This document shows, piece after piece, positions 1-64,000 of a stretch of 64,000 nt of DNA. Position numbers and translations under genes: made by a program. Source of the DNA: Acidobacteriota bacterium (lineage in GTDB: Bacteria; Acidobacteriota; Holophagae; Holophagales; Holophagaceae). The notes under the pieces were generated by a model. It was not told the DNA's origin. It made no database searches and was given only the letters and a program-made list of their open reading frames with translations. The DNA is taken from NCBI GenBank assembly GCA_021794095.1, contig JAJYRN010000014.1, positions 22,065 to 86,064 on the forward strand, written 5' to 3'. Position 1 is the first letter of the stretch, and each line of letters begins with the position of its first letter.

Positions 1-37
1 TGGCGGGCAGGGCGGGAAAGGCGGGGGCGGAGGTCAT
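1..37 (-). CDS. Start of a minus-strand gene cut by the window edge
   Basis: An ATG at 37 read leftwards gives MTSAPAFPALPA before the window ends. A Shine-Dalgarno-like CTGGAGG lies just upstream of it on the minus strand. Only about 12 codons are visible, so no function can be assigned. It is divergent from the DUF2344 gene that follows. Confidence 0.4.
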   Translation of the reverse strand, partial: MTSAPAFPALPA

Positions 38-243
38 GGCGTGCCTCCAGCTTGAACGAGGGCGCGGGGGAACGCAAAGACCTCCTCGGGGTCCTCCGGT
101 GCTGCCCCGGAAATTCAGCAGGAGGGGAGGGGCTTGAGCGAAAAGGGCTTCGATCCCCTTTCCGCCGCGCTTCCCACAGCGGATGTGGAAAACGGAGGAG
201 TTGTAAAGCTGCACAGACTCGGTTTCTTCACTATCCTGGGAGC

Positions 244-1368
244 GTGAGCAGGCAGGCCCAATCTTCCGGGAAACCGCCAGCCGTGCTGGCGCGGGAAGCC
301 CGCCTGACGGAGGTTCTCGAGGCCATGGCCGCGGCCGTGCCGAGCCGAGAGCCTGCGCTGTTGAGGGCCTTTCGCGAGGCGCTGACCCAGCGCCAAGTGT
401 TCCAGGCGGCCGCCCTTGTTCCGGACCTGGAACGGGCGGCCATGCTCGAAGATGCCTACGCCATCCTGCGGGAGGCGCGCCGGGAACTCACGGACTCTGA
501 GGAGATCCGCGCACTGACCGGAACCCTCGCGCCCCTCGCCACGCAGGCGCGCGCTCGGCGGGAGGCTCTGGGGCAGCTGGATGCGCGCAGAACCTCCATC
601 CGCTTCGCCTATGCCAAGCGCCCGCCGGTCCTCGATTTCGAAAGCGGCGATCTTCATCGCATCTTTCTTGCCGCCCTGCGATTGGAGGGTCTCCTGCTGG
701 CGCTGGACCTCAGCCAGCATCCGCGCCCGCTGCTGCAGTTGGGTCCGCCACTGCCCGCGGGCGTTGGCGGCGAGGTGGAGTGGGGCGAAGCGGTCTTCCG
801 CCTGTCGCCCGGGGACGCTGGACCCCTGCTGGCGCGTCTGGTGCTCCGCCTCCCGGAAGGCCTCGTTCTCCACCACTGGGAGGAACAGCCCGCCTATGCC
901 ACCGCCGTGGCGGAACTTGCGGATTCCGCCGAGTGGACATGGCGCTGCCCTCCAGAGGGGCTGGAGGCCGCGCGTTCGAGGGTGCTGGCGTTCCTGGCTG
1001 CCGACTGCTTCCCCTGGGACCGTTCCGGCAAGGTGGGCGGCCAGAAGCAGGAGAAGTCGGTGGATCTCCGTCCCCTGGTCACGGCGATGGACTGGGAGGA
1101 TGCTTGCCTCCGCATCACGACGCCCATGCAGGCCTTCGGCGCCACCAATCCGCTGAAAGCGCTGGGTGCCATCCTCGGCCTCGCCCCCGAGGCGATCCAC
1201 GGGCTAGTCCGCTCGCGCCTCCAGCTCCGCGCGGATCCGCGCCTCGCCCAGGGCGAACGCTTCGAGCCCAAGCTGCGCAATCTGTACGAGGACGCCGTGA
1301 TGCTGTCCGGTGGCTCCAACATCACGATCATCGAGGATGAGGATGACGAGCCGATGCGGCTAGGCTGA
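244..1368 (+). CDS. DUF2344 / TIGR03936 radical-SAM-associated protein
   Basis: This protein matches the DUF2344 family, which is found fused or adjacent to B12-binding radical SAM proteins; its biochemical role is unknown. The family pattern is visible: IRFAYAKRPPVLDF near the domain start, HPRPLLQLGPPLPAGV, then VDLRPLV, NPLKALGAILGL and the C-terminal PKLRNLYEDAVMLSGGSN followed by an acidic tail. The ORF is open from 52, but its first 60 or so residues look non-coding. I chose GTG 244; ATG 325, which has GGAGG 11 nt upstream, is a good alternative. No radical SAM partner is visible in this window. The 3' end overlaps the convergent ftsW by 9 bp. Confidence 0.75.
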   Translation: MSRQAQSSGKPPAVLAREARLTEVLEAMAAAVPSREPALLRAFREALTQRQVFQAAALVPDLERAAMLEDAYAILREARRELTDSEEIRALTGTLAPLATQARARREALGQLDARRTSIRFAYAKRPPVLDFESGDLHRIFLAALRLEGLLLALDLSQHPRPLLQLGPPLPAGVGGEVEWGEAVFRLSPGDAGPLLARLVLRLPEGLVLHHWEEQPAYATAVAELADSAEWTWRCPPEGLEAARSRVLAFLAADCFPWDRSGKVGGQKQEKSVDLRPLVTAMDWEDACLRITTPMQAFGATNPLKALGAILGLAPEAIHGLVRSRLQLRADPRLAQGERFEPKLRNLYEDAVMLSGGSNITIIEDEDDEPMRLG

Positions 1369-2478
1369 CCCCGCATCCTTGCTGATGGAGAGCAGGAGCC
1401 CCATGCAGATCAGGCTGGTGATGAGGCTGTTGGGGCCGAAGGAGATGAAGGGCAGGGGAATGCCCTTGTTCGGCGCCAGGGACAGCACCACGCTGATGTT
1501 CATCAGCGCCTGCACCACCAGCAGCAGCACGAAGCCCATGGCGCAAAGCTTGAGATAGGGATCCCCCACGCGCCGCGCAATGCGGTAGCCGCGCCAGAGA
1601 ATGCCGATGAAGAGGGCCAGCACCGCCACGGTGCCGATGAGTCCGGCTTCCTCGGCGATCACGGCGTAGATGAAATCCGTGTGCGCCTCGGGCAGGAAGA
1701 AGAGCTTCTGCTTCCCGGCGCCCAGGCCCACGCCCAGGAGGCCGCCATTGCCAACGGCCACGAGGCTCTGGAGGGCCTGGTGTCCCTTGCCGAGCGGATC
1801 GGCCTCGGGATTCAGGAAGCTCGTGATGCGGGCCATCCGGTACGGCGACAGCACCACGAAGGCGGTGCCGAGGGCGCCCAGGACCGGCAAGGCCACGGCG
1901 AAGATCCACTTGGGGGCGCCTCCGAGGAACACCACCATGAGCACGACGAACACGATGAGGAACGTGGTGCCGAAATCCGGTTCGCGCAGGATGAGCGCCA
2001 GGGGCACCACGAGGATGCCGAACAGGCCCATCAGCTTCGGCAGAGAATCCTGGCGCCGGGCCCAGGCCTCGCGATGGCGCACCATCCAGCCGGCGGTAAG
2101 GAGCACCGAGACGGGCTTGAAGAGTTCCGATGGCTGGATGCTCATGGGGCCGAAGCGCAGCCACCGGTGCGCACCATTGATGCGCGGGCCCAGGAACAGG
2201 ACCGCAGCCAGCAGCGAGAGCATCACCAGGTAGGTCACCTGGAGTGGCCGGGGATGGTCCTGGAGCGGGGCCAGTTCCACCTGTGACAGGACGAGCATGA
2301 GGCCCAAGCCGATGACACCTGCTACGAGCTGGCGCACGAGAAAGGTCGTGGCGGCGGCGTGGTGCTCGGAGGCCCGGATGGCCGAGGCGGAGTAGATCCA
2401 CACCATGCCGATCGCCATCAGCACCAGCGCCATCAGCGCCAGCAGGCGGTCCACCGGGCGCCGGACATCGGGCGTCAT
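1360..2478 (-). CDS. ftsW: Septal peptidoglycan glycosyltransferase FtsW
   Basis: FtsW is a SEDS-family inner-membrane lipid II polymerase of the division septum. About ten hydrophobic segments are visible. SEDS motifs include NGAHRWLRFG, QPSELFKP, REPDFGTT and the FtsW-like stretch KLFFLPEAHTDFIYAVIAEEAGLIG, which favours FtsW over RodA. The usual ISYGGSS loop near the C-terminus reads ISFGPNS here. At 372 aa it has normal length. The track ORF is longer (637 aa) because it runs antisense-free into glmM; the real start is the ATG at 2478, which overlaps the glmM stop (ATGA), so the two genes are translationally coupled. Confidence 0.9.
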   Translation of the reverse strand: MTPDVRRPVDRLLALMALVLMAIGMVWIYSASAIRASEHHAAATTFLVRQLVAGVIGLGLMLVLSQVELAPLQDHPRPLQVTYLVMLSLLAAVLFLGPRINGAHRWLRFGPMSIQPSELFKPVSVLLTAGWMVRHREAWARRQDSLPKLMGLFGILVVPLALILREPDFGTTFLIVFVVLMVVFLGGAPKWIFAVALPVLGALGTAFVVLSPYRMARITSFLNPEADPLGKGHQALQSLVAVGNGGLLGVGLGAGKQKLFFLPEAHTDFIYAVIAEEAGLIGTVAVLALFIGILWRGYRIARRVGDPYLKLCAMGFVLLLVVQALMNISVVLSLAPNKGIPLPFISFGPNSLITSLICMGLLLSISKDAGSA

Positions 2479-3794
2479 GCCAGGTCCAGATCCCGCCGGG
2501 CCGCGGCTTCCAGTTCCGCCAGGGCCTGGTTCACCCAGTCCGTCTCGCGCGCCTCCACCATGAGGCGGAGCTTGGGTTCCGTGCCGGACCAGCGCACCAC
2601 TTGGCGCACGCCGTGGCCCCAGCGGGTTTCCACGGCCCGCATGGCGTCGCTCAGGGCGGCACAGGCTCCGACCTCCTTGCGGGCATGGGCCTTCACGTTC
2701 ACCAGCCGCTGGGGCCAGGGCTGGAAGGTCCACTCCCACCGCGTGGCTTCGGGCCGGTGGAGCAGGGCACGCAGGATGGCGAGGGCCGTAGCGAGGCCGT
2801 CGCCACTGGGGCCCACGCGTTTCTGGATGACGTGGCCGGAGGCCTCCGCCGCCAGATCCCAGCCGCGCTTCCCCATCTCCCGGAGGAGGAATTTGTCCCC
2901 GACCGCCGTGCGGACGAAGGCGACCCCTGAGGCATCGAGCGCCTGTTCCAGCCCGCCATTGCTCATGAGGGTGCCCACCACGCCGGCAGGCGGATCCCCG
3001 GAGGCCAGGCGATCCTGGACCAGGAGCCACAGCATCTGGTCGCCATCCACTTCCCGCCCCTGGCTGTCCACCAGCAGGCAGCGGTCCCCATCGCCATCGA
3101 AGGCCACGCCCAGGTGCGCGCCGCGGGCCAGGACTTCGGCCTTGAGGGTCGCGAGGTGGGTGGAACCCACACCCACATTGATGCGCGCCCCATCCGGGGG
3201 CACTCCGATCCAGTGGAGGCGGCCGCCCCGGAAGAGGGACCTCGCGGCTTCGGCGGTGGCGCCATGGGCGCAATCCAGGACGAGCCCGAAATCCTCCGGC
3301 AAGGTGATGCCACCAAGGTGGGCGAGGTAGGGCTGGAGATCGAGCCGCTCGGGCTGGCGTGGGGCCTGGATAGGTGCGGGCAGGGCCTCGAAGGCGGCCT
3401 CGATGGCGCGTTCCTGGTCCTCCTCCAGTTTCTCGCCATGTTCGTTGAAGCCCTTGAGGCCGTTATCCTCCGGCGGGTTGTGGCTGGCGGAGATCATCAG
3501 GCCCCAGGTCTTGGCGCCTTCCAAGGTCAGGCGTTCGACGGTCCAGGCCACAGCGGGCGTGGGGGCCAGGCCCAACTGAGCCACCTCGAGATGCGAGCCC
3601 ACTCCGGCGATGAAGGCCTCCGCCAAGGGGACAGAGCTGATTCGCGGATCCCAGCCCACCACCAGTCGTTCGACGCCCGCTTCCCGTGCGACCTGGGCCC
3701 AGGCCGCACCCCAGCGGACCGCCTCGTCGAGGGTGAGGGGAGGGCGCAAGGCCACGCCGCGAATGCCGTCTGTGCCGAAGTAGCGAAGTGTCAT
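2475..3794 (-). CDS. glmM: Phosphoglucosamine mutase GlmM
   Basis: GlmM converts glucosamine-6-phosphate to glucosamine-1-phosphate, a step toward UDP-GlcNAc for cell-wall synthesis. The start MTLRYFGTDGIRG is the family N-terminal signature. ISASHNP carries the phospho-serine (about Ser104), DGDGDR is the Mg-binding loop, and RWSGTEPKLRLMVE is the C-terminal phosphate-binding loop. Length (439 aa) is typical. It lies between folP and ftsW on the same strand, 9 bp after folP and overlapping ftsW by 4 bp, so it is probably in one operon with these wall and folate genes. Confidence 0.95.
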   Translation of the reverse strand: MTLRYFGTDGIRGVALRPPLTLDEAVRWGAAWAQVAREAGVERLVVGWDPRISSVPLAEAFIAGVGSHLEVAQLGLAPTPAVAWTVERLTLEGAKTWGLMISASHNPPEDNGLKGFNEHGEKLEEDQERAIEAAFEALPAPIQAPRQPERLDLQPYLAHLGGITLPEDFGLVLDCAHGATAEAARSLFRGGRLHWIGVPPDGARINVGVGSTHLATLKAEVLARGAHLGVAFDGDGDRCLLVDSQGREVDGDQMLWLLVQDRLASGDPPAGVVGTLMSNGGLEQALDASGVAFVRTAVGDKFLLREMGKRGWDLAAEASGHVIQKRVGPSGDGLATALAILRALLHRPEATRWEWTFQPWPQRLVNVKAHARKEVGACAALSDAMRAVETRWGHGVRQVVRWSGTEPKLRLMVEARETDWVNQALAELEAAARRDLDLA

Positions 3795-3803
3795 GGCTCC
3801 AGA

Positions 3804-4619
3804 TTACCCGATGACATGGGTCCGGAAGATGCGGCAGCCCCAGGATGCGGCCTCGGCGTGGGCCGCCACTGTCAGAGCATCCCGCTCTAGCGGGGGCAGG
3901 GCGGGATTCCCCGACCGCCAGGCGAGAAAGCGCTTGCGGGAAACGCCAAGGCAGATGCGGTCCGCCGGCCATCCGAGGCGTTCCGGCAAGGTGGGCAGGG
4001 CTTCCCAAAGGGCGAGATCCTCCGCGAAGGTCGTCCCGAAGCCGAAGCCAGGATCCAAGAGGATGCGGCCGGGCTGGATGCCTGCGGCCTGCAGGCGGTC
4101 CCGCGTCGCGATCAATTCGCCGATGGCGCGGTCGGCCGTCGCGGCGCCTCCATCGCCATAGGGGGGCATGAGGAATCCCTGGCCCACCTGGCGGCTCCGC
4201 ATGGCGATGAGTCCGCACGCGGTGGTCTGGGCCAGATCGCGCATGGCGGGATCCGCAAAGCCGGTCACATCGTTGAGCACCGAGACGCCTGCGTCCAGGG
4301 CGCGGGCGGCCACGGCGGCGTGGCGCGTGTCCACGCTCAGGGGCAGGCGCGGGTGCTCCCGGCGCAGGTGCGCGAGGACGGGCGCGAGGCGGGCCCACTC
4401 TTCCCCAGGATTGAGTGGAGCCGCGCCCGGGCGGGTGCTTTCCGCGCCCAGGTCCAGCATCCCGGCGCCCGCTGCGGCCAGCTCGGCTGCGTGGGCGAGG
4501 GCCGCGCCCGGATCGAGGAACCGGCCGCCATCACTGAACGAATCCGGGGTGATGTTCAGGATGCCCAAGAAAAGGGGCCCCCGTTGCAGAAGGGGGCCCC
4601 AATCGAACGGTGGCGTCAC
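3804..4619 (-). CDS. folP: Dihydropteroate synthase FolP
   Basis: FolP condenses p-aminobenzoate with hydroxymethyl-dihydropterin pyrophosphate in folate synthesis and is the sulfonamide target. The hallmark LGILNITPDSFSDGG is at residues 18-32, followed by DLGAESTRPGA and the later LLDPGFGFG and GVSRKRFL motifs. At 271 aa it is full length. It starts 2 bp after the ftsH stop, and the order ftsH-folP-glmM is a common bacterial arrangement. Confidence 0.94.
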   Translation of the reverse strand: MTPPFDWGPLLQRGPLFLGILNITPDSFSDGGRFLDPGAALAHAAELAAAGAGMLDLGAESTRPGAAPLNPGEEWARLAPVLAHLRREHPRLPLSVDTRHAAVAARALDAGVSVLNDVTGFADPAMRDLAQTTACGLIAMRSRQVGQGFLMPPYGDGGAATADRAIGELIATRDRLQAAGIQPGRILLDPGFGFGTTFAEDLALWEALPTLPERLGWPADRICLGVSRKRFLAWRSGNPALPPLERDALTVAAHAEAASWGCRIFRTHVIG

Positions 4620-4621
4620 GG

Positions 4622-6553
<1,932 letters not shown>

Positions 6554-6556
6554 AAG

Positions 6557-7576
6557 TCACTCCTTGGGGACAGACCCCACTGGTCCACCAGTGTACCCCG
6601 GCCCGGCCAGGGGGTCGCCTTGCCTTAGATGCAGGAACGGGTTCCCAGGTTCAGGACTTACGCAGAAGTTCCCCCATGTCAGGGGTCTCCGGGTGCGCAT
6701 GTGGCCCGAGAGCCAGGGCGCGAGGCCCCGCAACAGGGATGCTTCCAGCGGACGGCCAAGTTCCCGGAAGGCGGCTTCGAGGGTCCAGCGGAGTTCCAGC
6801 TCCGGCCAGGCCCCGGCCGCGAAAACCACCCCGTCCTCCTTGATCCACCAGCGGGTGCCGCGCCAGGAGGCCACCAGCTGGTGGGCCAGGGCCTGGGCTT
6901 CCTCGGCCTGGCGGTGGGTTTCGAAGAGATGCCGGTCCAGGTCCGGCGCCTCGCGGCGGATCTCCTCCAGGAGCGTCCGCCAGCGGTTGCGGGCGGTGAA
7001 GGGCTCGGCGTTGGTGGGATCTTCCCGCCAGGGCACCCCGCGCTGCCGGAGGTAGTCCCGGAGTTCACCCCGCCGGCACTCCACCAGCGGGGACCACCGC
7101 ACACCCTGGCGTGGCGCCAGGGGCCGGAGGCTGCCCAGGCCCCCGCCCCGGGCGAGGCGGATGAGCACGGTCTCGGTGTGGTCGTCGAGGGTGTGCCCCG
7201 TGGCCACGGCCCCGGCGCCGGTGCCCGCGGCCTCCTGGCGCAACCAGTCCCAGCGCAGTTCCCGGGCGGCCATCTCCACGCCGATGCCCCGGTCTGCGGC
7301 ATGGGCCTTCACGCCGAGGCTGGCCTCCGCCAGGTCCAGATCAAGCCCGCGGCAGAGCTGGCGCACGAACTCCGCGTCCGCCTCGGCATCGGGCCGGAGG
7401 CCATGGTCCGCATGGGCCACTGTCAGCTCCAGTCCCAGGCTCTTCCGCAGGGCCCAGAGCAACACCAGCAGCGCCACCGAATCCCCGCCCCCCGAGCAGG
7501 CCACCAGCACCCGGCCCGACACGCCGTCGCCCCGGCGCTGGATCTGCGCGAAAAGGTCGGATTCGAAGCGCTTCAT
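6557..7576 (-). CDS. tilS: tRNA(Ile)-lysidine synthetase TilS
   Basis: TilS converts cytidine-34 of the CAU anticodon of tRNA-Ile2 to lysidine, which is essential for AUA decoding. The PP-loop motif CSGGGDS is at residues 27-33 of the 339-aa form. HADHGLRP, GHTLDDHTETVLIRLARG and RNRWR are further family signatures. I start at MKRFESD (7576); ATG 7612, giving MFKIRALDYLGD extra residues, is possible. The longer track ORF adds an unconvincing proline/serine-rich leader. The gene feeds directly into ftsH. Confidence 0.92.
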   Translation of the reverse strand: MKRFESDLFAQIQRRGDGVSGRVLVACSGGGDSVALLVLLWALRKSLGLELTVAHADHGLRPDAEADAEFVRQLCRGLDLDLAEASLGVKAHAADRGIGVEMAARELRWDWLRQEAAGTGAGAVATGHTLDDHTETVLIRLARGGGLGSLRPLAPRQGVRWSPLVECRRGELRDYLRQRGVPWREDPTNAEPFTARNRWRTLLEEIRREAPDLDRHLFETHRQAEEAQALAHQLVASWRGTRWWIKEDGVVFAAGAWPELELRWTLEAAFRELGRPLEASLLRGLAPWLSGHMRTRRPLTWGNFCVSPEPGNPFLHLRQGDPLAGPGYTGGPVGSVPKE

Positions 7577-7698
7577 GTCACCAAGGTAGTCGAGGGCACG
7601 GATCTTGAACATGCCGGGCGAAGAACCAGGGCTTGACGGCCCGTCTTGCCGGACGACACGCTGGGGCATTCCTCGTTCCATCACCGAAGGAGTTCTAC

Positions 7699-9987
7699 GT
7701 GGCCCCTGCCTCCAGGAGACCGAAGGGACGCCCTGGCCGTCTCGCGCGGAGCCTGAGCCTGCTGCTTGTCCTGGCTACGGTCCTGCCTCTGCGGGCCCAG
7801 GAGGGGGGCTGGGCCACCTTCCTGGAGGCCTGGCGAAAAGCCAGGCATGGGGCCGTGAATTTGCTGGCGCCTCAATCCTGGCTGACCCTGGACCGCCGCG
7901 TCGCCGACGGGGAGATGCTCCGCCTCACGACGACCGGGGATGTCTGGATCGAGCCGCTGGACGATCCGGCCCTCGACCGGCTTCGCAAGGCCCGGGACTG
8001 GTCCGGCGCCTCCCACTGGCTCCTCCTGGACCGGAATGGCCAGATCCTGGACGAGGGGACAAGCCCGCCCACGGGCACAGTCCTCCGGGATGCTCTGCTC
8101 GCCGAAGGGATTCAGCCCACCTGGGAATCCCTGGACCGCTTCCTCCGGCTTTATCCGGATCACGGAACGGCGCTTTCCTTGCGGCTGAATCTGGCGACCC
8201 GGATGGCCCGGATCCGCTTCCGTGCCCTGGAAAGGCAGGGGGGCGCCGATGGGCTGAAGCTGTTGCCCGGCAGCCGCTGGCCGCGGCTGTCTCCCGCCCG
8301 GATCCTGGATCCCGTCAAGGCCGCTGGATGGGACCGGGAGGTCGCCGACACCCTGAATCGCCTGGCCCAGCTTCCGGATGCCTGGCGTCTGGGGAGTGAT
8401 AGCTGGTTCCGGTTCTGGCTGAATGCTTACGGTTCCGCCGCTGGACCGGATCTCCAGCCGGGACTCTCGAAGCTCCGGGATTCCCTGGCGGAGGCCTGGC
8501 AGCGGTTCCCGGATTCGGGAAGCGCGGACGCCCTCCCTGGTCAGGGGCCAATGCTGGTCGGGAACCTGGGCGAGCTGTGGCTGGCCTGCAGCCGTGCGCT
8601 CCTAGGGGACACGCAGGAGGTACCCGACCTGCCATCCTGCACACCCGTTCCTGGGCGGACCTGGCCCTCGGCAGGGATGGTACGAGACCTCGCCTTCCAG
8701 GGATCCACCTTTCTCGACTGGAACCATCTGCTCACGACCCTCGACCGGATCCCGGTCGCTCCCCCTACTGTGGATTCCGGGAGGAAGGCCTGGGAGGAAT
8801 GGCGGGAGATCCAGGGAACCCTCGCCTTCTGGAGACTGATGGCCCTCTCCGAATTGCAGCGATGGCCTGATGCGATCGGCGTGCTCCAGGACATGCGTCG
8901 GGGGGCCGGTTCCGGGTGGGATGGCCTCCGGGCCAGCCTGCGGAGCCTCTACGGGAAGTCCGCCCAAGGCCCGGGAAAGCCTGCCCCGGTCGAAGTGCCT
9001 CCCGCGCCCCAGGGGTTCCTGGCGGTACTCGACCTTCCCGCCCTCCCCGACACGCCATTGCCGCCCCCACGGCCTTCCCTCCGGTTCCTCGTCTGGGGGG
9101 CGCCGGCCTGGATGGCCCGATGGCCGGCCCTCCGGGTCACTGGGGATCTGGCAACCTTCGGCCCCGGGGAATGGAAAGAGGAGGCTCCGAACGCCGCCGA
9201 TACCGCACGGATGCGCGCCGCGGGATTTCCTGCCACGGGGTGGGCCGTGTTCCGGGGCCCGGCCGACCTTCTGGCCCGGGGCGATTCGGCCCCGGACCCG
9301 GCCCGGCTTGACCTTCAACTCAGGGCGGTGGCCCCCTCCCGCATCGAGGTGCTCGATGCCTTCCTTGTTCAGCATCCGGATAACCTCGATGCCCACCGGG
9401 AGCGGTATGACCTCGCCCGGGCCCGCATGCCCCTGGCTGCCCTCGAGGGGCGGATGCAGGAGGATGCGGCGGCGGCCTGGCTGCCGCTGGATTTCGCCCC
9501 CGAGGCCCCCTGGATCTCGGACCTGGAAGGCTGGCGCGCCCGGGCGGGGAAAGTCATCCCGCCGCTGCGCGCAGCGCTCGAACGCTGGCCCGACAATGCC
9601 TACCTCTGGCGGGCCTGGGTGTCCTGGTCAGCCTTCCTGCCGCGTCCTCCATCGGTGCTCGGCCTCGCCACGGATATCCCCGTCTTCGGATCCCGCGCGG
9701 TCTGGGCGGCCGGACTACCCGCCCAGGTCCATCGGGCGATCGCGCGGGAATGCCGACAGACCCGGCACTTCCAGGACATGGCCGACTGGTTCCAGGGCGC
9801 CTGGGCCGAGGTGCAGTCCAGAGATTGGAAGTACCGTCCCGATCGGGCGTCCATGGACCAGGAGACGGCGATCTACGAGGGCTACCGCGAAGCTCTCCAG
9901 GGCCTTGGGAGGGGCTCGGAGCGGACCGCGCTGGAACACGCCTGGTCCGTCCACGAGGCCGGGTATCCCAAAGCTGCGACGCGCTGA
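7699..9987 (+). CDS. Secreted protein of unknown function, Trp-rich, 762 aa
   Basis: I do not recognise this protein. GTG 7699 is chosen because AAGGAG (7687-7692) lies 6 nt before it. The N-terminus has a basic stretch, a hydrophobic core LSLLLVLATVLPLRAQ and a likely signal-peptidase site around residue 34, so it is probably exported. The mature protein is rich in Trp and Pro and shows an oxidoreductase-like WLLLDRNGQILDEG segment near residue 110. A C-terminal half with HPDNLDAHRERYDLAR and ALERWPDNAYLWRAW resembles degenerate TPR helices. No enzymatic motif is evident. It is divergent from tilS and convergent with bshB1, separated from the latter by 3 bp. Confidence 0.8.
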   Translation: MAPASRRPKGRPGRLARSLSLLLVLATVLPLRAQEGGWATFLEAWRKARHGAVNLLAPQSWLTLDRRVADGEMLRLTTTGDVWIEPLDDPALDRLRKARDWSGASHWLLLDRNGQILDEGTSPPTGTVLRDALLAEGIQPTWESLDRFLRLYPDHGTALSLRLNLATRMARIRFRALERQGGADGLKLLPGSRWPRLSPARILDPVKAAGWDREVADTLNRLAQLPDAWRLGSDSWFRFWLNAYGSAAGPDLQPGLSKLRDSLAEAWQRFPDSGSADALPGQGPMLVGNLGELWLACSRALLGDTQEVPDLPSCTPVPGRTWPSAGMVRDLAFQGSTFLDWNHLLTTLDRIPVAPPTVDSGRKAWEEWREIQGTLAFWRLMALSELQRWPDAIGVLQDMRRGAGSGWDGLRASLRSLYGKSAQGPGKPAPVEVPPAPQGFLAVLDLPALPDTPLPPPRPSLRFLVWGAPAWMARWPALRVTGDLATFGPGEWKEEAPNAADTARMRAAGFPATGWAVFRGPADLLARGDSAPDPARLDLQLRAVAPSRIEVLDAFLVQHPDNLDAHRERYDLARARMPLAALEGRMQEDAAAAWLPLDFAPEAPWISDLEGWRARAGKVIPPLRAALERWPDNAYLWRAWVSWSAFLPRPPSVLGLATDIPVFGSRAVWAAGLPAQVHRAIARECRQTRHFQDMADWFQGAWAEVQSRDWKYRPDRASMDQETAIYEGYREALQGLGRGSERTALEHAWSVHEAGYPKAATR

Positions 9988-9990
9988 CGA

Positions 9991-10710
9991 TCAGGCCGGA
10001 CTCTCCAGTGCCGTCAGAAGCCGCAGCAGAGCCGGGGGCACGGGCTTCTCGCACCAGAGCGCCTCGGCCCAGTCGCACATCCGGAGCGAGCCCCAGTGCA
10101 TGGCCCGGCCGAGAACGCCCCGGCGGAAGGCAGGATGTGCGATGCGGGTGGGCGGCTGGTCGGGATCCTGGTTGAACTGGCTGCCGAAGGCGTCGAAGGC
10201 GGCCATGCGGCGCTCCCACACGGCGCTCACATCCACCAGGAGGTCCGGCGCGCCTGGCTGCTCGCCGCCCACCCAGGCCAGGGCCTCGGGCCGCCAGGGC
10301 TCGCCCGGACAGGGGTAGTTCCGCAGCCCCGCATAGTAGGCCGCCTCGCGGCCCAGCCGGTGGGCGCGGCGGTGATCCGGGTGCCGATCTTCGGGCGCGG
10401 GCAGGATGAGCACCTTCGGCCGCAGGCGTCGGAACTCGGCCATGAGCCGCACCCGGAAGGCTTCATCCTCCGTGAAGCGGCCATCGGGGAAGTCCAGGAC
10501 GATCCGCTGGACGCCCAGAATCTGGGCCGCTTCCTGGGCCTCGGCGCGGCGGGTTTCCGGCGTGCCCCGGGTGCCCAGGTCGCCCGCGGTGAGATCCAGG
10601 ATGGCGGCCGCGAGCCCCCGGTCCGCCGCCAGGGCGAGGATGCCGCCCACATGGACCTCCGCGTCATCGGGATGGGCGCCGAGCACCAGCAGGTCGAGTC
10701 CGCCCCTCAT
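9991..10710 (-). CDS. bshB1: Bacillithiol biosynthesis deacetylase BshB1 (PIG-L family)
   Basis: This is a zinc-dependent N-acetylglucosaminyl-malate deacetylase, the second step of bacillithiol synthesis. The PIG-L metal motif AHPDDAEVHVGG sits at residues 10-21 and the second ligand set is HPDHRRAH. LTAGDLGTRGTPETRRAEA and FGSQF are typical of the BshB1 group. It is 239 aa long. The start ATG overlaps the bshC stop (ATGA), so it is co-translated with the putative cysteine ligase. The track ORF is extended upstream by reading through bshC out of frame; that part is an artefact. No bshA is visible in the window. Confidence 0.88.
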   Translation of the reverse strand: MRGGLDLLVLGAHPDDAEVHVGGILALAADRGLAAAILDLTAGDLGTRGTPETRRAEAQEAAQILGVQRIVLDFPDGRFTEDEAFRVRLMAEFRRLRPKVLILPAPEDRHPDHRRAHRLGREAAYYAGLRNYPCPGEPWRPEALAWVGGEQPGAPDLLVDVSAVWERRMAAFDAFGSQFNQDPDQPPTRIAHPAFRRGVLGRAMHWGSLRMCDWAEALWCEKPVPPALLRLLTALESPA

Positions 10711-11912
10711 GAGGCCTCCACGAGAATGAGTTCCGTCCGGCCGTCCATGCGGTCGAGGATGCGGTCCAACAGCGTCTCGTCCCGCAGCCATTCGAGGCCC
10801 GGCACCACACGCTCCTGGGGGCGCCCGAAGGGGAAGAGGCGCTGGCGCAGGGCCTCCGGGTCGCCGCCCAGGGTTCGCGCCGCGGCCTCCCGGTGAAGGC
10901 GGCGGTCCAACCGGGCGAGCCGTTGCCAGGTGCGGTCCACTTCCGCCGCGAAACGGGCTCGCAGGGGTTCTGGCCAGGCCGGGTCGGCGGCCGGGCGGCC
11001 CAGGGCGGCACTGGGCAGCACCCCGGGCCAGGAGGCGAGACCGGCCCAGTCGCCCTGCTGGAGCCGGGAAAGCTGATCCGCCTCCAGCCGCAGCCCCCGA
11101 GGCAGGACGACCACGCTGGGGCGGGGCAGAATGCGCGGCACGGGCAGCGCCACCCGCTCCCACAGGGGTTCGCAGAGGCGCCAGTAGGCCCGTTCGGCGG
11201 GGCCCAGCACAACGGCGGCGACGGGCAGCAGGAGGGACTGCATGAGGGGCCGCAGCGCCGCGCCGGGGCTCAACCAATGGCCGTGGGGCAGCGGTTCACC
11301 AGGCTCCAGGCGCCGCCGCAGGCCCGTGACGGGATGGAGGCTGAACCAGGCGGCCTGGGTGCGGGGGTCCAGGGGCAGGGGAAGGCCTCCAGCTTCCAGG
11401 CACAGGGCCTGGCGCACCAAATCCGCCTCCAGGTTCAGGGCCCGCCAGCGCGCCAGGGTGTCCTGGATGCCCTCGCGCACGGCCGGAGCCGTAGGGGAGA
11501 AGGGCCGCAGGCCCCGGTGCCAGAGGGGCTCGCCCAGGGCCAGGGCATGGCCGCCCAGGGTAGGCACGGCTGGAGCCGGGCAGGGCCCCCACAGGGCCTC
11601 GGCCTCGGTCTGGTGGGTGGCGGTCCAGGGCAGCCAGCCCGTGGCGGTCCCCTCCGGCGCATCGAAGCGGAAGCGGTGGCGGACGGCGCGGCCTTCACGC
11701 CAGCCGGATACCGAGGCCACCTCGGCCCGGTCATGATCTTCGTCCGCCAGCCAGTACACGGCCTCGGCGCCCGTGCGGCGGGCTTCAGCCAGGGCGGCCA
11801 GGGCCTTGGCCACGGAGAGGGCTGGCGTCCATCCGGCGCCGATCTGCTGGCCGGTGGCCACCACCGGCTTTGGCGCGCCCGCTCCGCTGGATGCGTTTCC
11901 CCCCACGACCAT
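10707..11912 (-). CDS. bshC: Putative cysteine ligase BshC (bacillithiol)
   Basis: BshC is the proposed enzyme that adds cysteine to GlcN-malate, the last step of bacillithiol synthesis. The family start is recognisable: VVATGQQIGAGWTPALSVAKALAALAEAR corresponds to the TGQQ nucleotide-binding-like region, and YWLADEDHDRAEVAS is the conserved second motif. A C-terminal helical region ends in RTELILVEAS. At 401 aa it is shorter than Firmicutes BshC (around 540 aa), and the middle is compact and Pro/Leu-rich. Overlap with bshB1 supports the assignment. Confidence 0.85.
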   Translation of the reverse strand: MVVGGNASSGAGAPKPVVATGQQIGAGWTPALSVAKALAALAEARRTGAEAVYWLADEDHDRAEVASVSGWREGRAVRHRFRFDAPEGTATGWLPWTATHQTEAEALWGPCPAPAVPTLGGHALALGEPLWHRGLRPFSPTAPAVREGIQDTLARWRALNLEADLVRQALCLEAGGLPLPLDPRTQAAWFSLHPVTGLRRRLEPGEPLPHGHWLSPGAALRPLMQSLLLPVAAVVLGPAERAYWRLCEPLWERVALPVPRILPRPSVVVLPRGLRLEADQLSRLQQGDWAGLASWPGVLPSAALGRPAADPAWPEPLRARFAAEVDRTWQRLARLDRRLHREAAARTLGGDPEALRQRLFPFGRPQERVVPGLEWLRDETLLDRILDRMDGRTELILVEAS

Positions 11913-11951
11913 GGGCCCAGCCTAACCGGACTTCGTGCGATCCTCGACCCC

Positions 11952-12416
11952 ATGGCCTTCGAGGATCTCCAGCCCTGGCTGCCGCCCACCGAGCCAGATC
12001 TGGTCCGGCTGGCCTGGGAGGCCGCGGATGCGGCGGGCGTGGCCGAACTGCGGACCTGGCCCGAAGTCCGCAAGGGTGGCATCGGTTTTGGCAGCCTGCC
12101 GGCCTTCCTCGCCTGGCGCGGCACCCTGGAGGGGCGCTGCCACCTGGTGCTGCTTCAGGCCCGGGAAATTGGAGCCCTGGTGCCGGGTGCCCGGCGGCCC
12201 GATCTGCCGGAAGGCTGGCTCGACACCCTGGATCTGATCTCGCTGGCACGGCCCCTGGCGCGGCATCCGGACTTTCCGGGGGGGGCGTCGGTGCACGTGG
12301 TGCATCTGCCCGGCGGGAACCGGGCGCGGGTCCGCACCTGGGGCGACGCAGCACCCAGCCTTGCGGCCGAAGTGCTGCGGCGGCTCAGTGGCCTCGAAGG
12401 CTGGCGCTTCGCCTGA
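11952..12416 (+). CDS. Conserved hypothetical protein, 154 aa
   Basis: I do not recognise this protein. It starts at ATG 11952 (MAFEDLQPWLPPTEPDLV). It is soluble, Trp/Leu/Arg-rich and has no signal peptide or membrane segment. The track shows it as the tail of a 507-aa ORF whose first 350 residues are antisense to bshC and are not credible. It is divergent from bshC with about 40 bp between starts. Confidence 0.6.
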   Translation: MAFEDLQPWLPPTEPDLVRLAWEAADAAGVAELRTWPEVRKGGIGFGSLPAFLAWRGTLEGRCHLVLLQAREIGALVPGARRPDLPEGWLDTLDLISLARPLARHPDFPGGASVHVVHLPGGNRARVRTWGDAAPSLAAEVLRRLSGLEGWRFA

Positions 12417-12426
12417 CTCCTTCCCC

Positions 12427-12615
12427 CTACTTCCCGCGGTTGCTGGAGCGCATGTGCGCGGCGCCCCCGCTCTTGCCCTGGGGCTTGGTGGAGGCCTTCA
12501 CGGCCGGCATGGGCTGGGGCTTGGCCTTGGGCTTGGCGGCCGAGGCATCGGAGGCCTGCCTGTCCGTGGCCTGGAGGCTCTTGAGGAGATCGGCGGGGAC
12601 GAGGGGCTTGGTCAT
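12427..12615 (-). CDS. Small basic protein, 62 aa
   Basis: The start is ATG 12615, supported by CAGGAG 7 nt upstream. The product starts MTKPLVPADLLKSLQ and then becomes an Ala/Lys/Pro-rich low-complexity tail (KPKAKPQPMPAVKASTKPQGKSGG). It is unrecognised; the composition would fit a nucleic-acid-binding or disordered protein, but that is a guess. It lies 37 bp downstream of the aldehyde dehydrogenase gene on the same strand. Confidence 0.6.
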   Translation of the reverse strand: MTKPLVPADLLKSLQATDRQASDASAAKPKAKPQPMPAVKASTKPQGKSGGAAHMRSSNRGK

Positions 12616-12652
12616 GGTGGGACTCCTGGCCCCATTGTAGGCCCGGTAAGGG

Positions 12653-14260
12653 TCAGAGGCTTGCCCAGTCCGTCTTCTTAGCCCGGGCATGGCCATAGTC
12701 CGTCTCGATCTGGGCCAATTGCAGGCGGCCGGAGGCGTCGTCATTCACGGCCTGCCAGCGGGTGTACCAGTCGAGCACCCACAGGCCGCTTTCGCGGGTG
12801 CCGTTGCCGCTCCAGCCGTTGCCGCCGAAGGGCATGTGGGCCTCGGCGCCGGTGGTGCTGTTGTTGATGCTCGCCATGCCCGCCTTGATCTCGCGCTTGA
12901 ACCGTTCGATCCAGTGCCGGTTCTCGGTGTAGATGCTGCTGGAGAGGCCATAGGGGGTGCCATTGGCGCAGGCCAGGGCCTCGTCGAAATCCTTGACGGT
13001 GGTGAGGTTCACGGTGGGCCCGAACACCTCGTTCTGGAACAGCCACATGTCCCGCGTGACGCCGTCCCACACACAGGGCTGCATGTAGAGGCCGTGCTCG
13101 ATGGGGCCCTTCACGCGGTCGTCGCGGTTTGTTTCGGTCCACTGCTCGCCGCCGCACAGGAGCTTCGCGCCGTCCTTGCGGCCCATCTCCCAGTGTTCGC
13201 GGAAGCCCTCGGCGAAGCGGGCGTTGATCATGGGGCCGTAGGTCACCTCCGGATCGGTCATGGGGTTGCCGATTTCCATCGCCTCGACTCCCGCCATGAA
13301 TTTCTGCTTGAACGCCTCAGCGCAGGCCTCGTGGAGGATGAGGTTTGCCAGGCTGGTGCAGCGCTGGCCGGCGGTGCCGAAGGCGGCCCACAGGGCGCCC
13401 TTCACCGCCAGGTCCAGATCCGCATCGGGCATCACCACCATGGGGTTCTTTCCGCCCAGTTCCAGGCTCGGGATGATCAGGTTCCGGCCGCAGGCTTCGC
13501 CGATCATGCGGCCCACGGCGGTGGACCCGGTGAAGCTGAACTTCTGGTAGTAGCCCTTGTCAATGCCCGCCAGGAAGTGCTTGCCGCAGCCCGCGCGGCC
13601 CCGGCCGTTCACGGTGTTCACTACGCCGGGGGGCAGGCCCGCGTCCATCAGGGCCCGCAGGAACAGGTAGGCGATGGCCGGCGCGTCGTCGCTGGGCTTC
13701 CACACCACGGTGTTGCCGCAGAGGATGGCGGGAATGATCTTCCAGCTGGGCACGGCCAGGGGGAAGTTGTTGGCGGCCAGGATGCCGCAGACGCCCACGG
13801 GGCGACGGTAGGTGGTGAGCGACTTGTGGGGCAGTTCCGAAGGCACGGTCTGGCCGTAGAGTCGGCGCCCTTCCGACGCGAAGTAGGTGCAGGTGTCAAT
13901 GGCCTCCTGGACCTCGCCCAGGGCCTCACGGGGGGTCTTGCCGATCTCGCGGGTGATGATGCGGGCGAGCCGTTCTTTCTGCTCGGTGAGGATCTGGCCG
14001 GTGCGCTGGATCACGGCGCCCCGCACGGGCGCGGGGGTGGCAGACCAGGATGCGAAGGCTTCCGCGGCAGCTTTCGCGGCCCGGGCCACATCCTTCTCGC
14101 CGCTGTCCGGGAAGACGCCCACCAGGTCGCGCCGGTCCACGGCCGAACGCGACTCGATCATGGACAGATCGCCCTCGACTTCCCGGCCATGGATGATGTT
14201 GAAGCCGATGATGGATTTCCCCGCGCTCGCGGCAGCGGGCGAATTCGGTTTGAGGTACAT
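12653..14260 (-). CDS. NAD(P)-dependent aldehyde dehydrogenase, ALDH7-like
   Basis: This enzyme oxidises an aldehyde to the carboxylate. The family pattern is complete: GILAANNFPLAVPSWKIIPAILCGNTVVWKPS, FTGSTAVGRMIG, the catalytic base region LELGGKNP, and the nucleophile in FGTAGQRCTSL. MPFGGNGWSGNGTRESG near the C-terminus resembles ALDH7 or piperideine/pyrroline-carboxylate dehydrogenases. I start at MYLKPNS (14260), with GGAG upstream, giving 535 aa. The exact substrate is not deducible, and neighbours give no pathway clue. Confidence 0.85.
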   Translation of the reverse strand: MYLKPNSPAAASAGKSIIGFNIIHGREVEGDLSMIESRSAVDRRDLVGVFPDSGEKDVARAAKAAAEAFASWSATPAPVRGAVIQRTGQILTEQKERLARIITREIGKTPREALGEVQEAIDTCTYFASEGRRLYGQTVPSELPHKSLTTYRRPVGVCGILAANNFPLAVPSWKIIPAILCGNTVVWKPSDDAPAIAYLFLRALMDAGLPPGVVNTVNGRGRAGCGKHFLAGIDKGYYQKFSFTGSTAVGRMIGEACGRNLIIPSLELGGKNPMVVMPDADLDLAVKGALWAAFGTAGQRCTSLANLILHEACAEAFKQKFMAGVEAMEIGNPMTDPEVTYGPMINARFAEGFREHWEMGRKDGAKLLCGGEQWTETNRDDRVKGPIEHGLYMQPCVWDGVTRDMWLFQNEVFGPTVNLTTVKDFDEALACANGTPYGLSSSIYTENRHWIERFKREIKAGMASINNSTTGAEAHMPFGGNGWSGNGTRESGLWVLDWYTRWQAVNDDASGRLQLAQIETDYGHARAKKTDWASL

Positions 14261-14350
14261 GAGGGCTCCAGGCGGGAGGTTCCAGGATAGCCCGGCCCTG
14301 GAAAGGAAGGGCAATCGAGCGGTTAGGATGGAGGTTCTGCCGGAGTCCAG

Positions 14351-15097
14351 GTGTTCGACAACCTATCCCTGCCCACCATCCTCGTCAGCTACGTGGCCCT
14401 GCTATTCAGCTTGAGCGTCCACGAAGCCTCCCATGCCGCCGCCGCCTACGTGCTGGAGGACGACACCGCCGCCAGCCTGGGCCGCATGACCATCAATCCC
14501 CTGGCGCACATTGATCTGCTGGGCACGGTGCTCTTCCCTTTGCTGGGGCTGGCCACGGGCTTCCCCTTCATCGGCTGGGCCAAGCCGGTCCCCGTGGATC
14601 CCCGGAAGCTCACCCGCCGCTTCACCCAGCGGGTGGGCTACGCCCTGGTGGCGAGCGCGGGCCCGGCCTCCAACCTGCTCCAGGCCATCCTCTTCCTGGG
14701 CCTGTTGCTCGGGCTGGTGAAGGCCGTCGCGCCCATGGGCCTCTCCTACCGACTCTTTGTTTTCACCATGAACGCCTGGAAGGTGGAGAGCCTCCAGACC
14801 CTTCAGCTCGGCGCGGGCGTCACGCTGACCCTCGCGCTCTTGAGCCGACTGGTGATCATCAACCTCGGCCTGGCTCTCTTCAACCTGTTGCCCCTGGGCC
14901 CCCTGGATGGCGCGGGCATCCTGCGCGGCTTCCTGCCCTGGCGCTGGCTTCCGAAATTCGACCGCATCCAGCCCTGGATGGGTCCGATCCTCATCGTGAC
15001 GGCCCTGACCGGCCTCCTGGGCTATGTCCTCGGGCCCGTCTTCGGCCTGCTGTTCTACGGCATCGAGGCCGTGGCCCGCCTCGTTCTCCACGCCTGA
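14351..15097 (+). CDS. Site-2 protease family (M50) membrane metalloprotease
   Basis: This is an integral-membrane zinc metalloprotease of the rhomboid-like S2P group. HEASH, the HExxH site, is near residue 24 in the first membrane segment. The second ligand motif NLLPLGPLDGAGILRG lies near residue 180. The start is GTG 14351 and the length is 248 aa, typical of the short group that lacks a PDZ domain. It is followed 23 bp later by trpS on the same strand, a pairing seen in many bacteria. Confidence 0.88.
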   Translation: MFDNLSLPTILVSYVALLFSLSVHEASHAAAAYVLEDDTAASLGRMTINPLAHIDLLGTVLFPLLGLATGFPFIGWAKPVPVDPRKLTRRFTQRVGYALVASAGPASNLLQAILFLGLLLGLVKAVAPMGLSYRLFVFTMNAWKVESLQTLQLGAGVTLTLALLSRLVIINLGLALFNLLPLGPLDGAGILRGFLPWRWLPKFDRIQPWMGPILIVTALTGLLGYVLGPVFGLLFYGIEAVARLVLHA

Positions 15098-15120
15098 TTC
15101 CCGTCTTTCCCGGAGTTCCC

Positions 15121-16110
15121 ATGCACCGCATCCTGTCCGGCATTCAGCCCTCGGGCTCCCTGCACATCGGCCATCTGGTCGGGGCCCTGGACAACTTCAC
15201 GCTCCTGCAGGGCCAGGGCGAGGCCTTCTACATGATCGCGGACTGGCATGCGCTGACGTCGAAGTACGAGAGCGTTGCCGAGATCTGGCCCGCCACGCTG
15301 GAGTTGACGGCCACCTACCTGGCGGCGGGCCTGGATCCGGCCCAGAGCACGCTCTTCGTGCAGAGCCTGGTGAAGGAGCATGCGGAACTGCACCTGCTGC
15401 TCTCCATGGTGACGCCGCTCTCCTGGCTTGAGCGGGTGCCCACCTACAAGGAGAAGCTGCAGAATGCTGTGGCGGATCTGGGCAGCTACGGCTTCCTCGG
15501 CTACCCGCTGCTCCAGACCGCCGACATCATCCTCTACAAGGCCCACAAGGTGCCCGTGGGGGAGGACCAGCTCTTCCACCTGGAACTGGCCCGCGAGGTG
15601 GTGCGGCGCTTCCACTTCCTCTACCAGTGCGAGATCTTTCCCGAGCCCGACGCGGTGCTCACCAAGACCCCGAAAGTGCCGGGCCTGGACGGCAAGAAAA
15701 TGTCCAAGAGCTACGGGAACTGCATCTACCTGCGGGATACCGATGCCGTGATCCTGGAGAAGTGCACGCGCCAGATGGCTTCGGATCCCGCCCGCGTCCG
15801 CAAGACCGATCCGGGGAACCCCGACATCTGCCCGGTGATGGACTTCCACAAGCTCTTCAGCGACGAGGCCACGGTGCAGATGGTGGACACCGAGTGCCGA
15901 CGCGCGGGCATCGGCTGCTTCGACTGCAAAAAGCGCGTCGCCGAGGCCATGACCCGCCGCATCGCGCCCGTGCGGGAGAAGATCGAGGATCATCTCGCCA
16001 AGCCCGCCGACCTCGAGAACGTTCTGCGCGACGGCAGCGCCCGCGCCCGTGCCGTGGCCGGTGAAACCATGGCCGATGTGCGGAATGCCATGAAGATGCC
16101 TTCCCTCTGA
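15121..16110 (+). CDS. trpS: Tryptophanyl-tRNA synthetase
   Basis: TrpS charges tRNA-Trp. The class I signatures are IQPSGSLHIGHLVGA near the N-terminus (HIGH motif) and GKKMSKSYGN around residue 193 (KMSKS motif). FYMIADWHALT and YPLLQTADIILYKA are TrpS-specific. It is full length (329 aa). It is probably co-transcribed with the upstream M50 protease and sits about 60 bp before a tRNA-Lys gene. Confidence 0.95.
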   Translation: MHRILSGIQPSGSLHIGHLVGALDNFTLLQGQGEAFYMIADWHALTSKYESVAEIWPATLELTATYLAAGLDPAQSTLFVQSLVKEHAELHLLLSMVTPLSWLERVPTYKEKLQNAVADLGSYGFLGYPLLQTADIILYKAHKVPVGEDQLFHLELAREVVRRFHFLYQCEIFPEPDAVLTKTPKVPGLDGKKMSKSYGNCIYLRDTDAVILEKCTRQMASDPARVRKTDPGNPDICPVMDFHKLFSDEATVQMVDTECRRAGIGCFDCKKRVAEAMTRRIAPVREKIEDHLAKPADLENVLRDGSARARAVAGETMADVRNAMKMPSL

Positions 16111-16170
16111 GCACGGCCGCCCAGCCGGCGCTTGCGGCTAGCCTGGTTTCTGTTAAGCTTTGAGCCTTGA

Positions 16171-16247
16171 GGTCCCTTAGCTCAGTTGGTTAGAGCATCT
16201 GACTCTTAATCAGAGGGTCCCCGGTTCGAGCCCGGGAGGGACCACCA
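16171..16247 (+). tRNA. tRNA-Lys (anticodon CTT)
   Basis: The cloverleaf folds cleanly. The acceptor stem is GGTCCCT paired with AGGGACC, the D arm is GCTC/GAGC, the anticodon stem TCTGA/TCAGA has loop CTCTTAA (anticodon CTT), and the T arm CCGG-TTCGAGC-CCGG is standard. CCA is encoded (16245-16247). A weak promoter-like TTGCGG at 16132 precedes it. Confidence 0.95.
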
Positions 16248-16254
16248 GAACAGA

Positions 16255-16290
16255 AGCCCCGCAGGTCTTCACTCTGCGGGGTTTTTCTTT
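16255..16290 (+). terminator. Intrinsic terminator after tRNA-Lys
   Basis: A perfect 8-bp stem CCCCGCAG / CTGCGGGG with a 9-nt loop is followed directly by TTTTTCTTT. It lies 9 bp after the tRNA 3' end. Confidence 0.85.
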
Positions 16291-16481
16291 GTTTCCTCCG
16301 AAGATGTTGTTCGGGCCATGACCATACTGTTCCCACATCCCGGCGAGGGACAGGACAACTTGCGGATCCCATCCCGTCCGGCGCGTCCACCCTTTCGGGA
16401 TGCCCGCGTGGGGTTCGGGTGGTCATTCCTGGGGCGGGAAGCGCCCTTCTGGGCTCTGGAGGTTGGAACCTGATCCTCCTC
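16291..16481. other. Non-coding spacer
   Basis: I see no supported gene here. The only ORF reaching in (16190-16426, minus) ends in a translated antisense of the tRNA and is rejected. Confidence 0.5.
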
Positions 16482-16877
16482 TCACATCTTCAGCAGCACG
16501 GCCCGTCCGGTCTTGGCGAAGCGAGCGTCCAGGGTCAGCAGTCTGGAGCAGCCCCGATCGCGGGTGGCCAGGAACACCAGGTTGTCGGCCAACCGCACCG
16601 CCCCGGTCGAGAGGGCCAGGGCTTCCCGGGCCAGGGGGCTCGCTTCCACTTCGACCCCTTCCATGTTGAGCAGGCGTCCCAGGGCCTCATGGACGCGGGC
16701 GGCGTCCCACCCAGGCGCGGCCTTCAGCACCCAGGCCAGTTCCACGAACACAAGAAGGGGGACGAAGAGGCCCGCCCCCCGGGCGCCTTCGGTGATGGCC
16801 TTCTGGGCGGCGCGGCTCTGCCTGGCATCATCCCCGAGAATGGCGCGGGCCCAGAGGTTGGTATCCAGGGCGATCAT
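16482..16877 (-). CDS. vapC: PIN-domain toxin VapC
   Basis: This is a type II toxin of the PIN ribonuclease family. The N-terminal MIALDTNLWAR carries the first acidic residue, FVELAWVLK the second, and RLADNLVFLATRDRGCSRLLTLDARF the C-terminal acidic cluster. It is 131 aa long. Its ATG overlaps the antitoxin stop codon, the classic vapBC arrangement. Targets (tRNA or rRNA) cannot be inferred. Confidence 0.88.
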   Translation of the reverse strand: MIALDTNLWARAILGDDARQSRAAQKAITEGARGAGLFVPLLVFVELAWVLKAAPGWDAARVHEALGRLLNMEGVEVEASPLAREALALSTGAVRLADNLVFLATRDRGCSRLLTLDARFAKTGRAVLLKM

Positions 16878-17122
16878 CGGCGGGCACCGGCCTGCTTGGC
16901 GGCATCCATGTCCTCGAGGCTCATCCGGGGCGTGCCGGGAACGGCAAGGGCCCAGAGATCCTCGGGCCGATACCGCACCGGCTCCATGGCCGCATGTCCG
17001 TGGGCGGGATCCAGCTCAAAGCGAACCTGGTCCCCCTCGTGCAAGCCGAGGGCCTCCCGGATGGCCTTGGGAATGGTCAACTGTCCCTTGCTGGTCAAAG
17101 TCGCGACGGCGGCGAAGGCCAT
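16874..17122 (-). CDS. vapB: AbrB/MazE-type antitoxin VapB
   Basis: The N-terminus VATLTSKGQLTIPKAIREALGLHEGDQVRFEL is a SpoVT/AbrB swapped-hairpin DNA-binding domain. The C-terminal part would wrap the toxin. It is 82 aa long and presumably autorepresses the operon. A purine-rich SD (AAGGAGAGG) lies upstream. Confidence 0.88.
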   Translation of the reverse strand: MAFAAVATLTSKGQLTIPKAIREALGLHEGDQVRFELDPAHGHAAMEPVRYRPEDLWALAVPGTPRMSLEDMDAAKQAGARR

Positions 17123-17141
17123 GGTGTCACCTCTCCTTACC

Positions 17142-17169
17142 AGTATGAGGTTTCATCCTTACTTGTCCA
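17142..17169 (-). promoter_or_regulatory. Candidate sigma70 promoter of vapBC
   Basis: On the minus strand TGGACA (17164-17169) and CATACT (17142-17147) are separated by 16 bp. They sit about 20 bp before the vapB start, so the mRNA leader would be very short. Confidence 0.4.
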
Positions 17170-17518
17170 TGTCTGGGAATGGCATTGCCCAGGGGTTCAT
17201 CATCCCTTGGCGGCCCGGCGGGCTTCGATTGCTGCCACGGCTTCCGCAGAGGCTGTCCACTGTGCGCGCCTCACGCCGGCGGACGCTTCCGTGCGGTTTC
17301 CAGGGCTGGCTCGGCCATGCCATTCTAGGGCATGCGTCGCGCCGAACCGGCTGCTCCTGGAACCATCTTTGCCTCAGGATCCACCTGGACCTGCCCCTGG
17401 CCGTGCGCGGGCCATTGTCCGACCTGCCAGGCGGAGCGGCTGAAGCATGGCAGGAAGGTGGACGCCAGCCCCTCAAGCGCACCGCCTGTTCCTCGCGTCT
17501 CACCGCGAGCCTAGGGTT
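17170..17518. other. Spacer without a convincing gene
   Basis: About 350 bp between vapB and the purK 3' end. The short ORFs here lack ribosome sites and look like random high-GC open frames. I see no tRNA or clear terminator. Confidence 0.45.
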
Positions 17519-18658
17519 CTACCCTTTCAACGCCTCGCGGGCGGCGAGGACTTTGGCCAGGGCCTCCTCGGGGGAGGCGCCCAGGGCGGTGAGATGGCCC
17601 ATCTTCCGGCCGGGGCGGGCCTCGGTCTTGCCGTAGAGGTGCAGCTTCACCTCGCGGTGATCCAGGATCCGCTCCCAGGCGGGTGGCCCGTCCTTCGGCC
17701 AGAGGTCGCCCAGAAGGTTGGCCATGGCGGCGGGGCGGAGCAGGGCGGTGTCGCCCAGGGGCAGGCCACAGACGGCGCGCACCTGCTGCTCGAACTGGCT
17801 GGTGATGCAGGCATCAATGGTGGCGTGGCCGCTGTTGTGGGGGCGCGGCGCGAGTTCATTCACCAGCAGTTCGCCGCCGGCCTTGAGGAAGAATTCCACG
17901 GTGAGCATGCCCACCACGCCCAGGGCCTCGGCGATGGCGATGGCCATGGCCTGGGCCTGCGCGGCCACCGTGGCGGGGATGCGCGCAGGAAACACCGTGG
18001 TGTCGAGGATGTGGTGGCGATGGGCGTTTTCGGCCACAGCCCACACGGCGGTCTCCCCTGCCGAAGACCGGGCGCACACCACGCTGCACTCGAGTTCGAA
18101 AGGCACCCAGGCCTCCAGGACACCCTGCTGGCCGCCCAGGGCCGCAAAGGCTTCCGGCACCTGGCCAGGCGCAATGAGTTTCTGCTGGCCCTTACCGTCG
18201 TAGCCGAAGCTGGCGGTCTTGAGGACGGCGGGGAAGCCCAGGGCCTCCGTGGCAGCGCTCAGATCCGCCTGGGTGTTGATCTCCCGGAAGGGGGTCACCG
18301 GAAAGCCATGTTCCGCGAGGAAGCGCTTCTCGCGCAGCCGGTGCTGGACCGTGTGCAGCACCCGGGCCCCGGGGTGCATGGGGCACACCTGGGCCACCGC
18401 TTCCAGGGTTTCCGCGGGGATGTTCTCGAATTCCACGGTGACCGCATCCACGCCCCGGGCCAGGGCCTGGGCGGCATAGACGTCGTTGTAGGCGGCGCGG
18501 ATCTCCAGATCGGCCACCTGGCCAGCGGGGCAGTCATGGCCCGGATCCAGGGCATGCACACGGTAGCCCAGGTTGCGGGCGGCCAGGGTGAACATGCGGC
18601 CCAGCTGGCCACCGCCGAGAAGGCCGAGGGCGGATCCGGGACGGATGGGTCGGGACAT
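17519..18658 (-). CDS. purK: 5-(carboxyamino)imidazole ribonucleotide synthase PurK
   Basis: PurK is an ATP-grasp enzyme that carboxylates AIR in purine synthesis. The N-terminal GLLGGGQLGRMFTLAARNLGYRV and TVEFENIP are signatures, with KTASFGYDGKGQ and NELAPRPHNSGHATIDA for the ATP-grasp and substrate site. It is 379 aa from ATG 18658. The 707-aa track ORF is extended upstream through the antisense of mogA and is not real. No purE is adjacent, which is unusual but not rare. Confidence 0.92.
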   Translation of the reverse strand: MSRPIRPGSALGLLGGGQLGRMFTLAARNLGYRVHALDPGHDCPAGQVADLEIRAAYNDVYAAQALARGVDAVTVEFENIPAETLEAVAQVCPMHPGARVLHTVQHRLREKRFLAEHGFPVTPFREINTQADLSAATEALGFPAVLKTASFGYDGKGQQKLIAPGQVPEAFAALGGQQGVLEAWVPFELECSVVCARSSAGETAVWAVAENAHRHHILDTTVFPARIPATVAAQAQAMAIAIAEALGVVGMLTVEFFLKAGGELLVNELAPRPHNSGHATIDACITSQFEQQVRAVCGLPLGDTALLRPAAMANLLGDLWPKDGPPAWERILDHREVKLHLYGKTEARPGRKMGHLTALGASPEEALAKVLAAREALKG

Positions 18659-18698
18659 GGGGGCCTCTATCGAAGCCCCATTGTGGCATCCTCGGAAC

Positions 18699-19184
18699 AT
18701 GGAACGGGTCCACCTCATCACCCTGTCCGACCGGGCCTCCCGGGGCGAGTATCGGGACGAATCCACGCCGCTGCTCACGGCATGGCTGCGGGGGCAGGGC
18801 GTCACATCGGTGACTTCGACCTTGATGCCGGATGATCCCCTGGCCCTGGAGGCGGATCTCCGGCGCCTGGTGGTGGAGGGCGTGCCTTTGGTGCTCACCT
18901 GCGGGGGGACAGGGTTCGGCTCCCGGGACACCACGCCGGAGGCCACACGCCGGGTGCTCGAGCGGGAGGCGCCTGGCATCTGTGAACTCATCCGCGCCAA
19001 GGGTGGGCATCCGCTCGCCTTCGCCAGCCGCGCCGTCTGCGGCATCGCGGGGAGGACCGTCATCCTGAACCTATCGGGCCGTCCCGCCGCCGCCCTGGAG
19101 CAGATCCAACTCGCCTGGCCCCTGCTGCTGCATGGCGTCTCGGTGCTGCGCAAGGAAGGCGCTGCCGGAGGGCCCTGCACATGA
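18699..19184 (+). CDS. MogA/MoaB-type molybdenum cofactor protein
   Basis: This protein belongs to the MoCF-binding family that adenylates molybdopterin (MogA/MoaB type). LITLSDRASRGEYRDES is the N-terminal signature, LVLTCGGTGFGSRDTTPEAT carries the GGTG motif, and the tail AVCGIAGRTVILNLSGRPAA is the canonical substrate-binding loop. It is 161 aa long from ATG 18699. It is divergent from purK with a 40-bp gap, and its stop overlaps the next small gene. Confidence 0.87.
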   Translation: MERVHLITLSDRASRGEYRDESTPLLTAWLRGQGVTSVTSTLMPDDPLALEADLRRLVVEGVPLVLTCGGTGFGSRDTTPEATRRVLEREAPGICELIRAKGGHPLAFASRAVCGIAGRTVILNLSGRPAAALEQIQLAWPLLLHGVSVLRKEGAAGGPCT

Positions 19185-19405
19185 AGATCTGGGCCCGCAT
19201 CAATCACGTGGGTTGGGTGCACCTGTGGCGCCAGCGGGCGGATTTCGAGGCCGCGGAGCCCTCGGTCCATTTCTTCAATGGCCGCTCGGATCCCCGTTGG
19301 GCAGAGGTTCCACTGGATGCGGACCAGCGCCGCCGTCTGGCGGCCGGGGAATTGGTGGAACTGGAGGATCCCGGCTACTTGGAGGGCGATGCTGAGGAGG
19401 CCTGA
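19181..19405 (+). CDS. Small hypothetical protein, 74 aa
   Basis: It starts with an ATG overlapping the stop of the upstream mog gene (ATGA), which argues it is translated. The acidic product is MKIWARINHVGWVHLWRQRADFEAAEPS followed by VPLDADQRRRLAAGELVELEDPGYL. It is unrecognised. Its 3' end overlaps the convergent membrane-protein gene by 31 bp. Confidence 0.65.
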   Translation: MKIWARINHVGWVHLWRQRADFEAAEPSVHFFNGRSDPRWAEVPLDADQRRRLAAGELVELEDPGYLEGDAEEA

Positions 19406-20127
19406 GCCGCGGCTTCGAGGCGGTGGTACAGGGCCAGCAGGCTGGTGGTCAGCCAGAGGTTGAGAAGCCCACTGGTGAATCCCAGCACCCAGAAGGCCGG
19501 ATGCCGCAGGCGCAGCCAGGCATCGGGGCCCAGATCCCGATTCACGGACGGCAGGATGTGCGCCAGGGCGTAGGTGGAGATCATCTGGTAGGCCAGCAGC
19601 ACCATGGCCATGGCCAGGACGGCCTGCACCACCCGGGGCCAATGCCGGGCCATGGTGGTCTGGCTCCAGCGGAAGGCGTCCATCAGGGAATCCCCCCGGA
19701 GCAAAACCCGCAGGGGCGCCCAGCCGAACAGGGTGAGCACGAGGATGCCTGGCAGGATGAAGAGCACCAAGCCTACCCCGGCCAGCAGGCTCAGGAGCAT
19801 GCGCGCACCGAAGGTTCGCAGCCAGCGGCCATCGAAGGTCTGAACCCAGCCCTCACGCCGGTTCTTGGCTTGGTCCAGCGCCTCGGCATCGAGTTGAGCC
19901 TGGAGGCGGGGTAGTAGATACATCTCCATGGGCAACAGACCCACGGCTCCGAAGAGAGGCTGGATGACGGTACTCGAACCCGCCTTGGCGGCCAGTTCCA
20001 GCGCGGGCCCCAACTGGCCCAGCAGCATGGCGAGCATCGCCAGCCCGAGGGTGAGGGCCGGGTGGCGCCGCAGGAGCGTGATGCCTTCGCGGAGGCAGCC
20101 CAGGTGGGAGGGGGGAACAGAGCGCAT
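19375..20127 (-). CDS. Multi-pass membrane protein of unknown function
   Basis: This 250-aa protein has about five or six hydrophobic stretches, including LTLGLAMLAMLLGQLGPAL, MLLSLLAGVGLVLFILPGILVLTLFGWAPL and WVLGFTSGLLNLWLTTSLLALY. The layout resembles glycerophosphoryl-diester-phosphodiesterase-type or DUF975-like membrane domains, but I cannot name the family. It is divergent from yqgE. Confidence 0.65.
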   Translation of the reverse strand: MRSVPPSHLGCLREGITLLRRHPALTLGLAMLAMLLGQLGPALELAAKAGSSTVIQPLFGAVGLLPMEMYLLPRLQAQLDAEALDQAKNRREGWVQTFDGRWLRTFGARMLLSLLAGVGLVLFILPGILVLTLFGWAPLRVLLRGDSLMDAFRWSQTTMARHWPRVVQAVLAMAMVLLAYQMISTYALAHILPSVNRDLGPDAWLRLRHPAFWVLGFTSGLLNLWLTTSLLALYHRLEAAAQASSASPSK

Positions 20128-20162
20128 CCTCCCAGCCTATCCGGGCTATGATCATCCGCATC

Positions 20163-20675
20163 ATGCGTCCCGAAGCCCCTTGCCTCCTGGTGGCCAGCCC
20201 CGCGCTCCTGGACCCCAACTTCCTGCACGCGGTGGTGCTGCTCGTGGAGTTCGACGACGAGGGCGCCCTGGGTGTGGTCCTGAACCGATCGCTGCCCCTC
20301 GCCCTGGATCAGATGGCGGAGGAGGGCGGCATGGCCTACCACGGTCCCGCGGAGGCGACCGCCTGGCGGGGCGGCCCCGTGGATCCCCAGCGGGGCATCC
20401 TGCTGGTGCAGGGCGGCCTGCCGGAAGCCGACGACACGGTGCTGGACTTCACCCATTTCGTGAGCCACCGCAAGGATCTGCTGGAGGCCCTGCTGGCTGA
20501 TCCGCAGGCCCGCTACCGCTTGTTCCTGGGGTATGCCGGCTGGGGGGCCGGCCAGCTGGACCTGGAACTTGCCCAGGGCGCCTGGACCGCCCGGCCTCTG
20601 GTCTCCGCCTGGCTGCTCCACCCGGATCCCGCCGGTCTCTGGCAGGTGGCCTTGCAGAGCAGCGCGGAAGGCTGA
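20163..20675 (+). CDS. YqgE/AlgH family protein (UPF0301)
   Basis: The N-terminal LLVASPALLDPNFLHAVVLLVEFDDEGALGVVLNRS is the family signature, and RGGPVDPQRGILLVQ is the second conserved block. LFLGYAGWGAGQLDLELAQGAW completes the pattern. The function is not established. I use ATG 20163 because family members start close to the first motif; ATG 20148 is also in frame. Confidence 0.85.
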   Translation: MRPEAPCLLVASPALLDPNFLHAVVLLVEFDDEGALGVVLNRSLPLALDQMAEEGGMAYHGPAEATAWRGGPVDPQRGILLVQGGLPEADDTVLDFTHFVSHRKDLLEALLADPQARYRLFLGYAGWGAGQLDLELAQGAWTARPLVSAWLLHPDPAGLWQVALQSSAEG

Positions 20676-20683
20676 GCCTCCGG

Positions 20684-22081
20684 ATGCGTTCCCTCGTCTG
20701 GTTCCGCGGCAAGGATCTCCGTGCGACGGACCATGCCCCGCTGGTGGAGGCCGCGGCCTCGGGCGAGGTGGTGCCGTTGTTTGTCCTGGATCCCTTCTTC
20801 TTCGCCCCGGAACGGGCGCGGAAACTCCCGCACCGAATGCAGTTCCTGCTGGAATCCCTGCGGCACCTTGAGGCAGAGGTCGCCCGTCTGGGCTCGCGCC
20901 TCCTGATCGTCTCGGGGCGCAGCGTGGAGGTGGTGCCTCGCCTGGCCCTCCAGTGGCGGGTGGACCGTGTGCTGGCCTACCGGTGGAGCGAGCCCTTCGG
21001 GCGGGAACGGGACCGCCGGGTGGCCGAGGCTCTGGGTCGGGAGGGCATCCCCTTCCGTCTGTTCGAAGGCGAGACGCTCCTGCCGCCGGGTTCGGTGCAG
21101 ACGGGGCAGGGCGGCATGTTCCGGGTGTTCACGCCCTTCGCCCGGGCCTGCGCGGCGCAGCTCGGGCCGCAGGCGCCCCTGGCGGTACCGGCGGCCCTGC
21201 CGCCCCTGCCTGCGGGCGTGGCCACCCCGGAGGTTCCTCTTCCGTCCCTGGAGGCGCTGGGCCTGGTGCCGAATCCCCGGATCCAGCCCGGCGGCGAACA
21301 GCCAGCCCGAATCCGGCTGGCGGCCTTCCTGGAGGACCGGCTGGATCGCTACCACATGGATCGTGACCGCATGGACCGGCCGGGTACTTCACGCCTCAGC
21401 GCCGACTTGAAGTTCGGCACCCTCTCCATCCGCCAGGTCTGGCGAGCCGTTTCCGAGCACGGTGGACCGGGGGTGCCCTCGTTTCTGAATGAGCTAGTGT
21501 GGCGCGAGTTCAGCCACCATCTGCTCTGGACCTGGCCCGAGCTGCTGGAGCGGCCGTTCCGCCCCGCTTTCGTGGGCTTCCCCTGGCGGGAGGACCCGAA
21601 CGCTTGGGAAGCCTGGTGTGCGGGGCGCACGGGCTACCCGGTGGTGGACGCCGCCGCACGGCAGCTCTGGGGCGAGGGGTTCGTCCACAACCGGGCCCGC
21701 ATGGTGGCGGCCAGCTTCCTGGCCAAGCATCTGATGGTGGATTGGCGCCTGGGCGAGGCCCACTACCTGGCCTGGCTCACGGACGGCGACTGGGCGCAGA
21801 ACAGCGCCGGCTGGCAGTGGAGCGCGGGCTGCGGCTGCGATGCCCAGCCCTGGTTCCGCATGTTCAATCCCGTGGCGCAGGGGCTGACGTTCGATCCCGA
21901 TGGCGCCTACGTGAAACGCTGGGTGCCGGAGCTGGAGGGCTGCCCCGTGGCGTTCATCCACACGCCATGGAAGGCGCCAAAGCCAGTGCGTGTTCGCCTC
22001 GACTATCCCGATCCCATCGTGGATCACGCCTTTGCCCGGGAGCGGTTCCTTGCCACGGCCAAGGTGCACCTGGGGCGCTGA
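20684..22081 (+). CDS. phr: Deoxyribodipyrimidine photolyase
   Basis: The protein is a class I CPD photolyase or related cryptochrome that uses FAD and light to split cyclobutane pyrimidine dimers. The N-terminal Rossmann domain starts SLVWFRGKDLRATDHAPL. The FAD domain shows TSRLSADLKFGTLS, WREFSHHLLWTWP, TGYPVVDAAARQLW, FVHNRARMVAASFLAKHLMVDWRLGE and DGDWAQNSAGWQWSAG. At 465 aa it is full length. The normal SGTDA block reads GCGCDAQPWFRMFNP here, with two cysteines near the flavin. It begins 8 bp after yqgE. Confidence 0.92.
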   Translation: MRSLVWFRGKDLRATDHAPLVEAAASGEVVPLFVLDPFFFAPERARKLPHRMQFLLESLRHLEAEVARLGSRLLIVSGRSVEVVPRLALQWRVDRVLAYRWSEPFGRERDRRVAEALGREGIPFRLFEGETLLPPGSVQTGQGGMFRVFTPFARACAAQLGPQAPLAVPAALPPLPAGVATPEVPLPSLEALGLVPNPRIQPGGEQPARIRLAAFLEDRLDRYHMDRDRMDRPGTSRLSADLKFGTLSIRQVWRAVSEHGGPGVPSFLNELVWREFSHHLLWTWPELLERPFRPAFVGFPWREDPNAWEAWCAGRTGYPVVDAAARQLWGEGFVHNRARMVAASFLAKHLMVDWRLGEAHYLAWLTDGDWAQNSAGWQWSAGCGCDAQPWFRMFNPVAQGLTFDPDGAYVKRWVPELEGCPVAFIHTPWKAPKPVRVRLDYPDPIVDHAFARERFLATAKVHLGR

Positions 22082-22086
22082 AACAA

Positions 22087-22112
22087 AAGCGCCCGGCCGG
22101 GGCCGGGCGCTT
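22087..22112. terminator. Strong hairpin between phr and sdhB
   Basis: A perfect 12-bp inverted repeat AAGCGCCCGGCC / GGCCGGGCGCTT with two intervening Gs lies between two convergent genes. A-rich and T-containing flanks are short, so it is probably a bidirectional terminator. Confidence 0.7.
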
Positions 22113-22129
22113 CGCAGGCGTGAGGCTTG

Positions 22130-22915
22130 TCAGCCGGCAGCGCCGCCGACGGCTTCCGGCCGGTAGGTGAGACTGGCCTTGATGTAGTCACGGTTCATGC
22201 GGGCGATGGTCTCGAGGGTGATGCCCTTGGGACAGGCCGCTTCGCACTCGCCGTGGTTGGTGCAGGTGCCGAAAGCCTCGGCATCCATCTGGCCCACCAT
22301 GTCCCGGACGCGGCTGTAGCGCTCGGGCTGGCCCTGCGGCAGCAGGCCCAGGTGGCTCACCTTGGCGGAGAGGAACAGCATGGCGCTGGCGTTGGGGCAG
22401 GCGGCGACGCACGCCCCGCAGCCGATGCAGGCCGCGGCATCCATGGCCAGGTCCGCGTTCAGCTTGGGGATGGGCAGGGCGTTGGCATCCTGAGGCGAGC
22501 CCGTGGGCACGCTGACGAAGCCGCCGGCCGCGATGATGCGGTCGAAGGCGCCGCGGTCCACGATGAGATCCTTCAGGACCGGGAAGGGCTTCGCGCGCCA
22601 GGGCTCGATGGTGATGGTGTCGCCATCGCTGAAGCTGCGCATGTGGAGCTGGCAGGTGGTGGTGCGCTCCTTGGGCCCATGGGGCCGGCCGTTGATGACC
22701 ATGCTGCACATGCCGCAGATGCCCTCGCGGCAGTCGTGATCGAAGGCGATGGGATCCTCGCCCTTGTGGATGAGATCCTCGTTCACCACGTCCAGCATTT
22801 CGAGAAAGGACATCTCGGTGCTGATGTGCTTGGCCGCGTACTCGACGAAGGTGCCTTCGGATGTGGCGTCCTTCTGGCGCCATACCTGGAGGGTCAGATT
22901 CAGATGCTTTTCCAT
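22130..22915 (-). CDS. sdhB: Succinate dehydrogenase/fumarate reductase iron-sulfur subunit
   Basis: SdhB passes electrons from FAD to the quinone site. The 2Fe-2S ligands are in [14 protein letters not shown] with a later TTCQLH. The C-terminal ferredoxin-like domain has [18 protein letters not shown] and [15 protein letters not shown]. Length is 261 aa. It is the last gene of the sdhCAB operon, 10 bp after sdhA, and a strong terminator follows. Confidence 0.95.
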
Positions 22916-22925
22916 GGTCTGGTCC

Positions 22926-24845
<1,920 letters not shown>

Positions 24846-24863
24846 GGTGGCGCTCCAGGAGGA

Positions 24864-25559
24864 TCAGTGGATGATGCCGGTGAGCACGGCGATGGGGTAC
24901 GAGATGTTGACGCCGACCACCAGCACCGTAAGGCCCGTGGCGAAATTGCGCCGCAGGGCGTTGTACCGGGGGTGAGCCCAGCCGAGGGATTGGGTGAAGC
25001 TCCAGACCCCATGCCACATGTGCAGGCCGAGACAGAGCTGGGCGACGATGTAGAAGGCCGCGACCCAGGGCACCTGGAAGCCGGTTACGAAGTTGTGGTA
25101 GGCGTTGCCTTTGATGAAGTCCGGATGCACGGTGCCGAGGGTCAGATGCAGCAGGTGGAAGACGATGAAGATGCCGAGGATCACGCCGGTCCAGCGCATG
25201 GTGCGCGAAGACCAGGTGGCGGCCTGGTTCTGCTTCTCCCGGTACCCCACGGGACGCGCGGCCTGGTTGGAGAGCGTCAGGCTGAGCGCCGCCCATATGT
25301 GCATGAGCACCGCGACGAGCAGCACGGTCCGGAACACCCAGATGCCCATGCCGTGGATCATGGTGTGCAGGAATTCGGCGTAGTGATTCATGGCCTCCGC
25401 GCCCATATAGGACGTGAGGTTGCCCAGCATGTGGACGGTGACGAAGCCCCAGAGAACCACACCCGTGAGGGCCATGACGACCTTCCGGCCGACCGAGGAA
25501 GCCATGAAGCCGGGACTGCGGTCCCCTGCTCCGGCAATGCTCTGTTCCGCGACGGACAT
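24864..25559 (-). CDS. sdhC: Succinate dehydrogenase cytochrome b558 subunit
   Basis: This is the single membrane anchor of a type B SDH that binds two hemes and menaquinone. Five transmembrane helices are visible with conserved histidines (VHMLGN, MIHGMG, LMHIWA, FHLLHLTLG, LHMWHGVWS). The start at ATG 25559 has AAGGAG 9 nt upstream and gives 231 aa; the longer track start adds an implausible leader. It is the first gene of sdhCAB, and no separate sdhD is needed. Confidence 0.92.
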   Translation of the reverse strand: MSVAEQSIAGAGDRSPGFMASSVGRKVVMALTGVVLWGFVTVHMLGNLTSYMGAEAMNHYAEFLHTMIHGMGIWVFRTVLLVAVLMHIWAALSLTLSNQAARPVGYREKQNQAATWSSRTMRWTGVILGIFIVFHLLHLTLGTVHPDFIKGNAYHNFVTGFQVPWVAAFYIVAQLCLGLHMWHGVWSFTQSLGWAHPRYNALRRNFATGLTVLVVGVNISYPIAVLTGIIH

Positions 25560-26049
25560 AGATGCGCTCCTTGAAGAAAGACCTCGATTGAAATGTCCTC
25601 CGGGCCGAGGGTGCACCGGAGGGAAACCTCACCGCGAGTCCACGTCATCTTTCCAACAGGTCTGGCAGCCACGGCCATACCCGACCCAAGTATCGCCACA
25701 CGCGCGGCCAAAACCCAAGCCCAAAATCCTCGTGGTGCGAGGCCAGAGCTGGGGAGTGACTGCCGGTGGAAGAGGGCGGCCGGACCCTGTCACAGAGGTT
25801 CCAGGATGGCGGGAGGATCCATAAAACAGCTCACGGATGCGCGACCCGATCCTCCCCCATGTTAAACATACACGCATTTCAAGCGATTTGCATGCTGGAG
25901 CCTTGCCCCGACTGGAAAAACCGGGCTAGAGTAGCGTCAAAACCCGGGCGGCTTCTCCCCTTGGTCCCTGTGCAGATGCTGGGCCATGGGGCTGCCCCGT
26001 GACAGGCAGCTTCTTCATGACCCCTTCCCGCTTCTTCTGGAGGACAACG
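25560..26049. other. Divergent regulatory region between sdhC and hppA
   Basis: About 490 bp with lower GC toward 25.9 kb. It has no convincing gene: the short plus ORFs and the 993-aa minus ORF entering here are shadows. It should contain the promoters of sdhCAB (minus) and hppA (plus). Confidence 0.5.
25903..25932 (+). promoter_or_regulatory. Candidate sigma70 promoter of hppA
   Basis: TTGCCC (25903-25908) and TAGAGT (25927-25932) are spaced by 18 bp in an otherwise AT-richer patch, about 110 bp before the hppA start. Confidence 0.35.
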
Positions 26050-28530
<2,481 letters not shown>

Positions 28531-28549
28531 TCCCAAGCTGCTAGACTGG

Positions 28550-28582
28550 AAAGGCGCGGCATCCGGCCGCGCCTTTCTTTGT
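28550..28582 (+). terminator. Intrinsic terminator after hppA
   Basis: An 11-bp perfect stem AAAGGCGCGGC / GCCGCGCCTTT with a 5-nt loop is followed by a T-rich CTTTGTT. It ends just before the prfC start. Confidence 0.75.
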
Positions 28583-28593
28583 TCCAGGTTTCC

Positions 28594-30162
28594 ATGAGCC
28601 TTTCCGACGAAATCCAGCGCCGGCGCACCTTCGCCATCATCAGCCACCCCGATGCGGGCAAGACCACGCTGACGGAAAAACTGCTGCTCTACGGCGGGGC
28701 CATTGATCGCGCAGGTTCCGTGAAGGCCCGGGAGGGTGGCGCCGCGGCCCACTCGGATTGGATGAGCATCGAACAGGAGCGCGGCATCAGCGTCACCAGC
28801 GCCGCTATGCAGTTCGAGTACCGGGGCCGCGCCATCAACCTGCTGGATACGCCGGGCCACCAGGACTTCAGCGAGGACACCTACCGGGCACTGACCGCAG
28901 CCGATTCCGTGGTGATGTTGCTGGATTGTGCCAAGGGCGTGGAGGAGCAGACCAAGAAGCTCTTCCGCGTGGCCCGGGAGCGGTTGCTACCGATCTTCAC
29001 GTTCGTGAACAAGCTGGACCGGCCCGGCCGTGACCCCGTGGAACTGATTGACGAGGTGGAGGAACTGTTCGGTCTCCATGCCGTGCCCATGACCTGGCCC
29101 ATCGGCTCCGGGCCCGATTTCAAGGGCGTCTACGTGCGGGCCACGGGGCAGATCCAGGTGTTCGAGCGGGCCAAGGCCGGCCAGAAGGCGCGGGTCGCAG
29201 GGAAGGGTGGGCTGGAGGACTCTGAAATCGCCGCCCTGCTCACGCCCGCAGAGTTGCAGCAGCTCAAGGACGATGTGGATCTCATGGACCATGTCCTGCC
29301 CGCCTTCGATCGTGAGGCCTTCCTTCGTGGCGAGCAGTCGCCGATGTTCTTCGGATCCGCCGTGAACAACTTCGGCGTGGCGGAGTTCCTGGATGAGTTC
29401 CTGGACCTGGCGCCTGCGCCGGGTTCCCGGCCTCTGGCGGGCGGCGGCGAAGTGGCCGCCGACGCGCCCTTCACGGCCTTCGTGTTCAAGGTGCAGGCCA
29501 ACATGAACAAGGCCCACCGGGACCGGGTGGCCTTCGCCCGCATCGTCTCCGGGCACTTTGAGCGGGGCATGGACGCCCTGCATGTGCGGGAGAGGAAATC
29601 CATCAAACTGAACTACCCCCACATGTTCTTCGGGCGGGAGCGGCAGATCGTGGATGAGGCCTACCCGGGCGATATCCTCGGGCTCATCAATCCAGGCCTC
29701 TTTCGCATCGGGGATGTGCTCAGCGCAGCCGGTCCGGTGGAATTCCACGCGGTACCGCGGTTCTCGCCGGAGCAGTTCGTCTCGGTCCGGCTCGCCGATC
29801 CAGGTGCCCGCAAAGGCTTTCTGAAGGGTCTGGCCCAGATCGCGGAGGAGGGCGTGGTCCAGGTCTTCTGGCCCAAGGGCGGCGCGCCGTTGCCCATCCT
29901 GGGGGCCGTGGGCCGCCTCCAGTTCGAAGTGCTTCAGCACCGCCTGAAGGATGAGTACGCCTGTCCTGTGCTCCTGGAACCCCGGGGCTTCCAGATGGCG
30001 CGCTGGCTGGAGGGCGGATGGCCCGAGCCGAGCCGCTACTGGGGCGAACTGGTGGAGGACGGCGAGGGCCGTCCCGCCATTCTTTTCGAAAATGACTGGC
30101 AGCGGAGGACCACCGCCGAGAAGTGCTCCGGGCTGACGTTCCTCGATCATCCCCCCACATGA
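28594..30162 (+). CDS. prfC: Peptide chain release factor 3
   Basis: RF3 is a GTPase that recycles RF1/RF2 from the ribosome after termination. The G domain shows ISHPDAGKTTLTEKLLLYGGAI, GISVTSAAMQF, LLDTPGHQDFSEDTYRAL and VNKLDRPGRDP. The rest matches domains II and III. At 522 aa it has the family length. ATG 28594 (MSLSDEIQRRRTFA) is chosen over the upstream TTG in the track, which would lie in the hppA terminator. Confidence 0.94.
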   Translation: MSLSDEIQRRRTFAIISHPDAGKTTLTEKLLLYGGAIDRAGSVKAREGGAAAHSDWMSIEQERGISVTSAAMQFEYRGRAINLLDTPGHQDFSEDTYRALTAADSVVMLLDCAKGVEEQTKKLFRVARERLLPIFTFVNKLDRPGRDPVELIDEVEELFGLHAVPMTWPIGSGPDFKGVYVRATGQIQVFERAKAGQKARVAGKGGLEDSEIAALLTPAELQQLKDDVDLMDHVLPAFDREAFLRGEQSPMFFGSAVNNFGVAEFLDEFLDLAPAPGSRPLAGGGEVAADAPFTAFVFKVQANMNKAHRDRVAFARIVSGHFERGMDALHVRERKSIKLNYPHMFFGRERQIVDEAYPGDILGLINPGLFRIGDVLSAAGPVEFHAVPRFSPEQFVSVRLADPGARKGFLKGLAQIAEEGVVQVFWPKGGAPLPILGAVGRLQFEVLQHRLKDEYACPVLLEPRGFQMARWLEGGWPEPSRYWGELVEDGEGRPAILFENDWQRRTTAEKCSGLTFLDHPPT

Positions 30163-30190
30163 AAAGCGGCGCGCAGGCGCCCCTTTTCAT
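30159..30190. terminator. Bidirectional hairpin spanning both stop codons of prfC and the aldolase
   Basis: ATGAAAAG pairs with CTTTTCAT, then after one C-C mismatch GGCGC pairs with GCGCC around a short loop. The arms end in A4 and T4 runs on both strands. The prfC TGA (30160-30162) and the aldolase TGA (30187-30189) are both inside the stem. Confidence 0.8.
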
Positions 30191-31134
30191 GGCTCGATGC
30201 GCTGGACGCTGTGAGGGGCGTTCTTGTGGATGTCCATGACCGCATGCAGAAGCTGGATGGCCTCGGCCTTGGGGCGCTGGAAGGCATTGCGGCCCATGAT
30301 GCTTCCGAACGCGCCGCCCGCGGCGAGTTCTGTGACCTCCTTCAGGACCTCCTCGGTGCCCTTGGCTTCGCCGCCACTGAAGATCACGATGCGACGGCCA
30401 TTGAAGGCGCTGCGCACCACTTCCTTCACGCGGTCGGTCAGGGTCTCGATGGGAATCTGAGCCTTCTCAAAGGCCGCGGCGGCCTCCTTCACTTCGAGGT
30501 GCTTTTTGGGGGGTTTCACCTTGATGATGTGGGCGCCGAGCTGGGCCGCGATCTGGGCGGCGTAGCCCGCCACATCCACGGCGGTCTCGCCCTCCTTGGT
30601 GAGGCCGGCGCCGCGCGGATAGGACCACACCACGGACGGTAACCCCACGGCCTTGGCTTCGAGGATGAGTTCGCGGAGGGCTTCGTACTGCTCATTGCGG
30701 GCGCCGCTGCCGGGATAGATGGTGTAGCCGATGGCGGCGCAACCCAGGCGCAGGGCGTCTTCGACGCTGCCGGTGATGGCGCTGCAGGGCTCCTGGCCCT
30801 TGCTGAGGATGTCGCTGTTGTTGAGCTTCAGGATGAGAGGGATGTCGCCCGCATAGTCGGAGGCCACGGCCTCGATGAAGCCCAGGGGGGCAGCGTAGGC
30901 GTTGCAACCGGCCTCGATGGCCAGCTCAACGTGATAGCGGGGATCGTAGCCCGCTGGATTCGGAGCGAAGCTGCGGGCGGGACCGTGTTCGAAGCCCTGG
31001 TCCACGGGCAGGATCACGAACTTCCCGGTACCCGCCAGGCGGCCGGTGTTCATCATCCGGGCCAGATTGGCCTTCACGCCCGGATTATCTGAGCTGTACC
31101 AGGAGAGGATTTCGCGGACGCGTGCTGTTGCCAT
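30187..31134 (-). CDS. Class I fructose-bisphosphate aldolase (DhnA/FbaB type)
   Basis: This aldolase cleaves fructose-1,6-bisphosphate by a Schiff-base mechanism. GKFVILPVDQGFEHGPARSF is the N-terminal signature of the DhnA family, HIIKVKPP carries the likely Schiff-base lysine, and RRIVIFSGGEAKGTEE is the phosphate-binding region. At 315 aa it is typical. Start ATG 31134 has AAGGAG 5 nt upstream. The 479-aa track ORF extends through the antisense of the next gene and is wrong. Confidence 0.9.
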   Translation of the reverse strand: MATARVREILSWYSSDNPGVKANLARMMNTGRLAGTGKFVILPVDQGFEHGPARSFAPNPAGYDPRYHVELAIEAGCNAYAAPLGFIEAVASDYAGDIPLILKLNNSDILSKGQEPCSAITGSVEDALRLGCAAIGYTIYPGSGARNEQYEALRELILEAKAVGLPSVVWSYPRGAGLTKEGETAVDVAGYAAQIAAQLGAHIIKVKPPKKHLEVKEAAAAFEKAQIPIETLTDRVKEVVRSAFNGRRIVIFSGGEAKGTEEVLKEVTELAAGGAFGSIMGRNAFQRPKAEAIQLLHAVMDIHKNAPHSVQRIEP

Positions 31135-31172
31135 GATGTCTCCTTGCGGGAATTCCGAATGCAGCATTCTAC

Positions 31173-32243
31173 CTAGAAATGCGCCGTCAGGCTTGCCCCG
31201 AGGGCCATGTCCGCGGTGTTGCCCCAGTGGGTGATGTTGTTCATGTAGTGGAACGTAAGCGTCGTGTGCGGCGTCCAGTGCCAGTAGATCCCCAGATCGT
31301 GCTGGAGGCTGGGCTGATCGAAGTGCTGGTAGGGCTGCGGGTGGAGGTAGCCACTCTGCCAGTAGAGCTGGAAGAAGGGTTGGACGGTCCGCCATTTCCG
31401 GTATTCCCACGTCGCGTGGAGCCCAACCCCGTCGCGGAAGCCGATGGCATTGTAGGCCGGGCTTCCGTGGGGGCGATGCACGTAGCCACCGCCGAAATAG
31501 AAGACGTGCCGTGATGCCGCCCGCCACTGGGCCGTGAGGCCATAGGTCTGGTCCCAGCCTGATTGGTACACATCGTAGGTGTGCGTGAGCGGGGGCTTGA
31601 GACTGAAGGTGGCGGACAGGGTCCACTGCGGGGTCTGGAGCAGGCGGTGGGTGAGGCCCAGGACGGGATCCTGGGTCTTGCCGAGAATCCGGTCTGCGTT
31701 GTAGAAGGTGACTTTCCCGTACGAGGCCACCGCCAGGGTCACCTGGTTCTGCAGCACGAGATCGCGGCCGAACTGCTCGAAGCCGATCCTGTGGAAGTCC
31801 TCGATGAGCGGATCGAGGAAGCCGCCGGTGTGGTTCTGGATGGGGAACCGCAGCCAGAGGTCAGTCGCGTCGGAGAGTCCGTAGCGCCCTTCCAGTTCGA
31901 ACCGGGCGATTTCCTCGTCGAAGTAGTACAGCGTCGGAAGGTTCGGGTACTTCGCGGCGGCGGCCTCGAACACCGCTCGGGTCACGTCAATCCGGCCCGA
32001 GGCATCCTTCGGTGGATTCTGCTCGAAGATATCGGAGTACTGGAAGGTGTTCGCCTCCACCCAATGGAGGGCCCAGCGCCAGTGGCCCCGGCCGAGCGGC
32101 ACAGGGTCCACCGGCTGGTAGGCCATGGTGGGAAGGTAGAGCGGGAACATCTCCCGGGTGGGGAAGGGGCCCATCTCGTGGAGGGGCTCCACCGCGCCCA
32201 GGGTGAGGGCCGCGAGGAAGAAGGCCAGCGCCGCGCGCCGCAT
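31173..32243 (-). CDS. DUF3187 family outer-membrane-type protein
   Basis: A signal peptide (MRRAALAFFLAALTLGAVEP) is followed by a beta-strand-rich protein ending in Phe (ALGASLTAHF), as in outer-membrane barrels. The pattern of GHWRWALHWVEANTFQYS, EIARFELEGRYGLSDATDLWLRFP and GGFLDPLIEDFHRIGF matches my memory of DUF3187. The function is unknown. It starts about 10 bp after hbd and may be translated from the same transcript. Confidence 0.7.
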   Translation of the reverse strand: MRRAALAFFLAALTLGAVEPLHEMGPFPTREMFPLYLPTMAYQPVDPVPLGRGHWRWALHWVEANTFQYSDIFEQNPPKDASGRIDVTRAVFEAAAAKYPNLPTLYYFDEEIARFELEGRYGLSDATDLWLRFPIQNHTGGFLDPLIEDFHRIGFEQFGRDLVLQNQVTLAVASYGKVTFYNADRILGKTQDPVLGLTHRLLQTPQWTLSATFSLKPPLTHTYDVYQSGWDQTYGLTAQWRAASRHVFYFGGGYVHRPHGSPAYNAIGFRDGVGLHATWEYRKWRTVQPFFQLYWQSGYLHPQPYQHFDQPSLQHDLGIYWHWTPHTTLTFHYMNNITHWGNTADMALGASLTAHF

Positions 32244-32253
32244 GGCCTGCCAG

Positions 32254-33114
32254 CTAGGCCTTGCTGTAGTCGTAGAAGCCGCGGCCGCTTTTCTTGCCCA
32301 GCCAGCCGGCATCCACGTATTTGATGAGCAGGGGACAGGGGCGGTATTTGGGATCGCCCAGTCCCTCGTGCAGCACATTGAGGATGAACAGGCAGGTGTC
32401 AAGGCCGATGAAATCCGCCAGAGTGAGCGGGCCCATGGGGTGGTTCATTCCCAGCTTCATGATGCCGTCAATGCTTTCCACGGAGGCCACGCCCTCGTAG
32501 AGCGCGTAGATGGCCTCGTTGATCATGGGCAGCAGCACACGGTTGCTCACGAAGCCGGGGAAGTCGTTGCACGGGATGGGGGTCTTGCCCAGCTTCTTCG
32601 AGAGCTCCATGACTGCTTCGAAGGTGGCCTCGCTGGTGGCCAGGCCACGGATGACTTCGATGAGCTGCATGACCGGCACGGGGTTCATGAAGTGCATGCC
32701 GATGAGGGCCTCGGGACGCTTCGTGACGGCCGCCAGCTTCGTGATCGAGATGCTGCTGGTGTTCGAGGCGAGAATGACGCCAGGACGACAGACCCTGTCC
32801 AGTGTCTCGAAGATCTGCTTCTTGATCTCCCACTTCTCGGTGGCGGCTTCGATCACAATATCGCAGACAGCCAGATCCTCAAGCTGGGTGGTGGTGCGGA
32901 TCCGGCCCAGGACCGCCGCCTTCTCCTCGGCCGTCAGCTTGCCCTTGTCCACGCCCCGCTGCAGGTTCTTGTCAATGGTGGCCACGCCCTTGGCCGCGAA
33001 GGCCTCCGTAACGTCCTGCATGAGGACTTGGTAGCCCGACTGGGCGAAGACATGGGCGATGCCATTGCCCATCTGGCCTGCGCCGATGACACCGATGCTC
33101 TTGAACTCAGCCAT
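32254..33114 (-). CDS. hbd: 3-hydroxybutyryl-CoA dehydrogenase
   Basis: The enzyme oxidises 3-hydroxyacyl-CoA with NAD(P)+ in fatty-acid or butanoate metabolism. The Rossmann motif is [63 protein letters not shown] holds the catalytic histidine, and [23 protein letters not shown] is the C-terminal domain signature. Length is 286 aa. No thiolase or crotonase is adjacent, so its pathway role is open. Confidence 0.93.
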
Positions 33115-33166
33115 GGAGTGCCTCCCGTTTCATCCAGCATAGCGTCCAGGCGCTCCGATCCGTAGC

Positions 33167-33547
33167 ATGGAGGGAATCCCCGGAGTTCCCTTGGCCGCCT
33201 CAAAGACGCGTGTGGACTGGTCGCTTCTCCTGCTGCGCCTGAGTGTGGGCGGCATGGCCCTCCTGCAGGGATTCGGGATGCTCCGCCACGCCCATGGCAT
33301 CCCCAGCTTCGGGCACGCGCTGGGGCTGGGGCTGGCCCTGCTGGAAATGACCTGCGGCTTTCTGGTGCTCATCGGCCTCTGGACTTGGCTCGCGGCCGCG
33401 GTCCTGGTGGGGCTGGTGGGCTGGTCCCTGGCGCATGGCTGGATGCGTGGCGCTGAGCTTCTGTACAACCCGGCCGCCTTGTTCCGGCTGCTGACAGCCC
33501 TGGCCTGCGCCCTCGGTGGTGGTGGCAAGTGGGCCGTGGATCGCTAG
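33167..33547 (+). CDS. DoxX family membrane protein
   Basis: A small protein with four hydrophobic helices. LLLLRLSVGGMALLQGFGMLRHA and the following GLALLEMTCGFLVLIGLWTWLAAAVLVGL fit the DoxX/DoxD family. Its role is not well defined. It lies 9 bp before the exonuclease gene. Confidence 0.7.
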   Translation: MEGIPGVPLAASKTRVDWSLLLLRLSVGGMALLQGFGMLRHAHGIPSFGHALGLGLALLEMTCGFLVLIGLWTWLAAAVLVGLVGWSLAHGWMRGAELLYNPAALFRLLTALACALGGGGKWAVDR

Positions 33548-33556
33548 GAGAACGCC

Positions 33557-34387
33557 ATGCTGCGACCCCCAATGCACGAGACGCTGTGGGCCTTCGACGC
33601 GGAATGGGTGCCCGATCCCGCCACGGGGCGCCGGGTGCTGGACCTGCCCGGGGAGATGCCGGACGAGGCGGTGCTGGACCGCCTATGGGCCTACGGCGGG
33701 GCCACGGAAGCGGAGCCGCGCCCGTATTTGAAGACCATCCTCTGCCGGGTGGTGTCCATCGCGGCGGTGATCCGCACCGTGAAGCACGGCGAGGTCCAGC
33801 ATCGGCTCTTCGCGCTTCCGGAGGGGCCGGAAGCCCTCGCCGAGGATGAGCTGCTGCGGCGGTTCCTGGTGGCCCTCGGGGACAAGAAACCCCAGCTGGT
33901 GGGTTTCAACAGCCGGGAGGCGGACCTGCCCATCCTGGTCCAGCGGGCCATGGTCCACCGCCTTTCCATCCCGGGCCTGGGGCGCAGCGCCGACAAGTGG
34001 GCCAAGGATGACTTCTTCGACCGCTATGGCAACCAGCACGTGGACCTGCGCGAGATCACCGGGGCCTGGGGCAAGGCCTCGTCCACCCTCCACGAGCTGG
34101 CCACAGCCTGCGGCATCCCCGGCAAGCTGGGCACGGATGGGAAGAGCGTCATTGATCTCTGGCGGGCGGGGGATGTGGCTGGGATCGTCCGCTACAACCA
34201 GTTCGACGCCCTGACCACCTTCCTGGTCTGGCTGCGGGCCATGACGCTTGCGGGGCACTTGAGCCCCGAGCAGATGACCGCCGAGGAGGCCTCCATTCGG
34301 GCCCTGCTCCAGCAGAAGGCGACCGGTGACCCGGCGTTCGGCCTCTTCCTGGATGGTTGGGACCGTTTGTCACGGGACCGGGCTTGA
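33557..34387 (+). CDS. Predicted 3'-5' exonuclease (PolB-like)
   Basis: This is an RNase H-fold DEDD exonuclease of the PolB-like group. The first acidic pair is WAFDAEWVPDP, the second motif LVGFNSREADLPIL, and the third YNQFDALTTF. It is 276 aa long and has no polymerase domain. Proposed partners in the family are DNA repair proteins, but nothing adjacent confirms this. Confidence 0.8.
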   Translation: MLRPPMHETLWAFDAEWVPDPATGRRVLDLPGEMPDEAVLDRLWAYGGATEAEPRPYLKTILCRVVSIAAVIRTVKHGEVQHRLFALPEGPEALAEDELLRRFLVALGDKKPQLVGFNSREADLPILVQRAMVHRLSIPGLGRSADKWAKDDFFDRYGNQHVDLREITGAWGKASSTLHELATACGIPGKLGTDGKSVIDLWRAGDVAGIVRYNQFDALTTFLVWLRAMTLAGHLSPEQMTAEEASIRALLQQKATGDPAFGLFLDGWDRLSRDRA

Positions 34388-34414
34388 GAAAACCCTTTCT
34401 CCGGCCGATACACT
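34384..34414 (+). promoter_or_regulatory. Candidate promoter before the 100-aa gene
   Basis: TTGAGA (34384-34389) and TACACT (34409-34414) are spaced by 19 bp. It overlaps the 3' end of the exonuclease gene and lies about 20 bp before the next start. Confidence 0.3.
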
Positions 34415-34433
34415 CTTGACCCAGGAGCCGCCC

Positions 34434-34736
34434 ATGACCCAGGAAATCCGCCCCGAGGACCTGATCGTCACCGAGCAGGACGGTACCCGTCGTATCAATC
34501 ACGACGTCATCGAGAGCTACGGTCTGTTCAACCTGCCCCGGACCACCATGCGGCAGGCCCTGATGGTCTACTACGACAACGCCAGCCGGCAGGGGCGCAA
34601 CGCCGCCCAGACGGTGCGCACCTTCATCACCCTGGCCAGTTCCATCACCCGTTTCCCCCGCCAGGTGGCCATCAACTTCACCCGCGGCCAAGCCTACCGC
34701 CGCAACATGCGGATGTTGAGGCGCTACAGCCGCTGA
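34434..34736 (+). CDS. Small basic protein, 100 aa
   Basis: ATG 34434 has AGGAG 6 nt upstream, so it is probably translated. The sequence MTQEIRPEDLIVTEQDGTRRINHDVIESYGLFNLPRTTMRQALMVYYDN is soluble; the C-terminus is Arg-rich (RRNMRMLRRYSR). I do not recognise it. The stop codon is embedded in a hairpin. Confidence 0.65.
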   Translation: MTQEIRPEDLIVTEQDGTRRINHDVIESYGLFNLPRTTMRQALMVYYDNASRQGRNAAQTVRTFITLASSITRFPRQVAINFTRGQAYRRNMRMLRRYSR

Positions 34737-34745
34737 CAGCGGCTG
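34727..34745. terminator. Hairpin covering a stop codon
   Basis: CAGCCGCT / AGCGGCTG, an 8-bp perfect stem, with a 3-nt loop. The TGA of the 100-aa gene is formed at the loop. There is no T tract. Confidence 0.4.
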
Positions 34746-34757
34746 GCGGGTCGCGCA

Positions 34758-34780
34758 ACACGCGGCTGAATGCCGCGTGT
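34758..34780. terminator. Second hairpin between convergent genes
   Basis: ACACGCGGC / GCCGCGTGT is a perfect 9-bp stem around TGAAT. It lies between the 100-aa gene and the ackA 3' end, so it is a plausible bidirectional terminator, although a U tract is missing. Confidence 0.45.
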
Positions 34781-34830
34781 GAAGCGGGGCCCCGCGCGCC
34801 GAGCATGCGCTGCCACCCCTTTGGACTGCC

Positions 34831-36000
34831 TCAGCGCACGGTTTCCCGGGCGATCATCAGCTCTTCGTTGGTCGGGACTACAGTGACGGCGACGCGGGAA
34901 TCAGGCGTGCTGATGATGCGCTCGCCGGTGCCGTGCTCGTTGGCTTCGGGATCAATCTTGACGCCCAGGAAGGTCAGCTTGCTGCACACCTTGGCGCGCA
35001 CGAAGGTGCTGTGGGTGCCGATGCCTGCCGTGAAGGTGATGGCATCCACGCCGTCCAGCACGGTCGCGTAGGCGCCGATGTACTGGCGCACGTTGTAGGT
35101 CAGGAGGTCGCGGGCCAGACGGGCCCGGTCGTTGCCCTGCTCGGCGGCGCGCTCGATCTCGCGGAAATCCGAGGACACGCCGGAGATGCCCAGCAGGCCG
35201 GATTTCTTGTTCAGCAGATCGGTGATGCCGTTGTAGTCCAGATGCTCGTATTCCATGAGCATTTCCACCACGCTTGGATCAATGGTGCCGCAGCGGGTGC
35301 CCATGATCACGCCCTGGAGTGGCGTCATACCCATGCTGGTATCCAGACTCTTGCCGTAGTTCACGGCGCAGATGCTGGTTCCGTTGCCGATGTGGCAGGT
35401 GACGATCTTCAAGGCGCGCAAGGGCCTGCAGAGCAGGATGGCCGTGCGGGCGGCCACGAAAGCATGGCTGGTGCCATGGAATCCATAGCGCCGGATGCCG
35501 TATTTCTGGCTGAGTTCGTAGGGGATGCCGTACATCCGCGCGTAGTCAGGAATATCATGGTGGAAGGCCGTGTCGAACACCGCGATGTGGGGGACGTTCG
35601 GGAAGGCTTCCATGGCCGTGCGGATGCCCAGGGCGTTGGCCGGGTTGTGCAGCGGGGCGTACATCGCGAAGGTCTCGATGTCTCTCACGACCTCTTCGGT
35701 CACCAGCACCGAGTCGCCGTATTTGGGGCCGCCATGCACGACGCGGTGGCCGACGGCGTGGATGGGGGTGCCCTGGAGCACCGTGGCCTTCAGGCGAGCG
35801 AGGATGGCGTCCAGGGCCTCGCGGTGGGTGGGAATGGGAAGGGTTTCCTTGTGCCGGTCGCCTTCCACGGTGCAGGCGAGGTTGGCCTCGGCGAGGCCGA
35901 TGCGCTCCACCATGCCCTCGGCCAGGGAGATTTCCTTGCTCATGTCGAACAGGTTGAATTTCAGGCTCGACGAGCCTGCGTTGAGCACGAGAACCAGCAC
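34831..36000 (-). CDS. ackA: Acetate kinase
   Basis: AckA interconverts acetyl phosphate plus ADP with acetate plus ATP. The start VLVLVLNAGSSSLKF is the ASKHA signature, HRVVHGGPKY and FDTAFHHDIPD follow, then RRYGFHGTSH and GTRCGTIDPSV. At 389 aa it has full length. I choose GTG 36000 with GGGGG upstream; the track starts four codons earlier at another GTG. No pta gene is adjacent. Confidence 0.94.
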   Translation of the reverse strand: MLVLVLNAGSSSLKFNLFDMSKEISLAEGMVERIGLAEANLACTVEGDRHKETLPIPTHREALDAILARLKATVLQGTPIHAVGHRVVHGGPKYGDSVLVTEEVVRDIETFAMYAPLHNPANALGIRTAMEAFPNVPHIAVFDTAFHHDIPDYARMYGIPYELSQKYGIRRYGFHGTSHAFVAARTAILLCRPLRALKIVTCHIGNGTSICAVNYGKSLDTSMGMTPLQGVIMGTRCGTIDPSVVEMLMEYEHLDYNGITDLLNKKSGLLGISGVSSDFREIERAAEQGNDRARLARDLLTYNVRQYIGAYATVLDGVDAITFTAGIGTHSTFVRAKVCSKLTFLGVKIDPEANEHGTGERIISTPDSRVAVTVVPTNEELMIARETVR

Positions 36001-36085
36001 GGGAACCCCCACAATGCAGCCAGTCTAGACACCCGGGAACGTGACGGAAGTTTCATTGTGGATCGTTCGATCGTGATCCAGTACC

Positions 36086-37030
36086 TCAGGATCCGGATTG
36101 GAACACACCGTCGGTCAATGAGGCGGGATCGGGCCAGGGTGCGGCCAGGGCGCGGTCGGCCGCTGCGGCCAGGTCGGCCGCCAGGCGGTCCGCCAGTCCG
36201 GGCTCCAGGGTCCAGTGGCGCTGGCCCATCCAGGCCTCGAAGCGGGGGATGGGATCCTTCGGGCGCCAGGCTTCCAGGAGGGCCGGGTCCACATAGCGCT
36301 GGTCGTCGTGCTCGGCATGGCCCGAGAGCCGGAAGGTCTCGCAGACGAGGAAGACGGGACCGTGGCCTTCCAGGCAGCGCTGGCGAGCCTGGGCGGCAGC
36401 GGTATAGACAGCCGCCGCATCGTTGCCATCCACCGTCAGGGTGAAGGCACCCTGGGCGCGGTTGGAAAGATGCCCCGCCATCTGCCGGTCGGGCGGGGTG
36501 GAGAAGGCGTAGCCGTTGGCTTCGCCGACCACGATGAGGGGCAGCTTCTGGACCACAGCGAAGTTCAATCCCTCGTAGAAGGCGCCGGTGGAACTGCCGC
36601 CATCGCCGATCCAGGTCATCGCCACGCGGCGCTCGTTCCGTTGCTTGAAGCTGAGGGCCACGCCGGCCATGACGGGAATCAGCGCCCCCAGCATGGAGGA
36701 GGTGGCGATGATGCCCCGGCTGATGCCGCCGAAGTGGTTGTTGTGGTCGCGGCCACCGGTCGGGCTGGTGGCCCGCCCCAAATATTGGAGGAAGATTTCT
36801 TCGGGTTGCACGCCTCGGACCAGCATGGATCCGAGGTTGCGGATGAGCGGCGCGATCACATCCTCCGGCCCCAATGCGGCGGCGGTGGCGCAGGCGGTGG
36901 CCTCCTGGCCCAGGCTCCGGTAGACGCTGCCGAGGGTCTTCCCCTGGCGGAACAGCTTCACCAGGCGCTCCTCGGTGAGGCGGGTGAGGAGCATGGCCTC
37001 GTACAGGCGCAGGGCAGTGGCGTGATCCAT
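36086..37030 (-). CDS. Thiamine-diphosphate dehydrogenase E1 alpha subunit
   Basis: The protein is the alpha subunit of a pyruvate/branched-chain 2-oxo-acid dehydrogenase type E1. The ThDP motif is WIGDGGSSTGAFYEGLNFAVVQKLPLIVVGEANGYAFS (GDG to N). FRLSGHAEHDDQRYVDP is the phosphorylation-loop region. I start at ATG 37030, giving 314 aa. No beta subunit or E2 lies beside it, so its partner must be elsewhere or it is an orphan. Confidence 0.85.
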   Translation of the reverse strand: MDHATALRLYEAMLLTRLTEERLVKLFRQGKTLGSVYRSLGQEATACATAAALGPEDVIAPLIRNLGSMLVRGVQPEEIFLQYLGRATSPTGGRDHNNHFGGISRGIIATSSMLGALIPVMAGVALSFKQRNERRVAMTWIGDGGSSTGAFYEGLNFAVVQKLPLIVVGEANGYAFSTPPDRQMAGHLSNRAQGAFTLTVDGNDAAAVYTAAAQARQRCLEGHGPVFLVCETFRLSGHAEHDDQRYVDPALLEAWRPKDPIPRFEAWMGQRHWTLEPGLADRLAADLAAAADRALAAPWPDPASLTDGVFQSGS

Positions 37031-37080
37031 GAAAGGATCATTCCCCACGGGCGGGGTTTGGAGCAACCCGGAATGGCCGC

Positions 37081-37281
37081 TCAGGCCGTGAGATTGACGC
37101 GGCTGCCGACCTGGGAACTCGGCGGAGCCGGCTCCTCCGTCCGGGAGCTGGCCTCTTTGCGGGCCTCCTGGGCGGGCTCGCGGCTCTCTTCGGTGCGCTG
37201 GGAGGACTGCTGCTGAGCCGGCGCCTGGGGCTTCACGGGGGGAACGTAGGTCGAAGACGGAATCGCCTGGACGCTGGCCAT
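37081..37281 (-). CDS. Small low-complexity protein, 66 aa
   Basis: ATG 37281 follows GGAGG with 4 nt spacing. The product starts MASVQAIPSSTYVPPVKPQ, has a Gln/Glu/Ser-rich middle and ends SQVGSRVNLTA. I do not recognise it. Confidence 0.5.
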   Translation of the reverse strand: MASVQAIPSSTYVPPVKPQAPAQQQSSQRTEESREPAQEARKEASSRTEEPAPPSSQVGSRVNLTA

Positions 37282-37385
37282 GGTTCCTCCACAGGCGGGG
37301 AGCGCCCCGCTTCCCCCTCTATCGGCCGCGCAGGGCATCGCCATGAGGGATTCCAGCCAGCGCCGATCGGGGGTTGAATGGAAGC

Positions 37386-37865
37386 ATGCTGAACCTCCGC
37401 CCCGCCATCCCTTCCGATGCCCCGCTGATCCTCCAGTACATCCGGGAACTGGCAGCGTATGAACGGGCGCCGGAAGCCGCCGTCGCCACCCTGGACGACC
37501 TGCGCCGCTACGCCTTCTCGGAGCACCCTCTGGTGCGGGTGATCATGGCCGAATGGGAGGGCCAGCCGGCGGGCTTCGCCCTGTGGTTCCTGAACTTCAG
37601 CACCTGGGAAGGGAAGCCGGGCATCTACCTGGAGGATCTCTTCGTCCGGCCCGCGTTCCGGGGGAAGGGCATCGGCAAGGCCCTGTTGAAGCACCTCGCC
37701 GGCCTGGCGCTGAAAGAGGGCTGGACCCGCTTTGTCTGGCAGGTGCTGGATTGGAACACCCCCGCCATCGAGTTCTACCAGGCCCACGGAGCCCAGGTGA
37801 TGCGGCCCTGGCTGACCTGCCGGGTGGAGGGGGAGGCCCTGGAACGGCTCGCCCGGGACGCATGA
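37386..37865 (+). CDS. GNAT-family N-acetyltransferase
   Basis: The acetyl-CoA-binding motif FVRPAFRGKGIGKALLKHLAGLA is clear. LRPAIPSDAPLILQYIRELAAYERAPE and the motif WNTPAIEFYQAHGA resemble spermidine/thialysine acetyltransferases (SSAT-like). I start at ATG 37386, giving 159 aa. Its stop overlaps the ATG of cca, so they are coupled. Confidence 0.85.
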   Translation: MLNLRPAIPSDAPLILQYIRELAAYERAPEAAVATLDDLRRYAFSEHPLVRVIMAEWEGQPAGFALWFLNFSTWEGKPGIYLEDLFVRPAFRGKGIGKALLKHLAGLALKEGWTRFVWQVLDWNTPAIEFYQAHGAQVMRPWLTCRVEGEALERLARDA

Positions 37866-39250
37866 TTCCGCTCGAACTGCAGCGGTTGGCGGAGGCCTTC
37901 GGGGCGGATGCGGAGCTGGCCCTGGTGGGAGGCGCCGTGCGGGACGAGCTGCTGGGGCGCCCCCACGCCGACTGGGATCTGGCCACCGCCCTGCTGCCGG
38001 AAAAGGTTCTGGCCAAAGCGAGGGCCGCTGGCCTCCGGGCGATTCCCACGGGCATCCAGCACGGCACAGTTACGGTGATCCTCGACGGCCGTCCCGTGGA
38101 GATCACCACCTTCCGGAGCGATGGGGCGTACCGGGATGGCCGGCGGCCGGAATCCGTGCGCCTGGGCGTCAGCCTGGAGGCGGATCTGGCCCGCCGCGAT
38201 TTCACCATCAACGCCATGGCCCTGCCTCTGGACGGGCGGGGCCTGGTGGATCCCCACGGCGGGCAGGCGGATCTCCGGGTCGGGCTCATCCGGGCCGTCG
38301 GCGATCCCCTCCAGCGCTTCGCGGAGGATGGCCTGCGGCCCCTGCGCGCCTGCCGGTTCGCCTCTCAGCTGGGTTTCCGCATCGCGTCCACCACGCTGGC
38401 GGCCATCCCGGCGCGATTGGCGGTGGCCTGCAAAGTCGCTCCGGAGCGCGTCCTGGTGGAACTGACCAAGCTCCTCACCGGGGCCCGCCCCCACGCGGGC
38501 CTCGAACCTTTGCGGATGAGCGGGCTGCTGGACCTCTGGCTGCCGGAACTGGTTCCCATGGATGGCTGTGCCCAGAACCGCCACCACCGCTGGGATGTCT
38601 GGAGGCACACCCTCGAGGTGGTGACGTTGGTTCCGGCGGATCCCGCCCTGCGCTGGGCGGCCCTGCTGCACGATGCGGGCAAGCCGGCCAGCCGGACAGA
38701 GGCGGAGGGAGAGGTCCATTTCTACGGCCACGAAGCCGGTTCCCTGGAGATCGCTGCTGCCATCCTGGGGCGCCTGAAAGCCGCCCATGCCCTCCAGAAG
38801 GAGGTGCTGGCCCTCATTCGCCACCACGGAATCCATCCGGAGCCCGGATGGAGCGATGCGGCCTGCCGCCGCTTCCTCCGGCGTCTGGGTGAGGATGGCC
38901 TGGCGCTGGAGCGCTGGGCGGCCTTCCGCCTGGCGGATCAGCGCGCGAAGGGCGTCGAGGATCCCGACCGGGAACCCCGGCACGCGGCGGTGGTGGCCCG
39001 CCTCGAAGCCCTTGCTTCAGCCCGGCCGCCGCTTTCCGTGCGCGAACTCGCGCTGGATGGGGGTGCTCTGATGGCCCTGGCGGGCCGGCGTGGGGGCCCC
39101 TGGCTGGGTGCCCTCCAGGCGGAACTGCTGGAGGCGGTGGTGGACGATCCGGGCCGGAATACGCCGGAGGCGTTGACCGCCCTGGCGAGGGCTAGCCTCG
39201 CGCGATCAGGACCACCGCCTGCGCCGCCAGGCCCTCGCCCCGTCCCGTGA
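37862..39250 (+). CDS. cca: CCA tRNA nucleotidyltransferase / polyA polymerase family with HD domain
   Basis: The N-terminal head has [22 protein letters not shown], the nucleotidyltransferase GG and DxD motif, then [15 protein letters not shown] and [12 protein letters not shown] central HD phosphohydrolase region shows [10 protein letters not shown] and [11 protein letters not shown]. It is 462 aa long. The tRNA-Lys here encodes its own CCA, so the enzyme may mainly repair ends. The 3' end overlaps convergent ispF by 59 bp. Confidence 0.9.
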
Positions 39251-39680
39251 AGCCCAGCTTCTCCGTGGTGGTGGCTTTGACATTCAAGGCCTCTGTCGGC
39301 AGGCCCAGGAGGGGCGCCACCCGCTCCCGCATCAGCTCACGGTGCGGGCCGATTTTCGGGCGCTCGCCGATGAGGCAGACATCGGTGTTCACCACGCGCC
39401 ACCCGTGTTCCGCCAGCTTCGCCATGACCTTCCGGAGCAGCTGGGCGGAATCGGCGCCCTTGCCGGCGGGATCGGTATCTGGAAAGTGCTGCCCGATGTC
39501 CCCGAGCCCCGCGGCGCCCAGCAGCGCGTCCATCAGGGCATGGAGCATCACATCCGCATCGCTGTGGCCGGCCAGTCCCCGGTCATGGGGGATGGCGCAG
39601 CCCATGAGCATGAGGGGGCGCCCCTCCGCCGGGTCTGAGAACCGGTGTACGTCGAAGCCCTGACCCACACGGAGGTCCAT
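39192..39680 (-). CDS. ispF: 2-C-methyl-D-erythritol 2,4-cyclodiphosphate synthase
   Basis: IspF acts in the MEP isoprenoid pathway. GFDVHRF near residue 8 has the Zn ligands Asp and His, with [32 protein letters not shown] next. The tail [24 protein letters not shown] is the family signature. Its 162 aa are complete. The start is immediately after the histidine-kinase stop. Confidence 0.95.
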
Positions 39681-41203
39681 CAGAGGGACTCGGGACCGAG
39701 GGCGCGGTGCTTGCCCGTGGATTCATCCCGCAATGCGCTTTCCTCGGGCTGGAGATCGGGCAGGATCAGGCGGACTTGCGTGCCCTGGCCTTCTTCGCTG
39801 CTGACGTCGATCGTGCCTCCATGCTCGTCCACGATCTTGCGGACGGTGGCCATGCCCAGCCCGGTCCCGCGCTTCTTGCCATAGCTGAAGAAGGGCTCGA
39901 AGATGCGTTTCTGGAGCTTCTTGGGGATGCCCCGGCCGGAATCGCGGACGCAGATCTCGATGCCCGGAGGGACCCGCTGCCAGGAGAGGACGACGTCCCC
40001 GGCGAGGCCCACCATGGCGTCCAGGGCATTGGTGACGAGGTTCTCGACCACCCGGGTGAACCGGGCCGGGTCGAGCTGGACCATGCAGAACTCCCCTTCG
40101 GTGCGGAGGGTGATGCCCATTTCGTCAGCGCGGGGGGCGAGAGGTTCCAGGATCGAGCCCACGAAGGCCTGCAGATCCACTTCTTCGCGGTTGGGTTCGC
40201 GCACCTTGGCGTAGTCCAGCACATCCTGGCTGAGGGCGGTCAGGCGGTCCACCGAGTCCAGGATCTTCTGGCTGTGGTGGAGGATCTTGGGATCCGTGGT
40301 GGACAGGGCCAGCAGGTCCGCATGCCCCCGCAGGACGAAGAGGCCGTTCTTGAAATCGTGGACGATGGAACTGGAGACTTGGCCCACCGTGGCGAGCACC
40401 TGGCTGCGCAGGTTCTCCTCGGAAAGGCGGGTCCGCTCGATGGCGATGGCGCAGAGGGCCACGATGGCCTCGAAGGTGGGCCGATCCGGGGGCTCGGTAA
40501 TGGGGCGGCGGCTGTCCAGGTACACCACGCCGATGCGGCGGCCCTGGATCACCAGCGGCAGGCAGAGGATGGTCTTCAGCTCCAGCCGCATGATGGACTG
40601 TTGGCTGGAGAGCTGGTGGTCATCCGCGACATTGAGGATCCAGATCGGTTCTCCCGTCTCGAACACGGATTGGACGCTCGACAGGGAAAGCTGGATGGCA
40701 CCTTCAAGGCCATCCTCGAGGTTGCGCTGGACCCGGATGGCCAGTTCCCCATCCTCCTGGAGCATGAGGAAGCCGCGGTCGGTGCGGGAAATGGCCAGCA
40801 GCCGGTCCATGGACTGCTCCAGCAGATCCTCCAGGTTCACCTCCTCGGCCATGAGCTGCGCGGTTTCCAGGATGGCCTGGAAATGCATGTCCGAATGGGT
40901 CTGCTGGCTGCTGAGCAGGGTCAAGGTATAGGCTCCGTCCGCCAGGCGGAGTGGGGTGCCGGGTTCCCAGACGACCTTCCCGATGGGTTGTCCCTGGTAG
41001 AAACTGCCGTGGGTGGTCTGAAGATCCTCGGCCCACCAGGTATCCTCCTGGCGCTCCAGCCGGAGATGGTTGCGGCTGATCATGCTGTCGGACAGGACGA
41101 TGTCGCACAAGCCCTGGCGGCCGAGGGTGGCAGAACGGGCGAGGGGCACCGTCCGCTCGAACCCATGGCGGTCTCGGATCAGAAGGTGAAAGCGCTGGAT
41201 CAC
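39680..41203 (-). CDS. FHA-GAF sensor histidine kinase
   Basis: An FHA domain at the N-terminus ([26 protein letters not shown]) is followed by a GAF domain (around residues 120-280) and a kinase core. The H box is [20 protein letters not shown]1 and G2 boxes are [23 protein letters not shown] and [15 protein letters not shown]. It is soluble with no transmembrane segment. GTG 41203 is chosen ([15 protein letters not shown]), giving 507 aa; the track ORF adds an N-terminal shadow. There is no cognate receiver nearby. FHA suggests it reads Ser/Thr phosphorylation. Confidence 0.87.
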
Positions 41204-41312
41204 GGAATATCCAGGGGGGCTGGCGGGGGTGAATAGGAAAGGAAGGTGCGCAGCCCAAGAATATCCCGCCGTCTGCTGGACACAAGTGGAAGAGCCATGA
41301 GGGAATGGAGAC

Positions 41313-42326
41313 ATGCACCGCCATCCTGACCTTGATCCGACCTCGCCTTCCGATGATCCCGTGGAATATTCCCTCCGGCCCCAGCGGCTCCAGGAATATA
41401 TCGGCCAGGACAAAGTGAAGGTCCGCATCGAGATCGCCTTGCGGGCCGCCCAGCAGCGGGGCGAGGTGCTCGATCATGTGCTGCTCTTCGGCCCCCCCGG
41501 CCTCGGCAAGACCACCCTGGCCCACGTGCTGGCCAACGAGATGGGCGCCACCTGCAAGGTGATCCAGGCGCCGGCGCTGGAGAAGAAGGGTGACCTGGCG
41601 GCCATCCTCACCAACCTGGAGGCTGGCGAGTTCCTCTTCATTGACGAGATCCACCGCCTTTCGGCCCCCATCGAGGAAATGCTCTATTCGGCCATGGAGG
41701 ACCGCAAGCTGGACATTCTCATCGGCCAGGGCCCCAGCGCCCAGACCCTGAAAGTGGACCTGCGCCCCTTCACGCTGGTGGGCGCCACCACCCGGGCGGG
41801 GCTGTTGTCCAAACCGCTCCACGACCGCTTCGGCATGGTCCACCGGCTGGAGTTCTACACCCGGCGGGATCTGGCCATCATCGCGGAGCGCTCCTCGCAT
41901 GTGCTGGCTGTGCCCCTCGCTCCAGAAGGCGCCGAAGCCATCGCCCGTCGCAGTCGGGGTACGCCGCGCATCTGCAACCGCCTCCTCCGCCGCTGCCGGG
42001 ACTACGCCCAGGTGAAGGGGGATGGCACCATCTCCGCCGAGTCCGCCGAGGCCTGCCTGAAGCTGCACGAGGTGGACGATCTGGGGTTGGATGCCCTGGA
42101 CCGGGCCTACCTCCAGGCCCTCTGCCAGAAACATCGGGGCGGGCCCGTGGGGGTGCGGACCCTGGCCGCTGCCCTGGGGGAGGATGACGGATCCCTGGAA
42201 GATCTGGTGGAGCCCTACCTCATGCAGGTGGGCTTCCTGGACCGCACGCCCCAGGGCCGCCGCGCCACCGATCAGGCCTACGCCTACCTGGGGCTGACCC
42301 CCGGTCCGGGCCCCCTGTTCTCCTAA
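41313..42326 (+). CDS. ruvB: Holliday junction branch-migration helicase RuvB
   Basis: RuvB drives branch migration with RuvA. The sequence SLRPQRLQEYIGQDKVK precedes LLFGPPGLGKTTLAHVLANEMG (Walker A), FLFIDEIHRL (Walker B) and GATTRAGLLSKPLHDRFG. The C-terminal winged helix ends in LMQVGFLDRTPQGRRATDQAYAYLG. At 337 aa it is complete. It is divergent from the kinase with about 110 bp between the starts. ruvA and ruvC are not adjacent. Confidence 0.95.
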   Translation: MHRHPDLDPTSPSDDPVEYSLRPQRLQEYIGQDKVKVRIEIALRAAQQRGEVLDHVLLFGPPGLGKTTLAHVLANEMGATCKVIQAPALEKKGDLAAILTNLEAGEFLFIDEIHRLSAPIEEMLYSAMEDRKLDILIGQGPSAQTLKVDLRPFTLVGATTRAGLLSKPLHDRFGMVHRLEFYTRRDLAIIAERSSHVLAVPLAPEGAEAIARRSRGTPRICNRLLRRCRDYAQVKGDGTISAESAEACLKLHEVDDLGLDALDRAYLQALCQKHRGGPVGVRTLAAALGEDDGSLEDLVEPYLMQVGFLDRTPQGRRATDQAYAYLGLTPGPGPLFS

Positions 42327-42808
42327 GAGCGGGATCCGTCAGGCTTCATCCTCGCGTCCTTGTCCACAGGCTTGAGGGAGGGCGCTGGAACCCCTTTGGC
42401 CACCCCATTCGCCCCGGCCTGGGCTGACTCAGGATTCTTGGCCTCCTGATCCCTGCGGACACAGACGCCCTGGAGGGTGCCGCCTTCGTCAACCACCAGC
42501 GAACCCACTTCCACATCGCCCTCGACATAGCCGGTGCCGTGGATTTCCAGGCATTCCGCGATCTTCAAGATGCCTTCGGCCCTTCCCGTGACGATCAGGT
42601 GCTTGGCGTACACGGTACCTTTGACCAGGCCCCCGGGCGCGATGGAAACCTCACCCGTCGAGTGGATCGTGCCGTCCACGGTGCCCTCCACCCGGAGGCT
42701 CCGGGAGCCGGTGTGGATCTCGCCATTGAAGGTCACATCCTTCCCGAGCAGGGTGTGGATGGCGGGCGCAGCGGCGGGCTTGCTCGGCTTATTCTTGAAC
42801 ACGGCCAT
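42323..42808 (-). CDS. Bactofilin (polymer-forming cytoskeletal protein)
   Basis: The bactofilin core of repeated beta strands runs from about residue 20 to 110: FNGEIHTGSRSLRVEGTVDGTIHSTGEVSIAPGGLVKGTVYAKHLIVTG. The C-terminal tail is disordered. ATG 42808 has AGGAG 5 nt upstream, giving 161 aa. It is 8 bp downstream of an M23 peptidase gene, the usual bactofilin context for cell-shape control. It overlaps the ruvB end by 4 bp. Confidence 0.9.
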   Translation of the reverse strand: MAVFKNKPSKPAAAPAIHTLLGKDVTFNGEIHTGSRSLRVEGTVDGTIHSTGEVSIAPGGLVKGTVYAKHLIVTGRAEGILKIAECLEIHGTGYVEGDVEVGSLVVDEGGTLQGVCVRRDQEAKNPESAQAGANGVAKGVPAPSLKPVDKDARMKPDGSRS

Positions 42809-42816
42809 GGGAACTC

Positions 42817-43821
42817 CTAGGAGGCGCGGCTGAGACCGCTGAGCCACTGGCGCTGGAGCTTGAGGTAGGGGGTGGGGTTCACGGGCTTCCCGGCGATCCG
42901 AACCTCGTAGTGCAGGTGCACGCCCGTGGCATCGCCGGTGCGCCCCATGTAGCCGATGATGTCCCCCCGGCTGACCTGCTGGCCCACCCTGACGGCCACC
43001 CGGTCCATGTGGGCATAGAGGGTCTCGATGTCCGAGGTGTGGCGGATGATCACCGCGTTGCCATAGTTGTCAAAGGGGCCGGCGTGCTCCACGACGCCGT
43101 CTGCCGTGGCCTGGATCGGGGTGTCGAGGACATTGGCGATATCCAGGCCCGTGTGGAAGCCCAGGATGCGGTCCCCGGCGTCGCTGTTGCGCGCGAAGGG
43201 CGAGATCCTCACCCCGAATCCGGAACTCAGGTAGCCGGCGGTGGGCGGAATCGAGGGTGTGTGGGACCAGGCCCAGAGGATGGGTTCCATCCGGGCGCGC
43301 ACCAGATCGGCCTGCTGGGTCGTGCGATCGAGCTCACTCTGGAGGCGGGAGATCCGAGCCCGTGTGCCCGGAGGCAGGGGGGGGGGCCGGATGGCCCGGT
43401 TGCCCCCCCCGCCACGGCCTTCGGGTGCCAGCGGACTGCCGGGAGGCGGGATGGCGGGCGCCGGGCCCTTGGGATCGAGGAGTTTCAGGAGTTCGGTGTG
43501 CTGCTGGCGGAGGGCTTCCATCTCCGTTTCGAGCTGGTGGGCCTGGTCCAGGGTTGAACGCAACTGTTCCTGCTGCTGCCGGGTCTGCGTCTGGAGGTAG
43601 CCGAAACTCATGATCTTCTTGGTGGCCCAGAATCCGTATCCCGAACCGATCATCGCCAGGGCGGAGAAGCCGACGATGATGCCCACGATCCAGAGCATGA
43701 GGCGCCGGGTCAGCGACCAGCGGAAGGTCCGGTGGCTGAACACCACCATCACCGTCAGCCATCGCCCGGAATCCGGTCGGCTGGAGCGCAGGGCGCGGCG
43801 ACGTTCGGGTTGGGTGGACAT
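42817..43821 (-). CDS. M23-family metallopeptidase, membrane-anchored
   Basis: A single transmembrane segment (LMLWIVGIIVGFSALAMIGSGYGF) is near residue 45, followed by a coiled coil and a Pro/Gly-rich linker. The M23 core has GFHTGLDIANVLDTPIQATADG, NAVIIRHTSDIETLYAHMDRV and TGVHLHYEVRIAGKPVNP, with the Zn ligands in the HTGLD and HLHYE blocks. It is 334 aa. It probably trims the wall under guidance of the bactofilin encoded next door. Confidence 0.9.
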   Translation of the reverse strand: MSTQPERRRALRSSRPDSGRWLTVMVVFSHRTFRWSLTRRLMLWIVGIIVGFSALAMIGSGYGFWATKKIMSFGYLQTQTRQQQEQLRSTLDQAHQLETEMEALRQQHTELLKLLDPKGPAPAIPPPGSPLAPEGRGGGGNRAIRPPPLPPGTRARISRLQSELDRTTQQADLVRARMEPILWAWSHTPSIPPTAGYLSSGFGVRISPFARNSDAGDRILGFHTGLDIANVLDTPIQATADGVVEHAGPFDNYGNAVIIRHTSDIETLYAHMDRVAVRVGQQVSRGDIIGYMGRTGDATGVHLHYEVRIAGKPVNPTPYLKLQRQWLSGLSRAS

Positions 43822-43881
43822 GGTTTCCCAGGATACCTGGGCATGGGCCAGGGGTCGAGCCGTCTTCTTACAACCAATGAT

Positions 43882-44727
43882 CTAGGTGGTGGCCAGAAAG
43901 AAGTGGGATAGCCACCATTCAAGGGCATGACCTGTAAAAAATACGAGGCCCACCAGGCTGTTGAGGGTGAAAAAGGCCTGGTCAATGCGACTGAGGTCTC
44001 CGCCCCGGACCAACCATTGTTCGCGGACCAGCATGCCCGCCACGGCCAGCCAGCCCAGCCAGCCCATCAGGTGTGCATTGACCCCGAGGTTGAACTCGGC
44101 CCAGCAGGCCAGGGCCGCCAGGTGGAGCAGCTGGGACAGCAGCAGGGCCCTGCGGGTGCCCAGCCGGGCGGGAATGGAAAACAGCCCCTGGCTCCGGTCG
44201 AAATCCACATCCTGCAGGGCATACAAGATATCGAAACCCGCCGTCCAGGCCAGGACGCCCCCGGACAGCCAAAGGGCGGGTGCCTCGATGCGTCCGGTCA
44301 CCGCGATCCATGCGCCGAGGGGTGCGCCTGCCAGCGAGAGGCCCAGCACCAGGTGGGAAAAGGAGGTGAACCGCTTGCAGAGCGAGTAGCCCAGGATCAC
44401 GACCAGGGCGACGGGAGAGAGGATCCAGGTCAGCCGCCCCAGGGCTCCAGCAGCCACTTCGAAGAGCACGATGGCCGCGCCAAGCAGCAGCAGGGCTCCG
44501 GCCCGGGACACGCGGCCCGCCGGCAGGGCGCGGCTGGCCGTGCGGGGGTTCTCGGCATCGAGATCGGCGTCCACCAGCCGGTTGAAGGTCATGGCGGCCG
44601 TGCGCGCCCCGACCATGGCTGCCAGGATCCACAGATCCGTGCGCAGAGGCGGAACGCCCTGCGCCCCGGCCAGCGCGCCCAGCAGGGCGAAGGGCAGGGC
44701 GAAAACGGTGTGCTCGAACTTGATCAT
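43882..44727 (-). CDS. UbiA-family prenyltransferase (MqnP/UbiA-like)
   Basis: This integral membrane prenyltransferase has about eight hydrophobic helices. The first Asp-rich motif is NRLVDADLDAENPRTASR, the second DILYALQDVDFDRSQGLFSIPARLG. Length and pattern fit menaquinone-pathway MqnP or 4-hydroxybenzoate polyprenyltransferase. ATG 44727 is a conservative start; family members usually begin about nine residues earlier, where an in-frame ATT (44752-44754) is preceded by AAAGG at 7 nt. The 338-aa track ORF adds a non-coding-looking leader. Confidence 0.8.
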   Translation of the reverse strand: MIKFEHTVFALPFALLGALAGAQGVPPLRTDLWILAAMVGARTAAMTFNRLVDADLDAENPRTASRALPAGRVSRAGALLLLGAAIVLFEVAAGALGRLTWILSPVALVVILGYSLCKRFTSFSHLVLGLSLAGAPLGAWIAVTGRIEAPALWLSGGVLAWTAGFDILYALQDVDFDRSQGLFSIPARLGTRRALLLSQLLHLAALACWAEFNLGVNAHLMGWLGWLAVAGMLVREQWLVRGGDLSRIDQAFFTLNSLVGLVFFTGHALEWWLSHFFLATT

Positions 44728-44754
44728 GTCCAAAAGCTCTCGTAATTGAGTAAT

Positions 44755-45081
44755 AAGAGAGCCTTTATGTTTTGAGGAATTCCCAGGGCGAACAGGGTGC
44801 GAACCCGATTCGCGATGTTCGACCGAAGAACGGATTTGGCTCACATCAGTGGATGAATGGGCAGGGGCCGGATTGGGGTGGTCGGGTGGAGTGTCCATTG
44901 ACTACATGATCCAGCGATTCGGGATAGATGTCTCTCCTCAACGGCGCCAGGAGGGCAGCGCCCAAGGCAAGCATTAAGAGACTGGAGGTTGCGGCATCCC
45001 TCGCCATTGACGGTTTCCGGGTTCATTTGCCTCAGGCCCTTTCCGGCTCCGTGTGGTTACTGAGCCAGAATCGGTGACGAT
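44755..45081. other. Spacer downstream of the sigma54 activator
   Basis: About 330 bp separating the prenyltransferase start from the activator stop. I see no gene, no hairpin with a T tract and no sigma54 element here. Confidence 0.45.
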
Positions 45082-46749
45082 TCAGAGCAGCGTCTGGGGC
45101 GCTTCCTGGCCATGCCCCCCGCTGTTCAGGCCGTAGCTCTTGAGCCTCCGGTACAGCGTGGACGATCCGATCTGGAGCTGCTCGGCGGCCCGCGTCTGGT
45201 TACCGCCATTCAGGTCCATCACCGCGAGGATGTAGTCCTTCTCGACCTCTTCAAGGGATCGGACCATCCCCGGGGTGGCCACGGGTTTCGGGAAGGCTTG
45301 GCGGATTTCCTCGGGCAGATCCTCGAGTTCCACGCGGTTGCCAGGTGCGAGCGCGACGGCCCGCTCCATGGTGTTTTCCAGCTCGCGCACGTTGCCCGGC
45401 CACTCGTAGCGCAAGAGCTGATCGGCGGCACTCGGAGAAATGCCCGAGATCTTGCGCTTCATCCACAACGCCGCGCCCCCGAGCAGCACCCGCGCAAGGG
45501 GCAGGATGTCATCCCGGCGCTCCCGGAGGGGCGGCACTTGCAGTTCGACAACCTTGAGCCGGTAGTAGAGATCTTGCCGGAAGGCGTTGACGGTGACGCC
45601 GAGCGCGAGGTCGCGGTTCGTCGCGGCCAGGATGCGCACATCCACCGGCCGGCTCTTGTTCTCGCCGACGCGCCGGATCTCCCGTTCCTGGATTGCCCGC
45701 AGGAGCTTGACCTGCATGCCCGGTGAGATCTCGCCGACCTCATCCAGCAGCAGCGTCCCGCTGTTGGCCGCCTCGAAGAGGCCCGGCCGGTCCTGGATCG
45801 CGCCGGAGAAGGCGCCGCGCGCGTGGCCGAAGAGCTCGCTTTCGAGGAGCGTCTCCGTGATGGCGCCGCAGTTGACCGCCACGAAGGGGCGACCCGCGCG
45901 CAGGGATTCGTCATGGATGAGCCGTGCGATCCGTTCCTTGCCCGAGCCGCTCTCCCCCGTGATGAGGACGGTGGAATCAACCTTGGCCACCCGGCGGGCC
46001 AAATCCACCACCTGCCGCATCTTGGGGCTCTTGGCGACGATCCCCAGGGGCTCCTCGACCTCGGGAGCCACCCGGATCAGGGCCCGGCGGTGCTCGTGGA
46101 GCTTCCGTTCGGACAGCTTCAGAGTCTCCGTGACCCGGTTGAGCGAGATATCGAGGCACTCCTTGAGGAGGTTCGGCTCGAAGAAACGCAGTTCCCCGGC
46201 CCGCTCCTCGCCCCATGCCTCCCGGGTGCGCCCGGAGAGGTGGCAGACGGCGCTCCCCTTGCAGACGCAGCGATCCTCGAGGACGTAGATCTCCTTGCCG
46301 GCGCTCCGGCTGAGGTAGCCGCTGGTGAGGCCGCAGATGGTCCAGCACACGGGCACATCCGAGCGCCCGAAATGCAGGAGGTGCTGCTCCGCCTCGTAGG
46401 AGGAGTGAATGACCATACCCTCCCTGGAAAGGGGCTCCGTGCTGCCTGGTTCAACCCGGAAGAGGCCTTCCAGGGCGTGGATGCGGATGCCCGCGTTCTG
46501 CCAGTCTTCCGGGCTGTCCCACTTGAACTCGGCCTGCATGGCCTCGGCCATCCGCCAGCCATGGGCGAACCCGAACTGGGTGAGCACGGTGCGGGCGGCC
46601 AAGTGGCCGAAGTTTTCGACGAGGTACTTCCGCAAAAGCCCCATCGCCACGGCATCCAGGACCAGCGCGCGCTGGCCGGCGAAGCGGATCATGCCCCCTT
46701 GCGGGTCCACCTGCAGCAGTTCATCGAGATCGAGATCACCGATGCCCAT
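45082..46749 (-). CDS. Sigma54-dependent activator with XylR_N and V4R domains
   Basis: This resembles XylR/DmpR-type regulators. Domains in order: XylR_N (residues about 10-115), V4R small-molecule-binding domain (about 115-185, CWTICGLTSGYLSRSAGKEIYVLEDRCVCKG), AAA+ (about 215-455) and a Fis-type HTH (TRAAEQLQIGSSTLYRRLKSYGL). Walker A is GESGSGKE, Walker B LLLDEVGE. The sigma54-contacting loop reads GAFSGA rather than GAFTGA. It is 555 aa. It is divergent from the REC-GGDEF-EAL gene. Effectors of the family are often aromatic ligands, but the ligand here is unknown. Confidence 0.92.
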   Translation of the reverse strand: MGIGDLDLDELLQVDPQGGMIRFAGQRALVLDAVAMGLLRKYLVENFGHLAARTVLTQFGFAHGWRMAEAMQAEFKWDSPEDWQNAGIRIHALEGLFRVEPGSTEPLSREGMVIHSSYEAEQHLLHFGRSDVPVCWTICGLTSGYLSRSAGKEIYVLEDRCVCKGSAVCHLSGRTREAWGEERAGELRFFEPNLLKECLDISLNRVTETLKLSERKLHEHRRALIRVAPEVEEPLGIVAKSPKMRQVVDLARRVAKVDSTVLITGESGSGKERIARLIHDESLRAGRPFVAVNCGAITETLLESELFGHARGAFSGAIQDRPGLFEAANSGTLLLDEVGEISPGMQVKLLRAIQEREIRRVGENKSRPVDVRILAATNRDLALGVTVNAFRQDLYYRLKVVELQVPPLRERRDDILPLARVLLGGAALWMKRKISGISPSAADQLLRYEWPGNVRELENTMERAVALAPGNRVELEDLPEEIRQAFPKPVATPGMVRSLEEVEKDYILAVMDLNGGNQTRAAEQLQIGSSTLYRRLKSYGLNSGGHGQEAPQTLL

Positions 46750-46779
46750 GGGTTGTTCCCGTCATTCAAATTGAACGAA

Positions 46780-46807
46780 AGGATACATCATCTTGATCAA
46801 ACCACAA
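46780..46807 (-). promoter_or_regulatory. Candidate sigma70 promoter for the activator gene
   Basis: On the minus strand TTGTGG and TATCCT are spaced by 16 bp (CCACAA at 46802-46807 and AGGATA at 46780-46785 on the plus strand). They lie about 30 bp before the ATG. Confidence 0.35.
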
Positions 46808-46827
46808 AGGAGATTGGCGAAATAAAT

Positions 46828-46855
46828 TTGACAAATAATTTTAAACATATCTGAT
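46828..46855 (+). promoter_or_regulatory. Candidate sigma70 promoter in the divergent spacer
   Basis: A perfect TTGACA (46828-46833) is followed after 16 bp by TCTGAT (46850-46855) in an AT-rich patch. It would give a long leader (about 235 nt) for the GGDEF-EAL gene. Confidence 0.3.
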
Positions 46856-47032
46856 GATCGGCAACCCTCAACCCAAAGAACAGATGGGCCATCAATCAGG
46901 GCTTTGCTACGGCTGGCGCTTTTGGAAGGGGCCCGATTTCGAGGCAATGACTCCTTCATCTTGATGGGGGCAGTTCCCCCATCGTAGAGATGAATGGTTG
47001 GCAAGTCGCTGTCATGAAGGCACCTGGAGAAC

Positions 47033-47048
47033 TGGCATAAAGGATGCA
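47033..47048 (+). promoter_or_regulatory. Candidate sigma54 (-24/-12) promoter for the GGDEF-EAL gene
   Basis: TGGCATAAAGGATGCA has the GG-N10-GC spacing of sigma54 promoters and 9 of 12 core consensus positions. It lies about 45 bp before the ATG at 47095 and next to the divergent sigma54 activator. Confidence 0.6.
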
Positions 47049-47094
47049 CGTAAGCTCCGGCTAGGAGCTTGATTATGGAAGCAGGATCGTTGCC

Positions 47095-49293
47095 ATGCTG
47101 ATCAAAGTGGCAGAAGGGAAGGGCGATCAGCCCTGGCCCAAGCGAAACGTCACCTCTTCGGTGAAACGGTTCTCTGCACTACCTAGGGTTCGTTCCTTTC
47201 TCTCCTTTCCGCCCAGCTTGATCCCTAAGCTGCCCATGGCCAGGCAGACTGCTCAAGCGACCGCGGTGGTACCGAAAAAGGATCCAACACCTATTCTTTG
47301 CGTCGAGGATGACCGGGCCACGCGCCTCCTCCTCAAGCACATTCTCGGGAAGCGGTTCTCCCATGTCCTGTTCGCTGAGGATGGCGCGAAGGGCTTGGCG
47401 ATCTTCAGGCGAGAGCACCCCCCCATCGTCATCACCGACATCCAGATGCCGGTGATGAATGGGATTGACATGGCGCGTGCGATCAAGGGCCAAGCTCCGC
47501 ACACCCAGGTCATCGTCATCACCTCCAACGATGCATCAGCGGCGATCCTTTCGGCGGTTGATGTGGGAGTCATTGACTATGTCCTGAAACCCATCGCCGC
47601 GGAGCGGCTCGATTCGGCCGTTGACAAGTGCTTTCAGGTCAGCAAACTCGAACGGGCCCTTCGACGCTCGAAATCCAGGACCGAAGGCATTCTCGAAAGC
47701 ATCGGCGACGCCTTCTTTGCCTTGCAGAAGGATTGGTCTTTCACCTATCTCAACAAGAGAGCCGAGGATCATTTCAAGATCCCGCGGGCCAAGCTGCTCG
47801 GCAGCTCCTTCATGGATCTGGATCCCGGACTGGTGGGCCCCCATCAGGCCTATGCCGAAACCATGGCGTCCCAGGAGAAACGGTCGTTCGAGCTGTTCGT
47901 GCCCGGCCTTGAACGGTGGCACGATGTCAGCATCTTTCCCCAGGATGGCGGCATCTCCGTGTACTTGCGGGACATCACCGAGAAAAAGAAACATGAGGAC
48001 GAGATCCAGTCCCTCGCCTTCCACGACAAGCTCACAGGACTACCCAATCGGGCCTTGCTACAGGAACGGCTCAACCACACCATCCAGTGGTGCAAGCGGA
48101 GCGGCCGGCGAGGGGCAGTTCTCTTCATAGATCTGGACAGATTTAAGGCCATCAACGATTCCATGGGCCACGATGCCGGGGATCAGGTCCTGCAGGAGGT
48201 GGCCAAGCGCTTGCCTTCCTGTCTGCGGGAATGCGATACCGTGGCCAGACTCGGCGGGGACGAATTCGTCGTTCTCCTGGAAGGGTTCGAGCATCCCGAC
48301 AACATCCACTCCGTGACCCACCGCCTTCTCCTTGCGCTGTCCCAGGAGATCCTGGTCCAGGGGCTTCCACTCAACATCACCTGCAGCATCGGGATCTGCA
48401 TCATTCCGACGGATGGGGAGACCGTCGAGGCGGTGCTCAAGGCCTCCGATATGGCCATGTACCACAGCAAGGACCACGGAAAAAATGCCTATCACTTCTT
48501 CAGTTCCGAGATGAACACCGAAAAGAAGCAGTTCCTCCAGCTGGAGATCGCCCTCAGGAAATCTGTCAAGGATCATGATTTCATCCTCCACTACCAGCCT
48601 CAATTCGACCTGCGCACGCTGGAGCTCATCGGCTTCGAGGCGCTCGTCCGCTGGCGGCATCCCGAGCTGGGGGTGATTCCTCCTGATGCCTTCATTCCCC
48701 TGGCCGAGGAAACGGGGCTCATCCTCCTGCTGGGCGACTGGGTCATGGAAACTGCCTGCGGCCAGACCCGGGCCTGGATGGACAGCCATCCCAAGCCGCT
48801 CCGCATGGCCGTGAATCTATCGGGCCGCCAGTTCTGGCAGAGCGACCTGGTGGAGACCATCGCCAGGGGCCTCGCCAAGACTGGCCTCAACCCGGACCGG
48901 CTGGAGCTGGAGATCACGGAGAGCATGGTCATGAAGGATGTGGATCGGGCCATCGGCAAGATGCATGAACTGGCTGCCATGGGGATCCGGCTGTCCATGG
49001 ACGATTTCGGCACGGGCTACAGCTCCTTGGCCGCCCTCAAACGTTTTCCCATCCACACCCTGAAGATTGACAAATCCTTCATCAGGGACATCACCACCAA
49101 TCCCAATGATGCGGCCATCTCGGCTTCCATCATTGCCCTCGCCCACACCATGAACCTCACGGTGGTGGCCGAGGGCGTGGAAACGTCGGAGCAACTGGCG
49201 TTCCTCCTGGAGAAAGGCTGTGAGATCGGTCAAGGCTATTTCTTCAGCAAGCCGCTCCCGGCCTCGGAGGCGGAGCTGATGCTCGTGAGTTAA
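47095..49293 (+). CDS. REC-PAS-GGDEF-EAL protein (cyclic-di-GMP enzyme)
   Basis: A response-regulator receiver (about residues 65-185, phospho-Asp in VITDIQMPVMNG) is followed by a PAS-like segment (ILESIGDAFFALQKDWSFTYLN), a GGDEF domain with intact ARLGGDEFVVLLEGF, and an EAL domain with IGFEALVRWRHPE, LELEITESMVM, LSMDDFGTGYSSL, LKIDKSFI and VVAEGVET. The EAL catalytic residues look complete. At 732 aa the start is uncertain: ATG 47095 has a weak AGGAT, and ATG 47236 (MARQTAQ) is possible. It probably both makes and degrades c-di-GMP. Confidence 0.92.
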   Translation: MLIKVAEGKGDQPWPKRNVTSSVKRFSALPRVRSFLSFPPSLIPKLPMARQTAQATAVVPKKDPTPILCVEDDRATRLLLKHILGKRFSHVLFAEDGAKGLAIFRREHPPIVITDIQMPVMNGIDMARAIKGQAPHTQVIVITSNDASAAILSAVDVGVIDYVLKPIAAERLDSAVDKCFQVSKLERALRRSKSRTEGILESIGDAFFALQKDWSFTYLNKRAEDHFKIPRAKLLGSSFMDLDPGLVGPHQAYAETMASQEKRSFELFVPGLERWHDVSIFPQDGGISVYLRDITEKKKHEDEIQSLAFHDKLTGLPNRALLQERLNHTIQWCKRSGRRGAVLFIDLDRFKAINDSMGHDAGDQVLQEVAKRLPSCLRECDTVARLGGDEFVVLLEGFEHPDNIHSVTHRLLLALSQEILVQGLPLNITCSIGICIIPTDGETVEAVLKASDMAMYHSKDHGKNAYHFFSSEMNTEKKQFLQLEIALRKSVKDHDFILHYQPQFDLRTLELIGFEALVRWRHPELGVIPPDAFIPLAEETGLILLLGDWVMETACGQTRAWMDSHPKPLRMAVNLSGRQFWQSDLVETIARGLAKTGLNPDRLELEITESMVMKDVDRAIGKMHELAAMGIRLSMDDFGTGYSSLAALKRFPIHTLKIDKSFIRDITTNPNDAAISASIIALAHTMNLTVVAEGVETSEQLAFLLEKGCEIGQGYFFSKPLPASEAELMLVS

Positions 49294-49389
49294 ACGTAGA
49301 CCCATGGCCCGCTACATCTCCGGGTCGAAGCCAACAGCAGGATGTTTCTTGTCGTCATTGAACAATGCCTACGATCACCGGGAGATCTC

Positions 49390-51042
49390 TTGGGCAGCCT
49401 TCGAAATTGCGGAATCTGCTTCGGGGTATCCGCGGTTGTGGTGGCCATGCCCGTCCCTGTCGTTAGGCCAGTCCATACGGTCCGGCCTGTCAAGCCCTGG
49501 AATGTCCTGGAGGCCCAGAAAGCAACCATCGGAAAAATCGAAATCGTAATCGGTGATGTCTTCGATCTCAGCAGACCCGATGAGAACATTTGGGTGGGCC
49601 GGATGGCTGACCACCTTCATGCCTCCACTCGGGAGATCGTCATCCGCCGGGTTCTTCTCTTTGGGGTGGGCGAGCCCGTTCGAGAACGGCAAATCTATGA
49701 AACGGAGCGGCTCCTCCGTGCGCTCCCCTTCGTGAAGAACGCCCATATTGATCCCGTCATTCGACCGGATGGGACAGTGGTGGCAGTGGTGCGCGTTCGT
49801 GATGCCTGGACCACTCAGGTGAATGCGGGCTACTCGCAGGTGGGGGGCCAGAAATCCATGAACCTAGGCGTGGATGAAAAAAATTTCATGGGTTCGGGCA
49901 AGAGCGTGGCTTTCGACCTTTCCAAGGACCACGAGCGCAGTACCTGGGGCTTTGCCTATGGGGATCCCCAACTCTTTGGGAGCCGCTGGACCCTAAGTGC
50001 CCACACGCAGTACCTCACAGACGGCTTTGTCCGAAGCCTCCATCTGGAACGACCCTTCTTCGCCCTGGACACACCTTGGTCTACAGGGGCGGCCATGTCC
50101 CAGTGGCATTCCAGCCTCTACGTTTATGATCAGGGCATCCAAGTCTTTCAGGTTCCGTTCGTCCAGGATGAGGTCCGCCTGTCAGGGGCTATGGTCATAC
50201 GCAAGTCCGGGAACCGGGTCTGGCGCGGAGGCCTTCTCGCCAAGCGGCAGGACACCAGCTACGGGCTTATCACCCAAAGCGTTCCACCGGGAACCCTGCC
50301 GATGCCCACCCTGATGAATCGGCGTCTGCGGGGACCGGCCCTTACTCTTTCCACCCAGGAGGATGCTTTCGAGAGTTTTCAGGATCTTCAGGGAATGGAT
50401 ACACCCGAGGACTACAACCTGGCTTGGGGCGGCGATTTGGAACTGGGACGCTACACCCGGTCCTGGGGATCAACCCTGTCGGCCCCCTTTTTCAGGGTCC
50501 GGGCGAATAAGGGATGGTCATCCTCAGACGAGGATCTCACCCTTTTTTCGGCATCCTGGGATGGGCGTAAACCCGCAACGGGCATTCAAGACAGCCACCT
50601 TGGCCTTTCGCTCACGCAGTACCACAAGTTGACTCCGGACCAGATCCTCGCGGGTCTGGTGGTCGTGGATGTGGCCAAGCGCCCCGATCCGGAAACCTGG
50701 TACTACGTGGGGGGTGACCAGGGCCTGAGGGGGTACCCCAATCAACTCCATCCAGGAGATGCTCGCTGGGTCGCGTCTTTCGAATATCGGTATCTCACGG
50801 AGCAGCGTTGGTGGGGCTTGGTGCGGTTGGGGTACAGCGCCTTTGCAGACCTGGGATCCGTTCGTAAGTTGGATGGGCGGGGCTGGTCAAGAACCTATTC
50901 CGATGTAGGCGTCGGACTTCGGCTTGGCAATCTCAAGAGCTCCATGGGCCGCGTGATCCTTCTGAGCGTGGCGGTTCCCTTGAATCGTGAGCCCTACCAA
51001 TCACGCTGGCAGTTCATGATCGGAAACACTGTGCGCTTCTGA
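49390..51042 (+). CDS. BamA/TamA-like POTRA-barrel outer-membrane protein
   Basis: A probable signal region (GSLRNCGICFGVSAVVVAMP) precedes one POTRA-like domain (IVIRRVLLFGVGEPVRERQIYETERLLRALPFVKNAHI, residues near 80-120) and a C-terminal barrel ending SRWQFMIGNTVRF, with the Phe typical of barrel export signals. GGDQGLRGYPNQL resembles the conserved RGY loop of Omp85 proteins. TTG 49390 has GGGAG 5 nt upstream and I prefer it to ATG 49342. It is shorter than BamA, so it is an accessory Omp85 relative. Confidence 0.75.
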   Translation: MGSLRNCGICFGVSAVVVAMPVPVVRPVHTVRPVKPWNVLEAQKATIGKIEIVIGDVFDLSRPDENIWVGRMADHLHASTREIVIRRVLLFGVGEPVRERQIYETERLLRALPFVKNAHIDPVIRPDGTVVAVVRVRDAWTTQVNAGYSQVGGQKSMNLGVDEKNFMGSGKSVAFDLSKDHERSTWGFAYGDPQLFGSRWTLSAHTQYLTDGFVRSLHLERPFFALDTPWSTGAAMSQWHSSLYVYDQGIQVFQVPFVQDEVRLSGAMVIRKSGNRVWRGGLLAKRQDTSYGLITQSVPPGTLPMPTLMNRRLRGPALTLSTQEDAFESFQDLQGMDTPEDYNLAWGGDLELGRYTRSWGSTLSAPFFRVRANKGWSSSDEDLTLFSASWDGRKPATGIQDSHLGLSLTQYHKLTPDQILAGLVVVDVAKRPDPETWYYVGGDQGLRGYPNQLHPGDARWVASFEYRYLTEQRWWGLVRLGYSAFADLGSVRKLDGRGWSRTYSDVGVGLRLGNLKSSMGRVILLSVAVPLNREPYQSRWQFMIGNTVRF

Positions 51043-51044
51043 TG

Positions 51045-51185
51045 GGCGACGATACGGGGAAACAGGTATAGTCCACCATCCGGACCAAAGATCGCGGCAG
51101 GATTCAGAACGCCTCCTACCTCCAGGGGATTGCCCGGTGCCGGTTCCATGAGCAGCCCAAGGCGTTGCAACTGAAAGCCACTCAT
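51045..51185 (-). pseudogene. 5' remnant of a GH130-type glycosidase
   Basis: From ATG 51185 the frame reads MSGFQLQRLGLLMEP, then NPLEVGGVLNPAAIFGPDGGLYLFPRIVA, matching from memory the N-terminus of GH130-type mannoside phosphorylases/glycosidases. Homology stops at residue 47, 3 bp from the stop of the upstream BamA-like gene; beyond that the ORF runs antisense into it. Its ATG overlaps the stop of the HAD remnant, as in a former operon. Confidence 0.65.
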
Positions 51186-51532
51186 GGTTGTTGCTCCTGG
51201 CTGGGCACTGAGCAGGGACTGCCATCCGCGCACGCAACAATGGCTTCGATCACCCGCTTCGTCTCGTGAGGGCCTTCGACCTGAATGGGCAGAGCACCCG
51301 CTTCTCTGACCGGATAATCATTGCCTCCAGGAAACAAGGCATCTCCAATGAAAAGCATGTCCTTGATTGCGATGCCGAGTGTGTCCCTGAGCTTTCTGAT
51401 TCCATAACCCTTGTCAATGCCCTGGCGGGTGACATCAATGGAGGTGGTACCGCCCAGGTGGACTGAAAACTCGGGGATCAGGTCAGCAAGGAACGATTGG
51501 ATGACCTTGCGCTTGGTGAATGCAGGATGGCG
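51182..51532 (-). pseudogene. 3' remnant of a HAD-IIB phosphatase
   Basis: Translated by hand the frame gives [24 protein letters not shown], then GTTSIDVTRQGIDKGYGIRKL and LFIGDALFPGGNDYPVREAGA. This is the C-terminal half of a HAD-IIB hydrolase (sugar-phosphatase/phosphomannomutase type) with GDALFPGGND as the catalytic Asp motif. The N-terminal half is missing. It is not in the ORF track because no start codon begins it. It is fused out of frame to the gpmA remnant. Confidence 0.75.
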
Positions 51533-51732
51533 CGTGTCAACATGGAGGTGAAGGCGATATCAAACAAAAAGCCATGCTCTTTAAGGTCTCGACTGGCTTT
51601 CAGTCCTTCTACCTTGCCTTGATCAGACAAATCCACATCGTCCCAACCGGTGAAGCGGTTTTCCCTATTGGACAGACTCTCACCATGTCGGAGGAGATGT
51701 CGGAGGAGAACCAACGTTCTGGTCAGATTCAT
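51526..51732 (-). pseudogene. gpmA: 5' remnant of phosphoglycerate mutase
   Basis: The frame [30 protein letters not shown], followed by [38 protein letters not shown], is the N-terminus of cofactor-dependent phosphoglycerate mutase (normally about 230-250 aa). It breaks at residue 69 where a different frame of the HAD remnant takes over. A 12-bp duplication adds LLRH beside the catalytic RHG motif. I read it as a dead gene. Confidence 0.8.
51685..51708 (-). repeat. 12-bp tandem duplication in the gpmA remnant
   Basis: ATGTCGGAGGAG occurs twice head to tail on the plus strand. In the gpmA frame it duplicates LLRH. Confidence 0.9.
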
Positions 51733-51803
51733 CAATTTGTCTTCCATCAAGAACACCCATCTCGCTCACCACTTCAAGGCGAACATGGCTTCATTTTCAT
51801 GAG

Positions 51804-51819
51804 AGCAATCCATGTACCA
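51804..51819 (-). promoter_or_regulatory. Candidate sigma54 promoter of the gpmA remnant
   Basis: On the minus strand TGGTACATGGATTGCT has GG-N10-GC spacing and about 10 of 12 core consensus positions, including TTGCT. The start site would be near 51793, about 60 nt before the gpmA ATG. Confidence 0.6.
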
Positions 51820-52012
51820 CTTCTACGGGGTGCATTGGTTCGAAGTGATTGCCATATTCAAATAGCAGTTGCGCATACACTTATGGTTGCTTTTGCGCGA
51901 GCCAGGTTGCGGTCGTTTCCCAGGATGCACCGGCACATTGGCAATTGGCAGAAAGCGGATCTGGTCAATACGGCAGGCCCGATCAATCATCCTGACCCAA
52001 GCGCCGCGGTTT

Positions 52013-52044
52013 TCAAAATGATGCCCTCATGGACTCAAAATGAT
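52013..52044. repeat. Direct repeats TCAAAATGAT, candidate activator site
   Basis: TCAAAATGAT occurs at 52013-52022 and 52035-52044, start-to-start 22 bp or about two helical turns. The pair lies between the divergent gpmA and pdc promoter elements, about 90-120 bp upstream of the pdc one. TCAAAATGA recurs at 59172-59180 upstream of csbD. Confidence 0.45.
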
Positions 52045-52131
52045 CGGATCAGGCCATTCAGTCCAATAAACAAGTCTCCAACTAAATTAATTAACATCCT
52101 AATTGCTAATCCTTACACGCCTGTAGAAACC

Positions 52132-52147
52132 TGGCCTAAAAGTTGCT
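52132..52147 (+). promoter_or_regulatory. Candidate sigma54 promoter of pdc
   Basis: TGGCCTAAAAGTTGCT matches the TGGC and TTGCW halves with exact GG-N10-GC spacing. The predicted start near 52158 gives a 60-nt leader before ATG 52218. Confidence 0.7.
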
Positions 52148-52217
52148 CTTCGGTTCCCAGCTATTGGCAGTCTTGAAAAATCAGCCGGACAACCCGTTAG
52201 TGATCGAGGCCTGCAGG

Positions 52218-53882
52218 ATGGAATCCCTAGTCACAGTTGGTGAGTACCTATTGGACAGATTGAAAGAGCTCGGGGTGGATCATCTGTTTGCCGTGCCCGG
52301 GGACTTTGTCCTGGGCTTCCTCAACCAGGTTCTGAAGAGCGAGGTGGGCTACGTTGGAACCTGCAATGAACTCAACGCTGCCTACGCCGCAGACGGCTAT
52401 GCACGCATCAAGGGGTTGGGTGCGTTCGCCACAACCTTTGGTGTGGGAGAATTAAGCGCCATCAATGGAGTCGCTGGGGCCTACGCAGAACGGGTGCCCA
52501 TCGTCGCGATCACCGGGTCACCGGCGACGGCTCAATTCCGCAAGCAGCCGCTCCTGCACCACACCTTGGGCGACTATCAGATCCCGTTGAAGATGTACGA
52601 AAGCATCACGGTCGCATCCACCCAGTTGGAGTCGGGCGATACGGCACCGGCTGAGATTGACCGGGTGCTGTCGGCCTGCCTCGCCTATCACCAGCCGGTC
52701 TACATCAGCCTCCCGTCTGATGTGACGAGGATGACCTGTCCCCGGCCCAGACCGCTACTCCTTCCAGCCAACGCCCCAAGCGATCAGGCGACCCTTGAAG
52801 AGGTCATCACGGAGTCGCGGGGGATGCTCGAACAGTCCGCCAGGCCCCTGGTCATCTGCGATGTGGAGCTGGTCAGGTTCAAGCTCCACCAGGAGCTGTC
52901 CGCCTTCCTTGAGAGGACCGGGTTCCCCTACGTCACCATGATGCTTGGGAAAGGCATTCTGTCCGAACACCACCCTCAGTTCATTGGCCTCTTCGAGGGT
53001 GACAGGAGCCGGGAGTACGTCCGGCAGCAGGTCGAATCCTCAGATTGCATCCTGCATCTGGGCGCCCTGATGACCGATTTCAATACAGGTGGGTTCACCA
53101 CGAATCTCGATGACGCCAAGACCATCAAGGCGAACATCAGCAGCGTGAAGATCAAGCACCACTCCTACAAACATGTGCAGCTCAAGGATTTCCTTCTTGG
53201 ACTCGGGAAGCAACTTTCCATGCGTACGCCTGAGTCCATGAACATCCGCTGTGCTGCCGAAAGCTGCAGTCATCGGCATACCCAGCCCTTCTTGTCCGAT
53301 CCGCTGAAGCCCCTGACCATAAAGCGGTTCTTCGATCGGATGAGCCATTTCATCCAGAACGATTCAATCCTCCTTGCGGAGACGGGTGTCGCCTTGTTTA
53401 GCTCAGCCGAAATGCTGATGCCGGAGGGGGCCACGTTCATCGGGCAGACGTTCTATGGATCCATCGGCTACACCGTGGGTGCCACCCTGGGCGCCAGCCT
53501 GGCCGCCCCTGGCCGTCCGGTCGTGCTGTTTGTGGGGGATGGCTCTTTCCAGGTTACCGGCCAGGAGCTTTCGACCATGATCCGCAACAAGCTGCGTCCG
53601 ATTGTGTTTCTCCTCAACAACGATGGCTACACCATTGAGCGGGTGATAACGGATCATTCCTACAATGACATTCAGCCATGGACCTACCACAAACTCGTAG
53701 AGGTTTTCGGAGGCGGGCTGGGCCTGGATGTTCATACGGAGGGTGAGCTGGAGCGTGCGCTTGGAACCGCCAGCACGGCGGAGGGCCTCGTCTTCATAGA
53801 AGTCCATACCGGAAAGCTGGACTGTCCGGAGTCGCTTCGGAGTGCGGGTCGGTCCATGGCCAAAATCAACCAGCTCGATTGA
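52218..53882 (+). CDS. pdc: Thiamine-dependent 2-oxo-acid decarboxylase (pyruvate/indolepyruvate decarboxylase family)
   Basis: The enzyme decarboxylates pyruvate or an aromatic 2-oxo acid to the aldehyde using ThDP. CNELNAAYAADGYARIKG holds the catalytic Glu, LLHHTLGDY the His pair, and GDGSFQVTGQELSTMIRNKLRPIVFLLNNDGYTIE the ThDP-Mg motif. From ATG 52218 it is 554 aa, normal for the family. The upstream track start at 52143 falls inside the -12 element. Substrate cannot be fixed from sequence; the presence of adhP downstream favours acetaldehyde, while the adjacent amino-acid decarboxylase leaves phenyl- or indolepyruvate possible. Confidence 0.88.
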   Translation: MESLVTVGEYLLDRLKELGVDHLFAVPGDFVLGFLNQVLKSEVGYVGTCNELNAAYAADGYARIKGLGAFATTFGVGELSAINGVAGAYAERVPIVAITGSPATAQFRKQPLLHHTLGDYQIPLKMYESITVASTQLESGDTAPAEIDRVLSACLAYHQPVYISLPSDVTRMTCPRPRPLLLPANAPSDQATLEEVITESRGMLEQSARPLVICDVELVRFKLHQELSAFLERTGFPYVTMMLGKGILSEHHPQFIGLFEGDRSREYVRQQVESSDCILHLGALMTDFNTGGFTTNLDDAKTIKANISSVKIKHHSYKHVQLKDFLLGLGKQLSMRTPESMNIRCAAESCSHRHTQPFLSDPLKPLTIKRFFDRMSHFIQNDSILLAETGVALFSSAEMLMPEGATFIGQTFYGSIGYTVGATLGASLAAPGRPVVLFVGDGSFQVTGQELSTMIRNKLRPIVFLLNNDGYTIERVITDHSYNDIQPWTYHKLVEVFGGGLGLDVHTEGELERALGTASTAEGLVFIEVHTGKLDCPESLRSAGRSMAKINQLD

Positions 53883-53899
53883 ATGGAAAGAGGCGCCCC

Positions 53900-55699
53900 A
53901 TGGAGGATCAGAACATCGAGGATGGGCTTACGGAAAACCCGTTCCCAAGAGACTTCCATGGCTATTGGAATACTGGCGACAGCGACCGGAAAGATGCCCC
54001 TCTCTGGGCCAAATATCGCACCAAAATGGCGGGTGAATTCCCCTCTCCCTTCCGGAGCACCAAACACGCCCTTGCTGGGCAGGTCGAAACCTTCCTGGAG
54101 AAGCTCGACCAACTGCGCCCAGAGGAAAACGGCTCGGCGTATCTGGGGGCGAGTGGCGATCTGGCCTACGCGTATCCATGGGTGAAGAACGTGGCGATCC
54201 GTCAGGAGATGGGCGACCTCGATGCAGTCCTGGACGATGTGGTGAGTCTCTTCCAGGGAGCGCCGAACTGGGGCAGCCCTCTGACCTTGTGCAACGTCAA
54301 CCCCAATTCCAATACGGCCGCTCTCCTGGCCTCCATGATGTCGCAAGTGTTCGCGGCCAACATCCTCGAAGGGGAGTACGCATGGAATGTGCACCGGGCG
54401 GAGCTTGAAACCGCGGGAATGCTGGGCAACCTGTTCGGATGGAATCCGCTGAACACAGGCGCCATCTACACCTATGGTGGTGGCGGCTGTTGGACCTACG
54501 GGCTGAAGTACGGCCTGACTCGGGTTCTGCCGGATTCCCGTTCGAAGGGGGTGCGGAGCAACGCCAAGGTTATCTGTTCGCAACAGGCTCACTATGTTCA
54601 ACAGAACGCCACCGACTGGCTGGGGCTGGGCATGGACAACATCGTCCAAGTCCGGACGGATACCCGCACCAATCAAATGGACCTGGCCCATCTGGAGGCC
54701 ATCCTCTTGGAACTCACCTCCCAGGGCATTCCCGTGGCAGTGGTGGTCTGCACCATGGGTACGACCGATGCCGGCGCCTTTGATCCCATTGGGAAGGTGC
54801 GTGAAATCCTGGATCGTCATCCCAATCCGCCAGGATTCGGAAAGGCCATCCTATACGCCGATGCCGTCGTGGGTTGGTCCTGGATTTATTTCAAGGATTA
54901 CGATTTCGACCAGAATCCGCTGGAGTTTTCGGAGCGAATCCTTCCAATCCTGAAACGTAACGGATTGGCATTGAAGGAACTAAGCGTTGCGGATGCCGTC
55001 GGCATAGATTTCCACAAGGCCGGTTGGGCGCCCTATGTAAGCAGTTGCTTCCTTTACAAGAATGCGGCGGAATTCGAATCCATCCATCGCCGGGGGGAAG
55101 ATGCCTATCTTCAGGCGCGGACACCCTACAATCCCATGTACTACACCCTCGAAGTTTCACGAACGGCCTCAGGCTCCCTGGCAGGGTGGGCCACGCTGAA
55201 ATACTTCGGCATGGAAGGAATGCAAGCGATCCTGGGAGGGATTTTGGAATCCAAATATTACCTCCTCGATCGTTTGGCGTCCCTCCCTGAGTTTGTTTGC
55301 GTGAATCCGGACGATTCGAACCTGGTGACCTTGTTCCGCATCTATCCAACCGGAACCGATGCCAAGGCCCAATACCAGCGGGAGTTGAAAGATCCCACCC
55401 GGCGCTCCGAGCTTGTGCGGCACAATCAGTTGACCGAGGCCATCGGCATCCTGCTCTTCGAGTGGTACCGCTCCGGTAAGACGATCGATGGGAAATACAC
55501 ACCACACATGAGCTACAGCACGGGCTTCCGCACCACCACCTACAACCAGGATGGCGCGGAGGCGGAATCGGTCATCTATGCGCTCAAGATATTCCCGATG
55601 AATGTCTTCGTGACCTCGGAAGTCATGCGCTGGGCCTTGACCTGTGTCCTGGCAGCACGGGACGAAGTGATGAGGTCTCTTCCCAGCTTGGCCCCTTGA
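53900..55699 (+). CDS. PLP-dependent group II amino-acid decarboxylase
   Basis: Fold-type I PLP decarboxylase related to glutamate, aromatic-amino-acid and diaminobutyrate decarboxylases. NPNSNTAALLASM, CSQQAHYVQQNATDWLG, VVCTMGTTDAGAFDPIG, ILYADAVVGW and the PLP-lysine motif VGIDFHKAGWAPYVSS are all visible. ATG 53900 has AAAGAGG 6 nt upstream; 599 aa. It is 17 bp after pdc, so they form an operon. Substrate is not assigned. Amino-acid decarboxylation consumes a proton, which would suit an acid-response role (inference). Confidence 0.85.
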   Translation: MEDQNIEDGLTENPFPRDFHGYWNTGDSDRKDAPLWAKYRTKMAGEFPSPFRSTKHALAGQVETFLEKLDQLRPEENGSAYLGASGDLAYAYPWVKNVAIRQEMGDLDAVLDDVVSLFQGAPNWGSPLTLCNVNPNSNTAALLASMMSQVFAANILEGEYAWNVHRAELETAGMLGNLFGWNPLNTGAIYTYGGGGCWTYGLKYGLTRVLPDSRSKGVRSNAKVICSQQAHYVQQNATDWLGLGMDNIVQVRTDTRTNQMDLAHLEAILLELTSQGIPVAVVVCTMGTTDAGAFDPIGKVREILDRHPNPPGFGKAILYADAVVGWSWIYFKDYDFDQNPLEFSERILPILKRNGLALKELSVADAVGIDFHKAGWAPYVSSCFLYKNAAEFESIHRRGEDAYLQARTPYNPMYYTLEVSRTASGSLAGWATLKYFGMEGMQAILGGILESKYYLLDRLASLPEFVCVNPDDSNLVTLFRIYPTGTDAKAQYQRELKDPTRRSELVRHNQLTEAIGILLFEWYRSGKTIDGKYTPHMSYSTGFRTTTYNQDGAEAESVIYALKIFPMNVFVTSEVMRWALTCVLAARDEVMRSLPSLAP

Positions 55700-55766
55700 G
55701 CCCAGAAATCCGCCCTTGAGAACGTCCCCCGCAGCGCACGTTCACAGACGATGACGTCTTCCTCCT

Positions 55767-58106
55767 CTATCCAATCTTGAGATGATTGAATACGGGAACT
55801 TTGGCAAAGTCTAAAATGAATGCGAGGCATGCTGCCGCCGCGAGTGTCCCTCCGACGACGGAGAGAGGCAAAGCAGTCATGGCGATGCCGCGCGAAACTA
55901 ACCCCGAAATGATGAGAATATCGAAGACAGTGGACACAACGACCCAGCGGCCTGGGCGAGAACGCCAAAGGTGTCTGCGTTCGCGAATGGAATAGAGCGT
56001 TGCCTCACTGCCAAACACAAGCGCGAGCAGTGCCAGGGTTCTCAGCGCGTCGATTCCGAGTCCCATGTGGAATTTTCCGACGGCCAGAACGGCAGTGCAA
56101 AAGAGCAGAAGACCGCTCCCCATCACGGCGCCTGCGATCGTCAATTCGCCGATTCGCCAGACGTTGGGTGTCGGGGACGGCTGCACATTGTCCGTAGTCA
56201 AAGACATCGCGAGAAAGTCGCCGGTGATCATCAGGATGACCATCAGCATTGGAGTCAGGATCGCCTGTCCGGTCATGATCAGTCCGACGGCCAGAAAGAG
56301 CGCCTGCACCATCTTCTTGATCACGGAGTTCAGCGTATAGGTGAGGATGCGCTGAAAGGTCACACGGCCTTCTTTGACCGAAGCGACAATACCGACGAGT
56401 CCGGGTTCGGTCAGCACGATGCCTGCGGCCGACTTTGCGACGTCGGTCGCCGTGGATACGGCGATTCCCATCTGCGCCTGGCGCAGAGCCGGTGCGTCGT
56501 TGGCGCCGTCACCGCACATACCGACGATGTGGTTGCTCTTCTGAAACGCCTTTACGAGGTTGTACTTCCCCTCCGGGAGGACACCTGCGAAGACTGCGAA
56601 ATCCTCAGGGCGCACAGTGTCTGGGATGGGTCCAGGGGGAGAGATCGCTCCATCAAGACCTACTGCATGAGCCACGATCGCCGCCGTTGCCGGGGCATCA
56701 CCCGTCACCATAACGGTGCGAACCCCCAGCGTGTGCAACTCCGTAATGAGTGCCGCCGAATCGGTTCGAGGGGGATCGCTGAGAGCAATGATGCCAGCAA
56801 GCTTGATGGCATCCGGCGGACCGACCGCGACAGCCAGCACCCGGAAGCCCTGGGCCTGGAGATCGCTTGCTGTCTTGGAGGCATCGGGTGATGGCGGCAT
56901 GAGGTCAATCACCGCAGCGAAGGCTCCCTTCACGGCCCGCACGGTCGCGCCACCGGTATCTATCGCAGTAGCCTCGGACATCTTGGTGGCGGAATCGAAA
57001 GGCACAAATTGACTCAGTTTTGGTAGATCGGAGGCGACAGCCTTCGCGGAGGCGGCGCGAATCGCCGTGTCCACGGGATCCTGTCCGCCTTCGGAACTGG
57101 CCAGGGCGGCAATTCCCAGCACGTGTGATTCGTCGAAGCCGGGCATGGGGTGTACGGCGGTTACCTTCAGCTCATTCTGCGTCAAAGTGCCTGTTTTATC
57201 TGCACAGAGTACATCAATGCTCGCCGCTTCATCCACGGCGGAGAGCCGCGTTGGAAGGACGCCCAGATGGGCCAGAGACCGCGCGCCGATAGCCGCCGCA
57301 AGCGTGAAGGTCGCCGGCAACGCGACCGGGATTGAGGCGAGAACTGCGGTAAGAACCAGTGGAATGATGTCGTGCACCGGCATCTTGAGATCGTAGGCAT
57401 ACCCCACGAGAATCACGATAACGACGCCATTGAATATGGCGAGGTTTCGCACGACGCGCAACACGGCTTTCTGCTGCGAACTTTCGACGTGAGCAATGCG
57501 AACCAACTCTGCGGTGCGTCCAAATTTGGTTCGCGCCCCAGTGGCCGTCACTTCCCCGACCGCTTCGCCGCGTCGCACCAATGCTCCAGCATACGTTTCA
57601 AACCCAGCGCCTGCTTCGACGGGAACGGATTCGCCGGTCAGCATGGACTGGTCAAGCAGCACCGATCCTTCGATGAGACGCATATCAGCGGCGACCACGG
57701 CTCCGAGCGATAACTTGACTACATCTCCAACCACCAATTCCGCAGCGGGTACAGTGGTCCAGACATGATCGCGCTTGACTGACGCATTCAAGGCGAGCCG
57801 CGACTTCAGGGCCGCAAGTGTCGCCTGGGCGCGACCTTCCTGAAAATAACCAAGAACGGCGTTGAACACCAGGAGCCCTGCAATGATCGCAGCCTCCAAA
57901 TACTTACCAAGCACCAATTCCAGCACAATGGATGCCTCGAGCATCCACGGAACGGGAGCCATGAACTTGGCCATCGCCCTGCGCAGCGGATGCAGAGCGG
58001 TGTCAGGCATTGCGTTGGGGCCTGACTTTTCTAACCTGAGCCGGGCTTCATTGCCTGTGAGTCCGGTCGCGGGCGTGACATCTTTCGCGGGAGCTTCTGG
58101 AGGCAT
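55767..58106 (-). CDS. P3A-type H+-translocating P-type ATPase
   Basis: A plasma-membrane-type proton pump. The actuator motif is MLTGESVPVEAG, M4 contains IPVALPATFTLAAAIG, the phosphorylation site is CADKTGTLTQNE, and the hinge motif is GDGANDAPAL. About ten membrane helices are visible. From ATG 58106 (GGAG upstream) it is 779 aa. It lacks N-terminal metal-binding Cys motifs. It is the last gene of a minus-strand set with two small proteins, and convergent with the amino-acid decarboxylase. Confidence 0.9.
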   Translation of the reverse strand: MPPEAPAKDVTPATGLTGNEARLRLEKSGPNAMPDTALHPLRRAMAKFMAPVPWMLEASIVLELVLGKYLEAAIIAGLLVFNAVLGYFQEGRAQATLAALKSRLALNASVKRDHVWTTVPAAELVVGDVVKLSLGAVVAADMRLIEGSVLLDQSMLTGESVPVEAGAGFETYAGALVRRGEAVGEVTATGARTKFGRTAELVRIAHVESSQQKAVLRVVRNLAIFNGVVIVILVGYAYDLKMPVHDIIPLVLTAVLASIPVALPATFTLAAAIGARSLAHLGVLPTRLSAVDEAASIDVLCADKTGTLTQNELKVTAVHPMPGFDESHVLGIAALASSEGGQDPVDTAIRAASAKAVASDLPKLSQFVPFDSATKMSEATAIDTGGATVRAVKGAFAAVIDLMPPSPDASKTASDLQAQGFRVLAVAVGPPDAIKLAGIIALSDPPRTDSAALITELHTLGVRTVMVTGDAPATAAIVAHAVGLDGAISPPGPIPDTVRPEDFAVFAGVLPEGKYNLVKAFQKSNHIVGMCGDGANDAPALRQAQMGIAVSTATDVAKSAAGIVLTEPGLVGIVASVKEGRVTFQRILTYTLNSVIKKMVQALFLAVGLIMTGQAILTPMLMVILMITGDFLAMSLTTDNVQPSPTPNVWRIGELTIAGAVMGSGLLLFCTAVLAVGKFHMGLGIDALRTLALLALVFGSEATLYSIRERRHLWRSRPGRWVVVSTVFDILIISGLVSRGIAMTALPLSVVGGTLAAAACLAFILDFAKVPVFNHLKIG

Positions 58107-58140
58107 CGTATTCTCCAACAGCAGGGGGGGGCTAGAGCAA

Positions 58141-58398
58141 TCATCGCCACCAAAGCGCAATGACGACCCAGAACAGCCCAACGAGAAACATCAGCCACAC
58201 CAAGTCGCCGCCCCGTCCCCAGGACTGATGATGAGACGTTCTGGGAGAACCGATGGAACCTTTCCGGATCTCGCGACGCCGTTGGATGTACCTCGGATAA
58301 GGCGGACCCCATCCCCGGTAGCCCCACCCGTAGCCCACCGGAGCGAGGAGAAACATGAACATGAATACCATCCACAAAATCCACCATGTGCTCATCAT
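58141..58398 (-). CDS. Small membrane protein, 85 aa
   Basis: Two hydrophobic helices, one at each end (WWILWMVFMFMFLLAPVGYGW and LVWLMFLVGLFWVVIALWW), flank a basic, Arg/Tyr-rich loop. SD-like GGAGAAG precedes the start. It is 34 bp upstream of the H+-ATPase gene on the same strand. I do not recognise a family. Confidence 0.65.
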   Translation of the reverse strand: MMSTWWILWMVFMFMFLLAPVGYGWGYRGWGPPYPRYIQRRREIRKGSIGSPRTSHHQSWGRGGDLVWLMFLVGLFWVVIALWWR

Positions 58399-58417
58399 TC
58401 TACTTCTCCATTTATTT

Positions 58418-58455
58418 CGTGAGTTCCTGGTAAGCCAGCTTGCCAGGAACTCACG
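58418..58455. repeat. Long perfect-type hairpin between two small genes
   Basis: CGTGAGTTCCTGGTAAGC and GCTTGCCAGGAACTCACG form an 18-bp stem (one G-T wobble) around only CA. No T tract follows on either strand, so a normal intrinsic terminator is unlikely; an RNA-processing or attenuation element is possible. Confidence 0.7.
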
Positions 58456-58488
58456 TTCTATCCTTCGTCTCGGATTTCCTGATCTCTG

Positions 58489-58713
58489 CTACTTGTGCGA
58501 TCCGGCAAGGGTATGGGTTGAATGCTCATGAGCCTTTGTACTGTGTCCGTGAGCCTTTGTGCTGTGTTCAAGGGCCATCTTGGAGTGTTCATGTCCCTTG
58601 GCATCGTCCCCTGCTTCGTGGTGGACGGCGGCTAGGTGGTGATGCTTAGCGGCCTCCCCATAATGCTCAGCGGCTTTAAGATGGTCTGGCGTCGAGGGAT
58701 GTTTGATAGCCAT
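58489..58713 (-). CDS. Small His-rich stress-type protein, 74 aa
   Basis: The product MAIKHPSTPDHLKAAEHYGEAAKHHHLAAVHHEAGDDAKGHEHS is a helical, His/Ala/Glu/Lys-rich protein of a type seen in bacterial stress clusters (from memory). The C-terminal STKAHGHSTKAHEHST is a repeat. The start has AAGGAG 7 nt upstream. It is the first gene of the minus-strand set that ends with the H+-ATPase. The function is unknown. Confidence 0.7.
   Translation of the reverse strand: MAIKHPSTPDHLKAAEHYGEAAKHHHLAAVHHEAGDDAKGHEHSKMALEHSTKAHGHSTKAHEHSTHTLAGSHK
58529..58570 (-). repeat. 21-bp tandem repeat (two copies)
   Basis: TGAGCCTTTGTACTGTGTCC(G) at 58529-58549 is followed by TGAGCCTTTGTGCTGTGTTC(A) at 58550-58570. 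It encodes the STKAHxH repeats of the His-rich protein. Confidence 0.85.
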
Positions 58714-59219
58714 GGCTATTCTCCTTGGTATGTGTTTGCGGATGAGAATTTTGATTGACGGCAGTTTCTCGAATGGGCGGTCCGCGTGGTTCTCCCGCGT
58801 TGATCAGGACTCGATCCGAGCTCGAGGCTGGAAACCCTTCTAGATGCCAAACGCTGATCACTCGTGACTTCATGAAGGGATCTCTCGGATCAGGGCGATC
58901 AAGAACACCATGAGCAACAAAGGCAATTAATGAACCGTACTTTAAGACTTCCAAAATCAATATTTATAGATGTATTAACTCGCGGCTTCGACCTCGGTTC
59001 AATCAAGTTGGGGCCCCCGTTCATTCAATCTGAAGGGGTGATGCAATTAAGCGGGCCCTCCCGCTGGCTTTGGCCGTCACCGGACGTCTACTTCATTTGG
59101 GAGGGGTAAGGGGCGCGGGTGGCTTCACTTTGAGGCCCGTCTTCTTTCATATTGATTGGAAACGCGCGATTTCAAAATGAATTATATTTTTAATTGCATA
59201 TTTGATTGATTTTAGATTA
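58714..59219. other. AT-rich divergent intergenic region
   Basis: About 500 bp between the His-rich protein (minus) and csbD (plus), with an AT-rich end at 59.17-59.22 kb. The 94-aa minus ORF entering here has no supporting signal. It holds the csbD-side TCAAAATGA site and a weak minus-strand sigma54-like element. Confidence 0.5.
58922..58937 (-). promoter_or_regulatory. Weak sigma54-like element toward the H+-ATPase operon
   Basis: On the minus strand CGGTTCATTAATTGCC has GG-N10-GC spacing and TTGC, but a poor -24 half. It lies about 210 bp before the His-rich protein start. Confidence 0.25.
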
Positions 59220-59235
59220 TGGCCTAAAGAATGCG
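59220..59235 (+). promoter_or_regulatory. Candidate sigma54 promoter of csbD
   Basis: TGGCCTAAAGAATGCG shares TGGCCTAAA with the pdc element and keeps the GG-N10-GC spacing. A start near 59246 gives a leader of about 45 nt before csbD and excludes the track start at 59231. Confidence 0.65.
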
Positions 59236-59290
59236 TGACTCCATGGTGCAGCAAGCCCTCTTCCACGCTCGCCCCAAGGAGATCGCCGTT

Positions 59291-59470
59291 ATGAAATCAA
59301 GTACGAAGGACCAAGGCGCAGGGAAAATTCATGAGTTCATGGGCAAGGTTAAGAAGGCCGCTGGGGAAGTGACGGGCATCTCTCACCTCGAATCGGAAGG
59401 AACCGCTGAAATGATCAACGGCACCATTCAGAAGAAAGTCGGCGAAGTGGAAAAGGTTATGGGCAAGTAG
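59291..59470 (+). CDS. CsbD-like stress protein, 59 aa
   Basis: The sequence MKSSTKDQGAGKIHEFMGKVKKAAGEVTGISHLESEGTAEMINGTIQKKVGEVEKVMGK matches the CsbD family: GKVKKAAGEVTG and GTIQKKVGEVEKV are the paired family blocks. ATG 59291 has AAGGAG 8 nt upstream. CsbD proteins are general-stress proteins of unknown mechanism. It would be the first gene after the sigma54-type element. Confidence 0.85.
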   Translation: MKSSTKDQGAGKIHEFMGKVKKAAGEVTGISHLESEGTAEMINGTIQKKVGEVEKVMGK

Positions 59471-59636
59471 GTCTCTTCGCTGACATGCAAGAAGAAGATG
59501 CAAATAGACAAGTGGCCTAGGGCCCGATCAATCAGCTTCCCTGGTTGGGAACGCCGCCTCTTTAAATGTCACCACTCACGCACGGGAAAGCCGACCCCAA
59601 GCAATCGTGGGGTAGGTTTAGAATTGAGGAGATCTC

Positions 59637-59927
59637 ATGCAGGCCGTCGTTTTCAAACATACAGAAGAAATTGAAAAGATTGAGGTCCAGGACCGGTTTG
59701 ATTTCGAGGACAGGTGCCTGGGCCATTGGGTCCATCCTCGTCCATGCAAAGGCTCCCTGGAACCCGATCCGGGCCCACGAGGAATTCGTGTCTTTCTTCA
59801 CCCGGTGAGCCACGATTTTGAGGCGTGGCCCTATTTGGAATTCGCAAAATTCGTCCAGAATGAAACCCACTTTCACGTGATGCAAGAGGGCCAGCCCACG
59901 GCGTTCACTGTGATTCTGGGTCAATGA
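59637..59927 (+). CDS. Small hypothetical protein, 96 aa
   Basis: ATG 59637 follows GAGGAG with 5 nt spacing, so translation is plausible. The product MQAVVFKHTEEIEKIEVQDRFDFEDRCLGHWVHPRPC is soluble with no recognised domain. A 174-aa minus ORF covers the same DNA but has no ribosome site. It lies between csbD and adhP on the same strand. Confidence 0.5.
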   Translation: MQAVVFKHTEEIEKIEVQDRFDFEDRCLGHWVHPRPCKGSLEPDPGPRGIRVFLHPVSHDFEAWPYLEFAKFVQNETHFHVMQEGQPTAFTVILGQ

Positions 59928-60015
59928 AACCATTCGCAGATAGCGCTGGGTATGGAAACGACTGCCACTGAATCCGAAGCCAATCCCCTGGCCTCGATGC
60001 CAGAAGGAATCACCC

Positions 60016-61050
60016 ATGACAGGAAAGATGCAGGCCGCTGTTGTCGAGACGTTTGGTAGGCCTCTTGTTCTTCGAGAATGGGACATCCCATCTCCCGGGC
60101 CGGGTCAGATTTTGGTCAAAACAGAGGCCTGCGGCGTGTGCCATACCGATCTTCACGCTGCACGCGGAGACTGGCCGCTGAAGCCAACTCTTCCTTTCAT
60201 TCCTGGCCATGAAGGCATCGGATTGGTCGTCGCCATCGGATCAGGCGTAACGATCGTGAAGGAGGGCGACCGGGTTGGAGTCCCCTGGCTCTACTCGGCC
60301 TGCGGGCATTGCGAGTTTTGCCTGACGGGGTGGGAGACGGTATGTGCCAAAGCCCAGTTCGGTGGCTATTCCAAGAACGGAGCCTTTGCCGAGTACCTTC
60401 TCGCTGATCCCAATTATGTCGCCCATGTGCCTGCCGGCCTTGCAGCCAAGGATGCCGCACCGATCATCTGCGCAGGTGTCACCACCTACAAAGGGATCAA
60501 GGAAACCAATGCCAGGCCGGGCGAATGGATTGCCATTTCCGGGGCGGGTGGCCTCGGGCATCTCGCGATCCAATATGCCAAGGTGATGGGGCTACATGTT
60601 TGTGCGATTGACATTGACGATGGCAAACTCGCTCACGCCAGGTCCCTTGGGGCCGATATTGTGGTCAACGCCAAAGCAAACGATCCTGCATCAGCTGTCA
60701 TACAGGCTACCGGGGGAGGGGCTCATGGGGTTCTGATCACGGCGCCCTCACTCATCGCCTTTAAACAGGGTGTCGGCATGACCCGCAAGCACGGAACATG
60801 TGTTCTAGTCGGATTGCCCCCTGGCGAATTTCCGCTTCCCCTCTTCGAGGTGGTGGCGAATTGTTTGACCATTCGCGGTTCGTTTGTCGGTTCGCGCCAG
60901 GATATGGCTGAAGCGCTCTCCTTCGCAGCCGAAGGCAAGGTCAAGGCCGATATCGAGCTTCAAGCTCTCTCGTCGGTCAACCAGATTTTGGATCGCCTTG
61001 AGCATGGCGATGTGGCATCACGCGTGGTCCTAGACTTCGCGGGTAAGTGA
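60016..61050 (+). CDS. adhP: Zinc-dependent alcohol dehydrogenase AdhP-type
   Basis: Medium-chain Zn alcohol dehydrogenase, ethanol-active by family. Catalytic Zn ligands are in ACGVCHTDLHAARGDW and GHEGIG; structural Zn ligands are CGHCEFCLTGWETVC; the NAD site is SGAGGLGHLAIQYAK. At 344 aa it is full length. ATG 60016 has AAGGA 7 nt upstream. It is 26 bp before an acylating aldehyde dehydrogenase, so the two can convert acetyl-CoA to acetaldehyde to ethanol. Confidence 0.92.
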   Translation: MTGKMQAAVVETFGRPLVLREWDIPSPGPGQILVKTEACGVCHTDLHAARGDWPLKPTLPFIPGHEGIGLVVAIGSGVTIVKEGDRVGVPWLYSACGHCEFCLTGWETVCAKAQFGGYSKNGAFAEYLLADPNYVAHVPAGLAAKDAAPIICAGVTTYKGIKETNARPGEWIAISGAGGLGHLAIQYAKVMGLHVCAIDIDDGKLAHARSLGADIVVNAKANDPASAVIQATGGGAHGVLITAPSLIAFKQGVGMTRKHGTCVLVGLPPGEFPLPLFEVVANCLTIRGSFVGSRQDMAEALSFAAEGKVKADIELQALSSVNQILDRLEHGDVASRVVLDFAGK

Positions 61051-61076
61051 ACTGATTTGATACGCGCGCGATATAG

Positions 61077-62522
61077 ATGAGGCCCATGAGCGAGACGACA
61101 CCTATCAGCCATCCGATGTTCGACCTCCTGCCCAAGAGAAGTATGGAGGGCGAGTCATCGTGCCCCATTCCGCAATCCACCGACCACGGAGATCAGATCC
61201 TTTTCCCCACTGTAGATGCTGCCGTTTCTGCTGCGATTCAAGCACAAAGGGTCTTCCACGAGAATGGCCTTGAGGTTCGTCGGGCCGTCATTGAGGCGAT
61301 CCGTAAGACCTGCATCGCCAACGCCGAGCGCTGGGGCCGCATGGCGGTCGAGGAAACAGAGATGGGACGCGCCGAGGACAAGACGCTGAAGAACCTCCTC
61401 TGCGCCATTCGCACGCCAGGTGTGGAAGATCTGGAATCACGGGCCTACACCGGTGATAAAGGGTTGACTTTGGTGGAGTACGCCCCCTTCGGCGTTGTGG
61501 CCGCCGTAACCCCCTCGAACAACCCTGCCGCAACCATCATTTCCAACGCCATTGCCATTTTGTCCGCAGGCAATTCAGTGGTTTTTGCCCCGCATCCAGC
61601 CGCAACTAAAGTCTGCCAAGACGTACTGTGTGCATTGGCTTCGGCAGCCATTTCGGCTGGAGCCCCCTCAGGCATAATCACAACGGTCCTGCCGGGCTCT
61701 CGCGAGACGACCCAGGCCCTTCTGGCTCACCCTGGGACCAGCCTCAACCTGGTCACAGGAGGCCATGCCATTGTGAAAGTGGCCCTGAGCACGGGCAAGA
61801 TCTGCAAGACCATCGCGGCCGGACCGGGTAATCCGCCAGTGGTTGTGGATGAGACGGCTATCTTTCCAGCTTGCGTCGAGGACATCATTTACGGCGCGAG
61901 CTTCGACAACAACGTGTTGTGCGTCGCCGAAAAGGAAGTCATCGTGGCCGAGGCGGCGATGATTCGTTTCCTGGAAGGCCTTCGCAAGGATGCTCGGGCC
62001 TACGAACTTTCGCCCTCCGAAATGGATTCATTGGCCAAGCTCGTCATCAAAGATGGCGGCAAGGGTTGCAAAGACCCGGTCATGAATCGGGACTACGTCG
62101 GGCGCGACGCGGCAGTCCTTGCCAGAGGCATCGGTCTGGAGGTTCCTCCTGCAACGCGCCTGTTATGGGGCCAGGTATCCGAGGACCATCCCTTTGTTTG
62201 GACAGAACAGCTCATGCCAGTCCTGCCCGTCACCTCTGCAAGGGATGTGGATTCGGCCATTGAGTTGGCCGTTCAGGCTGAAGCAGGCAATCATCATTCC
62301 GCCGCGATGTACTCGACCAACATCGCAAACCTCAGCCACATGGGGCGGCGCATGCAGTGCTCAATCTATGTCAAGAACGCTCCAACCCTCTATGGCCTGG
62401 GCTTGGGTGAAGGCTATGCATCCATGTCCATCGGCACTCCGACCGGAGATGGCATCACCAAGCCTTCGCATTTCGTCAGACCCTTGCATTGTTGCCTCGT
62501 GGGCTACTTCCGGATCGCATGA
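61077..62522 (+). CDS. CoA-acylating aldehyde dehydrogenase (EutE/PduP-like)
   Basis: It reversibly makes acyl-CoA from aldehyde and CoA with NAD+. The catalytic Cys is in IYGASFDNNVLCVAEKEVIV, the nucleotide region in FGVVAAVTPSNNPAATIISNAIAILSAGNSVVFAPHPAA, and GPGNPPVVVDETA is characteristic of the EutE/PduP group. At 481 aa it has family length. The N-terminal sequence (MRPMSETTPISHPMFDLLPKR) is not an obvious encapsulation peptide and there are no microcompartment shell genes nearby. The start could also be ATG 61086. Confidence 0.9.
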   Translation: MRPMSETTPISHPMFDLLPKRSMEGESSCPIPQSTDHGDQILFPTVDAAVSAAIQAQRVFHENGLEVRRAVIEAIRKTCIANAERWGRMAVEETEMGRAEDKTLKNLLCAIRTPGVEDLESRAYTGDKGLTLVEYAPFGVVAAVTPSNNPAATIISNAIAILSAGNSVVFAPHPAATKVCQDVLCALASAAISAGAPSGIITTVLPGSRETTQALLAHPGTSLNLVTGGHAIVKVALSTGKICKTIAAGPGNPPVVVDETAIFPACVEDIIYGASFDNNVLCVAEKEVIVAEAAMIRFLEGLRKDARAYELSPSEMDSLAKLVIKDGGKGCKDPVMNRDYVGRDAAVLARGIGLEVPPATRLLWGQVSEDHPFVWTEQLMPVLPVTSARDVDSAIELAVQAEAGNHHSAAMYSTNIANLSHMGRRMQCSIYVKNAPTLYGLGLGEGYASMSIGTPTGDGITKPSHFVRPLHCCLVGYFRIA

Positions 62523-62523
62523 A

Positions 62524-62616
62524 ATGAGCCAACCAATACGCACCGTTGAAATGCTGAAGCCATTCTTCGCACTTCGGCAGGAAGCTGGCCGGAAATTGAC
62601 GAGGAGGAAGATATGA
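62524..62616 (+). CDS. Possible 30-aa peptide between aldehyde dehydrogenase and pfkA
   Basis: An ATG 1 bp after the aldehyde dehydrogenase stop gives MSQPIRTVEMLKPFFALRQEAGRKLTRRKI, ending in a TGA that overlaps the pfkA ATG (ATATGA). Its position would couple translation to pfkA. There is no clear SD, so it may be just a spacer. Confidence 0.3.
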   Translation: MSQPIRTVEMLKPFFALRQEAGRKLTRRKI

Positions 62617-63584
62617 AACGGATTGCTGTGTTAACCAGCGGAGGTGACGCTCCTGGCATGAATGCCGCAATAAGGGCTGTCGTGCGGACGGGACTCGCGA
62701 AGGGCTGGGAGGTACTCGGTGGCCGTCAAGGGTATTCCGGCTTGATCTCCGGTGATTTCTTCCCCTTGGGTTCCAGGAATGTCGGCGGCATCATCCAGCG
62801 AGGCGGCACCATCCTTGGCAGTGCCCGCAGCCCCGAATTCGAGACTCACGAGGGGCGATTGAAAGCCCTGTCCCAGCTTCACCGCAATGGGATCGAAGGC
62901 TTGATCGTTATCGGCGGCAATGGATCCCAGGCCGGCGCCTACGAACTGTCCCAGTTACGTTTTCCGGTCGTTGGCATAGCCTCGACCATTGATAACGACC
63001 TCCAGGGTTCCGATATCACGATCGGAGTGGATACAGCCCTGAACATTGCCTTGGAAGCCATTGACCGGTTGAAAGTCACAGCCTCCTCCCTCCATCGTGC
63101 TTTCCTCGTCGAGGTAATGGGCCGGAAATGCGGCTATTTGGCTCTTATGGCTGCGATTGCAGGTGGCGCCGAGGCGGTGATCATTCCCGAGATCGAGACG
63201 GATCCAGAGGCTGTGGCGGCCGAATTGCGAGCCGCCTACGACCGTGGCAAGCCTCACGCAATCATGGTGGTCGCAGAAGGCTCCCAATACGATGCCGAGG
63301 GAATGGCACACTACTTCGAGGTTCACCAGAAACGGTTGGGCTTCGAATTACGGGTGACGCGATTGGGACATGTGCAGCGAGGGGGGGCACCAGGTTCGTT
63401 TGACCGTTTGCTGGGAACTCGTTTCGGTGCTGCGTCAACCGAGCAATTGGCAAGCGGGGAACATGGCGTGCTGATTGGGCTTCTCAAAGGCGTTATCGCG
63501 ACCACCCCGTTAGCTGATGTTGTCGCCAACAAAAAATCATTGGATTTGGGTCTGTTGGAATTGGCGCACCTGTTAGCTCATTAG
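62613..63584 (+). CDS. pfkA: 6-phosphofructokinase
   Basis: Phosphorylates fructose-6-phosphate. VLTSGGDAPGMNAAIRAVVR is the N-terminal signature. The ATP/Mg loop reads GGNGSQAG instead of GGDGS, so the Asp that normally contacts Mg-ATP is Asn; IASTIDNDLQGSDITIGVDTALN keeps the catalytic TIDND. LVEVMGRKCGYLAL and RLGHVQRGGAPGSFDR bind the sugar phosphate. At 323 aa it has normal length. GAGGAGG lies upstream. Cofactor could be ATP or, less likely, PPi; the GGNGSQ variant is known to me as a recurrent clade. Confidence 0.9.
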   Translation: MKRIAVLTSGGDAPGMNAAIRAVVRTGLAKGWEVLGGRQGYSGLISGDFFPLGSRNVGGIIQRGGTILGSARSPEFETHEGRLKALSQLHRNGIEGLIVIGGNGSQAGAYELSQLRFPVVGIASTIDNDLQGSDITIGVDTALNIALEAIDRLKVTASSLHRAFLVEVMGRKCGYLALMAAIAGGAEAVIIPEIETDPEAVAAELRAAYDRGKPHAIMVVAEGSQYDAEGMAHYFEVHQKRLGFELRVTRLGHVQRGGAPGSFDRLLGTRFGAASTEQLASGEHGVLIGLLKGVIATTPLADVVANKKSLDLGLLELAHLLAH

Positions 63585-63764
63585 CATGCATGTCATTGAT
63601 GAACGGTTTGGATCCACTCCAAACGAAGGAGAAGGTCTGACGTAAGGGCCTTTTGCATGAACACCTGATGAATTTGACATGGTTTGTCGACTTCATGAGG
63701 ACAACCTTGGGCCTGCTCAGGCCGACCTGCATCGGCCGGGGATCCCAGCCCAGTACCACAGGCG
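63585..63764. other. Spacer after pfkA
   Basis: No supported gene or terminator. The small antisense ORFs here have no conserved pattern. Confidence 0.4.
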
Positions 63765-63875
63765 CTAGGCCAAGCAGAGGATGCGATCCCCATCGGCCAC
63801 ACAGACCCCCCATTCCACCGGAAAGACCAAACGTCCGTCGCGGGTTCCGAGCAGGGCACCCACGATATATCGCAA
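63765..63875 (-). pseudogene. C-terminal gene remnant truncated at the right-edge element
   Basis: A stop at 63765-63767 is preceded by an open frame reading LRYIVGALLGTRDGRLVFPVEWGVCVADGDRILCLA. It is too short for the ORF track but looks like a real protein C-terminus. It ends where the possible insertion-sequence end begins. I do not recognise the family. Confidence 0.35.
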
Positions 63876-63877
63876 GT

Positions 63878-64000
63878 TGTGTCCAGAAATTTCTGTAAGT
63901 TCGTCTCGGTAGGTGGTTGATGACGATCTATCAGGGTAGTGGCGGAGGGAGGGCGGAGCCCGACCGCAGCCGCTACCCTGCGGCGCTTTGGGCGTCTGGG
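63878..64000. mobile_element. Possible end of an insertion sequence
   Basis: TGTGTCCAGAAATTTCTGTA contains the perfect palindrome CAGAAATTTCTG (63884-63895) and starts a block of different composition. It resembles IS256-type ends from memory. The other end and any transposase lie outside the window, so this is tentative. Confidence 0.3.

Follow-up and report, generated by a model that had tools for sequence, protein, structure and literature searches.

The window (the whole 64,000-nucleotide stretch of DNA analysed here) comes from a 2.99-Mb genome in an Acidobacteriota genus that is probably Geothrix or a near neighbour of it. It carries a gene for a thiamine-dependent decarboxylase, closely followed by a gene for a PLP-dependent decarboxylase-like protein with which it probably shares an operon. 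Upstream lie a sigma54-type -24/-12 element, TGGCCTAAAAGTTGCT, a pair of palindromes and, 5.5 kb from this putative promoter, the gene of an activator of the XylR/DmpR type (Table 1). The G+C content falls from 66-69% to ~58% just past the activator gene (46750-64000), and the decarboxylase and its neighbours therefore probably lie in acquired DNA. On the minus strand 5' of the decarboxylase gene, a piece of a histidine-phosphatase/phosphoglycerate-mutase gene (51478-51756) remains within a stretch that appears to be decaying.

Table 1. Genes, palindromes and predicted promoter elements in the window.
Feature	Position	Strand	Remark
XylR/DmpR-type sigma54 activator (XylR_N, putative V4R, AAA+, HTH_8)	45082..46749	-	assigned by domain matches
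Palindrome pair just upstream of activator start codon	46765..46797
Palindrome TTCATCTTGAT	46955..46965		standard distance from the element at 47033
Second -24/-12 element TGGCATAAAGGATGCA	47033..47048	+	top generic-matrix match of the window; fifth among 1392 window sites with the genus matrix
Response regulator-PAS-GGDEF-EAL protein	47095..49293	+	putative target
Omp85-domain protein	49342..51042	+	putative target; similar proteins behind such promoters in relatives
Palindrome 1 TTCAAAATGAT	52012..52022		putative activator site
Palindrome 2 CTCAAAATGAT	52034..52044		putative activator site; 22 bp from palindrome 1
Possible degenerate third palindrome TTCAGTCCAAT	52057..52067		tentative; the activator-proximal site of relatives is TTCAGTCCGAA
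sigma54 -24/-12 element TGGCCTAAAAGTTGCT	52132..52147	+	reported site; predicted transcription start ~52157-52158
Thiamine-dependent pyruvate/2-oxoacid decarboxylase	52218..53882	+	class assigned by family
PLP-dependent decarboxylase-like protein	53900..55699	+	17 nt from stop to start
Weak candidate leftward -24/-12 element ACGGTTCATTAATTGCC	58922..58938	-	tentative; genus-matrix score only 5.5
Palindrome pair, one mismatch	59003..59033
Three palindromes (59124-59134, 59146-59156, 59171-59181)	59124..59181
Third -24/-12 element TGGCCTAAAGAATGCG	59220..59235	+	second among 1392 window sites with the genus matrix
CsbD-like protein	59291..59470	+	similar genes behind such promoters in G012 and G066
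Zinc alcohol dehydrogenase (AdhP family)	60016..61050	+
Acetylating-type aldehyde dehydrogenase	61077..62522	+
Phosphofructokinase	62613..63584	+

Three TPP-enzyme domains span the decarboxylase, which is homologous over its whole length to bacterial, yeast and branched-chain 2-oxoacid decarboxylases of known structure (PDB 2vbf, 1pyd, 1ovm and 1zpd). The closest NCBIfam model is indolepyruvate decarboxylase (TIGR03393), which it matches with 449 bits, below the cut-off of 946; no named NCBIfam equivalog is matched above its cut-off, and the enzyme is assigned by family only. We prefer the ATG at 52218 as its start codon, since alignments with homologues begin at the first residues read from this codon. 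A GAGG ribosome-binding site lies 8 nt 5' of this ATG, which would follow a leader of 60 nt, as in the original prediction, if transcription starts at 52158. A longer open reading frame from TTG 52143 is less favoured; this TTG falls within the -12 element.

The original prediction described a near-consensus sigma54 promoter, and a motif of this type is indeed present on the plus strand, with its GG (52133-52134) and GC (52145-52146) spaced 10 nt apart. Both halves, TGGC and TTGCT, match the consensus; the ACG of TGGCACG is replaced by CTA, which makes the label "near-consensus" a generous one. The bare motif TGGCN7TTGCW has 36 matches in the 2.99-Mb genome and a single match in the window, against 1.34 expected per 64 kb, and a generic sigma54 matrix places TGGCCTAAAAGTTGCT third in the window, with ~2.7 equal-or-better sites expected by chance per 64 kb. 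The motif alone was dropped as evidence for a promoter, its count being at chance level. With a matrix derived from other genomes of the same genus, the window being left out, TGGCCTAAAAGTTGCT ranks first among the 1392 GG-N10-GC sites of the window. Its above-chance standing is owed to the palindrome pair upstream and to the distance at which this pair lies.

The palindromes TTCAAAATGAT and CTCAAAATGAT are located ~90 nt 5' of TGGCCTAAAAGTTGCT, and a repeat finder recovers TCAAAATGAT twice, 22 bp apart, at this pair. The genome was surveyed by pattern searches and through chosen stretches. Perfect palindrome pairs occur four times in it: 5' of the activator gene, 5' of the decarboxylase gene, 5' of the CsbD-like gene (59125-59155) and at C10:377, and a control pattern does not occur at all. 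Four is a small count, and the case rests mainly on relatives of the same genus, from which 60 stretches around palindrome pairs were taken, with 87 pairs in total and the window excluded. Of these 87 pairs, 80 are flanked on one side or both by a GG-N10-GC site 64-67 nt away, compared with 1-10 of 87 in equally wide intervals placed at eight other gaps. The 72 distinct elements yield a genus motif of approximately NTGGCNCRAAANNTGC, and the 30 nt beside the -24 element are 75-81% A+T in these relatives. A TTCANNNTGAA-like palindrome pair, 21-22 bp apart, is conserved near the start codon of the activator gene, where most relatives also have a divergent element whose distance stays at 114-117 nt. 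Between the palindrome pair of the decarboxylase and TGGCCTAAAAGTTGCT there are 87 nt, a less common spacing that exceeds 65 nt by one 22-bp step; spacings of 86-88 nt with a good element are also present at loci L214, L219, L229 and L251, and the third palindrome at 52057, if accepted, would tentatively bring back the standard gap.

Because paired sites at a fixed distance recur at dozens of genes in the relatives, we regard 52132-52147, as judged from sequence, as very probably a genuine sigma54 promoter. The alternative is a chance match in an AT-richer stretch, the gene being read from an unseen sigma70- or ECF-type promoter or by read-through. Such a reading would be in line with the chance-level count of the bare motif and with the lack of conservation of the promoter 5' of decarboxylase relatives in other phyla, but it is very improbable in the face of the palindrome pair with its distance rule, the first rank obtained with the genus matrix, and a search of 51043-52300 in which no sigma70-like site was found. 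The decarboxylase promoter is known from one genome only: it is absent from the nearest relative that has the decarboxylase gene (G011, 73% identity), it has no conserved counterpart within the genus in the 1.2 kb upstream of the gene, and, L079 excepted, the -24/-12 element is not conserved upstream of the decarboxylase relatives in other phyla. In L079, which belongs to another lineage, TGGCACACACCTTGCT (L079:4221-4236) lies 28 nt before the ATG of a decarboxylase relative and is a still better sigma54 match. The sister genome G011 has a CsbD/YjbJ-like gene (L003:1261-1482) directly 5' of its decarboxylase gene, and the reported promoter is missing there.

The activator comprises an XylR_N domain (98.1 bits, cut-off 23), a V4R region that scores 26.6 bits, under the cut-off of 31, and aligns with the PoxR and MopR structures, an AAA+ sigma54-interaction domain (227 bits) and a C-terminal Fis-type helix-turn-helix, HTH_8 (52.6 bits). 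Its sensor domain is homologous to those of the phenol sensors MopR, PoxR and DmpR, and a CW...ED.C...C cluster is retained in the alignment with them. The loop of the AAA+ domain reads GAFSGA in this species, G011 and G001, and GAFTGA in most other members of the genus. A single RpoN is encoded in the genome (PF04552, E 1.4e-56), with the RpoN box ARRTVNKYRE. The activator's own palindromes lie ~16 nt from its start codon, which by analogy suggests autorepression; autorepression is known for XylR.

The activator gene is kept in 19 of the 47 genomes of the genus. Genomes with it hold on average 6.4 matches to the pattern and those without it 0.96 (p = 2e-6, a raw value that ignores relatedness), so that the palindrome pair is ~6 times commoner in activator-carrying genomes; G005, a fragmented assembly scored as lacking the activator, still has four sites. 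Because abundance tracks the presence of the gene, the palindromes are probably linked to the activator encoded at 45082-46749. A genuine sigma54 promoter could also be served by a different activator acting at the palindromes, the XylR/DmpR-type gene being a fellow target. The ~11 strong sigma54 activator domains in the genome, together with a palindrome-activator link that is itself sequence-based, leave some room for this reading, but we consider it quite improbable, given that the palindromes lie directly 5' of the XylR/DmpR-type gene in nearly all relatives and that their number follows the presence of this gene. On contig C10 of the same genome (L169:1-500), a 5' remnant of the activator gene with a palindrome pair is preserved, along with an intact divergent -24/-12 element, TTGGAATAGAACGTGC, before the gene of an Ig-like-repeat protein. 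The same arrangement is intact in G011, beside the activator, and the remnant suggests that the activator gene has been duplicated or moved.

The sequence statistics demonstrate the site and the palindromes, the constant spacing of the palindromes relative to -24/-12 elements throughout the genus, and the link of the palindromes with the presence of the activator gene. The proposed sigma54 control of the decarboxylase gene gains support from RpoN, the nearby activator, the paired palindromes and the same layout in the genus; no sigma54 promoter for such a decarboxylase gene was found reported in a literature search, which was not exhaustive. We consider it highly likely that 52132-52147 acts as a functional sigma54 promoter for the decarboxylase and PLP-decarboxylase-like genes and is activated from the palindromes at 52012-52044 by the product of 45082-46749. 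In this mechanism, an inducing signal would be perceived by the XylR_N/V4R part, freeing the AAA+ domain, and the activator would bind and oligomerize on the 22-bp-spaced palindromes. The AT-rich DNA between the palindromes and the -24 element would then bend or loop, allowing the AAA+ domain to open the sigma54-RNA polymerase sitting at 52132, and transcription would proceed from ~52158 through both genes. We infer that the response may serve under stress or energy limitation.

At least two further promoters of the same pattern are predicted in the window. One of them, at 47033, was retrieved by a looser single-palindrome geometry search with a background of several coding-sequence matches per genome; because of this background, only the match leading from 46955 to 47033, which fits an intergenic region, was kept. 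The other, at 59220-59235, is followed in order by the genes for the CsbD-like protein, the alcohol dehydrogenase, the acetylating-type aldehyde dehydrogenase and phosphofructokinase. The leftward candidate ACGGTTCATTAATTGCC points toward a P-type proton-ATPase-like gene. Taken together, the decarboxylase, the alcohol dehydrogenase and the acetylating-type aldehyde dehydrogenase fit ethanol/acetaldehyde metabolism.

In the relatives, target genes were picked by open reading frame position and codon-position G+C, and many of them fall into no family. An Fe/Mn superoxide dismutase lies behind such promoters in eight genomes; the other targets include BON, CsbD, ferritin-like, FMN reductase, AI-2E, MlaE and OmpA proteins, an alpha/beta hydrolase, a type III polyketide synthase, as well as a small lipoprotein-like gene with an Omp85-type gene behind it. 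On the basis of these families, the regulon looks like one of the stress or envelope type and not of aromatic catabolism, and the reported site looks like a member of a genus-wide sigma54 regulon that is stress-related in appearance. A classical response to aromatic compounds like that of XylR/DmpR, with the decarboxylase serving the breakdown of aromatic 2-oxoacids, would agree with the homology of the sensor domain to phenol sensors, with its retained cysteine-containing cluster, and with indolepyruvate decarboxylase as the closest, if below-cut-off, model for the enzyme. We nevertheless judge this response unlikely: among the Pfam-assigned targets, no ring-cleavage or ring-hydroxylation genes were found.

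Relatives of the decarboxylase (70-75% identity) are spread over many phyla (L006, L007, L010, L018, L031, L037, L056 and L062), and the neighbours of several of them belong to the same families as the promoter targets of the genus. These neighbours include superoxide dismutase, alpha/beta hydrolase (79-80% identity), FMN reductase (71%), BON, type III polyketide synthase, acetylating aldehyde dehydrogenase and P-type ATPase, so that the neighbourhood in other phyla looks like a mobile set of stress and fermentation genes. The exact palindrome pair is absent around these relatives. Returning to the stress-type reading, the XylR/DmpR-type activator might be the master switch of a general-stress-like sigma54 regulon and play the part that RpoS, SigB or EcfG have elsewhere; an island of fermentation genes gained by horizontal transfer (2-oxoacid decarboxylase, alcohol and aldehyde dehydrogenases, and proton ATPase) would have been wired into this regulon by promoters of the same pattern. 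We put forward this combined proposal only tentatively, as somewhat less than an even prospect.

The activator appears to share its domain order, XylR_N-V4R-AAA+-HTH_8, with XylR, DmpR and MopR; as in these systems, sites lie beside the activator's own gene and, as in Pu/Po-type promoters, palindrome pairs lie 5' of the -24/-12 element. Unlike them, the system described here has the palindrome TTCANNNTGAA recurring strictly every 22 bp and, in this species, GAFSGA in place of GAFTGA, and each genome appears to hold many scattered stress and envelope targets where those systems have one or two operons for catabolism. The general stress regulons of RpoS, SigB and EcfG overlap with this target set in CsbD, BON (OsmY type), superoxide dismutase, ferritin-like proteins and FMN reductase; those regulators are alternative sigma70-family factors, whereas the set described here would depend on sigma54 and an enhancer-binding activator. 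Reconstructions of sigma54 regulons in Desulfovibrio vulgaris (PMC4641369), in Clostridiales (PMC6615313) and across phyla (PMC12316311) follow the same logic, in which activator, upstream site and -24/-12 element are defined by comparison. Neither Acidobacteria nor Geothrix nor general stress comes up in the main text of the cross-phylum study (PMC12316311), and a search of open-licence papers found no description of this regulon.

What began as a guess about one site becomes a testable regulon, whose distance rule is tight enough for targets to be predicted from sequence. In a little-studied phylum, activators of a known aromatic-sensing class appear to control a large group of promoters with a stress-like character, and the decarboxylase locus would provide an example of a host regulator capturing acquired metabolic genes. 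If the stress reading is true, this would be an unusual general stress response, operating through sigma54 and an enhancer-binding protein and not through an alternative sigma factor.
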